64,000 nt of DNA from contig JAENRP010000136.1 of NCBI GenBank assembly GCA_024741835.1, positions 1-64,000 of the forward strand, in the 5' to 3' direction. The stretch is from Diplocarpon mali (Eukaryota > Ascomycota > Leotiomycetes > Helotiales > Drepanopezizaceae). Position 1 is the first letter of the stretch; each line of letters starts with the position of its first letter. The translations under genes were made by a program, and so were the position numbers. Below, in pieces: positions 1 through 64,000 of the stretch. Under the pieces are notes generated by a model. The model was not told the origin of the DNA, made no database searches, and saw only the letters and a list, made by a program, of their open reading frames with translations.

Positions 1-1850
1 AGCTTAAGATCTCTAATACAAAGCATTTTATACTTATTAATATATATAACCCTTATATTAATAAAATGTTAGAAAAGAGGACATTTATTATAATACTTAT
101 ATAAAAGGCAATTGGGTTCCTTATTATTGCAAAAGTTGTAAGTTAGTCTTCTTCTATTACTATTTCTTTAATACCCTATAGTATTAATATTAGTAAAGTA
201 TTAATTAGGATCAATTTCTCCTTCTTTAGTTAACTATTAAATTCTTATATTAGCTAATTATTCCAAATGATAAAAAGTAGGAGTCTAGTAATAGAAACTA
301 TTAAATTGACTTATAGTAGCCGAGTTTTGCCTATTATTAAATTAGGAAATATGCTATTTTTCTTATAAGAGATTATTAATCCTAGTTTTTAAGCTTTAAA
401 TTTAGAGTTTTATAAATTAGGTCTTAAGTTCCTTAATTCTAAGGTTAGATCTTACTCTTAAATTAAGACTATAAGTAAAAGGTATGACTATTAGGTTCTT
501 CTTTGCCTCTTTTATAACTTCCAAAGCCTTTAAGTGTTCTTAGACCAAGCTCTTAAGGTCTTTAGTATAAAAGGGAATAAGGGCTTTTTCCTACTTTATA
601 GTATTAATAGTTCTTTTATTAAGATCTGATTTTAAAGCAAAGGCTAAGAATTCCTTAAATAAAGCAAAGGTTATAGGGTTTTACTTATTGATTTTAAAAT
701 GCTTAATAATCTTATTTTAAAGGCTAATAGGTAATCTAAGTAAGAAAAGGCGGCCTTTTTTAACTTTACTAAGTATTTTCTAATTAATTAAAGTATTTAA
801 TATATAAGTAAAAGTCTAATAGTAGTTCTTAAGTTCCTTAGGAGTTTAAATGATTAGAATAAATTCCTTTAAGAAAGCTAAAGTATTATAAATCTACTAT
901 TTATTAAATTTATAGAATTCAGACTTAAGAGCTTTAATAAAGAGTTTTTATAAATTATACGTTTTCTATTTAAAGAGGGATTTGATAATATCTTTACTTA
1001 TATAATTATAGTAGCAAAGGAGCTAAGAAATTATATTTACTTATAAAATACTAAAATTATAATAAGTCTCTTTATATTACTTAAGGAAATTAGTAATATT
1101 AGCTCTTATAAAGTAAGAAGTACTAAAAGAACTAAAAAGGGGAAAGTGGCTAATAATAGCCTTAAATATAGCTATTATCATTTTATACTAACTATTTAAG
1201 TTAATAAAATCTATAAGAGGCAAAAGGAAAGCTTTAATATTATAAGATTAATTGCTAAGAAGAGTACTTCGAAATTCAAAAGGGCTTAAAAAACGCTTAA
1301 AATCTAAGTTAATCTTAAAGTAATTANAGATAAGTTTAAAAAGATTCAAATAAAGGGTTAGTAAAAAGTTTAAAATTATTATTATTTTTAGTATTTTCTA
1401 ATATTAATATTAAAAGAGTAAGTGATAGTCTTAAATTATTTAAAGATATCTTTTTATCCTTTTACTTATAAGCTAAGCCTAGGAGTAAAATTCCGGATTC
1501 TATTAAAAGTTTAATTTAAGTTTGCTAAAAGATTCTAAGTAGATATTAAATAGCTAATAAAAGTATTATAACTAATTGTAATAAGATAAGGTTTACTTAA
1601 TTAAGGATTAATTTCTAAGATAAGATTTATATTTAAGATTCTTTTTAGCCTTTAGGCTAATTCCTATTAGTCCTTAGAATAAAGGGGTCTTTAGAGACAA
1701 TTCTAAGGCAAGTTTTAAAGTTCTATTAAATTAAGGTAGCTAAATTATTAAATTCGGATTTTTAAGGAAACTAAGGATATACTTTTAGCTAAAGCTTACG
1801 CTTAGTATTACTTAAATACTCGATTTAAAGTTGCTATTATAGGGTTTATC
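1..1850 (-). pseudogene. Gyp15-1 gag (RIP-inactivated, cut by window edge)
   Basis: This is the capsid/nucleocapsid region of the Gyp15 family on the minus strand. Translation gives the same gag as Gyp15-2 and Gyp15-4, with many TAA/TAG stops. The nucleocapsid zinc-knuckle remnant (N-F-C-N-N-K-E followed by a late Cys) falls at about 50-160. One ambiguous base (n) is at 1327, and one 23-bp palindromic repeat is at 1464-1486. No intact frame remains. The Gag assignment rests on position (first frame after the leader, before protease/RT in the sister copies) and on the zinc knuckle. Confidence 0.75.
1464..1486 (-). repeat. 23-bp palindromic repeat in Gyp15-1 gag
   Basis: This is a mutated copy of the 23-bp near-palindrome, homologous to 2806-2828 in Gyp15-2 and 44687-44709 in Gyp15-4. 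On the gag strand it supplies the R/K-P-S-L-Q-V-like peptide. Confidence 0.7.
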
Positions 1851-2162
1851 AAACTTTTCATACCGGAAAGCCGAAAATTCCGAGAATCTCGGAGTTAAGG
1901 AGAAAAAATAGGGGTTTTTTAAAGCAAAGCCGAAAAGGGAAAATCTAAGGTTATTAATAATTGCTAAATGAAAATCGACAGTTCTAAGTAATTAGGCGAT
2001 TAAAAAGAGAGATATTAATAATTTTCGATACTAATCGAAGTGCTTAAAAGTGGTTTTTAAAGATGTTTTTCAAAAGGCCAGTCTCTTATCTACGAATTAA
2101 AAGATCGATGAGGTTATATAAGGACGGAAATCTCAAGAAATCGGTCCCTGCGTAGGTCACTA
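1851..2162 (-). other. Gyp15-1 untranslated leader
   Basis: This non-coding leader lies between the 5' LTR and gag and is homologous to 44003-44290 and 26641-26976. It includes the segment next to the LTR that should hold the primer-binding site. On the element strand this begins TTAGTGACCTACGCAGGG, conserved among copies. I cannot match it to a tRNA 3' end from memory. Confidence 0.6.
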
Positions 2163-2408
2163 ATATAAAACTAAAGGGAGATAATATAAGAATAGGCCTA
2201 AGGGAAGACCTAAAAACAAGAGGAAGAAGCACTATAAGTAGGCTCTCTTAGACAAAATATTAAGAATAAGTCCTAAGTATAAAGTATATTTAGTACTATA
2301 GCAACACGCGCTGTTTCTATATACAGAAGATGGCCCTTTTATCTTCCTACCGTCCTGCGCCGATTATATGATATATATCATAAGACCTATCTATCTCAGG
2401 TCTCTATA
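2163..2408 (-). repeat. Gyp15-1 5' LTR
   Basis: This 246-bp LTR is the reverse complement of the LTRs at 17351-17596, 43757-44002 and 59269-59514. On the element strand it starts TATAGAGACC and ends near TTTTATA, consistent with TGTA...TACA after RIP. It contains the palindromic ATGATATATATCAT-like core seen in the other copies. Confidence 0.85.
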
Positions 2409-2805
2409 TTAGTATGAAAAGTTTAGCGAACCCTATAATAGCAATCTCAAATAGTAGTAGTTTCGAGTACTTAAGTAATACTAAGCGTAAACTCTAACTG
2501 GAAGTATCTTTTTAAAATCCTTAGAAATCCGAATTTGATAATTCAGCTACTTTAAGATAATAGAACTTTAAAATTTGCTTTAGAATTATCTTTAAAGACC
2601 CCTTTATTCTAAGAACTAATAGGAATTAGCCTAAAGGCTAAGAAGACTTTTATATATAAATCTTATTTTAGAAATTGATCTTTAATTAAATAAACCTTAT
2701 CNATAATTAGTTATAATACTTCTATTAGCTATTTAATATTTATTTAAAATCTTTTAATAAACTTAGATTAAACTTTTAATAGAATTCGAAATTCTACTTT
2801 TAAGC

Positions 2806-2828
2806 CTAGCTTATAAGTAAGAGGATAA
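2806..2828 (+). repeat. 23-bp palindromic repeat, site 1 (gag)
   Basis: It is mutated but aligned over all 23 bp. In frame it reads R/K-P-S-L-Q-V. The counterpart in Gyp15-4 is 44687-44709. Confidence 0.75.
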
Positions 2829-3804
2829 AAAGATATCTTTAAATAACTTAAGACTATTATCTACTTTTTTAATATTAATATTAGAAAATATTAAAAATAA
2901 TAGCAATTTTAAACTTTTTATTAACCCTTTATTTAAATCTTTTCAAATTTGTCTTTATTACTTTAAGATTAACTTAGATTCTAAGTATTCTTTAAGCCCT
3001 TTTGAATTTCGAAGTACTCCTTTTAATAATCAATCTTACAATATTAAAGCTTCCCTTTTACATTTTATAAATCTTATTAACCCAAACGGTTAGTATAAAA
3101 TAATAATAGCCGCATTTAAGGCTATTACTAGCTACTTTCCCCTCCTTAGTTCCTTTAGTACTCCTTACTTTATAAGAGCTAATATTACTAATTTCCTTAA
3201 GTAATATAAGGAAACTTATTATAATTTTAGTATTCTATAAGCAGATATGATTTCTTAGCTCCTTTACTACTATAATTATATAAGTAAAGATATTATTAAA
3301 TCCCTCTTTAAATAGAAAACGTATAATTTATAAAAACTCCTTATTAAAGCTCTTAAGTCTGAATTCTATAAATTTAATAAATAGTAGATTTATAATACTT
3401 TAGCTTTCTTAAAGGAATTTATTCTAATTACTTAGACTCTTAAGGAACTTAAGAACTATTATCAAACTTTTACTTATATATCAAATACCTTAATTAGTTA
3501 GAAAATACTTAGCAAAGTTGAAAGAGGCCGCCTTTTCTTACTTAGATTACCTATTAGCCTTTAAAATAAGATTATTAAGTATTTTAAGATTAATAAGTAA
3601 GACCTTATAACCTTTACCTTATTTAAGGAATTCTTAGCCTTTGCTTTAAAATCAAATCTTAATAAGAGAACTATTAATACTATAGAATAGGAAAAAGCCC
3701 CTACTCCCTTTTATACTAAAGACCTTAAGAGCCTGGTCTAAGAACACTTAAAGGCTTTGGAAGTCATAAAAAAGGCAAAGAAGAACCTAATAATCATACC
3801 TTTT

Positions 3805-3827
3805 ACTCGCAGGCCTAACCTAGGAAT
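3805..3827 (+). repeat. 23-bp palindromic repeat, site 2 (gag)
   Basis: The left arm ACTCGCAGG is intact and the right arm is mutated. In frame it reads F-T-R-R-P-N-L-G-I-R. The counterpart is 45686-45708, which reads C-G-P-D-L-R-V-R. Confidence 0.8.
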
Positions 3828-5720
3828 AAGATCTAACCTTAGAATTAAGGAACTTAAGACTTAATTTGTAAAACTCTAAATCTAAAGCTTAGAAACTAAG
3901 ATTAATAATCTTTTATAAGAAAAATAGCATATTCCCTAATTTAGTAATAAGCAAAACTCAACTACTATAAGCTAACCTAGTAGTTCTTATTACTAAACTC
4001 CTACTTCTTATCATTCGGAATAACTAGCTAATATAAGAACTTAACAGTTGATTAAAAAAGGAGAAATTGATCCTAACTAGCACTTTACTAATATTAATAC
4101 TATAAGGTACTAAGGGAATAGTAATAGAAGAAGACTAACTTGCAACTTTTATAATAATAAGGAACCTAATTACCCTTTATATAAGTATTATAATAATTAT
4201 CCTCTTTTCTATTATTTTATTAATACTAGGGTTATATATATTAATAAGTATAGGATACTTTATATTAAAGATCCTAGGCCAAAAGCTATCCCTATTAAAA
4301 AGTATTAGAATTACTTATAATTATAAACTATTTAAATAATAATATATAGTATAAAATAGGATAAGAATTTAGTCGAACAATAGCGTATTATAAATATAAA
4401 TGCTAAAATTCCAACTTATATATATATAGGTCCAATTAGCAATCTACTTAAAGGAGTTCTTAAGGACCTAGCTTTTAATTAAATAGCTATAGAAGTTAAA
4501 GGCATCTCTATCTTAAGATAGGTTAATAATAATATTTTAACTAATATTAATACTACTTCTATATTTAAGAACCCTTAGAATTCTTAATATCCTTTTAGAT
4601 CTTCTATTCTACTAATACTAATAAAACCAGCTAAAGTCTAGAAATTAGCGTATATAACTTAAGAATCTTAATATAGAGTCCAAATGCTAAAAGATACCTA
4701 ATAGTCTAAAACCGCAATAGATAAAGATAAAGCTAATATAGTAGATAAATTAATTAAAGATATAATAGATAAAGATGGCTTTAAGCTTAAAGATTAAGAA
4801 GTTGAAGTTATTATATAGACCCTTGACCTTAAGCGAAAGAGACAAATGTTAAAATAGGAAAAATTCGTTAATAAATATACTAGTTCAACTATAATAGAGA
4901 AAGCTATAGAGAATATCATAGCTTAGCAAATTAACCTTATATTCAAAGACTTATTTAGTTTAATTAGACGCTTTAATAAAGTGCTAGAAAAGCATATCCT
5001 AATTGCCTTTAAAGATTTAAATAATAATAAGGAAATGGAAATTATAATATAAAAGAACTTTAAAAAGTACTTAGCCTTAATCAAATATCTTTAGATTGCA
5101 GAAAACAAAGGAACCTAAAGGTATTATAATATTATAGTAATAGCCTTAATATCTTAAAATATTAATTGAAATTATTTAGCAATTATAATAAAAAGCCTTA
5201 TTATTATTTATTTAATAGAAGAATCAATTAAAGCAAAGGCTTTAATTAATTATAGTTTAAAAGTTAATATAATAATTAGAAAAGTAGTAGAAATAGCTTA
5301 ATTAATAATTATTAGCCATTAACTCTTTATTTATTCGACTATCTCTAAATTAAAATACAATTTTAATAAATAGGTGAAAAATATAAAGGTTAGAATTAAA
5401 GGGATTATTAATTATACTAACTTTCTAATAATAGAGAATTCTTCAAATGATATTCTTTTAAAAATGCCCTTTATTTTAAAATCTTAGCTAATATTTAACT
5501 ATCCTAGAGATAGTCTTATAAAAGCTAGTCTTTAGAATATAAATCAATCTTTAAAAGGACAAATGGTTATTATAAGAGATATAGCCGAATTCCAAAATAA
5601 GGTTTTAAGAAACGATTAGCTAGCATAAGGGCTAAGCTTAATACTAATAAAGGAAGGCACTTAATAAGAAGTTATAGTAAAAGGAAGGTAAGTTTACTGA
5701 TTTTAGATAATAGCGATTTA

Positions 5721-5743
5721 ACTTATAGTCCTAGATTAGGAAT
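5721..5743 (+). repeat. 23-bp palindromic repeat, site 3 (pol)
   Basis: In frame it reads L-T-Y-S-P-R-L-G-I. The better preserved counterpart at 47602-47624 has ACTCGCAG intact and reads L-T-R-S-L-R-L-R-V. Confidence 0.75.
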
Positions 5744-5882
5744 TAAATTTAGAATTTTGAAAAATGATATAATCGGCGTTTTATTAGATTAATAATTAGG
5801 AAAAAAGAAAAATAAGGTAAAGAAGAGGGTTTGTTTTACAAATTTTAATAATTTACTAATTATTTTAAAAAACCTAAAAACC

Positions 5883-5905
5883 ACTTATAAGCTGGACCTG
5901 CAAGT
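5883..5905 (+). repeat. 23-bp palindromic repeat, site 4 (pol)
   Basis: In frame it reads T-Y-K-L-D-L-Q-V-K. The counterpart is 47765-47787. It lies only 140 bp from site 3, in the spacer between protease and RT. Confidence 0.7.
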
Positions 5906-7849
5906 GAAAAATAATAAAATTACTAATAACATTTCCATTTATATACTTTAAATTAACAACTTAGAAAATCTTTTATTTATTTTTAAAAAGGAAAATTCGG
6001 ACTGTTTTATAAGATTTAATAAAAAAGGAAAGAAGTAAAGAAGCATAGTACTAGCTAATATTCGAACTATATATAAAAGCAAGGCTAATAGAGTATAACT
6101 AATAGATTAAGGAATCTCTAATAGCTTAAAGCCTAAAGGATTAGATGATTAGTTTGAATAAGATAAGAAGCTTTAACTTCTAAAGCTAAGTGGCAAATTT
6201 AATAAGTTTATTATAAGTAGATTTTCTAATAAACCTATTAGATATTAGCTAATAAAAGAACGTTACAATATGCTAAAAATTAGAGATAATTTAATAAAGT
6301 AAGAACGCGAACTACTTTATAAACCCTTAATAAATCAAAAGGACGCTTTAACTTTTGATTAAATAGAACTTGGCCAGATTCGAGAAGAGGTTATGCCTTA
6401 TATTAAGATTAAGATAATACCTTATAAAGCCTAGTAAAAGAAAACATTTAAGGTCTTTAAAGCTCTTTAAGAAAAGGTAATCGAAATATTAAAGGATAGG
6501 CTAAAGCAAGGTATTCTTAAGTTTTATAATAGCCTTTATAAGAATAAATGATTCTTAGTTGCTAAGAAAGAGAAGGGAACTTACAAACTAATAATAGCAG
6601 TAGTAGAGATAAACCAAGTAACTATTAAAAACACTAATATTCCTTTAAATATAAATAAGTTCTTAAATAAATTCGTAGGATTAACCTATAGCTCTCTTAT
6701 TAACTTCTTCTTTAAATATTACCAATTTATTCTTAATATTAAATCAAGAGATATAATAGTAATTCAAACCCCTCTTAAGCTACTTTAAATGATAAGATTA
6801 CCTTAAGAGGCTATAAATTCAATCGCTCAATTTATCTAAGTAATTTATAAGATACTAGTAGATTATATACCTAATATTGCGCTCCCTTATATAAACGATA
6901 TAAGAGTAAAAGGATCAAGATTATTCTATAACTATAAAGAAGTTCTCCTTAGTATATAATAATTTATAATAGAATATATTTAAAACCTAGACTAAGTGCT
7001 TATACAATTCGAAAGGGTAAGAGCAATAGTTAGTCTAAAGTTATAATACTATCTTCTATTAATAGAAATTATTAGTTTTATTACTAATTCTAATAGCCGA
7101 AGTCCTTAAAGGGCTAAAGTACTTAAAATCGATAAATAGAAGAGATATAATAATATAGTAAAAGCTCGCGCATTTATTAGTATTATAGTATACTATCGCA
7201 TTTGGATTAAGGATTTTACTAAAAAGGCAGTACCTATTTACGCCTTATTTCGAAAAGGGGCTAAGTTTTAATAGGAGGAACTTTAAATAAAGGCTATAAA
7301 ACAATTAAAGCAAGCGTTACTTAAAGTGCTATATCTAATTAAAATAGACTATAGAGCCGACGCTAGGCTAATTATACTAATAGTTGATATAAGCTTAATT
7401 AGATAGGGTACTATACTTTAATAAGCTAATAGCTAATAGAAATGATATTTAGCTCACTTTAAAAGCGGTCTTTAGAATCTAATAGAAATAAAATATAATA
7501 CTATTAAATAGGAATGCAAAGGAGCTTTAAAAGCAATAAAAAAGATAAGAAGCGACCTTTATAATACTTACTTCATCTTTAAAATTAATACTAAAGTACT
7601 AATAGAACAACTGAATAAGGCTATAAGCGATCTCCTAAGGGCTTTATTAATAAAATAGATTACTTAAATAAGACTAATAGACTTTGAAGTCAAATACATT
7701 TTAAGAATAAAAAATACTATCGCAGATAGCCTTTTAAAAAGAACTTATCCCTACCCTTCTAATTTAATTAAAGAAGATGAAATAGATATTAATAAGTGGG
7801 TAGAGAATAAAGTTAATAATTTATTAATATATTACCTTAAAGGGACTTG

Positions 7850-7872
7850 ACTCGCAGTCCTAGCCTGCGAGT
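7850..7872 (+). repeat. 23-bp palindromic repeat, site 5 (pol), near-perfect arms
   Basis: ACTCGCAG and CTGCGAGT form perfect 8-bp arms, extended by one base to CCTGCGAGT on the right. It lies between RNase H and integrase. Here the pol frame crosses the repeat in a different phase and gives L-A-V-L-A-C-E instead of the usual T-x-x-P-x-L-x-V. The counterpart is 49732-49754 (mutated). Confidence 0.9.
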
Positions 7873-9284
7873 TAAATAAGAGAATTTTATTACCTAACTA
7901 CTTAGGTAACTTTAAGGAAATCGCAAAATTTTTAATTATATTTAAATAACTAAAGACAATTCCTTTTAAGGATTTTCAAAAGTTTAAAGCTAAAGCTCTA
8001 ATCTATCTAATATAAGGATGGCGATTATTTAAAAGGAGCAATAACTTATTTCTTATATAGCTCTATTTAAATAATAATAAATTGTAAGTTAAGGCTATTT
8101 AAGATATTTATAAAGAGACTGGCTATTAAGGAGCTAAGTCTACTTACTACTAACTTTTAAGAAAATTCTTTTGGAAAGGCTCTTTTAAGGATTATAAAGC
8201 TTTTATAAAGAGTTGCATCCCTTATTAGAAACAAAAACCTGATTATAAGGAGAATCCCTTATTCCTAACCTAACTATTAAGCCTTTTTTATAAAGTCAGT
8301 CTTAATATTATATAAGTATTAATAACCGAAAATAGGATTATATATTTTATTCTAATAAAGGAAGACCTATTAAGATAGCTTAAAGGACGACCTTTAAGAT
8401 TTGCTAACTTTGAATCTATTATAAAGTTCCTTTAGGAAGATGTAGTCTATTATTATAGACTTTTTAATAGACTAACTATTAATAGAGGCCTTGAAAATAA
8501 AAGAGTAATTAAAGCTTTTTTATAAAAATATAGTATTAAATAGGTTCAAATCTTAGCGTATAACTCAAAAGCTAATAGAGTAGTAGAGCGAAGATATTAT
8601 AACATTCTTAATAGGCTATCTAAAGTTACTTATAAAGGATTTAAGAATTAGATAAAATACTTTTATAGAATACTCTTTGCTTATTAAACGACAATTTATA
8701 AACCGACTAAAGTTATACTATTTTTCCTTATTTATAGCAAAGAGGCATAGCTCCCTTTTAAATCCTAATAGCCTATTTAAAGATTATTCAACTATAGTTA
8801 AATTTAGAACCATTCTGATTTGCTAGTAATAAGATACTAATAACTTAAGCTTTAAGATATAGATATTAAGGAAATCATTTTGCAAAAGAAATAATATAAG
8901 GAAAAAGTTAAAAAAGTATAGGCTGCTTTTAAAGTACTTAAAACGCACCCTATTTAAAAAGATAATCTTATCCTAGTCTATAATATTATAAAAAGCATTA
9001 ATATATTAGCAGATACTAAACTTAACTATCGATAGCTTAGCCTATTTAAAGTTAAATCTAAGTAGAAAGAAAAAGGATACTATTCTCTTTAAGAACTTAA
9101 TAGAGTCGATATTAAAAGGACCTTTATAGCTAATCAATTGAAACGCTTTTATTAATGCAATTAGACCTTATTCCCTTTAAAAGACAAATTAGAAATTGAT
9201 ATAACCTCTGAATCTTTTATAAGAACCAATAGTAATATAAGCAATTTTAAACCCTTAAATAAAGACTAAGATTTTTCTAACTTA

Positions 9285-9307
9285 ACTTATAAGCCGGTCT
9301 TATAAGT
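9285..9307 (+). repeat. 23-bp palindromic repeat, site 6 (end of pol)
   Basis: In frame it reads L-T-Y-K-P-V-L-Q-V-K. The counterpart is 51167-51189. Confidence 0.75.
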
Positions 9308-9420
9308 AAAGAATATCAAAATACCTAATTAATTATAACCTTAAGTTATTATTCCTAAAATATCTAAAGAACGCAGATAGGAATACTAAATAATTTCCTA
9401 GCCTATTAATTATCCTACCT

Positions 9421-9701
9421 TCTTATAATTCTTATTTTTACATTTTCGGCAAGGTCGCCTCCTTTATTATTTAAGATATAGATCTTTTAAGATTATTCTA
9501 ATTTCTTGCCTACTTTAACTTAATTTACATTCTTAATATTAACCTTTAATTATAGTATTCCTATTATTTTCCTTAACTAATAAATAAAAAGTCCAATTTC
9601 CTTAATATATATATAGTAAACCTATTATAGCTTATATGCCCTTTTTAATTCTTATATCCTATTAAACTCTCTTATTTATACTTCCTATCTTTTATAAGTA
9701 A
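9421..9701 (+). other. Spacer between pol and ORF2 of Gyp15-2
   Basis: This is about 280 bp of AT-rich, RIP-mutated DNA. Its counterpart is about 51300-51581 in Gyp15-4. I see no convincing reading frame or structural signal. Confidence 0.5.
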
Positions 9702-10547
9702 TATACCTTTAAAGAACTTATAAATGGTTTTATCTACTACGATAGGAATAAATAAATACTAGTTATAAACTTCTTATAGGATAGTAAAGCTATTGCATTA
9801 TTAAAGAGCTTTAAATCGACCTATGCAGCCTTAGGAGATATAGAGTAATAAAAACTCCTTCTAGCTTATGCGAATACTATTAATAACCTTTTAACCTAAG
9901 TGGCCCTTGGAATTCTCTAATTTAATAACTTCTTAATTGAAGAATTAAGACTAAAGGGAATCTTTAAAGAGGAATTCTTAGCTAATGTAAATTAATATAT
10001 TACTTTGGCTAACACTTTTAAAATGGACTAAGATAAAAGAGAAGAATCTATTTAACAATTGGATAATTTAGCTATTAATAAAAGAGGACTCTTATTTTAT
10101 TTACGCTTTTTAATAAATATTAATTCTAATAATAGAAGATAAGTATTATTAAAAATTCTTAAGGAAAATACTCCTACTACTAAAGCTATTCAAATTCTTA
10201 ATTTCTTTATCATTTAAGAAGGAGTAGTAAAATTTTAAAGCAATCGAATTCGCAGTTGCAGATTTATAAGCCTATTTAATATAATACTTATAGCAGCTAA
10301 TAGGATTATAAAAAGATCAAACTAAGCTGCAGATATTACCTTACTTAATAGTACTATTATTAATATGCTAAGGCTTTGCGCTTCTACTTATAGTTTGCTT
10401 ATTTTAAAAGAGAACTGGACTCCTATACTAGGGTTTAGATAAGATTTCTTTAATAATAAAGAAGGGAATTGGTTATTTATAATTAAGCTTGCCTTGAAAT
10501 TCGCTTCTTAGCTTAAAGATATAATAAGTGCTAAACTATATAATTTA

Positions 10548-10570
10548 ACTTGCAGTCTTAGATTAAGAAT
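10548..10570 (+). repeat. 23-bp palindromic repeat, site 7 (ORF2)
   Basis: In frame it reads L-T-C-S-L-R-L-R-I. The counterpart is 52430-52452. Confidence 0.7.
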
Positions 10571-11933
10571 TAAAAGTAAGAATTTTAAAACTAAACCTAA
10601 CCTGCCTTTTATTAAGATAATTCTAGAAACTGCTATTAAACAAACTACCTAAACGCTTAGCGCAGCCTCTTTAGAATTTTTAAAATCTTTAAAGGACTCT
10701 CTTCTAGCTAAACGACCAATTTTAGCTTAACCTTTAAAAAGGATAGATTATTTGATAGCTACCTTAGCTGATTTGCAATTTAAAACCAAAGGATTACGCA
10801 CTTACTTAAACTCCTTCTTTAATAACTTAAAGGAGCTAGTCCTTAACTTCTTTATATTTATATATAACTATTTTAGAAAAAATAATATAAGGGAAGACCT
10901 TATTCCTACTACTTTAAGGATAATTAAAAGAGCTATTAAATAGATTTAATAGCTTATCTTAGATAAGTTCGCCCTTATAAATATTATTTAATTCTTTAAT
11001 AATTATAGAAGTTAAGAGCCTAGTCTCTTAAATGCTAAGTGAGATTATTTTATCTTATAAGAAAGAGAATATAAAGAGGAATCTATTAATTAAGATATTT
11101 GTAATTATAATAATATGACTTAATCGGTTGTTCTTAATCTTAAGCTTAAAGAATAATATAATATTCAAGTATCTTTTATAATAAAAACTCGCTTTTGATA
11201 GTATCTTCTTAGTATAAGAATTAAAGAGAGAAGACTTTGCGACCTTTATATTCGCTCTCTTTCGGTTTACTATAATCTTAATTATAAAGGATTTAATATT
11301 AATAAAACTATTAAATACCTTAAACTTCTTTATATAATAAAAGATATTAATCTTTTTCTAATCTACTTTAATAATTAATTCTTTATCTCTTTAAAGATAT
11401 GCAAATCTAACCTATTAATAATAAAGGCATCTTTAAGTACTGTAAAATTTAAGGCTAATCCTAAAGCCTTAAGGGTATTAAAGCTAATTGAATAGAATAA
11501 TTCCTTCTTTTTAATATTATTAAGTAATAAATAGCAGAAGGAAATAGAAGAGGAAGGGTCAATTATAATGCCTAAACCCTTTAGATACCGCTTCCTAACT
11601 AACAATTTTACTACTAATAATAGTACTTTTATAAGTATATTCCTTTCTATTATAAGATAAGAAGTAGAGATATACCTTTATTACTTCTATCTTATAGATA
11701 ACGCAACCTTTATACCTTCTTATTTTCTTTATAATATGATATTTAGTCTTACTTAATAAGTCCTTTGAATATACTATAGACTCTACCTCTTAGCTATAAT
11801 AGCGAAAAGTAAAAGGGCCTATTAGCTTATCGCTTATCTTAAACCTCTTTAATTAATTGGCCTTAGTCTTTATAATTAAGTTGTTTTAATAAAAAGAGAT
11901 ATAAGTACTATTAATAAAGAAAATCTAATTATT

Positions 11934-11956
11934 ACTTATAGTTCTAAACCGCGAGT
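11934..11956 (+). repeat. 23-bp palindromic repeat, site 8 (ORF2)
   Basis: In frame it reads I-T-Y-S-S-K-P-R-V. The counterpart at 53816-53838 retains the right arm TTGCGAGT. Confidence 0.7.
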
Positions 11957-12818
11957 CAATTTTGCTAATAAGCGAGTCTTAGATTATTAGATCCTATTAA
12001 TCGGATAAGGCCCCGCTTTAGAAAGCCTTAATAAGTAGATCGGCTCTTAGTCGAATATGAAACTTATTCTATTTATAAAGAAGATAAGTCGATAGACTTC
12101 TTAAGCACTCGGTCTAAAATCTCAACTAGCTCGAATAACTATAAAATTAAAGCAAAAGGAGATCTTGCGACCTATTACTAATAATAGCAATCCAATTATA
12201 GTAATAATAAAATAAGGACATCTTTTTAAAATGCTTTTAGACAATTCTTATAGAACTAGTAGTTTTATAGCCTTTTGCAATAATTATATAGCCATCTATA
12301 ATAAGAACACCTTAGAAAATAAGACTTAAATCTCTAATCTTATCTTTTTAGTCTTTACTTTAAAGTAACTTCTAGTACCTTAATAGATTAATATAAGTAG
12401 AACTACTGCACCTTTTAAGGCAGCTTTTCATCTTAAGAACTATAGCAGCCTCTTTAAAGCTATTATTAATCGACGCTCTTAGATAGACCCCTCGGTTATG
12501 ATTGAAGTATAGAAGTTGTTTCTTCTTAATAAAGACGAATTGAAAATCCATCTTATAGAATATAATTAGAAACTCTTTAACGCCCTTATTAATGCTTAAA
12601 CGAATATTATAAATACTAAGTCGCTTCTTTATAGACTTAAGTCTTAAGGATAATGCGATAAAATAAATGTTATCTAAGAGCCTAATGCATTAATTAATAA
12701 AGATATTATTATAAGAAAATTCGGAAAAGAGATAAGCTGTAATACTAGTATAGTACTAGACCCTGATTTAGGAACTAATTCCCTGTTTTTACCTTTAAGT
12801 TTAGAAACGCCAAGACTG

Positions 12819-12841
12819 ACTCGCGAGCCCGGCCTGCGAGT
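12819..12841 (+). repeat. 23-bp palindromic repeat, site 9 (ORF2), near-perfect
   Basis: ACTCGCGAG / CCCGG / CCTGCGAGT. In frame it reads L-T-R-E-P-G-L-R-V-R, the clearest form of the peptide. The counterpart is 54701-54723. Confidence 0.9.
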
Positions 12842-13105
12842 AAGGTTAGACTTGGCTAGCTTTAGCTTATAAAATAGTTCAAATGAACTTCGGCTACTAA
12901 ATCTAAGGGTATTAATAGAAGATCCTTTAAAAGAGGTCCCTAAAGTTGAAAAATCGTTAAAAAGTAAGAACTAACGTAAGAGAAGAAGACTCTAAAGTAA
13001 TAATAGAACTGATAATTAAGTTAAGCAATCTGGAGAATCTAGCCTATTACCCTTAGAGAATACTATTTAAAGAACTTACAAATTCGAGTTGAATCTTTTT
13101 TTTAG

Positions 13106-13623
13106 GATTATCTACTTCTTATATACTAGCACCTTATTATTCTCTATTTATTATTTTATTTTATATATATTCTTTACTCTACTTTATTCTTTATATAATC
13201 TATCTCTTGATTATTTCCTTTATATGCAACTTTCTAACGCTTACCTTTGAAATGTTATCCTTACCTTTAATAATTGTTATTTACCAATAGTAGGTCCTTG
13301 TATATATTATACCCCACTTTTGTTCTTACTTCTAAGCTTATTATACCTACTTTTCCTTTGTATACTAGCGCGATTCCAAACTCTATAAATAAGCCTCTTC
13401 CTGCACTACGATTTTACTTTTTTTACTTTTTCTATAACCCTACCAGACCTATAATACCAGCACTACTACTATTGTCTTTCTATTATCAATCTTTTCTAGT
13501 ATAGGCCTCCTATATTGTTAATCTTTCCTAATTAATCATCTCTTCGTATAGAGCTACCTCCTTGCCAACTAATTTATTATAGTACTACTAAGCTTAAATA
13601 AGAAAGCCATACCTAAGAAGAGT
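13106..13623 (+). other. Spacer between ORF2 and ORF3 of Gyp15-2
   Basis: This is about 520 bp of pyrimidine-rich, AT-rich DNA separating the two paralogous frames. Short hydrophobic open frames occur here (for example near 13274-13504), but they are not kept as open frames with the same ends in Gyp15-4 and reflect T-richness. It may hold the ORF3 promoter or a splice region; no motif was recognised. Confidence 0.5.
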
Positions 13624-14466
13624 ATGTCAGTTGTTGCCTTAGGTAGTAAGTCAATGAATACTGCTAATAATGAACTAATATTAAAGGGTAGATTCTCATA
13701 GGACGGCAAGTCTCTTCGATCATTAGAAGATATTATGACTACTTATAGAATGTTAGGTGAAATAGAATAAAAAGTATTCTTAAATTCCTTTATTAAAGTA
13801 TTAAACTATAGAATTTCTACTATTAAAGAAGGATTTCTAGGATTCGACGATTTTCTTAAGAATGAGCTTAAGACTAAAGGAATCGATTGGGAAAAGTTTT
13901 TATAAGAATATTAAGGGTATGCTAATTCGATTGATTTGTTTTAAAAGAATTGAGATAAGAAAAATGAGTGTATAAAAAGACTGATACAGTTTTCGAGCGG
14001 AATATATAGAACCCTCTTTCAAAGCCACTTTATAAATAATATTACTGCGAATAATGCTCTGCAGGGACTTGGTAAGATTTTTAAGACCTATTAGCTAGTA
14101 GTTAAAGCTATATAGGTGTTAAATTATTTTACCATCTAAGAAGGCATAAAGAAGCTGCAGGGAAATAGTACGCAGAGTAGAAAATTTATTAGATTCTTAA
14201 GTACTATTATATACTCTACTATTCAAACTATAAAGGATAGCCCCGCTTAGTATAATAATCTTATACTCTTTGACCAAACTGTTCTAGATACGCTTAGTTT
14301 ATAATAGTTATAATGCGGTCTATTTATTATAAAAGAAAAGATAATATATCTAGTTGAATATACTATAAACTACTTCGATGATAAAACAAAGAGATAGGAG
14401 TTTATTATACCTGCCGCCTTAAAGCTATTACTACTTGCGGCAGAATTAACAGACGAGCCAGAATTG

Positions 14467-14489
14467 ACTCGCGGGCCTAGCCTATAGGT
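14467..14489 (+). repeat. 23-bp palindromic repeat, site 10 (ORF3)
   Basis: In frame it reads L-T-R-G-P-S-L-stop-V, where the stop replaces Q by RIP. The counterpart is 56350-56372. Confidence 0.85.
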
Positions 14490-14652
14490 AGAATTAGCAT
14501 ATAATAAAGAAGTCTATAAGTATAAGGTGCCTATGATACTAGATATATAAACTGCTAACTATTATAACCTTAAAGCATTAGACTCAGATGTATTTGAATC
14601 ACTATCTTTAGAAATGCCTAGAATACCTTATATACTAGTAGTAAAGAAACTA

Positions 14653-14675
14653 GCTCGCAGGCCTGGCCTACGGGT
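14653..14675 (+). repeat. 23-bp palindromic repeat, site 11 (ORF3)
   Basis: GCTCGCAGG / CCTGG / CCTACGGGT. In frame it reads L-A-R-R-P-G-L-R-V-R. The counterpart at 56527-56549 has the left arm ACTCGCAGG intact. It lies 186 bp after site 10. Confidence 0.88.
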
Positions 14676-15882
14676 TAGAATACGTAATGATATAGACTTA
14701 GAAGATAAGCTAACAGATGAAGTAGATAGCCCTATTACTAATATATTGGAAATTTTTAATAATACTAAGAAGGATATATCCGATATTATATAGACTTTTC
14801 CTAAAGATCTGCAAAAGTTTATTTTAAAATTCTATAAATCTATAATAAAGCGTTTGAAGAAGGAAAACCAAGGAGATGTTTTATTAGTATAAGAGGTAAT
14901 AGCAAGAGCCGTTAAACAAATTATAAAGCTATAATAAGACGAATTTTCTATAGATAATATTATATATTTCTTTATTAAGTATAAGAAATCGAAGGGCGAC
15001 TACTATATCTTTAAAGAAAAGCCAGAAAGTAGTATAATAATTATATTTATAAAGTGCTATAAAGTTTCCTTTAATATTAAGATAATACTTTAATATAGCA
15101 ATAAATTCAAGATTATAATAATACTAGAGATAAAGATATAATTAAGCAAATTTATAATAGGGATATTCGAGGACTTTAGTTTTGAAAAATTTTATACTTT
15201 ATATAAACGACAATATATATAATATTATAAGCTGATAATAGTATCTTTGACTAATAAGCAAGTTTCCTTTAATATATACAAATTTTGCACTACACCCGAC
15301 TTAACTTTGTTCTTATTATACCTTAGAAACTGTGCAATTATGGCTATTAGTAATAGAATGGCTAACTAAATTAAGAAAGATATATTATTAGGTTTCTTTA
15401 AGTTTTAAGTAGTACTTAAGGCCTTTAAATTATTTTATAATATCGCTTAGACCCCTGCTTGGTATAAGACTATATTAATTAAAGACACCCTAATATCGCT
15501 TTATACTAAAGGTTTTTTAAATATGCTTAAGTTATTAAGTTATGCCTTTTTAAGTACTATGCGCACGTATGATTATAATAATCGTAGAAAGAATTCATTT
15601 TTGATATTAGTATAAGAGGAGCTAGAAATATACTAATACTATTTCTAGACCTTAGATAAAAAGCTAAGCCCTCCCTTTGCCTTCCTTTATAATATAACTT
15701 ATAGCTTAATATAGCAGACCTTAAGGATGTACTATAGTCTGTATCTTAGTACTCTATTAACTTATTATAATTCTTTATATAAGCTAGTAGCATATCTTAA
15801 GCTTATATAGTTTATAGGTATTAACTACTATTTGCGAATTATTTCTATTAAGATTAACGCTAATACAAGATTCGTAAGATTA

Positions 15883-15905
15883 ACTCCTAGGCCTAGCTTG
15901 CAGGT
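15883..15905 (+). repeat. 23-bp palindromic repeat, site 12 (ORF3)
   Basis: In frame it reads L-T-P-R-P-S-L-Q-V-N. The counterpart is 57767-57789. Confidence 0.85.
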
Positions 15906-16704
15906 CAATTCTCCTAATAGTAGAACTATTGACTATTATATAATCCTTACTGTTAAATAGTCAATTAGAGAATTTGCTATATAGGAAAAGTCCTATGAGT
16001 TATCTATACTTATATCTTATTGTTTTAAGAACTCTTAATAGATCTTGCTAAATCTAGTATAAAGCGCAGTTTAATAGAAAGAATTAAATATTAAAGATAG
16101 AATAATTCTAAAGGAGTATATTTCTAATAAGACTACTCTATTCTTAGTATTTATAAGATAAGGTACCTTTATTGACCTAGACTCTAATAGAGAACTTAGA
16201 AAGGGTGGTTTTCTTACTATTAGCAATAATTATATAGAAGTTGTTAGTAATGAATCACTTAAGAATAGCGCTGACCTAGAAGAATTTATTATCGATTCTA
16301 TCTGTATAAAGAAACTAAGCATAGTAAGATAAAGTATTACTAAAGAATCCTTAGCCAAGTTTCGTATAATACTTAGTATAATAAAAGGTGGTCTACTATC
16401 AGACGCTCTTATAGGAAGACGATTATAGAATAACTTATTAGTAGTAATAACTATAAAGGATTTGTTTGTAAAAGATATATCTTAGCTAATAGCATATTTA
16501 AAGAAGTACAAATAAGAACTTTTTAAAGATTTTACTAGTACTTAAAAGCTGGTTTAATAACTAGAGCTATAGTTATATAGCAATAAGTCTTAAATAAAGA
16601 CTAAAGATATAGATAATAATATTAAAGCTAATAACCTAATTGATAAGATAATACTTCTTAAGAAGTATAGCACTAAGAAGCCTTATATAAAAACCTCTAA
16701 TATA

Positions 16705-16727
16705 ACTCCCGGGCCTGGTCTGCAACT
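16705..16727 (+). repeat. 23-bp palindromic repeat, site 13 (ORF3)
   Basis: In frame it reads I-T-P-G-P-G-L-Q-L-D. The counterpart is 58579-58601. Confidence 0.82.
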
Positions 16728-17043
16728 TGATCTAGTAAAGGGCAAGGCTAAGGAAGTAGTATCTATAGAATCTCTCGCCTCTCTTTCCTTTATTACTAAC
16801 AATTTTCCTAAGGATAATAACGATAATAATAACGATAATGCTACTATATAAGTCTCTCTTCCTATTAGTAGAAGTCGCTAAAGCATATTAGCATCTGCTT
16901 AAACTACTAAAGCTCCTGCTATACTAAGACCTATCTCATTAGATACTAATAGCGATGCTATAAGAAGAAGTGGTCGTTTGATAAAGAGAGTATTATCTAA
17001 TAATGGTTCTCCCTATCCTTTAAAGAGAACTAAGGAAAACTGA

Positions 17044-17350
17044 TACCTGGGTTGGTTCTATTTTAATTGTTTTTACGTTTTTATAGCTTATTTTTTTATT
17101 TTGCTAGTTTCGTTTTCTGACTCTTAGGCCTGGCCTATAGGTGAAAAGCGTATATAAAAAAAAAAAAAAAACTCTTCTTTTTTTTCTTTTACCTTTGATA
17201 ATAATATAGCCCTAGTTTAGGCCTTTTAATATATTAGTTTTCTTGCACTTAGGGTTTGCTAATAATTGATATGCTATTGCCTTAACTTATATTGTTTTAT
17301 ATTCTTTACTAATAGTAATAGGAGCTACTACTTTTATTATTTAGAATATA
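17044..17350 (+). other. Gyp15-2 3' untranslated region
   Basis: This lies between the ORF3 stop and the 3' LTR. It holds palindromic repeat site 14, a run of 16 A at 17156-17171 followed by a T/C-rich tract, and no reading frame. I see no purine-rich tract immediately before the LTR. Just upstream of it is an imperfect palindrome around AGGAGCTACT (17310-17330). Confidence 0.6.
17120..17142 (+). repeat. 23-bp palindromic repeat, site 14 (3' UTR)
   Basis: This is the only Gyp15 copy outside a reading frame, about 80 bp after the ORF3 stop. The counterpart is 58998-59020. Confidence 0.8.
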
Positions 17351-17596
17351 TATAAAGACCTAAGATAGATAGGTCTTATGATATATATCATATGATCGGC
17401 GCAGGATAGTAGGAGGATAAAAAGGGCCATCTTCTATATATAGAGATAGCGTATATCGCTATAGTACTGAATATATCCTATACTTGGGACTTGTTCCTAA
17501 TATCTTGTTTAAGAGAGCCCGCTTATGGTGCTTCCTCCTCTTGTTTTTGGGTCTTCCCTTAGGCCTATTCTTGTGTTGTCTCCCCTCTGTTTTATA
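17351..17596 (+). repeat. Gyp15-2 3' LTR
   Basis: This 246-bp LTR matches 59269-59514 base for base in length. It starts TATAAAGACC and ends GTTTTATA. An internal palindrome ATGATATATATCAT lies near 17378-17391. Confidence 0.9.
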
Positions 17597-19425
17597 ATAC
17601 TTATTAATATATATAACCCTAGTATTAATAAAACGTTAGAAAAGAGGATATTTATTACGATACTTATATAAAGGATAATTGGATTCCTTATTATTATAAA
17701 AGTTGTAAGTTAGTCTTCTTTTATTACCATTTCCTTAGTACCCTATAGTATTAATATTAGCAGAGTGCTAATTAAGATCAATTTCTCCTTCTTTAATCAA
17801 CTATTAAGTTCTTATATTAGCTAGTTATTCTAAATAATAAGAAGTAGGAGTTTAGTAATAGGAATTACTAGGTTAGCTTATAGTAGCCGAGTTTTACTTA
17901 TAACTAAATTAAGGAATATGCTATTTTTCCTATAAGAGATTATTAATCTTAATTTCTAAGCTTTGGATTTAAAGTTCTATAAATTAGGTCTTAAGTTCTT
18001 TAATTCTAGGGTTAGATCTTAATCTTAAGTTAAGACTATAAGTAAAAGGTATAACTACTAGGTTCTTCTTTACTTCCTTTATGACTTTTAAAGCCTTAGA
18101 GTGTTCTTAAACCAAGCTCTTAAGGTCTTTAGTATAAGAGGGAGTAGGGGCTTTTTCCTTCTCTATAGTATTAATGGTTCTTTTATTAAGATCCGATTTT
18201 AACGCAAAGGTTAAGAATTCCTTAAATAAGGTAAAAGTTACTAGGTCTTACTTATCGATCTTAAAATACTTAATGATCTTATTTTAAAGGCTAGTAGGTA
18301 ATCTAAGTAAGAAAAGGCGACCTCTTTCAACTTTGCTAAGTATTTTCTAGCTAATTAAAGTGTTTAATATACGAGTAAAGGTCTGATAATAGTTCTTAAG
18401 TTCCTTAGGAGTATAATTGATTAAAATAAATTCCTTTAAGAAAGCTAGGGTATTATAAATCTACTATCTATTAAATTCTTAGAATTCAGATTTAAGAGCC
18501 TTAATAAGGAGTTCTTATAAACTATAAATCTTCTATTTAAAGAGGGATTTGATAATATCTTTACTTATATAGTTATAGTAATAAGAGAGCTAAGTGATTA
18601 TATCCTTTTATATAATATTAAAATCGTAATAAGTTTCCTTATATTACTTAAGGAAATTAGTAATATTAGCTCTTATAGAGTAAGGAGCGCTAAAGGAACT
18701 AAAGAGGGGAAAGTGATTAGTAATAGCCTTAAATGCGACTATTATCATTTTATACTAACCGTTTAAATTAATAGAATCTATAAAAGGCAAAGGGGAAACT
18801 TTAATATTATAAGATTAGTTATTAAAAGGAGTACTTCGAAATTCAAAAGGGCTTAAAGAATATTTAAAATCCGAATCAATCTTAAAGTAACTAAGACGAG
18901 TTTGAAAAGATTTAAATAAAAGGTTAATGAAAAGTTTAAAATTATTATTATTTTTAATATTTTTAAGTATTAATATTAAGAAAGTAGGTAGTAGTCTTAA
19001 GTTATTTAAAGATATCTTTTTATCATTTTACTTATAGGCTAGGATTAAGAGTAGAATTCCGGATTCTATTAAAAGTTTAATTTAAGTTTGCTAAGAGATT
19101 CTTAGTAGGTACTAAATAGCTAATAAGAATATTGCAATTAATCGCAATAGGATAAGGTTTACTTAATTAAAGACTAATTTCTAAGATAAGGTTTTTATAT
19201 AAGATTCTTCTTAGCCTTTAGGCTAATTCCTATTAGTTTTTAAAATAAAGGGGTCTTTAAAGACAATTCTAAGGCAAATTTTAAAGTTCTATCGAATTAA
19301 AGCAATTGAATTATTAAAATCAGATTTCTAAGGAAACTAAAGAGATACTTCTAATTGGAGTTTGCGCTTAGTATTACTTAAGTACTCGAAACTACTGCTA
19401 TTTAAGGTTGCTATTATAAGGTCTA
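17597..19425 (-). pseudogene. Gyp15-3 gag
   Basis: This minus-strand gag is homologous to 1-1850 and to the plus-strand gag at 2420-4260. The zinc-knuckle end is at the left, where Gyp15-2 interrupts it. Stops of the RIP type occur throughout. It contains one palindromic repeat (19030-19052). It ends at the CopA-1 target site. Confidence 0.75.
19030..19052 (-). repeat. 23-bp palindromic repeat in Gyp15-3 gag
   Basis: This mutated copy is at the position homologous to 2806-2828. Confidence 0.65.
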
Positions 19426-19597
19426 TGTCGTGCTGTATTTAGAGGTGGATTCTCAGTGGTAGCAGAAGCTTGTAAAATTCTACTCTAACTGTATACCTGA
19501 GCTCCCTTTATAGAAGTGCTCCGTGGCCACTTCAAGGGTACATTACATAAGCCAGTCCTCAGATGCCTCAGTGCCTAAGGCTCCTCATAGCGCAACA
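19426..19597 (-). repeat. CopA-1 3' LTR
   Basis: 172 bp, TGTCGTGCTG...GCGCAACA as read on the plus strand. It is paired with 26464-26635. Confidence 0.93.
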
Positions 19598-19935
19598 CAC
19601 CCCCTAGGTGAGAAGCAGCTCCCAGCTGGGCTCAGCTATAACTAGCGCCAGATCTAGTATACAAGACTCCTTTATCATACTCCCCAGCTTCTAGAATAAA
19701 GAAAATTGCTTGATAAAGCTGTAATAAATGAAAGAGGGAGCGCGGTTCCAGGTGCTTCCTCCATGGAATGGAAGCTAAATCAGGTGACAAAGGAAAGTCA
19801 ACAAAGGCAGCGCGCCTATAAAAGTACGCGTTTTTCCCCTATGAAGCTTTCCTTCCTTATACTTCTTCAAATAATCACTTTAAAATGGAGAATAGCAATA
19901 ACAACTCTGAGGAGCGCCCTACTAGGGCTACCACT

Positions 19936-19981
19936 GTAAGCTTCCTGATCGTGCTCCTTTACTCCTGCTAAAGACTTATAG
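19936..19981 (+). other. Predicted 46-nt intron 1 of the CopA-1 antisense gene
   Basis: The donor is GTAAGC, a branch-like GCTAAA lies 14 nt from the end, and the acceptor is TAG. Splicing preserves the frame into the cysteine cluster. It is at the short end for filamentous fungi. Confidence 0.6.
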
Positions 19982-20527
19982 CGAAGTCGTCGTGCTCGAA
20001 CACAGCTTGGAGCTTCTCGGCGCGGCAGACAGTAGGAGGATGATAACGCGCCTGAGACGTTCGACGTGGTAACACCCCCGAGAGGGAGCGCGCCTCCTCC
20101 CCTCCCCGCCACCCCCTAGGCCGTGGTTCCTAGAACACCGGCGGTCCCCTCCGCAGCTCCCTCCTCCCGTCGCAAGCCGGAGCAGGGGCTAATAAGGAAT
20201 ATACCATGTAAGGGGTGCGTTCGGAGCTTCCTAGCTGGGAAGTCGGCTGGCGTATGCTTCAATAGCACGGTAGGAGTACGCTGCTTTCGTTGTGCGAAGG
20301 GAGGCCACGCGTGCCAGGAGCTTCCCGTCGGCGCCTTGGAGGCGTGGGAAGATTATGTATTCTTATTAGAGGAGAACGACAGTGACTCCGCGGTACGTTC
20401 TCAAGCTCCCTCTAGGTGGTTTGCCACTAATAAGCAGTTCAGGGCCTCGCCGCCACTAAGAGGAAGGTGAGAGAGGAGCTTCGAAAGGCGCATCGGAGAG
20501 AGATAGAAGAGGTGGTATCGTCGGAGG

Positions 20528-20573
20528 GTAAGTTATCATAAGCTTTCTCGTACTGTAGCTAATAGCTTCCTAG
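20528..20573 (+). other. Predicted 46-nt intron 2 of the CopA-1 antisense gene
   Basis: The donor is GTAAGT, the branch GCTAAT and the acceptor CCTAG. Removal joins E-V-V-S-S-E to E-P-V-A-Q-E-L-P in frame. Confidence 0.6.
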
Positions 20574-20959
20574 AACCAGTGGCTCAGGAGCTCCCGCCGC
20601 CGCCGATTATGGCACCTCTTGGCCTCGCTGCCCGCCTCGCAGAGGCTTTTGAGGCTCCTGCCCCTGCGGCAGCTCGTGGCGTACCTGTGGTTGTTCCCGG
20701 CGTTGCTCCCCAGGCGGCTCCTAGGGCTGTGCCACCGGAGGAGTCGGTTGCTTCTCGGCGGGGACGCGCCCTTATATTGTTCGCAGAGCTATTAGAGGTT
20801 CTGATTATCTGAGGGAGTTGGTTTTAAGCCTCCCTGTGTATTAGTATAAGGAAAATTGAACCCTATCTTGCGCTTCCTTCCCACTCGCTATTACAAAGGA
20901 GATATGAAAGGATTGTGAAGCATTTAAAATGCTAGCTTCTCGACTAGACCTCTTGCGTC

Positions 20960-23900
20960 TTAGAGGTTCAAAAGCTTAATAAAGCTCTCGAACTTTTGTC
21001 GAGGAAGGTTTTTAGTAAGGCCATCAGCGTGCATATCCTCAGTAGGGAGATAGGCCACTTGAAAGCTCCCTTTTTGGTGCTCCTGTCGTAGCCACATATT
21101 ATGTATATCAACGTGTCGGAGCTTTGTAGAAATCCTTTGAGAGTCTCTTATAATAAGCCGTATTGTCTGTTGATTATCGCAAAATATGGACCATGGAGCT
21201 TCCACCTCAAGCTCTATTTCCTTAAAGAACCTCTTTAACGCCATCATCTCCTTCGCTATATGCGCTACTCCTAGGAGCTCAGCCTCTGTAGTAGAAGTAG
21301 TAACTGTCGGTTGCTTCGAGGCTTTCTAAATGATTGCTCCTCCAAATAGGAATATAATAAAACCGTAGGAGGAGCGCCTTATCTCTGGATCATCTGCGAA
21401 GGAAGCATCTAACGATACTACTAAGTTATTTGATCTGCTAAATCGATTATAAGTGATTCCTAGGAAGCGTGTACTGAAAAGGTAGCGAATTGTCCAATTG
21501 ATAGCTTCAAGGTGTTCGGAGCTTGGGTTTGTGCAGAAATGAGATAGCTGGGCGACTGCAAAAGCTATATCTGGGCGCAGCATAATAGCTGTGTATAAGG
21601 CGGAGCCTACTTTTTCCTAGAACTCCTTAATTCTCAAGTAGGGAGCTGTTTCGTAGTTCTTTTTAAGTTCGAAGTAGGGGAGCGGCATACTAGGGAAACG
21701 CCCTATATTAAGGCCGAACCTCTTCGCCATCTTCTCGATATAAGCGTCATAGAGTAGAGTAATTGTACCCTGCTTCCTGTCTCGAGAGACTCTCACCCCT
21801 AAGAACCACTTAACATCTCCTATAGCTGTCAATTCGTATGCTTCGCGCAGTCCCTCTATAGTCTTCTGAGCTTCTTCTGCATGGGAGGAGTAGTACATTA
21901 CTTGTATATCGTCAATGTAGAAGGCTATGAACACAGTCCTATCCTTATTAACGAATATGCAAGGCTCCTTACTAAGAGGGGTAAGCTTCAGAGACTTTAG
22001 AGTACTGGTGAAATCCCCGTACCAGAGCGCTAGGGAGTCTCGAAGGCCGTATAAGGCGCGATCGAGCTCCACTACCTTGTCTTTCTACTTCCAACTATCT
22101 GGTAAGAAGCAAACAACTGGCGCGCTCCGAGGGTCTCTCTTAGCATTTATAAAGGCGTTGATAACGTCGAACTGTCGGAGCTCTATATCGAATTTTGCGG
22201 CGATCGCCATTATAACCCTAAAAGATCTCGATGCGAGCGTCGCAGCGTAGGTAGAGAAAATAGAAGCTTCCTCCTGAAGATCTCCCCTTACTACTATTCT
22301 TGACCTAAAGCGGCTAATCTCCTTAGAGGAGTTTAGCTTATAGTTAAAGACCCACTTCAGTGGTATGGGCCTTGTAGTAGCCTCGCTTCTATCGATCACT
22401 CTTTAGCAATTGCGCGCTTCTAGGTTCTTGATCTTAGTTCTGACTCCCTCTTTAAATTGCTCTCCGAAAGGGTGATTTGCAAGCTCCTTCCAGTGAGTTG
22501 GCGCTTTAGGAAGCTTGTCTTGAGGTGGAATAGGAAGGATAGAGTTTCCTCTAGAGCTTCTAGATTGAGTCGCCGCGGCAATGACGCAGTGTACCGCTTT
22601 ATACTCTTCTCCATCAGTTCTCGCAGGCTCCTGACTTGGCCAGAAAGTCGATATAAAGCTATTTACCTACTCTAACTGATGTGTTTTAGGTTCTTCGAGG
22701 GCCAGCAGGAGATCCCTGACGCACGTTGCGTATATGGCATTCCCGCTCCCTCTTCTCCTTTTTGACCTACAGAGCGGTACAGGTACCATTTCCTGCTCCT
22801 CATCAGGCTTCTTGCGTTTTCGAAAGGCCCTTATATCAAGTACTTCAGGCTGAGCTTCTATTAGTTTTAGAGAGCTCCCTCTTTCGGTATTACCCTTAAG
22901 AGCTTCCATATCCTAGCGTAGCTCCCGATCGATCGGTGCTTCTAGTAAGAGCTGGCATACTTCTTCACCAGTTGCCTATGGTGGAGCTTCTAGTAATTAA
23001 AGGGCCTGCTTCTGCCCTTGCGATTGCTCAGTCCGTATAGCAACTAGAGGCCCGGTATTGCGCTCCCCGGCAGAACTGGCATTTATAATATCGCTTTCGA
23101 CGCTCCTCCCAACTATTGACAGTTGTCTTAAAGCGTCTAACCCTTCGCTACTAGGCAGCTGCTCCTAAGTAGCTAGAGTAGAAACGCTGTAAGTAGCCTT
23201 ATAGGGGACGAGAGCCCTCGATAGATCTGAGCTCGGAGCTTCTATCGGTAAAAGATTAATAGGCTTACCCCCTACCAGGTTATCCGCAGGCTGCTCGTCC
23301 AGAGCTCCCTCTACGTTCTCGACAATTAACTCAGCGTCCTAAGCTTCCTCCTCCTCCTCCTCGATCATTTGCACAATCTCCTTAATAATTGGGAGCAGGT
23401 GGCCAGCCACCTTTTCGTGCTCCTTAGAGTAGAATTTGGACTCGTCGAATTCGACGTTTCAAGAGATTATAACCTTTCGGAGCTTAGGCACCCAGATCCT
23501 ATATATATTGGTGGCGCAGTAACCAACTAGGTATCCAATATGCCCTTGTGGCATGGTTTTGAAAGCTCTCTTGTTCTTTAGAGCTTCCCTCTCCTTTGCC
23601 AATGGGTACGCGCGCGCTCTATACGCTTTTATACCCCCCCATTCTGGTCTTAAATCGGTGGTAAGCTTCACAGTGATCTGCGGATCATACCACCTGAAGT
23701 ATTGTCTAAACCAGAGCTAGAGCACCTCATTTGGACTCTTCCATCCCCTGCGCTTCAATAGGCCGATATTATAGAGGTATATTGCGGCTAGTACGGCTTC
23801 AGGCCATAGGTGCTCCGGGAGGTTAGCAGAGATTAGCATAGTAAGTGCCTTTTCAATAATCTCTGCTCCCGCTCTTTCGGAAGCTCCATTTGGTTCATAA

Positions 23901-26344
23901 GTATAGGATGGAGTGACTTCTACCTCTATGCCTTTAGCTTTGCACCACTCTCTATATTTCGATGCTCCCTATAGGGGGAACACCGAGGTATCGTTGTCGC
24001 TCCTTAGAATACATAGGGAGAGGCTATAACGGCGCTTTACCTATGCTTCAAAAGATTGAAGAGCTCCCAGAACTAGCGTTAGGGACTTGTGGAGCAGAGT
24101 ATATCCAAATAACTTCCCACTAAATTCATCCTTAATCAGGAGAAGCCAGCTTTCTAAGGAGAGGCTCGACGTGCTATAGTCAAATAGGTCCCAGGAGCAC
24201 CTAAAGAACGGTCTTAGAGCCTTGAAATCTGACTCTCTCCTAGAAGGCTTTTGCTTAGCTTTTGCCTAAGCGCAAGCTTTACAATTGATTTGTAGCTTCC
24301 CCTTGATTTTCACCCCCCTTGCGTTTAGCACAAGCTTCTCGAGCGCCTCAGCTCCTAGATGGCCTGATCGAAGGTGCCAAATATCTGCCGAATCGTTCCT
24401 AGCTCTTAAGAATACGCTACTCCTTAGGGGTTTATATTAGCTTCGCAAACGCCGTTATAAAGTAGGAAAAGCTAGGCAGGTTGGTTGAGCACAGCACAGC
24501 GAGGTAGGAGCATTGTAAAAGTTGACAGGCTTATATTCAAACACTATGACGTTCGACCTACGCTCCAGCTGCTTCATAACTACGTTATTGTCTGCTATAC
24601 CCCTTCGGAGCGTCGCGTCTAGGCCCATATACCATACCCCAGCCTTCTTTAAAAGAGGCTCTGAGATAATATTGACATTGAACCTATCTACGAGCGCTAC
24701 ATTCCTAAGCTCTAAGTCTCCTCTATCGGCGAGAACCCCTTTCATCAGACGTATACCCCTCCCCCTTATTAGCAGACTCGAGCTCCCCGCCTCTACACAG
24801 TCCTAGGGATATGCGATTTTCAATGATCCAGGAACTAGAAGCTCCTCTCGATTAATAAGGTGCGTCGCGGCGCAGTTGTCGAGTAGGGTTGTATTCAAGA
24901 GAGCGTGGGGAGCTCCAAGGGTAGAGTATATTCCTGGGGTAAAGTCTTCGAAGAGAGTTGGATCCAGGAGGGCGGCTATAATCTTGGATTTGCCGCTCCC
25001 TAAAGCTTCGGCAGATGTTCTTTCCTTGAATTGATCCATAGGAGCTTGTTTGATATAGGAGAGCTTAGCTCAGAGCTCTTTCCATTCCGAGGAAGCAAGG
25101 TTTTCGCGCGTTCTTTTGACCTCGTCGTAGCTAGGGAGGTTTCAAAGTGTACCTTCCTTAGCGCTAGTTAAGGCGTATTTCAGCCTATTACACTCCTCTA
25201 GGTTCTAGAAGTGATTTTTGACCTAGGGGCAAGGGCACTTTTTAACGCTCTCCTCGAGAGTCTTCTTCGCCTTGCCTTTACTCGGTGCTCCTGGATTAGT
25301 ATAATCGCCTACTCCTCCGAGCGAGGCGTATACTCCAAGGGTTGCCTTTGACGAGGAGCTTGCGAGGCTTCGCTCCATCAAGCTCGAGAACCAATTGACG
25401 TAGTGGACCATGTCTTTTCCCTGCTCCAGACCTAGCTCATTATCTCTAATAAGCTCTGCCTAGATCTGCTAGGACTAAGTAGGAGCCCAGCGGTGAACCG
25501 ACTATAGAAACTTCATAATCGCAAGGGAGCCTTAAACCTCTGGGATTCTATACGTTCGTGCTTCCCAGTAGATCTCCCTAAAGCTAGCAAGCCAGGTCTT
25601 CGGGTCCACTTTGCTGCTCCTTGTTTCAAAGAGCTTGGTATTATAGTCTTCCCGAATTGACTCCGTTATGCTAACCTTAGAGGGGGCTAGTTCCCTGCGC
25701 AGGTGCTCCACGATCTATTGAATCGACAGTTTCCCCGCTTCCTTGCAGTCATATTGCACTACTCGAAGCAAAGTAGGGTGTACTATCTTAGTAATCCAAT
25801 GGTATAACTAAGTATAGGAGCTCCTATTCCTTTTCCACGTTTCTACTATAAGATTGTATTGCATTACTGCCATTTTATACTCCAGCTCCACGTCTTTAGC
25901 TATTATCTTCGCGGGTAGTAGTAGAGCTAGCGTTTATTAATCGGTAGCTTCCCACTATTGGTATAACTCGTAGTAGCTTTGCAATACTCTCTAGTCCCGT
26001 CCTTCTACAATTTTTTCAAGCTGCGGCGGTTCTATTTCTAGATCCAGCAGATATGGAGCTTCGTTCTTATAAAGCAGAGCTTGGTTTCCCGTCTCCATCG
26101 TATACAGTTTAGGGTTATTAATCTATCTTAGCTTCTCTATATGCTTCTGGAGGCGCAGAAATTCAGCCTGAAACTCTAGCTTAGCGTACCAAATGCGCCA
26201 TGACTTCCTATCCTAGAGTATAACTCCACTAGAGCTAAGCTCCTGAGCTTCTTTTTGCTAGTACTCGCTTATATTAACTGGGTTGGTAGGGAGTATAGGT
26301 CTATTGGTTAGCTGGGAGCGTTGGAACGTCGAGTCAGGTCGTAT
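20960..26344 (-). pseudogene. CopA-1 gag-pol polyprotein
   Basis: This is a single minus-strand frame of 1,795 codons without indels, broken by a few TAG/TAA (former Trp/Gln). I place the start at 26344 (ATA, probably RIP-mutated ATG). Gag occupies about residues 1-400 with a short Cys/His knuckle remnant (K-C-P-C-P...H...C, about 370-385). Aspartic protease is near residue 489 with D-N-C-A-A-T-H instead of D-[ST]-G. The pre-integrase H-x-R-x-G-H is near 655. The integrase core has S-W-D-L-F-D (about 717), R-S-D-N-D (about 782) and E-P-N-G-A-S-E-R (about 818). RT begins near 1316, with Y-I-D-D-I-Q at 1476. RNase H has D-A-S-F-A-D-D (about 1647) through D-G-L-T-K to the stop. Integrase before RT defines Ty1/Copia. 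Only a few stops separate it from an intact frame. Confidence 0.93.
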
Positions 26345-26463
26345 AACGCATATAGGCGAGGGAGAATGGATGAAAAATAGTAGTGAAACCTCTCTAAGAA
26401 GTCTCTAAATACAGTAGATTTTTTAATCGTTTGCTCCTAAGAGTCGCGAATGGTGCTGATAAC

Positions 26464-26635
26464 TATTGTGCTATATTTAGAGGTGGATTCTCAGTGGTAG
26501 CAGAAGCTTGTAAAATTCTACTCTAACTGTATACTTGAGCTCCCTTTATAGAAGTGCTCCGTGGCCACTTCAGGGGTACATTACATAAGCCAGTCCTCAG
26601 ATGCCTCAGTGCCTAAGGCTCCTCATGGCGCAACA
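26464..26635 (-). repeat. CopA-1 5' LTR
   Basis: 172 bp, paired with 19426-19597. The GTCTA duplication follows at 26636-26640. Confidence 0.93.
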
Positions 26636-26640
26636 GTCTA

Positions 26641-26976
26641 TTAAAATTTTTATACTAAAAGCTAGAAATCTAAAATTGTGCTATTCGGACCGATAAATCC
26701 GAGAATCTCAGCTAGAGGAGAAGAAATAGGCGTTTTTCAAAGCAGAGCCGAAAAGGGAAAATCTAAAGCTATTAATAATTGCTAAACAAAATCGATAGTT
26801 CTAAATAACTAGGCGATTAAGGAAAGAGGTTTTAAGGGTTTTTAGAATTGAACAAAATGCTATAAGTATTTCAAAGATATATTTTAAAAGGCCAGTCTCT
26901 TATCTACGAACTAAAAGATTAATAAGGTTATATAAGGATAGAAATGTTAAGAAATCGTCCCTGCATAAGTCACTAA
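26641..26976 (-). other. Gyp15-3 leader
   Basis: This is non-coding leader between gag and the 5' LTR of Gyp15-3, homologous to 1857-2162. No genes. Confidence 0.65.
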
Positions 26977-27204
26977 TATAAATAGAAGTAGGAACAATAC
27001 CTAAGAATAGGCCTAAGGGAAGACTTAAAAACAAGAGGAGGAAGCACTACAAGCGGGCTCTCTAAGATAAGATATTAGGAATAAGTCTTAAGTATAGGGT
27101 GTATTTAGTACTATGGCGCTGCGCGCTTATCTCTATATATAGAAGAGGTCCCTTTTATCCTCTTATCGGCCCTGTCCTATTATATGACCTTTATCATATA
27201 ATAC
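26977..27204 (-). repeat. Gyp15-3 5' LTR, truncated by CopB
   Basis: About 228 bp of the 246-bp Gyp15 LTR are present. The outer 18-20 bp are missing because CopB begins at 27205 within the LTR. The missing bases should follow the CopB 3' LTR beyond the window. Confidence 0.75.
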
Positions 27205-27372
27205 TGTTGTACAGAATGGGCGGAGTCTCCACTTATTCTGGAGACCCTCCACGTGACTCTGCTAAGTCATAGACTCTCCCTTTTCTTTCCGAAGTCTCCT
27301 TACTATATATACATTAGATAATAATATAATTAATCATCTTCCCTTACTTTTGCAAGCCTTTTAAGCGACCTA
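27205..27372 (+). repeat. CopB 5' LTR and leader
   Basis: The LTR starts with TGTTGTACAG at 27205. Its right boundary cannot be fixed without the 3' LTR; a TATATACA at about 27312 is one candidate. The segment is less AT-rich at its start and has no reading frame. Confidence 0.55.
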
Positions 27373-28957
27373 ATGAAGGCCCTCTAGCTAACCGCACTAT
27401 AGTTATAAGCCTTATAAGTACTTTAATATACTTTCTCTTTGCATGCAACCAGCTAAAGGGCCCTTTAAGCTCTTAACCGACTTTTCAAGTATTTATAACG
27501 ACTTAAAGGACCTTTATTTTTAATTAATAAATCTCTATTTTCTGATCGAACCTTATTTGTAAATTCTATTTATATACTTAACCTTTTTCATTAGACTCTA
27601 TTTAATATATCTAACTCTTTAAGCATCTCTAAGCCTTACTTTAATACCTTTACCTCTTAGGTAAAGTGGTTTAGTAAATATATATTCTTTATTAAGCTCT
27701 ATAATATTACCATTTTTGCCGATCTAAGACTCCTATTTAAGTCAATTATAAAGACTAAGCCTTAAGCTCCCTTTATATAGGAGCTTAAAGAACTGGAAAC
27801 GGCCAACCTTTATATAGTATACGCAAGGTTGTATGAAAAGTATATAGCAACTCTATCCGAATAGATTTACACCTGCTTTCCCTTAAGAGATCTGTCAAAG
27901 GCTCCTCTTCTATAGGCCTCTTATAAAGATATTAAAGATAAATATAAAATCCTAATAAAGGAGTACCTTATATGCAAGGAGACTTAAAAGACCTAACGCA
28001 AATACTACGAACTACTATTAGAATAGGTCTTTAAGACTATCGATAGAACGCTTCTAGCTTTTACGATAGCTTAAGTACAAATCCAAGCTAAGAAGCTCTT
28101 CTCCTTAATACCTAATAGAGATACTCTTATAAGTGGAACTACTGCTAACGATTTATATATTAATTTAATAAACTAGCAACTCTTACTTTAAGGCCTAGTA
28201 TCTATTTTAAAGTGTGATATTGCGCCTTCTAATAAGGCTATTCAATCTTAAATAAGGCTTTAGTACTGCGATATATTATGCTAAGGCAAGACTAAGAGAA
28301 CTAATACTTAATAGTAGATCCGGGAGTAGTAGGAAGCGTACCGCCTAATAGAGTAATATAGTCTTCTTAAGATCAAAGGAAGACTAAGAGTAACTGACTT
28401 TTTAAACTTAATTGTAGTAAAGATTAATCTAAGTTAAGCGACCTACTTAAAGGAGGAAATAATTACTAATAAGCAAATAGGAACCCTATGCAAGCATAAC
28501 CTAATGCAGCTAAGCCACGCCTTAGCAGGCATTGAATCTAATAAAACGATTGATAATAAAGGGCTAGTAGTTTTTGCTACTCAAGAGTCTCTCTTAGATG
28601 CTGAAACCCCTTTGCAGGCTCTAGCGAGTAGCTCCCAAAATTGCTTTATAAGCTCTAGAAAGGAGATCAGGCCTAAGTGCCCTTATAAAGGCTCTACTAA
28701 TTAGTATTAGAAGCCCTAGGACTATTGGAAACTATTATATGCTATAGATAGGCGTAAGGAAAATATAAAGGTTCTCCTCTTGCAAGAGGAAGTCCTATAA
28801 ATACAAAAGGCATTAAACGTAGGAGACTAGTTCAAGGGTCTTTAAGCATAGCTTAAGGAGAATAATATTGCGGTAATAGCAATTAACAAATTCAAGGGAA
28901 AGGCTTTAGCCTTTAAGGAGGATAGTTTAAGCAAAAGGGAGAATTTACTAGTCTTTA
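27373..28957 (+). pseudogene. CopB gag (first segment)
   Basis: This frame starts with ATG at 27373 and stays open apart from RIP-type stops to the CopA-2 insertion. It holds a long Gag with L/Q-rich helices, then R-P-K-C-P-Y and a following Tyr/His-type knuckle remnant near 28670-28720. The phase is shown by the uninterrupted stretch 28504-28704 in the same frame. It continues at 36184 with F-I-I-M-D-P-F-A-F. Homology with CopA is weak in Gag and clear in protease and integrase. Confidence 0.75.
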
Positions 28958-29128
28958 TGTTGCGCCATAAGGAGCCTCAGGCGCTGAGGCTCTGAGGACT
29001 GGCTTATGTAATATACCCCTGAAGTGGCCATAGAGCACTTTTATAAAGGGAGCTCAGATATACAGTTAGAGTAGAATTTTACAAGCTTCTGCCACTATTG
29101 AGAATCTACCTCTAAATATAGTATAATA
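28958..29128 (+). repeat. CopA-2 5' LTR
   Basis: 171 bp, starting TGTTGCGCCA and ending near GTATAATA (a RIP form of GCACAATA). Confidence 0.92.
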
Positions 29129-29246
29129 GTTATTAGCACTATTCGCAACTCTTAAGAGCAAACGATCAAAAATCTACTGTGTTTAAAGGCTTCTTAAAGA
29201 GGTTTTACTACTATTTTTTATCTATTCTCCTTTACTTATACGCGTT

Positions 29247-32200
29247 ATACGACTTAACTTAATATTCTAATACTCCTAGCTAATTAATACTATACTCCCT
29301 ACTATCCTAGTCAATATAAGCGATTACTAGTAAAAAGAAGCTCAAGAGCTTAGCTCTAGTGGAGTTATACTTTAGGATAGGAAGTCATAGCGCATTTAGT
29401 ACGCTAAGCTAGAGTTTTAGGCCGAATTTCTATAGCTCTAGAAGCATATAGAGAAGCCAAGATAGGTTAATAACCCTAAACTGTATACTATAAAGATAGG
29501 AAATCAAGCTCTACTCTATAAGAACGAAGCTCTATATTTGCTAGATCTAGAAATAGAACTACTATAGCTTGAAAAAATTGTAAAAGGATGGGATTAGAGA
29601 GTATTGCAAAGCTACTATAAGTTGTATTAATAGTAGGAAGCTACTAATCAATAAACGCCAGCTTTACTACTACTTATGAAGATAATAGCTAAAGACGTAG
29701 AGCTAAAGTATAAAATGGCAGTAATGTAATATAATCTTATAGTAGAAATGTAGAAAAGGAATAGGAGCTCCTATACTTAGTTATACTATTAGATTACTAA
29801 GATAGTATATCCTATATTGCTTTAAGCAGTATAATATAATTGTAAAGAAGCAGGGAAACTATCAATTCAATAGATTGTGGAGCACCTGTGTAAGGAACTA
29901 GCCTCCTTTAAGGTTAATATAATAGAGTCAATTCAGAAAGACTATAATAATACGCTCTTTAAAATAAGGAGTAGTAAAGTAGACCCGAAGACCTAGCTTG
30001 CTAGCTTTAGGGAGATCTACTAAGAAGCTCGAACTTATAGAATCCTAGAGGTTTAAGGCTCTCTTGCGATTATAAAGTTTCTATAGTCAGTTTACTACTA
30101 GGCTCCTACTTAGTCCTAATAGACCTAGGCAAAGCTTATTAAAGATAATAAGCTAGGTCTGGAGTATAGAAAAGACATAGTCTACTATATTAATTAGTTC
30201 TTAAGCTTAATAGAGCAAAGCCTTATAAGCTCTTTATTAAAGGCAACCCTTAGAGTATATGCCTTACTTAAAGGAATAGGCGATTATATTAATCTAAAAG
30301 CATTAAGTAAAGGCAAGGCAAAGAAGACTTTTAAAGAGAGTATTAAAAAGTGCCTTTGCCCTTAGGTCAAAAATCACTTCTAGAACTTAAAGGAGTATAA
30401 TAAGCTAAAATACGCCTTAACTAGCGCTAAAGAAAGTACGCTTCGAAACCTCCTTAGCTATAATAAGGTTAAAAGAACGTATAAAAACCTTGCTTTCTTA
30501 GAATGGAAAGAGCTTTGAGCTAAGCTCTTCCATATCAAATAAGCTCTTATAGATTAATTTAAGGAAAGAACATCTGCTAAAGCTTTAGGAAGCGGCAAAT
30601 CCAAGATTATAGCTGCCCTCTTAGATCCGACTCTCTTTAAAGACTTTACCTTAAGAATATACTCTACCCTTAAAGCTCCTTATGCTCTCTTAAATATAAT
30701 CCTATTCGATAACTGCGCTATAATACACCTTATTAATCGAAAGGAGCTTTTAATTCCTAGATTATTGAAAATCGCATATCCCTAGGACTATATAGAGGTA
30801 GGGAGCTTAAGTCTACTAATAAGGGAGAAGGGTATACGTCTGATAAAAGGGGTTCTTACTAATAAAGGAGACTTAAAGCTTAGGAATATAGCACTTATAG
30901 ATAAGTTTAATATTAATATTATCTTAAAGCCTCTTTTAAAGAAGGCTAAAGTATAGTATATAAGCTTAAATGCAACGCTCTAAAGGGGTATAGCAGATAA
31001 TAATATAGTTATAAAGCAGCTAAAGCGTAGGTCGAATGTTATAGTATTTGAATATAAGCCTATTAACTTTTATAATACTCTTAACTTACTATACTATACT
31101 TAACCAACTTGCCTAGCTTTTCCTACTTTATAATAGCGTCTGCGAAGCTAATATAAACCCTTAAGGAGCAGCGTATTCTTAAGAGCTAAGAATAATTCGG
31201 CAGATATTTAGCACCTTCGATTAGGCTATTTGAGAGCTAAGGTGCTTAAGAAGCTTATATTAAACGCAAAAGGGGTAAAGATCAAAGGGAAGTTATAAAT
31301 CAATTATAAAGCTTACGCTTAGGTAAAAGCTAAGCAAAAGCCTTTTAAAAGAGAGTCAGATTTCAAAGCTTTAAGACCGTTCTTTAAGTGCTCTTAAGAC
31401 CTATTTAACTATAGTATATCAAGCCTCTCTTTAGAAAGCTGGCTTCTCCTAATTAAGGATGAATTTAATAGGAAGTTATTTAAATATACTTTGCTTTATA
31501 AGTCCCTAATACTAGTTCTAAGAGCTTTTTAATCTTTTAAAACATAGGTAAAGCGCTATTATAGCCTTTCCTTATGCATTCTAAGGAGTAATAACGATAC
31601 TTTAGTATTCCTCCTATAGAGAGCATCGAAATATAAAGAGTGGTGCGAAGCTAAAGGCATAGAGGTAGAAGTCACTCTATCTTATACTTATAAACTAAAT
31701 AGAGCTTCCGAAAGAGTAGGAGTAGAGATTATTAAAAAGGTACTTATTATACTAATTTCTGCTAACCTCCTAGAGCACCTATAGCCTAAAGCCGTACTAG
31801 CTGCAATATACCTTTATAATATCGGCCTATTAAAGCGTAAGGGATAGAAGAGTCTAAATAAGGTACTTTAGCTTTAGTTTAGATAATACTTTAAGTGGTA
31901 TAATCTATAGATTATTATAAAGCTTACTATTAACTTAAGACTAGAATAGGGGAGTATAAAAGCGTATAAAGCGCGCGCGTACCTATTAGCAAAGGAGAAG
32001 GAAGCTCTAAAGAATAAGAGAGCTTTTAAAACTATACTATAAGGGTATATTAGATACCTAGTTAGTTATTATACTACTAATATATATAGGATCTAGGTAC
32101 TTAAGCTCCAAAAGGTTATAATCTCCCGAAACGTCGAGTTCGATAAGTCCAAATTCTATTTTAAGGAGTATAAAAAGGTAGCTAGCCACCTGCTCTTAAT

Positions 32201-34628
32201 TATTAAAGAGATTATACAAATGATTAAGAAGGAGGAAGAGAAAGCTTAAGATGCTAAGTTAATCGTTAAGAATATAAAAGGAGCTTTAGACAAGCAGCCT
32301 GCGGATAACCTAATAAGAGGTAAGCCTATTAATCTTTTACTAATAAAAGCTCTAAGCTTAGATCTATCGAAGGCTCTTATTCCCTATAAGGCTACTTATA
32401 GCGTTTCTACTTTAGCTACTTAAGAGCAGCTGCCTAGTAGTAAAGGGTTAGACGCTTTAAGACAACTGTTAATAGTTAAAAGGAGCGTTGAAAGCGATAT
32501 TATAAATGCCAGTTCTGCTAAAGAGCGCAATACTAGGCCTTTAGTTGCTATATGGACTGAGCAATCGCAAGGGTAGGAGCAGGCCCCTTAATTACTAGAA
32601 GCTCTACTATAGGCAACTGGTAAAGAAGCACGCTAGCTCTTACTAAAAGCACCGATCGATCGAGAGCTATACTAAGATATTAAAGCTCTTAAGGGTAATA
32701 CCGAAAGAGGGAGCTCTTTAAAACTAATAGAAGCTTAGCTTAAAGTACTTGATATAAGGGCCTTTTAAAAACGCAAGAAGCCTAATAAGGAGTAGGAAAT
32801 GGTACTTATATCGCTCTATAGGTTAAAAAGGAGAAGAGGGAGTAGGAATGCCATATATATAATATATATTAAGGATCTCCTACTAGCCTTCGAAGAACTT
32901 AAAATATATTAGTTAAAGTAGGTAAATAGCTTTATATTAACTTTTTAACTAAGTTAAGAGCTTATGAGAACTGATAAAGAAGAGTATAAAGTGGTATACT
33001 GCGTTATAGCCGCGGTGACTCAATCTAGAAGCTTTAGAGGAAACTCTACCCTTCTAATTCCACTTTAAGATAAGCTTCCTAAAGCGCTAACTTATTAGAA
33101 GGAGCTTGCAAATCACCCTTTTAAAGAGCAATTTAAAGAGGGAGCTAGAACTAAGATTAGGAACCTAGAAGCGCGCAATTGCTAAAGAATGATCGATAGA
33201 AGCAAGGCTACTATAAGGCCTATACTACTAAAGTAGGTCTTTAACTATAAGCTAAACTCCTTTAAGGAGATTAGCCACTTTAGGTCAAGAATAGTAGTAA
33301 AGGGAGATCTTTAGGAGGAAGCTTCTATTTTCTCTACCTATACTGCGACGCTTGCATCGAGATCTTTTTAGGTTATAATAGCAATAGCTACTAAATTCGA
33401 TATAAAGCTCTAATAGTTCGATATTATTAACGCCTTTATAAATACTAAGAGAGACCCTTAGAGCGCGCCAGTTATTTGCTTCTTACTAGATAGTTAGAAG
33501 TAGAAAGATAAGGTAGTAGAGCTCGATCGCGCCTTATACAGCCTTCGAGACTCCTTAGCGCTCTAATACAGGGATTTTACTAGTACTTTAAAGTCTCTAA
33601 AGCTTACCCCTCTTAGTAAGGAGCCTTGCATATTCATTAATAAGGATAGGACTATATTTATAGCCTTCTATATTAATAATATATAAGTAATATACCACTC
33701 CTCTTATATAAAAGAAGCTTAAAAGACTATAGAAGGACTGCGCAAAGCATATAAATTGATAGCTATAGGAGATATTAAATGGTTTTTAAAGATAAGAGTC
33801 TCTTAAGATAGGAAGTAGGGTATAATTACTCTATTTTATAACGCTTATATTAAGAAGATAGTAAAGAGGTTCGGCCTTAATATAGGGCGTTTCCCTAGTA
33901 CGCCGCTCCCCTACTTCGAACTTAAAAAGAATTATAAAACAGCTCCCTACTTAAGAATTAAGGAGTTTTAGGAAAAAGTAGGCTCCGCCTTATATATAGC
34001 TATTATACTACGCCCTAATATAGCATTTGCAATCGCTTAACTATCTCATTTCTATATAAATCTAAGCTCTAAATACCTTAAAGCTATCAATTGGATAATA
34101 TGCTACCTTTTTAATATATACTTCTTAGGAATCACTTATAATCGATTTAATAGATCAAATAACTTAATAGTATCATTAGATACTTCCTTTGCAAATGATC
34201 CAGAGATAAGGCGCTCCTCTTACGGTTTTATTATATTCCTATTTAAAGGAGCAATCGTTTAAAAGGCCTTAAAGCAACTAATAGTTACTACTTCTACTAT
34301 AGAGGCTAAGCTCCTAAGAGTAGCGCATATAGCAAAGGAGATGATAGCTTTAAGAAGGTTCTTTAAGGAAATACAGCTTAAGGTGGAAGCTCTATAGTCT
34401 ATATTTTACAATAATTAATAGATAATACGGCTTATTATAAGAGACTCTTAAAGGATTTCTACAAAGCTTTAACATATTGATATATATAATATATGGCTAT
34501 AATAGGAGCACTAAAAAGGGAGCTTTTAAGTGGCCTATCTCCTTACTAAGGATATATATGCTAATAGCCTTATTAAAAACCTTCCTTAATAAAAGTTCAA
34601 GAGCTTTATTAAGCTTTTGAACCTTTAA
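29247..34628 (+). pseudogene. CopA-2 gag-pol polyprotein
   Basis: This region of 1,794 codons is collinear with CopA-1 gag-pol (1,795), with the start aligned to the same ATA and the stop TAA at 34626-34628. Domains in order are gag (29247 to about 30550), protease near 30705-30740 (D-N-C-A-I-I-H), pre-integrase and integrase core (about 31190-32150), RT (about 33190-34250, Y-x-D-D remnant Y-I-N-N-I near 33670) and RNase H (to D-A-N-S-L-like ending near 34580). Dozens of stops are present. It is useful mainly as the RIP-mutated partner for judging which residues of CopA-1 are ancestral. Confidence 0.9.
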
Positions 34629-34775
34629 GACGCAAGAAATCTAATCGAGAAGCTAGCATTTTAAATGCTTTATAATCCTTTCATATCTCCTTTATAATAG
34701 CAAGTAGGAAGAAAGCGCAAGATAAGGCTCAATTTTCCTTATACTAATATATAGGGAGGCTTAAAACCAACTCCC

Positions 34776-35701
34776 TTAGATAATCAGAACCTCTAATAGT
34801 TCTATAAATAATATAAGGGCGCGTCCCTATTAAGAAGCAACCGACTCCTCTAGTGGCATAGCCTTAGGAGCCGCCTAAGGAGCAACGCCGGGAACAACCA
34901 TAGGTATGCTATAAGCTACCGCAGGGGCAAGAGCCTTAAAAGCCTTTGCAAGGCAGGCGGCAAGGCCAAGAGGTGCCATAATTGGCAGTAGGAGCTCCTA
35001 AGCCACTAGTTCTAAGAAGCTATTAGCTATAGTATAAGAAAGCTTATAATTAATATACCCTTTAACGATACTACCTCCTTTATCTCTCTTTAGCGCGCCT
35101 TCTAAAGCTCCTTTCTTACCTTCCTCTTAGTGGCGGCAAGGCCTTAAATAACTTATTAATGGCAAACCACTTAAAGGGAGCTTGAAAACGTACTATAGCA
35201 TTACTATTATTCTCCTCTAATAAGAATACATAATCTTCCTACGCCTTTAAGGCGCTAATAGGAAGCTCTTAGCACGCGTAGCCTCCTTTTGTATAATAAA
35301 AGTAGCATACTCCTACTATGCTATTAAAGCATACGCCAGCCGACTTCCTAGCTAGGAAGCTTTAAACGCACCCCTTATATAGTATATTCCTTATTAGTCC
35401 TTACTCTAGCTTGCGGCAAGAGGAGGGAGCTGCGGAAGGGACTGCTAGTATTCTAAGAACCACGGCCTAAGGGGTAGCAAGGAGGGGAGGAGGCGCGCTC
35501 CCTCTTAAGGGTATTACTATATCGAACCTTTTAAGCGCATCATTATCCTCTTGCTATCTGCCGCGCTAAGAAGCTTTAAGCTATATTTAAGTATAACGAC
35601 TTTGCTATAAGTCTTTAGCAGGAGTAAGGGAGCATAATTAGGAAGCGTATAGTAGTAGCCTTAGTAGGGCGCTCCTTAAAGTTATTATTACTATTCTCTA
35701 T
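34776..35701 (-). pseudogene. CopA-2 antisense cysteine-cluster gene (degenerate)
   Basis: This is the homologue of the CopA-1 antisense gene, on the strand opposite gag-pol. The start codon is ATA at 35701 (M-E-N-S in CopA-1) and the stop TAA at 34778-34776. Many codons are altered by RIP, but the layout, both candidate introns and the one-base frame offset before exon 3 are the same as in CopA-1. The offset is therefore ancestral, not a lesion of one copy. Confidence 0.65.
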
Positions 35702-36007
35702 TTTTTAAAGTGATTATTTAAAAAAGTATAAGGAAGGAAAGCTTTATAAGGGAAAAACGTATACTTTTATAAGCGCGCTGCCTTTATTGACTTTCCTTTA
35801 TTACCTAATTTAGTTTCTATTCTATAAAAGCTTCCATTCTATAAAGGAAGCACTTAGAACCGCGCTCCCTCTCTCATTTATTATAGCTTTATTAAGCAAT
35901 CTTTATTATTCTAAAAGCTAGGGAGCATAATAAAGGAGTCTTATATACTAGATCTGGCGCTAGTTATAGCTAAGCCTAGCTAAGAGCTGCTTCTTACCTA
36001 AGGGGTG

Positions 36008-36178
36008 TATTGCGCTATAAGGAGCCTTAGGCGCTAAGGCTCTAAGGACTGGCTTATGTAATATACTCCTAAAGTGGCCACGGAGCACTTCTATAAAAGG
36101 AGCTCAGATATACAGTTAGAGTAGAATTTTATAAGCTTCTGCCAACACTGAGAATCCACCTTTAAATACAGCACAATA
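36008..36178 (+). repeat. CopA-2 3' LTR
   Basis: 171 bp, ending CAGCACAATA, followed by CTTTA at 36179-36183. Confidence 0.92.
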
Positions 36179-36183
36179 CTTTA

Positions 36184-36238
36184 TAATAATGGATCCCTTT
36201 GCTTTTAACGCTTTTGAAGAATCGTTTAATATCTATTA
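36184..36238 (+). pseudogene. CopB gag/protease linker (second segment)
   Basis: This is 55 bp of CopB coding sequence trapped between CopA-2 and GypD. It reads M-D-P-F-A-F-N-A-F-E-E-S-F-N-I in the CopB frame. It ends with TATTA (36234-36238), the left duplication of GypD. Confidence 0.85.
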
Positions 36239-36487
36239 TGTTACGACTTGCTCTGGAGCGTATAGTGGGTCGATAATCGAACGCTGACTGTATTACCTCA
36301 AGAGGTATGCTATATAATAAGAAGAAAAGATAAAGGAGAGAGAGTCTTTAGTAGAGCTCCTTTAGAATAAGTATAGGTGCTTCGCTAGCATATATATAAT
36401 CCAGCCACCTTACTACCTTAGCGTGCACCTGACTTTATACACCTAACCGATATATAATATAACCGTGCATATAATATGGCTATAATA
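36239..36487 (-). repeat. GypD 3' LTR
   Basis: 249 bp. It starts TGTTACGACT on the plus strand and ends GGCTATAATA (a RIP form of GGCCGTAACA seen in the other LTR). Confidence 0.93.
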
Positions 36488-36502
36488 CTACCCTCCCCCT
36501 TT
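36488..36502 (-). other. GypD polypurine tract
   Basis: On the element strand AAAGGGGGAGGGTAG directly precedes the 3' LTR. It is the expected primer for plus-strand DNA synthesis. The same 15 bases precede the GypE 3' LTR. It is also the end of pol, reading K-G-G-G-stop. Confidence 0.9.
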
Positions 36503-36506
36503 GAAA

Positions 36507-36524
36507 AACTGCGCCTGCGCAGTT
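36507..36524 (-). other. Hairpin next to the GypD polypurine tract
   Basis: AACTGCGC and GCGCAGTT are perfect 8-bp arms separated by 2 nt, 5 nt from the polypurine tract. GypE has an unrelated hairpin in the same place. Confidence 0.7.
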
Positions 36525-38144
36525 ATATCTATAGGCGTATTATCCTCTAGGTCCTTATAATCGTCAACTCTATTATTATATGACCTAAGCCAGCTTAATA
36601 GCGCCCTTAATGGCCCTTTAGCCTAAACGTTTTTTAAATAGAAATCTCGAATAGCATACGGCGCTATTATAGTATTAGAGCATAGGTACTATTCAAGGTC
36701 TTTATCAGCTCCTTTTCACTTAATCTAATATTCGAGCTTTTAAGCTCGAATATAAGATCCAATTATTACTTCTATCTCCCACTCCTCCTATTCTAATAGC
36801 ACTTTAATTAGGGTAGGAGGTTCCTAAACTTATCCTAGCAAAGGGTTAGGAACGTATTTACGCAGTAAGTGCAAGTGGAAAACAGGGTAGATCGAATGGA
36901 GCAAATCAGGCAATTATAGCTTCTAGCTTTCTCCTAGCTTTTTTAGTACTTTTACTAGGCCGTACTACTTATTAAAGAGTTTCTAGCTCGGCCGATCGAG
37001 CTTCCAGTTTTTAGTACTAATTAGTATATCATCTCTTATAGTTTAATCAACTGGCTAGCAGTAGAGGTTTACGAGCCGTTTCATTTTAGCCTATTATACT
37101 TAGAGAGATGATTAAGCGAATTAGACTACTTTTTAAGCTCTAGTAGCTATATAAAGCGCCGTTTTATAATTTACTCTCTTAATTGCTATTTATAAGGGCT
37201 TTAGGTTAATTAAATTCCAAAAGGAGCGAGCTTTATAGCCGTTTAGCACTTAAAAAGGGGAAATTTGCCTTAGCGATTTATAAGGCAAGGTTAATTAGGC
37301 AATATCTATTAAAGGTAAGAGACGACTTTAATTGTTTTAATAGTATAAGTAGAACGGTCTAAGGCATTATTTTAAGTACTAGTTTATAATCTTAGTTTAG
37401 CTATCGACGTTAGGGTTATAAGCTATAGTTAGCTTAACCTTTATACTTAGTATCTAATAGAGTTTTTTCTAAAAGGCAGAGACGAATTAGGCGCCTCTAT
37501 CTAATAGAATCGAGTTAGGTATACCGAAATGGCATATCTAGTAAATTAAAAACAACTTTATAAGGCCTTTTGCATCAATCGTCTTATAGTATAGGATCGA
37601 TACTGCCTTCTTTAACAATCGGTCTATTATTACTAGTGTAAAGTCGTAGCTAAGTTCGTTAAGCGGAAGCTTTATAAAATCCATTATTAAGTATTAGTAA
37701 GCTTGTTTAAGAATTAGCAAGGGTTATAAGAAACCGGGGGTCTTATTATAATAAGCTTTCATTCTCAAATAATAATAGTTCTAGATATAAGTGCTAACGT
37801 TGCTACCAAGGCTTTTCTAGTAGTATTTTCTTCCTATTAAAAGTCTTATTTTCCCAATTCCAGCGTATGCGACGCAAGGTTACTTATATATATAACGAAT
37901 TAGGGCTATCTGCAGTTCAAGAGGTTAGGATAGTATAATAAGTCTACCTTAAAAGAAGAGTTTGCCTTAGCTGAGTTTGTAGTTAAGGCTATGGCTCTGC
38001 GCCTTGTCTTAGAACTTCTATAGCTTAAGAGAGGTCTTATTAGCTTAAATGACCTTATCGATAATGTAATAGTTCGCTATATTATACTTGACCTTAGACA
38101 TTAGGTCGGCAGGTGCCTCTATTAGTAAGATGGGCATAATCGTT

Positions 38145-38167
38145 ACTTATAGGCCGGGCCCAGGAGT
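38145..38167 (-). repeat. 23-bp palindromic repeat in GypD pol
   Basis: It aligns over 23 bp with the Gyp15 repeat. On the coding strand its first bases are ACTCCTGGG and the centre is CCCGG. It lies between RNase H and integrase, the same interval as site 5 in Gyp15. Confidence 0.75.
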
Positions 38168-40031
38168 GGAATTGCCTCTAGTAGCAAGTACTTCTATAAA
38201 GAGCTTATCGTTAGGTAAGAGCTACTAGTAGTATAAAGCTCATTTCTTAGCCTTAAGAGGGGTTAGCTCCTAGTCTCAATATAAGAGTATATCAGCCAGC
38301 GTATTCGTTATACTTATTCGGTATATAATAAGAAAGTTAAAGTTAGCGAAGAACTCCGCCTAGCGAGCCTATTAGGCTATTAAGTCCTTAGTTATTATAA
38401 AGTACTTAAGGGCTTTATAATCTATATATATATGCACTATTTTCTAAGCCTTAAGTAGCTCTGCCTTATACTAGTAGAACGATTTAAAAATCGCTAGGAG
38501 CTCCTTATTATAAATAGGGTAATTCAGCTCGGCGTCATTTATAGTCTTCGAGAAGTACCCGATTAAGTGGTAGTTCTTATCTTTCTAAAGTTAAGAGAGT
38601 ACGCTAGTAACTACTCTATTAGAGGCGTCGGTCTTAAGCCTTATCTGCTTCTAAGGGTAATAGTAGCATAAGATCAAGGTCGTTTAAAGGCTTAAGCGCA
38701 GAGCTTCTTAAGCTTCCTTATAAGTATTGTTAAAGTTAAAAGGAACGTTTCTTATAAGAGCTATTAAAGGTCGGCAGATACGATTATAGCCTTTAATAAA
38801 CCTTTAATAGAAGTTATAGAACCCTAGGAAGCTCTATACGCTATATACATTCTTAGTATATTTCTACTCCTAAATGACTAAGACCTTATTAAGGTTTACC
38901 TCAATTTTATAAACTCTAATAATAAACCCTAGGAACTTAGTCTTAATAACCTTAAACTCGCTTTTCTTAATATCTACTTAAAGGCTATAGCGTTAAAGAA
39001 TTCCTAAGATCTTCTTAATATGAATCTTATAGTTAAGGGAGTTTTTTAAGTAGATTAAAATATTATTTAAGTAAGTAGAGTAGAAATCGTTAAGGTAGTT
39101 AAGGAAAATATCATTAATAAACCTTTAAAAGGTAGCAGGCCTATTTATCAGCCCAAATGGCAAGACCTTGTATTTATAAGTCCTATAACGCGTGCGGAAG
39201 GTAGTTAGGTCCTTAGTGTTAGCTAATATGCAGATATAGTAGAAGGCTTATTATATATCGATTTTTATAAAGATATAAGCTTTCGATATATATACTATTA
39301 TCTTATTAATAAGTGGAATCGAATAGGGGTCTTTCTTTATTAGGGCATTCAGTTTCCGATAATCGACGCATAAACATAAGGAGCTATTAGCTTTCCTAAT
39401 AAAGAGGATTAGGGCTACCTAAGGGGAACTCGAAGCTTTGATAAATCCTTTATATAGGTTCTTAAGAATATAGCTCTTAACCTCTAAGAGCTATTCGTCG
39501 GTAAGGCGGCAGAGGGGTTCGATTATTAAGTTATTCTCGCCTATTAGCTCGATTTTATAATCTACCCCTAGCCTAGGTTCCAGCAGTTAATTAAAGGCCT
39601 AGCGATTAAAGACGTTTTTAAACTTAGTATATTAAGGCAAGAGCTTCTAGTCTATTAGCTTATTATTGCTCTTATACTTAGCTTGCAGTGCCGAACTAAG
39701 GCCAAGGGAGCTAATTTCAACTTGCCTAGCCGATTCTCGGCGATTGATCTCTTAATTTAGATTATAAATTAAGCTTATAAATATAAACTCTTTAGGCGCT
39801 AGTTCCTAAGTTTATATAACTCGCCTTACTTTAGTTATAAAGTAGTAGTAAAGGGCACCGATCGCTAAGACTGAGATTAAGCTGATTTAGTAAGCCATTT
39901 TTAAAGGAGCGTTTCTCTTTATTAAAAGAGGGAGCAAGGGGTTTAGTATTCCTAGTAAGGCCTTCTTTATATAATTCAAATCTCTTTTTAAGTCTTTAAA
40001 GAAACTGCTATCCTTAAGTCTATAAGAGGCT

Positions 40032-40144
40032 ACTTGCAGGCTAGGACTAGGAGTGGAATTCAAGTTTGCAGTTTTCACTCGTAAGCTAGGACTAAAAGTA
40101 GGATTCGAGTTTGCAGATTTCACTTGCGGGCTAGGACTAGGAGT
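40032..40144 (-). repeat. Tandem array of three 23-bp palindromic repeats (45-bp period)
   Basis: Repeats at 40032-40054, 40077-40099 and 40122-40144 are spaced exactly 45 bp apart, so 15 residues are tandemly repeated in the GypD frame. On the minus strand they read N-S-T-P-S-P-S-L-Q-V and close variants. The array lies between protease and RT. Confidence 0.9.
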
Positions 40145-41893
40145 AGAATTCAAGTTATTACTTACTAGCACTAAGAGCTAGGCTTAGGCCATTCTTAAGT
40201 CTTTGTCCTTAGCATCTATTATAGCTATTTTACAATCGACGTCTTATTAAGCTATTAAGGGTCTTATTAGCTATAAGAGATCGATTAGTATGCATCGATT
40301 AAAGTAGGAGACAATAGGCATATCCTTAAGCTAAGAGATACTATTTTTCCCCTTTCTATAAGACTATTTAAGGTTATAATGCTTTAGGAACTTCCTACTA
40401 ATTAAAACGTCAGTTGCTCTTAAACTTATAATTAGGAAAGGGAAGTTGATTTATCGCCTATTAATTATAAAGGTAAGTAAGATAGCAAATCGAATAGTTT
40501 CTCCCTTAAGGCTATTATAACCAATAGGGATAATCAGTTTAAGCAGTTTAATAAACTTTACCCTAAGTCTTTAAGAGAGCTAGTATATTAGAGATATTTT
40601 AATAATACCGAAAATATTAGCTCTACTATTAATATAAGTAACTATTTTAATAAATAATTCATTTTAAGCTAATTCTATAGGAATTAAGAATTAGCGGCCG
40701 CCTATTAATAGGCGGGAATCAAAATCCAAGTCTCTTTATAAATTATAACCTATACTATAGTAGGAGTCTTTGCTATAGCTTAGCAGTTTCCTAATAGCAG
40801 GTCGTTTTCCATCTTAACTTTAGCTATTATAAACTCGCCCTACTTCTTTAGCTTTAGGCAATCTGTTATATAATAACTAAGGGCTTTGCAGTTATAGTAA
40901 AGATTAGATAATAGTTTTAAGCTAGTAGACCTTTCTTAATAAGTTGCTAGTAAAAGGGAATAAGTGCAGGGAGCTAAGGAGGTAGCTATAGCAGTAGGTC
41001 TTTATAACTCCCTTTTCAATATGCTAAGGACGCGGTCCTTCAAAGGGGAGAATGCAATAGCAAGGGCGACTTATCAAGTATTATAAGCCTCTTCTTACTT
41101 AATATTATAAGTCTCGCAGTCCGTAATAGCTAAGAACTCATTTAAAGTAGTATAATTATTATTCATTTTATACTTCTCTACTTAAAGGTTATTCTTTAAG
41201 GCTAAGGAGACCTTTTTATAAATGTTATCGAACTAGCAAGACTAATCGATCTTTTTAATTATAGTAAAGGTAACGAACTTAAATCGGAACTTATTATATA
41301 ATAATAAACCTATAGTTAGCTTACTATATTTAAGCTTAGCGGACTAAATATAGTTATAGTTAAAGAACCTTTAATCTAAGACCTTAAGGATATTAATAGT
41401 ATATATAAACTTATTAGTAAAGATAGGATCTATATATTATAAGATTAAGTTTTAAGCTTTACCTATTATATACTTAAAGTAAGTAGTAATCTAGTCCTCT
41501 CTTAAAGTAAAGTTGCTTAAGTACTTTTAAATAAATACCTTTATAGCTATCTTCCAAGCGTTATAGGTAATTTCGCCCTAGTAGTTACTAAAATAGGTTT
41601 AAGGGTACTTGATCTAATAGGGGTTGATAGCTAAGACTAAAGGTCAGATGATTAAAAGGTAGTAGTCTAAGAGAGGCAGTAAGTCGGTAGTAAAGGACCG
41701 AGTATTCTAAAGGCTAGCACTTAAGGAAGAAAGGGCAATAGCATTATTTTAAAAAGCAGCGGCTATAGCAGCGCTAATAAAGTTTGCGATTTCGGCTTAC
41801 TAAGCAGCTAAGAAGAAAGGGGCTGATATAGTAAGAGTAGACGATAGTTCTTCCTTAACTTCAATCGATAGAAAGGGAGTATTCTAAGAATCT

Positions 41894-41916
41894 ACTCGCA
41901 GTCTAGGCCTAAGAGT
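41894..41916 (-). repeat. 23-bp palindromic repeat in GypD gag
   Basis: ACTCGCAG is intact on the plus strand. On the gag strand it reads F-T-L-R-P-R-L-R-V-D. Confidence 0.85.
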
Positions 41917-42114
41917 AAAATCAGTATTAAGGGAGGTTTCTTCTTAAGTAGGCTTAAGAGAGGGAATATCTCTAGGACTATGGTTAGTAGTAAAGCCTAT
42001 AGAACTAGTAGAACTAGTAGTAGTAAGGCCTATAGAACTGGTAGCAGTAAGACCTAGTAGTAGAGGTGCAGTTAACCTTTTGCTTCTCTTAAGTAGTATA
42101 AGATTAAAGGTCAT

Positions 42115-43093
42115 AAGTACTAACTCTCTTTATATTATCTAGTTTAATTTAAAGGGACCTAATACTAAATAGTAACCTATTTAAAAGGGGAAAGATTAGT
42201 ATAAGCGGAGCTGTATACGTTCTTAAAGCCTTCTAATAGAGTATATATTAAGGTATTATAGGTTTATAGATCTTAAGAAAGAAGGTTTTACTTTAAGATC
42301 ACGTCTCTTTACTAATTAGGAGTTATAATAAGGTTACCTAAGAGTGCAGTGCAAATCTAGGGAAGTAGGGTCCAAGGATCCAAAGCTTATTACTCTACTA
42401 AAGTTGACCTAGTCTCTAATAGTATAGTATAACCTACTAAGGCTGACTAAGTCTCTATATATATATATAGGTATAAGTCCTTTAGTTTCGTACCTAAGTG
42501 TTTTAAAGGAAGGAGTAAGGAGCTTTAAAGAGGTAAGGAGCTTTAAGGAGTATAAGAAGAGTTGTTAATAAGTATAGGTCAATAGGGAGTATAAAGAAGG
42601 TCGATGACTTATTCGCAAGGAGGGTTCTTTAAAGAGTCGAGTTATATTTAAGGGAAGGAAGGAGTAAGGAGCTTTAAAGAGTAAAAGGAAAGTTATTAAT
42701 AAGTATAGGTCGATATATTATAGAGTATTTATAAGGGAGGGAGAGAGTTAAGAAGAGAAAAGTTATTATACTACTCTAGGCAGTAGCCTACGCTAGCGAA
42801 GCGAGGGCATAGTGAATAATTTTTTCAAATTGAAATTAAAGGTGAAATTCTATTTGCCAAATAGAGGAGGTAAGGGGTCGAAAAAACGAGCTAATCTTAT
42901 ATTTAAAGGTTGTTTTTCAGCTTTCTTTAAAAACTAGATTAATAAGATCTAAGCGCTATATATAAGTTGCTTAAGGCAGTTTATAATAGAAGTTGAGATT
43001 AAGAGATTAAGTTACTTAAGGCAGTTCGAAATAACAATTCTAAAAGGGGTCGATATTAAGCTTCTTAGCAAAGGTTAAGTAGATCTTTTCTTA
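42115..43093 (-). other. GypD untranslated leader with direct repeats
   Basis: This is about 980 bp between the 5' LTR and gag. It contains two copies of a purine-rich segment beginning GGAAGGAGTAAGGAGC (42508 and 42657, about 149 bp apart), each followed by a TTAATAAGTATAGGTC block. No reading frame is supported. The repeats could serve packaging or regulation; that is speculation. Confidence 0.65.
42508..42714 (-). repeat. Direct repeat pair in the GypD leader
   Basis: The two repeats start at 42508 and 42657. A weaker extra half copy begins at about 42533 (GGTAAGGAGCTTTAA). Confidence 0.7.
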
Positions 43094-43342
43094 TATTATA
43101 ACTTGCTTTAGAGCATATAGTAGGTCGATAATCGAACGCTAACTGTATTACCTTAAGAGGTACGCTATATAGTAAGAAGAAAAGATAAAGGAGAGAGAGT
43201 CTCTAGTAGAGCTCCTCTAGAATAAGTATAGGTGCTTCGCTAGCATGCATATGATCCAGCTACCTTACTACCTTAGCGTGCACCTGACTTTGTGCACCTG
43301 ACCGATACGTGATATAACCGTGCACGTAATACGGCCGTAACA
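43094..43342 (-). repeat. GypD 5' LTR
   Basis: 249 bp ending GGCCGTAACA on the plus strand, followed by TATTA at 43343-43347. Confidence 0.93.
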
Positions 43343-43347
43343 TATTA

Positions 43348-43756
43348 CCTCTTTAAGCTAAAACGCCACCCGCTCTCCTTAAGTACGCTCTTTAATAACT
43401 GCGCAGTTACTTATATTATTAATTTAAAGGATTTACTTATTATAAGCACTTTTAAGCCTTTTAATAACTTATAATAATATATTAAAGTAGGTACTTTAAG
43501 ACTCCTAATTATTAAGAGAGGTAATAGATATATAGCAGACTCTCTTTTATAATATAATAGCTCTCCTATAGGAATAATGCTGCGTAATATTGCTATTATA
43601 AAGGAGTTTACTACTAATATTATCTTAAAGAGGCTCCTTATAGATAAGGGTTTTTAATACTTTAGGGTAGACCTTACTTTATACTTTAAGAGCATTAGAG
43701 ATTCTATAAAGCGAGCTTAATTAAAGCGTTATTATAATCTCGTTTTCTTTAAATAT
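43348..43756 (+). pseudogene. CopB protease region (third segment)
   Basis: This continues the CopB frame after GypD. The protease remnant F-N-N-C-A-V-T-Y-I-I-N (near 43392-43424) aligns with D-N-C-A-A-T-H-L-I-N of CopA. It is followed by A-I-I-K-E-F-T-T-N-I-I (CopA: A-L-V-D-R-F-N-V-N-I-I) and ends N-L-V-F-F-K-Y. AATAT at 43752-43756 is the left duplication of Gyp15-4, and the frame resumes at 59519 with K-P-I-N-Y. Confidence 0.88.
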
Positions 43757-44002
43757 TATAGAGACCTAAGATGGATAGGTCTTATGATATATATTATATA
43801 ATTAGTATAGGACAGTAGGAGGATAAAAGGGCCACCTTCTATATATAGAGATAGCGCGCGTTGCTATAAGTACTAAATATATCCTATACTTGGGACTTAT
43901 TCTTAATATCTTGTCTAAGAGAGCCTGCTTATAGTACTTTCTCCTTTTGTTTTTAGGTCTTCCCTTAGGCCTATTCTTGTATTATCTCCCTTTTATTTTA
44001 TA
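43757..44002 (+). repeat. Gyp15-4 5' LTR
   Basis: 246 bp, starting TATAGAGACC. It includes the short AT palindrome around 43788-43802. Confidence 0.92.
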
Positions 44003-44288
44003 TTAGTAACCTACGCAAGGACCGATTTCTTAAGATTTCTATCCTTATACAACCTTATTAATCTCTTAGTTTGCAAATAAGAGATTAGCCTTTTGAAAAA
44101 TATATCTTTAAAATACTTATAGCATTTTGATTAACTTTAAAAACCTTATCTTTAATCGCTTAATTACTTAGAACTATTGATTTTGTTTAGCAACTATTAA
44201 TAACCTTAGATTTTCCCTTTTCGGCTCTGCTTCGAAAACCCCTATTTTCTTCCTTAACTTTGAGATTTTCGGAATTTTCGGCTTTTTA
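44003..44288 (+). other. Gyp15-4 leader
   Basis: This non-coding leader begins TTAGTAACCTACGCAAGG immediately after the LTR, where the primer-binding site is expected. No tRNA match can be asserted. Confidence 0.6.
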
Positions 44289-44686
44289 ATATAAAAAGTT
44301 TGGCGAATCCTATAATAGCAATCTCAAATAGCAGTAGTTTTAAGTACTTAAGTAATACTAAGCGTAAACTTCAATTAGAGGTATCTCCTTAAAGTCCTTA
44401 GAAATCTGAATCTAATAATTCAATTACTTTAGCTTAATAGAACTCTAAAGATTGCCTTAGAATTGTCTCTAAAGACCCCTTTATTCTAAGGACTAATAGG
44501 AATTAGCCTAAAGGCTAAGAAGAATCTTAGATATAAACCTTATCTTAGAAATTAGCTTTAGATTAAATAAACCTTATCTTATTACAATTAGTTGCAACGC
44601 TTCTATTAGCTATTTAGCATTTAATTAGAATCTCTTAGCAAACTCGGATTAAACTTTTAATAGAATTCGGAATTCTACTCTTAGGC

Positions 44687-44709
44687 CTAGCCTATAAGTA
44701 GGAGGATAA
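44687..44709 (+). repeat. 23-bp palindromic repeat, Gyp15-4 site 1
   Basis: In frame it reads S-T-L-R-P-S-L-stop-V. It pairs with 2806. Confidence 0.8.
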
Positions 44710-45685
44710 AAAGATATCTTTGAATAACTTAAGACTACTACTTACTTTTTTAATATTAACACTTGAAAATATTAAAAATAATAACAATTTTAAACTTTTT
44801 ATTAACCCTTTATTTAAATCTTTTTAAACTTATTTTAATTACTTTAAGATTGACTCGGATTTTAAACGTTCTTTAAGCCCTTTTGAATTTTGAAGTACTC
44901 CTTTTAGCAATCAATCTTATACTATTAAAGCTTCTCCTTTGCCTTCTATAAATTCTATTAACTTAGATAGTTAATATAAAATAATAATAGCCGCATTTAA
45001 GGCTATTACTAATCACTTTCCCCTCCTTAGTTCCTTTAATGCTCTTCACTTTATAAGCGCTAATATTACTAATTTCCTTAAGTAATATAAGGAAACTTAT
45101 TACAATTTGAATATTATATAAGAGGATATAATTTCTCGACTTCCTTACTATTATAATTATATAAGTAAAGATATTATTAAGTCCCTTCTTAAATGGAAAA
45201 CTTATAGTTTATAGGAATTCCTTATCAAGGCCCTTAAATCTGAATTCTGCGAATTTAATAGATAGTAGATTTGCAATACCCTGGCTTTCTTAAAGGAATT
45301 TATTCTAATTACTTATATTCCTAAGGAACTTAAAAACTACTATCGGACTTTTACTTATATATTAAATACCTTAATCAGCTAGAAAATACTTAGCAAAGTT
45401 GAAAGAGGCCGCCTTTTCTTACTTAGATTACCTATTAGCCTTTAAAATAAGATTATTAAGTATTTTAAGATCAATAAGTAAGACCTTATAACCTTTACTT
45501 TATTTAAGGAATTCTCGGCCTTTGCTTTAAAATCAGATCTTAGTAAGAGAACTATTAATATTATAAAGTAGGAAAAAGCCCCTACTCCCTCTTATACTAA
45601 AGACCTTAAGAGCCTAGTCCAAGAATACTTAAAAGCTCTAGAAGTTATAAAGGAGGTAAAGAAGAACCTAGTAGTTATACCTTTC

Positions 45686-45708
45686 ACTTGCGGGCCCGAC
45701 TTAAGAGT
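45686..45708 (+). repeat. 23-bp palindromic repeat, Gyp15-4 site 2
   Basis: In frame it reads F-T-C-G-P-D-L-R-V-R. It pairs with 3805. Confidence 0.82.
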
Positions 45709-47601
45709 AAGATCTAACCTTAGAATTAAGGAACTTAAGACCTAATTTGCAGAACTTTAAATCTAAAGCTTAGAAATTAGAATTAATAATCTCTTATAGG
45801 AAAAATAGCATATTTCCTAGTTTGGTAATAGATAAAACTCGGCTTCTATAAGCCAACTTAATAGTTCCTATTACTAGACTCTTACTTCTTATCATTTGGA
45901 ATAACTAGCTAATATAAGAATATAATAGCTAGTTAAAGAAGGAGGAATTGATCCTAACTAGCACTCTGCTACTATTAATACTATAGGGTACTAAAGAAAC
46001 GGCAATAGAAAATGATTAACTTGCAACTTTTGTAATAATAAAGAACCTAACTATACTTTATATAAATATGATAATAATTGCCCTCTTTTCTTTTGTTTTA
46101 TTAATACTAGGGTCATATATATTAATAAGTATGGGATACTTTACATTAGAGATCCTAGGCTAAATGCTATCCTTATTAAAAAATACTAGAATCATTTATA
46201 GCTATAGACTATTTGAATAAAAATATATAGTATAAAGTAGGATAAGGATTTGGCTAAATGGAAGCGCATTATCGAAATCAACTCTAAGGTCCTAACTTAT
46301 ATATATATAAGTCTAGCTAGCAATCTACCTAAAGGAGTGCTTACTAACTAAACTTCGAACTAGACTGCTATTAAAGTCAGAGGTATCTCTATTTTAAAGT
46401 AGGTTAATAATAATATATTTGTTAATATTAATACTGCTTCTATATTTAGAAACCCTTAAAATACTTAATATCCTTTTAGATCTACTACTCTTTTAATACT
46501 AATAAAACCAGCTAAAGTCCAGAAATTAATACGTATAATTTAGGAATCTTAATATAAAGTTTAAACGCTAAGAGATACTTAACAATCTGGAACTATAGTA
46601 GATAAGGATAAAGCTAATATAGCAAACAAATTAATCAAAGATATAATAGATAAAGATAGCTTTAAGTTTAAAGATTAAGAAGTCGAAGTTATTGCGTAGA
46701 CCCTTAACCTTAAGCGAAAGAGATAGATATTAAAATAGAAGAAATTCGTTAATAAATACGCCAGTTTAATTATAATAGAGAAAGCTATAGAGAATATTAT
46801 AGCTTAGTAAATTAACCTTATATTCAAAGACCTATTTGATTTGATTAGACGCTTTAATAAAGTGCTAAGAAAGTATATCTTAGTTACTTTTAAAGATCTA
46901 AATGATAATAAGGAAATGGAAATTATAATATAAAAGAACTTTAAAAAGCACTTAATCTTAATTAAATGTCTTTAAATTATAAAAGATAAAGGAACCTAAA
47001 GGTACTATAATATTATAGTAATAGCTTTAATATCTTAGAATATTAATCGAAATTGTTTAGTAATTGCAATAAAGAGCCCTATTATTATTTATTTTATAAA
47101 AGAATCAGTTAAAGTAAAGGCTTTGATTAATTATAGTTCAAAAGTTAATACAATAATTAGAAAAGTGGCAAAAATGGCTTAATTGACAATTGTTAGCGAT
47201 TGACTCTTTATTTATTCGACTATCTTTAGATTAAAATACAATTTTAATAAATAGGTGAGAAATATAAAGGTTAGAGTTAGAGGAATCGTTAATTATACTG
47301 ACTTTTTAATAATAGAGAATTCTTTAAATAATATTCTTTTAAGAATGCCTTTTATTTTAAAATCTTAGCTAATATTTAACTATCTTAAAGATAGTCTTAT
47401 AAAAGCTAGTCTTTAAAATATAGATTGATCCTTAGAAGGATAAATAGTTATCGTAGGAGATATAGCCGAATTTTAGAATAAGGTTTTAAGAAATGATTAG
47501 CTAGTATAAGGGCTAGGCTTAATGCTAGTAAAGGAAGGCACTTAGTAAGGAGTTATAGTAAAAGAAAGGTGAGTTTGCCGATTTTGAATAATAATAATTT
47601 G

Positions 47602-47624
47602 ACTCGCAGTCTTAGATTAAGAGT
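47602..47624 (+). repeat. 23-bp palindromic repeat, Gyp15-4 site 3
   Basis: The left arm ACTCGCAG is intact. In frame it reads L-T-R-S-L-R-L-R-V. It pairs with 5721. Confidence 0.82.
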
Positions 47625-47764
47625 TAAATCTGGAATTTTGAAAAATAGTATAATTAGCGTTTTATTAGAATAATAATTAAGAAAAAAGAAAAATAAGGTA
47701 GAGAAGAGGGTTTGTTTTATAAATTTCAATAATTTATTAATTATTTTAAAAAACTTAAAAAACC

Positions 47765-47787
47765 ACTTATAGGCTGGACTTGCAAGT
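47765..47787 (+). repeat. 23-bp palindromic repeat, Gyp15-4 site 4
   Basis: The right part CTTGCAAGT is near the consensus. It pairs with 5883. Confidence 0.72.
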
Positions 47788-49731
47788 GAAAAATAATAAA
47801 ATTACTAATAATATTTCTATTTATATACTTTAAATTGATAACTTAGAAAATCTTTTATTTATTTTTAAAAAGGAAAATTCGGACTGTTTTATAGGATTTG
47901 ATAAAAAAGGAAAAAAGTAGAGAAGTATAGTATTAGCTAATATTCGAACTATATATAAAAGCAAGGCTAATAAAGTATAACTAGTAGATTAGGGAATCTC
48001 TAATAGCTTAAAGCTTAGAGGATTAGATAATTAGTTTGAATAAGATAAGAAGCTTCGACCTCTAAAGCTAGGTGGCAAATTCGATAAGTTCATTATAGGC
48101 AGATTTTCTAATAAACCTATTAGATATCGGCTAATAAAAGAACATTTTAATATATTGAAAATTGGAGAAGACTTAATAGAGTAAGAACGCAAACTACTTT
48201 ATAAAACCTTAACAAATCGAAAGGACGCCTTAGCTTTTGATTAGACGGAACTTAGCCAGATTTAAAAAGAGGTTACGCCTTATATTAAGATTAAGATAAT
48301 ACCTTATAAAGCTTAGTAAGAGAAAACATTTAAGGTCTTTAAAGCTCTTTAAGAAAAGGTAATCGAAATGTTAAAGGATAGGTTGAAGTAAAGTATTCTT
48401 GAATTTTATAATAGCCCTTATAGGAATAAATGGTTCTTAGTTACTAAGAAAGAAAAGGGAACTTATAGACTAATAATAGTAGTAGTAGAGATGAACTAAG
48501 TAACTGTTAAAGATGCTAATATTCCTTCAAATATAGATGAGTTCTTAAATGAATTCGCAGGATTAACTTATAGCTCTCTTATTGACTTCTTCTTTAGATA
48601 TAACCAATTTATTCTTAATATTAAATCAAGAGATATAATAGCAATTCAAACCCTTCTTAAGCTACTTTAGATAATAAGATTACCTTAAAAGGCTATAAAT
48701 TCGATCGCTTAATTTGTTTAAGTAATCTATAAGATACTAGTAGATTATATACCTAATATTGCGCTCTCTTATATAAATGAAATAAGAGTAAAAGGATTAA
48801 GATTATTCTATAACTATAAAGAAGTTCTTCTTAATATACGACAATTTATAATAGAATATATTTAGAACCTGGACTAGGTGCTTATACGATTTGAAAGGGC
48901 AAGAGTAATAGTTAGTCCGAAGTTATAATACTATCTTCTATCGATGGAAATTGTTGGTTTTATTACTAATTCCAATAGCCGAAGTCCTTAGAAGGCTAAA
49001 GTACTTAAAATTAATAAATAAAAGAGGTATAATAATATAGCAAAAGCTTACATGTTTATTAGTATTATAGTATACTATTACATTTAAATTAAGGATTTCA
49101 TTAAAAAGGCAGCACCTATTTACGCCTTATTTCGGAAAGGGGCTGAGTTTCAATAGGAGGAACCCTAAATAGAGGCTATAAACCAACTGAAGTAAGCGTT
49201 GCTTAAAGTACTATATCTAATTAAAATAGACTATAGAGCTAACGCTAGGCTAATTATACTAATAGTTGATATAAGCTTAATCGGATAGGGTGCTATCCTT
49301 TAATAAGCTAATAGCTAATAGAAAAGATATTTAGCTTACTTTAAAAGTAGTCTTTAAAATCCTATAGAGATAAAGTATAATACTATTAAATAAGAATGCA
49401 AAAGCGCTTTAAAAGTAATAAAAAAGATGAGAAGCGACCTTTATAGTACTTACTTTATCTTTGGAACTAATGCTAAAGTGCTAGTAGAATAATTAAATAA
49501 AGCTGCAAGCGACCTATTAAGAGCCTTGCTAATAAAATGGATTGCTTAAATAAGATTAATAGACTTTAAAGTCAAATATATTTTAAAAATGAAAAATACT
49601 ACTGCCGACGGCCTTTTAAAAAGAACTTATCCCTATCTCTCTAATTTGATTAAAGAAGATGAAATAGATATTAATAAGTAGGTAGAAAACGAAGTTGGTT
49701 ATCTATTAATATATTGCCTTAAAGGGATTTA

Positions 49732-49754
49732 ACTTATAGTTTTAGCCTATAAAT
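49732..49754 (+). repeat. 23-bp palindromic repeat, Gyp15-4 site 5
   Basis: This is a mutated counterpart of the near-perfect 7850 site. Confidence 0.7.
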
Positions 49755-51166
49755 CAAATGAGAGAATTTTATCACTTAACTACTTAGGTAACTTTAAAGA
49801 AATTGCGAAATTTTTAATTATACTTAGATAATTAAAAACAGTTGCTCTTAAGGATTTTCAAAAGTTTAAAGCTAAAGCTTTGATTTATCTAATGCGAGGA
49901 TAGCGATTATTTAAAAGGAATAATAACTTATTTCTTATATAGCTCTATTTAGATAATAATAAACTATAAGCTAAGGCTATTTAAGATATTTATAAGAAGA
50001 CTAGCCATTAAGGAGCTAAGTTTACTTATTACTAACTCTTAAGAAAATTCTTTTAGAAAGGCTCTTTTAAGAATTGCAAAGCTTTTATAAAGAGTTATAT
50101 CCCCTATTAGAAACGAAAACCTGATTATAAAGAAAATCCTCTATTCCTAACTTAGCTATTAGGCCTTTTTTATAAAGTCAGTTTCGATATTATATAAGTG
50201 CTAATAATCGAAAATAGAATTATATATTTTATTTTAATAAAGGAAGACCTATTAAGATAGCTTAAAGGATAACCTTTAAGATCTGCTAACTTTGAATCTA
50301 TTGCAAAGTTCCTTTAAGAAGATATAGTCTATTACTATAGACTTTTTAGCAAATTAACTATTAATAAAGGCCTTGAAAATAAAGGAATAGTTAAAGCTTT
50401 TTTATAAAAATATGGTATTAAATAAGTTCAAATCTTAATATATAATTCGAAAGCTAATAGAGTAATAGAGTGAGGATATTGCAACATTCTTAATAGGCTA
50501 TTTAAAGTTACTTATAAAGGATTTAAGAATTAGATAAAACACTTTTATAGAATACTTTTTACTTATCAAATGATAATTTATAAACCGATTAGAGTTATAT
50601 TATTTTTCCTTATTTATAGTAGAGAGGTATAGCTCCCTCTTAAATCCTAATAGCCTATTTGGAGATTATTTGATTATAGTTAAATTTAGAACTATTCCAA
50701 TTTACTTGCAATAAGATGCTAATAACTTAAGCTTTAAGATATAGATATAAAGGAAATCATTTTATAAAAGAAACGATATTAGGAAAAAGCTAAGGAAGCA
50801 TAGGCTGCTTCTAAAGTACTTAAAACGCATCTTATTTAAAAAGATGATCTTATCTTAGTTTATGATATTATAAAAAGTATTAATATATCGGTAGATACTA
50901 AACTTGATTATTAATAGCTTGGCCTATTTAAAGTTAAATTTGAATAAAAAGAAAAGGGATACTATTCTTTTTAGGAACTTGATGGAATTGATATTAAAGG
51001 AACCTTTATAGCTAATTAATTGAAGTGCTTTTATTAATATAACTAGACCTTATTCCTTTTAGAAGATGAATTAGAAATTGATATAACCTTTGAATCTTCT
51101 ATAGGAACCGATGGCAATATAAGTAATTTTGAACCTTTAGACAAAGACTAAGATTTTTCTAACTTA

Positions 51167-51189
51167 ATTTATAAGCCGGTCCTATAAGT
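51167..51189 (+). repeat. 23-bp palindromic repeat, Gyp15-4 site 6
   Basis: In frame it reads I-Y-K-P-V-L-stop-V. It pairs with 9285. Confidence 0.72.
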
Positions 51190-52429
51190 AAAGAATATTA
51201 AAATACCTAACTAATCGCAACCTTAAGTTATTATTCCTAAAATATCTAAAGAACGCAAATAGGAATATTAAACGATTTCCTAGCTTATTAATTATCCTAC
51301 CTTCCTTTAATCCTTGTTTTTACATTTTTAGCAAGGTCGCCTCCTTTATTATTTAAGATATAGAACTTTTAAGATCATTTTAAATTCTTACTTACTCTAA
51401 CTTATTTTATATTCTTAATATTAGCCTTTAATTATAGTATTCCTATTACTTTCTTTAAATAATAAATAAAAAGTCCAATTTCCTTAATATATATATAGTA
51501 AACCTATTGCAGCTTATATGCCCTTTTAATTCTTATATCCTATTAAACTTTCTTATTTATACTCCTTATCTTTTATAAGTAATATGCCTTTAAAGAACTT
51601 ATAAATAGTTTTACCTATTATAATAAGGGATAAATAAATACTAGTTATAAACTTTTCTTAAGATAGTAGAGCTATTGTATTATTAGAGAACTTTAAATCG
51701 ACCTACGCAGCCTTAGGAGATATAGAGTAATAAAAACTCCTTTTAGCTTACGCGAATGCTATTAATAACCTTTTAACCTAAGTGGCCCTTGGAATTCTTT
51801 AATTTAACAACTTCTTAACTAAAGAATTGAGATTAAAGGGAATCTTTAAAAAGGAATTCTTAGCTGACGCAGATTAATATATAACTTTAGCTAATACTTT
51901 TAAAATGGATTAAGATAAAAGAGAAGAATCTATTTAATAATTGGATAATTTAGCTATTAATAAAAGAGGACTCCTATTTCATTTACGCTTCTTAATAAAT
52001 ATTGATTCTAATAATAGAAGACAAGTGTTATTAAAAATTCTTAAGGAAAATACTCCTACTGCTAGAGCTATTCAGATTCTTAATTTCTTTATTATTTAAA
52101 AAGGAGTAGTAAAATTCTAAGGCAATCGAATTCGCAGTTGCAGATTTATAGGCCTATTTAATATAGTACTTATAGTAGCTAATAAGGCTATAAAAAGATT
52201 AAATTAGGCTATAGATATTACCTTACTTAATAGCACTATTATTAATATACTAGGGCTCTGCGCCTTTGCTTATAGTTTGCTTATTTTAAAAGAGAACTGG
52301 ACTCTTATAATAGGGTTTAGATAAGATTTCTTTAATAATAAAGAAGGGAATTGGTTATTTATAGTTAAGCCTACTTTAAAATTCGCTTCTTAACTTAAAG
52401 ATACAATAAGTGCTAAACTATATGATTTA

Positions 52430-52452
52430 ACTTATAGTCTTAAATTAAAAGT
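52430..52452 (+). repeat. 23-bp palindromic repeat, Gyp15-4 site 7
   Basis: Mutated; pairs with 10548. Confidence 0.65.
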
Positions 52453-53815
52453 TAGAAATGAGAATTTTAGAATTAGACCTAACTTGCCTTTTATTAAAAT
52501 GATTTTAGAAACTGCTATTAAATAAACTGCCTAAACGCTTAGCGTAGCCTCTTTAGAATTTTCGGAATCTTTAAAGGACTCTCCTTTAGCTAAACGACTA
52601 ATTTTAACTTAACCTTTAAGAAGGATAGATCGTTCGATAGCCATCTTAGCTAATTTGTAATTTGAAACTAAAGGATTGCGCGCTCGCTTAAAATCCTTTT
52701 TTAATAGCTTAAAGGAGCTAGTTCTTAACTTCTTTATATTTATATATAACTATTTTAGAAATAATAATATAAGGTAAGACCTTATTCCTATTACTTTAAA
52801 GATAATTAAGAGAGCTATTAAATAGATTTAATAGCTTATCTTAGATGAGTTCGCTCTTATAGATATTATTTAATTCTTTAATAATTATAGAAGTTAAGAA
52901 TCTAGTCTCTTAGATACTAAGTAAGACTATTTTATCTTATAAGAAAGAGAATGCGAAAAGGAATCTATTGATTAGGATATTTATAATTATAGCAATATGC
53001 CTTAATCAGTTATTCTTAACTTTAAGCTTAAAGAATAATATGATATTTAGGTGTCCTTTATAATAAAAACTTGCTTTTAATAGTATCTTCTTAGTATAGG
53101 AATCGAAGGGAGAAGACTTTACGACCTTTATATTCGCTCTCTTTCGGTTTACTATAGTCTTAATTATAAAGGATTTAATATTAATAAAACTATTAAATAC
53201 CTCGAACTTCTTTATATAATAAAAGATATTGATCTTTTTTTAATCTACTTTAATAATTAATTCTTTATCTCTTTAAAGATATGTAAATCTAATCTATTAA
53301 TAATAGAGGTATCTTTAAGTGCTGTAAAATTTAAGGCTGATCTTAAAGCCTTGAAAGTATTAAAGCCAATTAAATAGAATAATTCCTTCTTATTAATATT
53401 ATTAAGTAATGAATAGTAGGAGGAAATAGAGGAAGAAGGGTCAATTATGATGCTTGAACCCTTTGGATACCGCTTCTTAATCGATAATTTTACTACTAAT
53501 AATAGTGCTTTTATAGGTATATTCCTCTTTATTATAAGATAAGAAGTAGAGATGTATCTTTATTACTTCTGCCTTATAGATAGCGCGACCTTTATACCTT
53601 TTTGTTTTCTTTATAATATAATATTCAATCTTACTTAATAAGTCCTTTGAATATACTATAGACTTTACCTCTTAATTATAATAGTAAGAAGTAGAGGAAC
53701 CTATTAGCTTATAGCCTACCTTAAACCTCCTTAATTGATTGGCCTTAGTCTTTATAATTAAGTTATTTTAATAAAGAGAGATATAAGTGCTGCTAATAAA
53801 GAAAATCCGATTTTC

Positions 53816-53838
53816 ACTTACGGTCTTAGCTTGCGAGT
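53816..53838 (+). repeat. 23-bp palindromic repeat, Gyp15-4 site 8
   Basis: The right arm TTGCGAGT is intact. It pairs with 11934. Confidence 0.75.
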
Positions 53839-54700
53839 CAATTTTATTAGAAAGCAAGTCTTAGATTATTAGATCCTATCGATCGGATAAGGGCCAGCTT
53901 TTAGAAGCCTTAATAGGTAGGTCGGCTCTTAATTGAATATAAAACTTACTTTATCTATAAAGAAGATAAGTCGATAGACTTCTTAAGTACTTAGTTTAAA
54001 ATCTTAACTAGCTCAAATGACTATAAAATTAAAGTAAAAGGAGATCTTGCGACCTATTACTAATAATAGCAATCCAATTATAGTAATAATAAAATAGGAA
54101 TACCTTCTTAAAATGCTTTCGGACAATTCTTATAAGACTAGTGGTTTTATAGCCTTTTATAATAATTATATAGCCGTTTATAATAAGAATACCTTAGAAA
54201 ATAAGACTTAAATCTCCGATTTTATCTTTTTAGTCTTTGCTTTAAAGTAACCTTTATTACCTTAATAGATTAACGTAAGTAGAACTACTGCACTTTTTAA
54301 GGCAGCTTTTCATCTTAAGAATTGCAGCAGCCTCTTTAAAGCTATTATTAGTCAACGCTTTTAAACGGATCTATTAGTTATAATCAAAGTATAGGAGTTG
54401 TTTCTTCTTAATAAAGACGAATTGAAAATCCACTTTATAGAATATAATCAGAAGCTCTTTAATACCCTTATTAAGGCCTAGACAAACGTTATAAATACTA
54501 AGTCACTTCTTTATAAACTTAAGTCTTAAGGATAATGCGATAAAGTAAATACTATCTAAGAGCCTAATGTATTAATTGATAAAGGCATTATTACAAGAAA
54601 ATTCGGAAAAGAGATAAACTAAGACGCTAGTATAGTATCAGATCCTAATTTGGGAACTAATCCCCTATTTTTACCTTTAAGCTTAAAAACGCTAAGACTA

Positions 54701-54723
54701 ACTTGCGAGCCCGGCCTGCGAGT
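54701..54723 (+). repeat. 23-bp palindromic repeat, Gyp15-4 site 9
   Basis: ACTTGCGAG / CCCGG / CCTGCGAGT. In frame it reads L-T-C-E-P-G-L-R-V-R. It pairs with 12819. Confidence 0.88.
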
Positions 54724-54985
54724 GAGGTTGGACTCAGCTAGCTTAAGCCTATAAGATAGTTCAGATAAACCTTAGTTATTAAACCTAAGGGTATAAATAG
54801 AGGTTCCTTTAATAAAGGTACTTAAATTAGAGAAATCGCTAAAAGGTAAGAACTAACGCAAGAGAAGAAGATTCTAAAGTAACGATAGAACTGATAATTA
54901 AGTCAAGCAATCTAGAGAATCTAGCCTATTACCCTTAGAGAAGACTATTTAAAGGACTTACAAATTCGAGTTGAATCTTTTTTAG

Positions 54986-55506
54986 GATTATCTACTTCCT
55001 ATATACCAGCACCTCTTTATTCTCTATTTATTATTCTATTTTATATATATTCTTTACTCTACTTCATTCTTTATATAATTTATCTTTTGATTATTTCCTT
55101 TATATGCAACTTTCTAATACTTACCTTTAAAATGTTATCCTTACCTTTAAAGAATTATTATTTACCAATTATAGGTCCTTATATATATTATACCCTACTT
55201 TTATTCCTACTTCTAAGCTTATTATGCCCACTTTTCCTTTGTATACTAGCGCGATTTCAAACTCTATAAATAAGCCTCTCCCTATACTACAATTTTACTT
55301 TTTTTACTTTTTCTATAACCCTACTAGACCTATAATACTAGCACTAATACTATTATCTTTTATTATTAATCTTTTCTAATATAAGCCTCTTATATTATTG
55401 ATCTTTCCTAAATAATCATCTCTTTATTTAAAACTACCCCCTTCTATTAAAAAAATTCATTATAGTACTACTAAGCTTAAGCAAGAAAGCCATACTTAAG
55501 AAGAAT
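54986..55506 (+). other. Spacer between ORF2 and ORF3 of Gyp15-4
   Basis: AT-rich and pyrimidine-rich, collinear with 13106-13623. No supported gene. Confidence 0.5.
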
Positions 55507-56349
55507 ATATTAGTTATGGCTTCAGGCAGCAAACCCTTAAATATTGCTAATAATAAACTAATATTAGAGGGTAACTTTTCATAAGATAGAAAAGCTTTAA
55601 GATCATTAGAAGATATAGTAAGCACCTATAGAATATTAGGTGAAATAGAATAGTAAGTATTCTTAAACTCATCTATAGAAGTATTAAACTATAGAATTTC
55701 TACTATAGAAGAAGGATTTTTAGGCTTTAATGATTTTCTTAAGAATAAGCTTAAGATAAAAGGGATCAATTATGAAAAATTTCTATAGGAATATTAAAGG
55801 TATGCTAATTTAATGGATTTGTTTCGGAAAAATCGAGATAAGAAGAATAAGTATATAAAAAGATTATTATAGTTTATAAGTAGCACTTATAGTATACTTT
55901 TCCAGACCCACTTTATAACCGATATTACTGCTAATAACGCCTTGCAAGGGCTTAGCAAAATCTTTAAGATATACTAACTTATAGTAAAGGATATATAGGT
56001 ATTGAATTATTTTACCATCTAAGAAGGTATGAAAAAGCTATAAGGAAATAGCATTAGAGGTAGAAAATTTATTAGGTTCTTAAGCACTATTATATACTCT
56101 ACTATTCAGACTATAAAAGATAAACCCTTATAGTATAATAATTTTGCACTTTCTAATTAAACTGTTCTAGATACACTTGGCCTCTAATAGTTATAATATA
56201 GTCTACTTATTATAAAAGAAAAGATGACTTATCTTACTAAGTATATTATAAATTACTTTAATAATAAGTTAGAGAGATAGGAGTTTATTATTCCTATTAC
56301 TTTAAAAATGCTACTACCCTTAGTAGGAATAACTGATAAGGAGAATTTG

Positions 56350-56372
56350 ACTTATAAGCCTGGCCTATAAGT
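56350..56372 (+). repeat. 23-bp palindromic repeat, Gyp15-4 site 10
   Basis: In frame it reads L-T-Y-K-P-G-L-stop-V. It pairs with 14467. Confidence 0.82.
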
Positions 56373-56526
56373 GGAATTAGCATATAAGGAGGATGTCCTC
56401 GAACTAAAGGTACCTATAATACTAGGAACTTAAGCAGCTGACCTACCTAACTACTAATCCTCCGACTTAGACGAATTTGAGTTACTATCCTTAAAAATGT
56501 CTTAAATACTAGTAGCAAAGAAAATG

Positions 56527-56549
56527 ACTCGCAGGCCTGGCCTATAGGT
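56527..56549 (+). repeat. 23-bp palindromic repeat, Gyp15-4 site 11
   Basis: The left arm ACTCGCAGG is intact. In frame it reads M-T-R-R-P-G-L-stop-V. It pairs with 14653. Confidence 0.87.
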
Positions 56550-57766
56550 TAATATATATGATATTATAGACTTAAAAGATGATTTATCTAATAAAGAAAT
56601 AAGCATTATCACTAATATGCTGGAAATTTTTAATAATACTAAAAAGGATACCGCTAATATTATACAATCTTTCCCTAATGACTTATAAAAATTTGTTCTC
56701 AAATTCTATAAGTTAATAATAAAGCGTTTAAGAAAAGAAGGTTAAGGAGAAGTCTTATTAGTATAGGAAGGGACAATAAGAGCCGTTAAGCAGATTATAA
56801 AACTGCTATAAGACGAATTTTCTATAGATAATATTATACAGTTCTTTATTAAGTATAAGAAATTAAAAGGTGACTTTTATATTCTTAAGGAGAAATCCGA
56901 AGTTAATACAAATATCATCTCTATAGAATGTTATTAGGTCCCCTTTAATATAAAGATAATACTATAGTATAGTAATAGTTTTAAAATAGTAGTAATATTA
57001 AAAATAAAGATAAGATTTGCAAAGTTTATAATAGGAATATTTAAGGACTTTAATTTTAAAAAGTTCTACGCCCTTTATAAACGCCAATATGCGCAGTACT
57101 ATAGATTGGCAATAATAGGCCTTATTAATAAAGATATATCGTCTAATATCTATAAATTTTGCACTACTCCTAACCTGACCTTATTTTTATTATATTTAGG
57201 AAATTATACAATTATAGCTACTAGCAATAGAATAGTAAACTAAGTCAAAAAGGATATGTTATTAGGCTTTTCTAAATTTAGAGTAGCACCTGAAGCCTTT
57301 AAATTGTTTTATAATATCGCATGGACCCCTGCCTAGTATAATGCTATACTAACTATTGACAACTTTATATTATTCTATAGCAAAGGCTTTTTAAATATAC
57401 TTAAGTTATTTAGCTCCGCCTTTTTAGGCACTATGCGTACGTATAGTTATAGTAATCATAGAAAGAATTCATTTTTAATATTAGTATAAGAAGAATTAGA
57501 AATATACTAATACTACTTCCGGACCTTAGATAAGAAGCCAAATCCCCCTTCCGCCTTCCTTTATAATATGATTTATAGCTTGATATAGCAGACCTTGAGA
57601 ATGCACTATAGTCTATATCTTAATGCTCTATTAACTTATTATAATTCTTTTTACAAACTGGTAGCATATCTTAAGTCTATATAGTTTATAAGCATTAACT
57701 ACTATTTGCGAATTGTTTCTATTAAGATTAACGCTAATATAAGATTTGTAAGATTGACTCTTAGGC

Positions 57767-57789
57767 CTAGCTCGCGGGTTAATTCTCCT
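57767..57789 (+). repeat. 23-bp palindromic repeat, Gyp15-4 site 12
   Basis: In frame it reads L-T-L-R-P-S-S-R-V. It pairs with 15883. Confidence 0.82.
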
Positions 57790-58578
57790 AATAGTAGAAC
57801 TATTGACTATTATATGATTCTTACTACTAAATAATCGATTAGGGAATTTGCTATATAGGAAAAGTCTTATAAGTCATTTATACTTATATCCTATTATTTT
57901 AAAAACTCTTAATAGATCTCGCTAAACCTAGTATAAAGCGCAGCTTAATAGAAAGAATTAAATACTAAGGATAGAATAATTCTAAAGGAGTATATCTCTA
58001 ATAAGACTACTCTATTTTTTATATTTATAAGATAAGGCACTTTTATTAAGCTGGATTTTAATAGAAAGCCTAAGAAGGGTGATTTTCTTATTATTAGTAA
58101 TAACTATATAAAAGTTATTAGCAATAATACACTTGAGAATAAAGCTGATTTAGAAGATTTCCTTATCGACTCTATTAATATAAAGAAGCCTTAATTGTTA
58201 AGATAGGGCGTAGTAGGAGAATCTTTTGCAAAGTTCTATATAACCTTTAGTATAATAAAAGGTAGTCTATTATTAAAGGCCCTTATAGGTAGAAGATTAT
58301 AGAATAATCTATTAATAGTAATGATTATAAAGGATTTATTTGCAAAAGATATATCTTAGCTGATAATATATCTAAAGAAGTATAAATAAGAACTTTTTAA
58401 AGATTTTACTAGTATTTAGAAGCTGGTTTAATAATTAGAGCTATAGTTATATAGCAATAAGTCTTAGATAAAGACTAAAGATATAGATAATAATATCAAA
58501 GCTAATAACCTAATTAACAAGACGATACTTTTTAAGAAGTATAGTACTAAAAAGCCTTATATAAAAACCCTTGATACG

Positions 58579-58601
58579 ACTCCTAGGCCCGGCCCGCAAC
58601 T
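58579..58601 (+). repeat. 23-bp palindromic repeat, Gyp15-4 site 13
   Basis: In frame it reads T-T-P-R-P-G-P-Q-L. It pairs with 16705. Confidence 0.8.
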
Positions 58602-58687
58602 TGATCTAGCAAAGGGAAAGGCTAAGGAAGTGAAATCTATAGAATCTCCTGCCTCTCCTTCCTTTATTACCGACAATTCCCTTAAAG

Positions 58688-58716
58688 ATAATAATAATAA
58701 TAATAATAATAATAAT
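58688..58716 (+). repeat. AAT-type microsatellite in ORF3
   Basis: A run of ATA/AAT triplets encodes Asn repeats. The corresponding Gyp15-2 stretch (near 16818-16840) is mixed GAT/AAC, so the run was made purer by mutation or slippage. Confidence 0.7.
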
Positions 58717-58997
58717 GCTATTATATAAGTCTCTCTTCCTATTAGTAGAAGCTGCTAAAGTATACTAGCATCTGCCTAAACTATTAAAGCTCTTGCTATA
58801 TTAAGACCTATCTTATTAGATACTAATAGTAATACTATAAGAAGAAGTGGTCATTTAGTAAAGAGAGTATTATCTAATAATAGTTCTCCTTATCCTTTAA
58901 AGAGAACTAAGGAAAATTAATATCTAGGTTAATACTATTTTTAATTGTTTTTACAATTCTATAGCTTATTTGTTTGTTTTACTAGTTTCGTTTTCTA

Positions 58998-59020
58998 ACT
59001 CCTAGGCCTAGCCTATAAGT
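58998..59020 (+). repeat. 23-bp palindromic repeat, Gyp15-4 site 14
   Basis: In the 3' UTR; pairs with 17120. Confidence 0.78.
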
Positions 59021-59033
59021 GAAAAGTATATAA

Positions 59034-59088
59034 NNNNNNNNNNNNNNNNNNNNNNNNNNNNNNNNNNNNNNNNNNNNNNNNNNNNNNN
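59034..59088. other. Assembly gap (55 N)
   Basis: This run of n falls where Gyp15-2 has a 16-base A homopolymer, so the gap is probably a scaffolding gap at a homopolymer. Confidence 0.95.
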
Positions 59089-59268
59089 ACTCTTCTTTTT
59101 TTCCTTTTACCTTTAATAATAATATGGCCCTAGTTTAGGCCTTTTAATATATTAGTTCTCCTGCACTTAGGGTTTGCTAATAATTAATATGCTATTACCT
59201 TGACCTATATTATTTTATATTCTTTACTAATAGTAGTAGGAGCTACTACTTTTATTATTTAAGATATA

Positions 59269-59514
59269 TATAAAGACTTAAGATAGATAGGTCTTATAAT
59301 ATATATTATATAATTGGCGTAGGATAGTAGGAGGATAAAAGGGCCACCTTCTATATATAAAGATAGCGCGCGTTACTATAAGTACTGAATATACTTTATA
59401 CTTGGGACTTGTTCCTAACATTTTGTCTAGGAGAGCCCGCTTATAGTGCTTCCTCCTTTTGTTTTTGGGTCTTCCCTTAGGCCTATTCTTGTGTTGTCTC
59501 CCCTCTGTTTTATA
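59269..59514 (+). repeat. Gyp15-4 3' LTR
   Basis: 246 bp, paired with 43757-44002, followed by the AATAT duplication. The region before it (58921-59268) is 3' UTR with no gene. Confidence 0.92.
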
Positions 59515-59518
59515 ATAT

Positions 59519-60250
59519 AAGCCTATTAACTATTTAAATCTTCTAAATATACTTTAATATAACTTCTTTACCTTAATAGCATTCTCTATAGCTAAGACGA
59601 CGCTTTATAATAAGTTCTAGTCTAGCTATATGCCTACTAAGGTGCGGGATAATAACGCGGATATATAGCACCTTCGCGCTAGCCACTTAAGTGCAAAGGC
59701 TCTCTAAGCGCTAGTCAAGTGCGCTAAGAGAGTGAAGATCAAGGGAATATAAAGGCTAAAGTGCCTTGCATATATAGTAGCATCTATTAGGCAAGTTATT
59801 TCTCGCGCTACCTTTAAGAACCGATCTCTAAGGTCCTTCTTTAAGATCTCCTAGGATCTCTTTAACTTTTTAAATAACTTATACAATAGCTACTTATAGG
59901 TTCTTTTAATTAAAGACAAGTATAGTAGTATACTTTAGACGTTCCTATTAAGATCGAAGGATAGAGATGTAATTATAAAGGTCCTTTAGGCCTTTAAAGT
60001 ATAGGTAAAACGCTAATATAGGCTTTCTATTTGCAAGATTAAGTAAGATAATAATACTTTAATAATCCCCTTAAGGGAAGACTCTCTTATAAAGTACTAA
60101 AGATAGGTAAAAGAGGAGGGAATCGATTTAGAGCTTACTCTTTCTTATATATACTAACCTAATAGAGGCGCGGAGCAAGTAAGAAGGGAGTTGATTAAAT
60201 GCTCTATTAAAATGAGGATCTACGCTAGGCTTTTAGCAAGCCTTTGGCCA
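59519..60250 (+). pseudogene. CopB pre-integrase and integrase (fourth segment)
   Basis: These 244 codons stay in the CopB frame. They hold the pre-integrase H-L-R-A-S-H-L-S-A-K-A-L and A-L-V-K-C-A segment, then the integrase core with S-stop-D-L-F-N (S-W-D-L-F in CopA), I-K-stop-D-N-N-T as the second catalytic Asp region, and P-N-R-G-A-E with the catalytic Glu. It ends L-A-S-L-W-P exactly at the GypE LTR, equivalent to E-H-L-W-P in CopA. The remaining integrase, RT and RNase H would lie beyond GypE. Confidence 0.9.
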
Positions 60251-60557
60251 TGTAACGACATAGAACCGCCAAAGTGCGAGATCAAGTATAGGAGTAAGAA
60301 GTGGTGCAAAAGGCGTATTCTATAGGTCTAATACGAAGGAAACGAAGAAGTTAGAGAACCTTCCTTAGGGGAGAGCCCTTCTTCCTTATATATATAGCAG
60401 CTAGGAGCTCTATTGCCCGCTTATGTGATATTATATAAGAATATCCTTTTGTACCTTCGGGGTCGATTTGAGAAAACCTTATATCAAATCGAGATTGCGA
60501 AACCTTAGAACGCTATACTCTTAGGTAATTGCACTAAGTGGAGGTGCAGCTGTTATA
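60251..60557 (-). repeat. GypE 3' LTR
   Basis: About 307 bp. It starts TGTAACGACA and ends CAGCTGTTATA. The boundary is set by the adjoining polypurine tract and by the end of CopB coding sequence. The other LTR is not in the window. Confidence 0.82.
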
Positions 60558-60572
60558 CTACCCTCCCCCTTT
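60558..60572 (-). other. GypE polypurine tract
   Basis: On the element strand AAAGGGGGAGGGTAG, identical to the GypD tract, directly next to the 3' LTR. Confidence 0.9.
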
Positions 60573-60575
60573 AAG

Positions 60576-60595
60576 AACGCTTGCCTATAAGCGTT
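60576..60595 (-). other. Hairpin next to the GypE polypurine tract
   Basis: AACGCTT and AAGCGTT are perfect 7-bp arms around a 6-nt loop, 3 nt from the tract. Its position matches the GypD hairpin; the sequence differs. Confidence 0.65.
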
Positions 60596-60755
60596 AGTAG
60601 GTTGTAATGATTTTTATACGGTAATGTACTTAGCGCGTTATTATATAAACGGTACCGTTCTATATTTGGTTTAGCGTAAGTCGCATTATGCATTTAAATT
60701 TGTTTTTCCCCTTATAGGATCTTCCTTCCTTAGCATAACAATTATATATAATCGC
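60596..60755 (+). other. Probable promoter/5' region of the GypE antisense gene
   Basis: This non-coding DNA lies between the hairpin and the predicted start of the antisense gene. It contains palindromic ACGGTACCGT near 60650. No core promoter element can be asserted. Confidence 0.35.
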
Positions 60756-60840
60756 ATAGGTCCCCTACTCCTACTACTATAGCGTAAGGCTAATGCATAG
60801 TAGTAGAAACAATTACTACTACTACTACTAACTACTATAA

Positions 60841-60907
60841 GTAAGTTTGCCTTAGTCTGGGGTCGAATCGCGTTTAATACGCGTAGTGCTAATTCCCCTA
60901 CTATTAG
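60841..60907 (+). other. Predicted 67-nt intron 1 of the GypE antisense gene
   Basis: GTAAGT donor, TGCTAAT branch and ATTAG acceptor. Removal keeps the frame. Confidence 0.65.
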
Positions 60908-61419
60908 GCGCCCTTGCGGTAGCCTACTGCGTTTATTATTGCTAGTGCGTGCGGCGCCTTATGCGCAATATTACATACGAGTGCGAGTTTAAATCGGAGC
61001 GTAGTAAGAAGTGCTACTAGTGCTAGGAGTAGAAGGCGGAGTGCATTCCTATAAGTATCCTAAATCGAGTCTAGAGACTTAGTCGCGCTAATACTTATTT
61101 ATAGCTTCCTTCCTATATCGGTGAGGAGTTCGCGGCGCTGTCCGCGGCCCTTAAGGAGTGGCAGAGGGAGGCTCCCTAGTAGCAAGAGGGGGACGACGAC
61201 AACAACGACAAGGACGCGCGTGCGGTTTCGGCGGGGAACCGCGAGATGCTCTATTAGGAGGCGGTCCAGCGCACCCAGATTCTCGTCAACCTCCTGCTAG
61301 TGGCCAGCGCGGAGGCTCCGACTAGCCGCTCCTAACTAGAGCGTGCTAGCCTTGCGGAGCTCTGCTCTATAGCTAAGGCTACAGCAAGCCAGCTAGAGGG
61401 GATCCGGGCGACAGTTGCC

Positions 61420-61468
61420 GTAAGTTAAACCTGAATTAGTATCGAATCGACCGCTGACTTTCTAATAG
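61420..61468 (+). other. Predicted 49-nt intron 2 of the GypE antisense gene
   Basis: GTAAGT donor, GCTGAC branch and ATAG acceptor. Removal joins R-A-T-V-A to E-R-G-D-L-I-E-S-W in phase 0. Confidence 0.75.
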
Positions 61469-61764
61469 GAGCGCGGCGACCTTATCGAGTCCTGGCTGGC
61501 GAGGTTGGAGCAATCCAGCCGAACTGTGGCGGCGGAGTCTCTTGTAGGGGGAGGGGGGCTTGCAGTGGCGAGGGTAGCGTCGGGCGCGGCGGCTAGTAGG
61601 GCGGCGCCAGCGGCAGCAAGAGGAGGAGGTCGGGGTCGTTCTGGGCGGAGGCGTATTTAAGAGGCGAGCTCTAGCTCTAGAACGGAGTTGGAGCTTGTCT
61701 CCCTAAGCGCAGAGGAGGAGGGGTCGGAGGAGTTGTAAAGGGAGGGGGCAGTTGGCCCAGCGTT

Positions 61765-61817
61765 ATTGTTTTTTTATTTTTATTATTTTTCTCCTTTTTT
61801 TTTTTTTTTTTATTTGT
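61765..61817. repeat. T-rich low-complexity tract in GypE
   Basis: Long T runs lie between the antisense gene stop and the pol stop. The tract could act as a transcription end region for either gene. Confidence 0.6.
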
Positions 61818-61821
61818 ATTT

Positions 61822-64000
61822 TTAGATTTGTTTATTAACCTATTTCGCATCCGGCCTATTATCTTTTAAGTGATTATAATCATCTATACTACTTTCCTAA
61901 GCCTTTAGCCAAGCTTATAGGTTCTAAGGTGGTCCTAGCTTTGTAGGATTGGTCTGATAAAAGTCGCGAATCTTATATAAGGATCTTACAAAATTTAAGG
62001 TATAATACTAACTCGAATCGGGGTTATAACTAGTCCATTTGACCTAGTACTCTAGCTTTCCTTAAGATAGGCATACACCTAGTATCTTAGACACTTTATA
62101 CTCTTCTTACTTAGCAATCTTTTCTATAGTAGGCTAGGGTTATTCTTAACCTAGCAAAGGGTTTTGCAGATCTTTGAATAGTAGCTCTAGCGCAAAGATA
62201 TTATATATTATAGAACCTATAGGCAGCTTAATCTAATATGAATTACCTACCTTCTTAAGAACCTCAAAAGGACTATCCTATTAATTAGCTAGTTTCCTAC
62301 TAAGGCGGTAGTTCTTAAGATTTTTTATCAAAAGGTAGACTATATCTCTAGGTTTCCAATCAATCTCCTTTCAGTATTGATTCGTAGACTTACGCATTTT
62401 CTCTTAGGCGCGTTCTATATTGCCTTTCGCTACTTCTTAAGCTGCGTGCATCCTTTTTGCTATTAGCTTAGCTTTTGCTTAATTCAATTTCTCCTATAGG
62501 CTGGACGTTTTTAAAGAGATCTAGTCCTAACTTATTTAAGGCGCAACTCTATACTTAAGCTAATATAGGGTTATACCGATCGAAGCGTAAGGTAGAGTCG
62601 ATTGCGTATAATCTATTAATAGAATCAATTCATTCTAATTATCTTAATAGTAATTAACAAAAGGCCTTAGCCTTAAATTAATATACTTATTCATAATCTC
62701 TATTTGGCCGTTAGTCTCCTTATAGTACGCTATAGAGAGTTTAATCTTGATACTAATAATATAGTAGAACTCTCTTTAAAATGAGGAGACGAATTGGGGG
62801 CCTCGGTCTAAGGTAATTGTCTCTAGAGTGTGGCCGAATTAATATATCTATTAAACGAATAATCAGGCAGTTCCTTAAGCGTTAATATCTTTTTAATAAG
62901 GAATCGTAATAGCGCTTTTACTAAGTCGGTCTATAAAAACCAGGATTCGATTAAAACTGTGCTTATTAGGAGGGAAATCCTTAAAATCTATATATAAGTG
63001 CTATATAGGATAATTAGGAATAGGAAGGGGCTGTAGGAGACCTTGTTATTTAATTGTCTTTAAATGCGAGAATTGATAAGGTCTGCAGTTTGCGACGAAT
63101 CTTTTGCAGTCCGAACTTATCCTAACCTAATAGTACTTAAGAGCGAGTAGCTAGTAGGTCTTTAAGCTACTAGGGTGCGCGCTTAAAGGTTGGTTATAAG
63201 CTTTTTAAATTAGACGAGTGTATAAGGGAGTGTTATAGTATATGCAGAGACGCTCCTTAAAGTAAAGCAATCTGTCTTTTAAGGAGTAGTTCTTAGGGAG
63301 GTCGGCGCGAATCTCTTGAAAGGATTTGCAATTATCTTAATAAAGCTTCTCGATTAAATTAAAGGAATCCTTAGGTCGATTCGGGGTCGAATCGGAATTA
63401 TCGGTTAATATTAGGGTAAGGGTGCCTTCGGCAGATTCGGCGAGAAATTTATCAGCCAGTTTAGTATTAATTCGGGGGTCTAACTGGGCTAGGGAAAACA
63501 GAACCTAGGATCGGCTATCTAGCTTCGCTTGCTTATAAACTGGCATATCCTACTCTTAGTAGCTAAGAATATCGGCCTTTTGGTTATCTTTGCTAAGAGT
63601 ATATACGATTCGAAAATTGAAGTTAGATAGGAATTCTATCTATTGATACTATTTCGCAATTAGAACCTTAGTAGTTATAAAGTACTTAAGGGAGCGGTGA
63701 TCTAAGTAAATATCAACTTGCTCCTTAAGTGATATAAGCTTAGGTCTCTATTTGTAATAGGATTTAATAATAGTAAAGAGTTCCTTATTGTATATTTCCT
63801 AATTAGGTTTATAGCTAGAGAGTATATGCAAATAGAAGCCAATTGGGTACTATTGCTTATTAAAGTGCTGCTAAGAAAGTACTTTGGCGATAATGCTATT
63901 AGAAGCATTAGTTTCTAGCTTTATAAGCAAGTCGGGGTCAAAATGGTAAATCTGCTGAATTGAGAGCAACTGCTTGCAAAGCTCTTTAAAAGCGATTCGG
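61822..64000 (-). pseudogene. GypE pol 3' part: RNase H, integrase, chromodomain
   Basis: It enters from the right edge. RNase H starts near 63940 (L-I-K-L-E-T-N-A-S-N, then Y-N-K-E-L-F and Y-L-D-H-R-S-L-K-Y-F) and extends to about 63480. The integrase zinc finger is near 63190-63050 (S-A-H-P and C-K-R-F-V-A-N-C-R-P). The core shows L-Y-I-D-F-K-D (about 62990), D-R-G-P-Q-F-V-S (about 62795) and N-G-Q-I-E (about 62700), the D-D-E residues. The chromodomain lies at about 62105-61910 (E-E-Y-K-V-S-K-I-L, G-K-L-E-Y-Q-V-K-W, I-R-D-F-Y). The stop TAA is at 61824-61822. There are only scattered RIP-type stops. It is a chromovirus distinct in sequence from GypD. Confidence 0.9.

Follow-up and report, generated by a model that had tools for sequence, protein, structure and literature searches.

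The window analysed here, a stretch of 64,000 nucleotides, has an AT-rich composition and contains LTR retrotransposons that are nested and decayed. The 23 bp at 12819–12841, ACTCGCGAGCCCGGCCTGCGAGT, lie in copy 2 of the Gypsy family Gyp15, where a near-palindrome of this kind occupies 14 homologous positions along 15.8 kb, from 2796 to 17120 in copy 2 and from 44677 to 58998 in copy 4. Each copy has no mismatch at 12 of the 14 positions; the exceptions are 9285/51167 (one and one) and 16705/58579 (two and one). Our 14 positions include 5721/47602 and 10548/52430 and omit the weak match 6671/48553, and because of these choices the 14 listed in a preliminary description of this DNA may not be the same set. 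Its counts of 14 in each of the two Gyp15 copies and five in the Gypsy family GypD agree with ours, but the Gyp15-1 and Gyp15-3 gag pieces have two sites each and not one. Three of the five GypD sites in the window form a 45-bp tandem array.

Table 1. Coordinates, strand and reading context of the sites and their carrier elements in the window
Feature	Position	Strand	Context
Reported site	12819..12841	+	Gyp15 copy 2, late ORF2, phase 0, TREPGLRV
Gyp15 copy 2 site	2796..2818	+	ORF1 (gag side), phase 1
Gyp15 copy 2 site	3805..3827	+	ORF1, phase 0
Gyp15 copy 2 site	5721..5743	+	ORF2, phase 0, decayed
Gyp15 copy 2 site	5883..5905	+	ORF2, phase 0
Gyp15 copy 2 site	7850..7872	+	phase 1, LAVLACE
Gyp15 copy 2 site	9285..9307	+	one mismatch, phase 0
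Gyp15 copy 2 site	10548..10570	+	phase 0
Gyp15 copy 2 site	11934..11956	+	phase 0
Gyp15 copy 2 site	14467..14489	+	ORF3, phase 0; retained within fast-diverging stretch
Gyp15 copy 2 site	14653..14675	+	ORF3, phase 0
Gyp15 copy 2 site	15883..15905	+	ORF3, phase 0
Gyp15 copy 2 site	16705..16727	+	ORF3, two mismatches, phase 0, TPGPGLQL
Gyp15 copy 2 site	17120..17142	+	probably 3' untranslated; at or beyond end of last frame
Gyp15 copy 4 sites, 23 bp each	44677, 45686, 47602, 47765, 49732, 51167, 52430	+	
Gyp15 copy 4 sites (continued, to 59020)	53816, 54701, 56350, 56527, 57757, 58579, 58998	+	
Gyp15-1 gag piece, two sites	454–476 (one mismatch), 1464–1486	-	
Gyp15-3 gag piece, two sites	18021–18043 (one mismatch), 19030–19052	-	
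GypD, five sites	38145, 40032, 40077, 40122, 41894 (span 38145..41916)	-	no mismatch
Gyp15 copy 2 ORF1	2700..5400, approximate	+	lowest-stop frame
Gyp15 copy 2 ORF2 (pol)	5500..13300, approximate	+	stop density; RNase H matched in homologous copy 4 part
Gyp15 copy 2 ORF3	13500..17100, approximate	+	stop density; no known domain
Gyp15 copy 4	43757..59525	+	bounded by direct end repeats 43757–44013 and 59269–59525

In Gyp15 copy 4, a domain search recognised RNase H and, only below the cut-off, an integrase zinc-binding H2C2 domain; site 49732, the equivalent of 7850, lies between the RNase H and this below-cut-off match. From 52.1 kb on, the copy gave no match at all. In L069, a less decayed copy of GypD, the matches to RT and RNase H pass the cut-off, whereas those to integrase core, SH3 and chromodomain fall short of it; the sites of L069 lie in coding frame, encoding TPSPGPRV, TSGPGPRV and TRRPGLRV. 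After this GypD, at 6970–7990 of L069, a second Gypsy-like pair of RNase H and H2C2 was found, with no site detected between the two. On the forward strand of Gyp15, the stretch 13600–15600 has diverged by transversion faster than the bulk of the element, with 20–39 per 400-bp bin versus 0–13 in the preceding bins, and the sites at 14467 and 14653 are kept within it. Elsewhere in the window, 20602–26298 and 29290–34986 form an inverted pair of a 5.7-kb stretch, 86% complementary, inside which a leftover Copia-like RT reading frame of 155 aa (21617–22084, reverse strand; named by eye) can be read. A run of 55 N occupies 59034–59088, just past the last copy 4 site, and single N letters stand at 1327 and 2702.

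In undecayed form, the motif is ACTCSCGGKCCNGGMCCGSGAGT, with an inner core of CGG-N7-CCG. This changes the earlier consensus of two arms around CCTGG or CCTAG. The sites had been said to align over exactly 23 bp, and among the sites compared no indel falls within the 23 bp; the motif itself, however, continues outward with the AT-rich preference N-R-A-W-T-Y. All 76 symmetrised cases from 38 contexts have a purine as the second flanking base, and the preference extends to about 35 bp in total. Outside the sites, two Gyp15 copies differ by 1,781 transitions and 259 transversions, an excess that would be expected of repeat-induced point mutation. Hypermutation of whole sites was considered and rejected, as transversions between the two copies are fewer in sites (1/299) than elsewhere (259/14,870), in a comparison of 13 sites that includes the weak 6671 and counts 5721 and 10548 as flank.

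The recurrence of the near-palindrome is far above chance. The decay-tolerant motif has 32 exact sites in the window versus a simulated mean of 0.1 (maximum 1 in 20 simulations), 43 sites versus 3.45 at up to one mismatch and 84 versus 36.1 at up to two, and a transition-tolerant scan finds 34 sites scoring at least 27 where 10 Markov simulations average 0.0. In the genome, searched over 49.37 Mb in 676 contigs, the first pattern with up to three mismatches has 5,725 forward and 5,690 reverse matches, compared with three and five for the reversed-pattern control; since the site is almost a palindrome, most matches are counted on both strands. There are 1,885 exact matches to ACTCSYRRKYYNRRMYYRSRAGT (reversed-pattern control 0). 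The undecayed motif is matched 208 times with up to one mismatch, and at least 50 of these matches are exact (control 0). The simulations and reversed-pattern controls together rule out chance and base composition as the source of the repeat.

The carriers are the Gypsy families Gyp15 and GypD and two Copia families. In the first, Copia-like family (L045/L037), whose label rests on Pfam matches below the curated cut-off plus spacing, three tandem sites precede the RT and two precede the protease region. Strong RVT_2 matches support the label of the second Copia family (L110/L112), which carries a ten-site array with further sites at its 3' end. Arrays range from three to ten sites, and one Copia stretch holds 12 copies, two of these with one mismatch. 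Some contexts are flanked by poly-T and are probably untranslated; L111, which surrounds one of them, gave no Pfam match. The exact undecayed pattern has no match in the viral and prokaryote collections searched.

Host DNA looks different. In gene-rich samples, twenty 10-kb pieces of large contigs with a GC of 0.44–0.57 (196 kb without masked letters, the masked stretches lying in the two samples L015 and L023), the decay-tolerant motif has no exact match, and its nine one-mismatch matches are at the chance level of 10.0, so that an occurrence in host genes is not borne out in this sample. With an earlier score, the same samples gave four weak matches, none with both the ACT and AGT ends. Among the exact matches listed by contig, which reach C8, none is on C2, C3 or C5 (1.47 Mb). 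No report of this motif appeared in the literature searches. Repeats make up 34.15% of the genome in one strain of Diplocarpon coronariae, according to a genome paper whose main text lacks the words palindrom and gypsy (PMC11527701).

What is conserved in the sites is DNA as well as peptide. In T-[RP]-G-P-G-P-R-V, the peptide encoded in the predominant phase, four-fold degeneracy applies to the third position of each of the first seven codons, and selection on the peptide alone would leave positions 3, 6, 9, 12, 15, 18 and 21 all free. In 38 contexts, four-fold positions 3, 6, 18 and 21 have no transversion, whereas four-fold positions 9, 12 and 15 and the non-synonymous positions 5 and 19 do. 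Having been picked by pattern or score, the 38 contexts are biased towards conserved sites; they include tandem neighbours and are represented by one analyst-chosen copy each. Of the 18 non-variable positions, 16 are without transversion, the other two being position 14 with three and position 22 with two among the 38. The variable positions, 5/19, 9/15 and the centre, are mirror images of each other, and a mirror-image arrangement of fixed and variable positions is the pattern that a dimeric reader of DNA would leave. The preliminary description had named two outcomes that would tell against it, a count no higher than expected and a peptide whose codons vary freely with no conservation of the palindrome; both were checked, and neither was seen.

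Divergence at 14467 and 14653 provides better evidence for this constraint than the polymorphism sets do. By pair, the flanks of these two sites have 0–27 transversions per 231–240 bases and the fixed positions 0 or 1 of 18; in the related family L041, flank transversions amount to 68/431 and those at fixed positions to 0/18, with L041, L004 and L005 in this comparison having been found by pattern. A set not selected on the motif, and for that reason the fair test, was fetched by flank from the Copia-like family (21 copies of three sites, a column being counted if a transversion occurs in at least two copies). Its transversion-polymorphic columns are 0/54 at fixed positions, 4/15 at variable positions, 3/347 in the outer flank and 5/56 in the spacers, which carry codon-sized indels while the sites carry none. 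The difference between fixed positions and flanks is not significant (P = 0.15) because the flanks vary little. The variable positions, in turn, are more polymorphic than the flanks (P = 6e-5), an excess that simple binding-site constraint does not explain. At Gyp15 3805, 24 copies fetched by flank have 0/226 flank columns with at least two transversions, position 9 is G/T at 13:11, and one copy deviates at position 22. At 3805, at 7850 and in the Copia arrays, transversion polymorphism is higher at variable positions than in the flanks, a pattern that resembles allele exchange among sites. A pooled table (0/414) is conditioned on motif matches and was left out of the evidence. As copies of a site share descent, all P values here are rough.

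The two arms of the palindrome are not equivalent. Among 50 undecayed sites listed, 44 combine ACTCC with ACTCG, six have two ACTCG arms and none has two ACTCC arms, where 25 mixed sites would be expected, and 0 of 20,000 permutations was as extreme. By context, the classes are 29 mixed, eight with two ACTCG and none with two ACTCC (n = 37). Since ACTCC regularly faces ACTCG, the site has an orientation.

Nearly all sites had been described as read in one phase, and the bias is strong without being a rule. In Gyp15, 11 of 13 coding positions are in phase 0 and two, 2796 and 7850, in phase 1, with frames taken from stop counts, coordinates modulo three and 17120 left out. Over all coding contexts, one phase accounts for 16 of 18 (P = 1.7e-6 if one third is expected); the 18 comprise 13 from Gyp15, two from GypD, two from the first Copia-like family and one from the second Copia family, as assigned by the analyst, with most doubt attaching to the frame of the second Copia array. 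Named protein relatives suggest that the genome belongs to a fungus close to the apple-blotch pathogen. In uninterrupted D. coronariae proteins the site peptide is T[RP]GPGPRV and near variants. GypD-like polyproteins of that species have TPGPGPRA and TPGPGPRV (962 aa) or TPGPGPRV and TRGPGPRV (952 aa), and four ORF3-like proteins have TRGPGPRV, SRGPGPRV, TPGPGSRV and TPGPGP[RQ]L, one of them without the third site. In pairwise comparisons of three ORF3 proteins, motif residues are identical at 92/96 versus 360/480 for the flanks. The phase bias and this conservation in ORF3 show that the peptide matters too. The peptide pattern is present in three of 35 proteins compared, all three from D. 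coronariae; in other fungi the linker between RNase H and IN is too variable for a clean gap to be visible.

Sites spread locally by tandem duplication. The units are 39, 45, 48 or 54 bp long, all multiples of three, and within Gyp15 about 80 bp are common to two positions. About 15 bp of upstream flank are common to one 3' context and the Copia linker array. The best 14 of 2,380 flank comparisons (scored with no null) are mostly within-family, and clearly different families share at most 18 of 30 bases, from which it seems that the bare site moves. As the repeated origin of some 18 near-fixed positions by point mutation is implausible, the sequences suggest that bare sites were likely copied between families, whether by insertion, conversion or template switching. 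Short repeats flanking the site on both sides have no uniform length but are slightly in excess, with a mean of 1.70 versus 1.20 with shuffled partners in 37 contexts (P = 0.022) and 1.63 versus 1.08 in 24 contexts without tandem neighbours (P = 0.036). No other positive sign of insertion was seen; the excess is too weak to demonstrate a target-site duplication, such as accompanies the terminal inverted repeats of a MITE, and too large to dismiss one. In a search for empty copies at one context, 40 of 308 candidates were scored and all 40 were without net gap; the query included the site, which biases the search towards filled copies. A second DNA query gave length differences that are mostly multiples of three and lie within spacers, not missing sites.

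These traces bear on an explanation close to that of the preliminary description, a selfish unit of 23 to 37 bp, akin to Rickettsia palindromic elements, that would insert into retrotransposons, either in DNA form or through template switching when the elements are reverse-transcribed, with their linkers and untranslated ends as the tolerated targets. Such a unit would account for the same near-fixed positions in at least 30 contexts and at least four families, for which point mutation hardly suffices, for the dissimilar flanks between families and the short upstream flank shared by a 3' context and a Copia linker, and for the occurrence of sites in both orientations relative to coding strands. 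The slight excess of flank repeats points the same way, and exchange between sites could be the source of the surplus of alleles seen at variable positions. However, neutral inserts should decay along with their flanks, yet the fixed positions are kept; a mobile unit should also strike host DNA, where matches are at chance; and no empty site appeared among the 40 candidates of the one, filled-biased search. We consider this explanation rather unlikely. A mini-repeat within several selfish families, conserved as DNA, is what we see; regular self-folding in the eight sites tested and a presence in host genes in the 196 kb sampled are not.

Function at the peptide level, with T-[RP]-G-P-G-P-R-V repeated in polyproteins as a linker or protease cleavage signal, is less probable still. 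It would fit the phase bias, the strictness of the peptide in uninterrupted proteins and the interdomain location of sites where domains can be placed, several of them by matches below the cut-off, but it leaves four of seven four-fold positions fixed while non-synonymous positions 5 and 19 vary, and it does not cover the sites in phase 1 or in poly-T-flanked, probably non-coding contexts. A pure peptide repeat as the sole cause was rejected on the fixed four-fold positions. A hairpin in RNA or single-strand DNA, serving as a packaging, dimerisation or cruciform signal, could be read from the near-perfect inverted repeat and from RNA folding, in which four of eight sites tested have z below −1.8. 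The other four fold no better than shuffles at that threshold, and the preferred mismatch at 5/19 (44 of 50 undecayed sites) speaks against a hairpin, which would prefer matching arms; positions 9 and 15 are also mismatched in 23 of the 50. We regard a hairpin as very improbable. An origin by chance or base composition, or by mere descent of a single family of elements, has a negligible probability: most copies do belong to high-copy families, so the counts are not independent, but controls of 0 to 5 stand against thousands of matches, and the motif is common to Gypsy and Copia.

We prefer a reading of the repeat as an oriented docking site for a putative trans-acting protein, and place it just on the probable side of even. 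A dimeric protein would bind the sites to the benefit of their carrier elements. Its most likely role would be that of an activator or anti-silencing factor, for which each element must offer many sites. It might be encoded by a lead family, with ORF3 of Gyp15 as a candidate, or by the host. The carriers have their many copies in polyprotein linkers and probably non-coding ends; the sites multiply locally by tandem duplication of the in-frame units of 39, 45, 48 and 54 bp, and between families they were probably copied. Phase-0 linkers may tolerate the site best because it then encodes the flexible T-[RP]-G-P-G-P-R-V.

ORF3 owes its candidacy as the trans-acting protein solely to its place as the additional gene in the family richest in sites. 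One search returned four homologues (P0036–P0039), uninterrupted at 1,071 to 1,157 aa, all annotated in D. coronariae and 83–85% identical to the first. ORF3 has no relative in Pfam or PDB past a useful threshold (best E values of 0.024, below the cut-off, and 0.29), and no DNA-binding domain was found in these searches.

Several known systems share features with the repeat. Fungal Zn(II)2Cys6 transcription factors recognise inverted CGG/CCG triplets at fixed spacing. The CGG-N7-CCG core is of this kind, which gives only a lead to a putative factor; beyond the triplets, the site has its outer ACTC/GAGT arms. Rickettsia palindromic elements are about 150 bp and occur in frame in unrelated metabolic genes of a bacterium (PMC10969869). 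They resemble the present repeat in being palindromic and in frame within proteins. The site here, however, is 23 bp (about 35 bp when extended), folds with z below −1.8 in four of the eight sites tested and lies in retrotransposons as far as tested, where its insertion is putative.

Further parallels come from plant transposons. Sireviruses, plant Copia elements, carry 8 to 32 repeated motifs per element, each a dyad palindrome of 10 to 20 bp with a CGG-CCG core in nearly all; a cis-regulatory role is proposed for them, nearly all lie in LTRs or in the linker before ENV, they belong to one plant genus, and the motif differs between elements (PMC2829016). The undecayed motif shares the dyad symmetry and CGG-CCG core, and at least eight copies per element are found here as well (14 in Gyp15 and 12 in one Copia stretch). 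In contrast to those motifs, it spans at least 23 bp, is one motif in Gypsy and Copia and has a preferred arm asymmetry; nor is it confined to LTRs or a non-coding linker, with 13 of 14 Gyp15 positions in reading frames. VANDAL elements are DNA transposons. In Arabidopsis, they carry a dense motif, YAGTATTAY, that has grown by tandem repeats and is bound by the element-encoded anti-silencing protein VANC, with binding shown; the motif is not palindromic and the bound probes were non-coding (PMC5735166). High density and tandem-repeat growth are matched by the 39- to 54-bp arrays of this study, whereas the present site is a near-palindrome, with ORF3 as a candidate partner only.

On the docking-site reading, a further and more tentative proposal, which we find possible but rather doubtful, is that unrelated Gypsy and Copia families of one fungus have exchanged, or converged on, a single DNA address that has an orientation and that even their proteins incorporate. 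This address would recruit a single protein acting in trans, perhaps the product of ORF3 in the 15.8-kb Gyp15, and other families would ride along, forming a shared commons of anti-silencing or activation. Repeated cis-motifs are already known within single transposon groups. If the proposal is true, one motif present in two retrotransposon superfamilies and constrained at the nucleotide level within coding sequence would mean that these families share a trans-acting factor. It would then be directly testable if transposons work together or if some exploit the machinery that others use for anti-silencing or expression. The present case also shows that a putative binding motif can be recovered by reading repeat-induced decay backwards.
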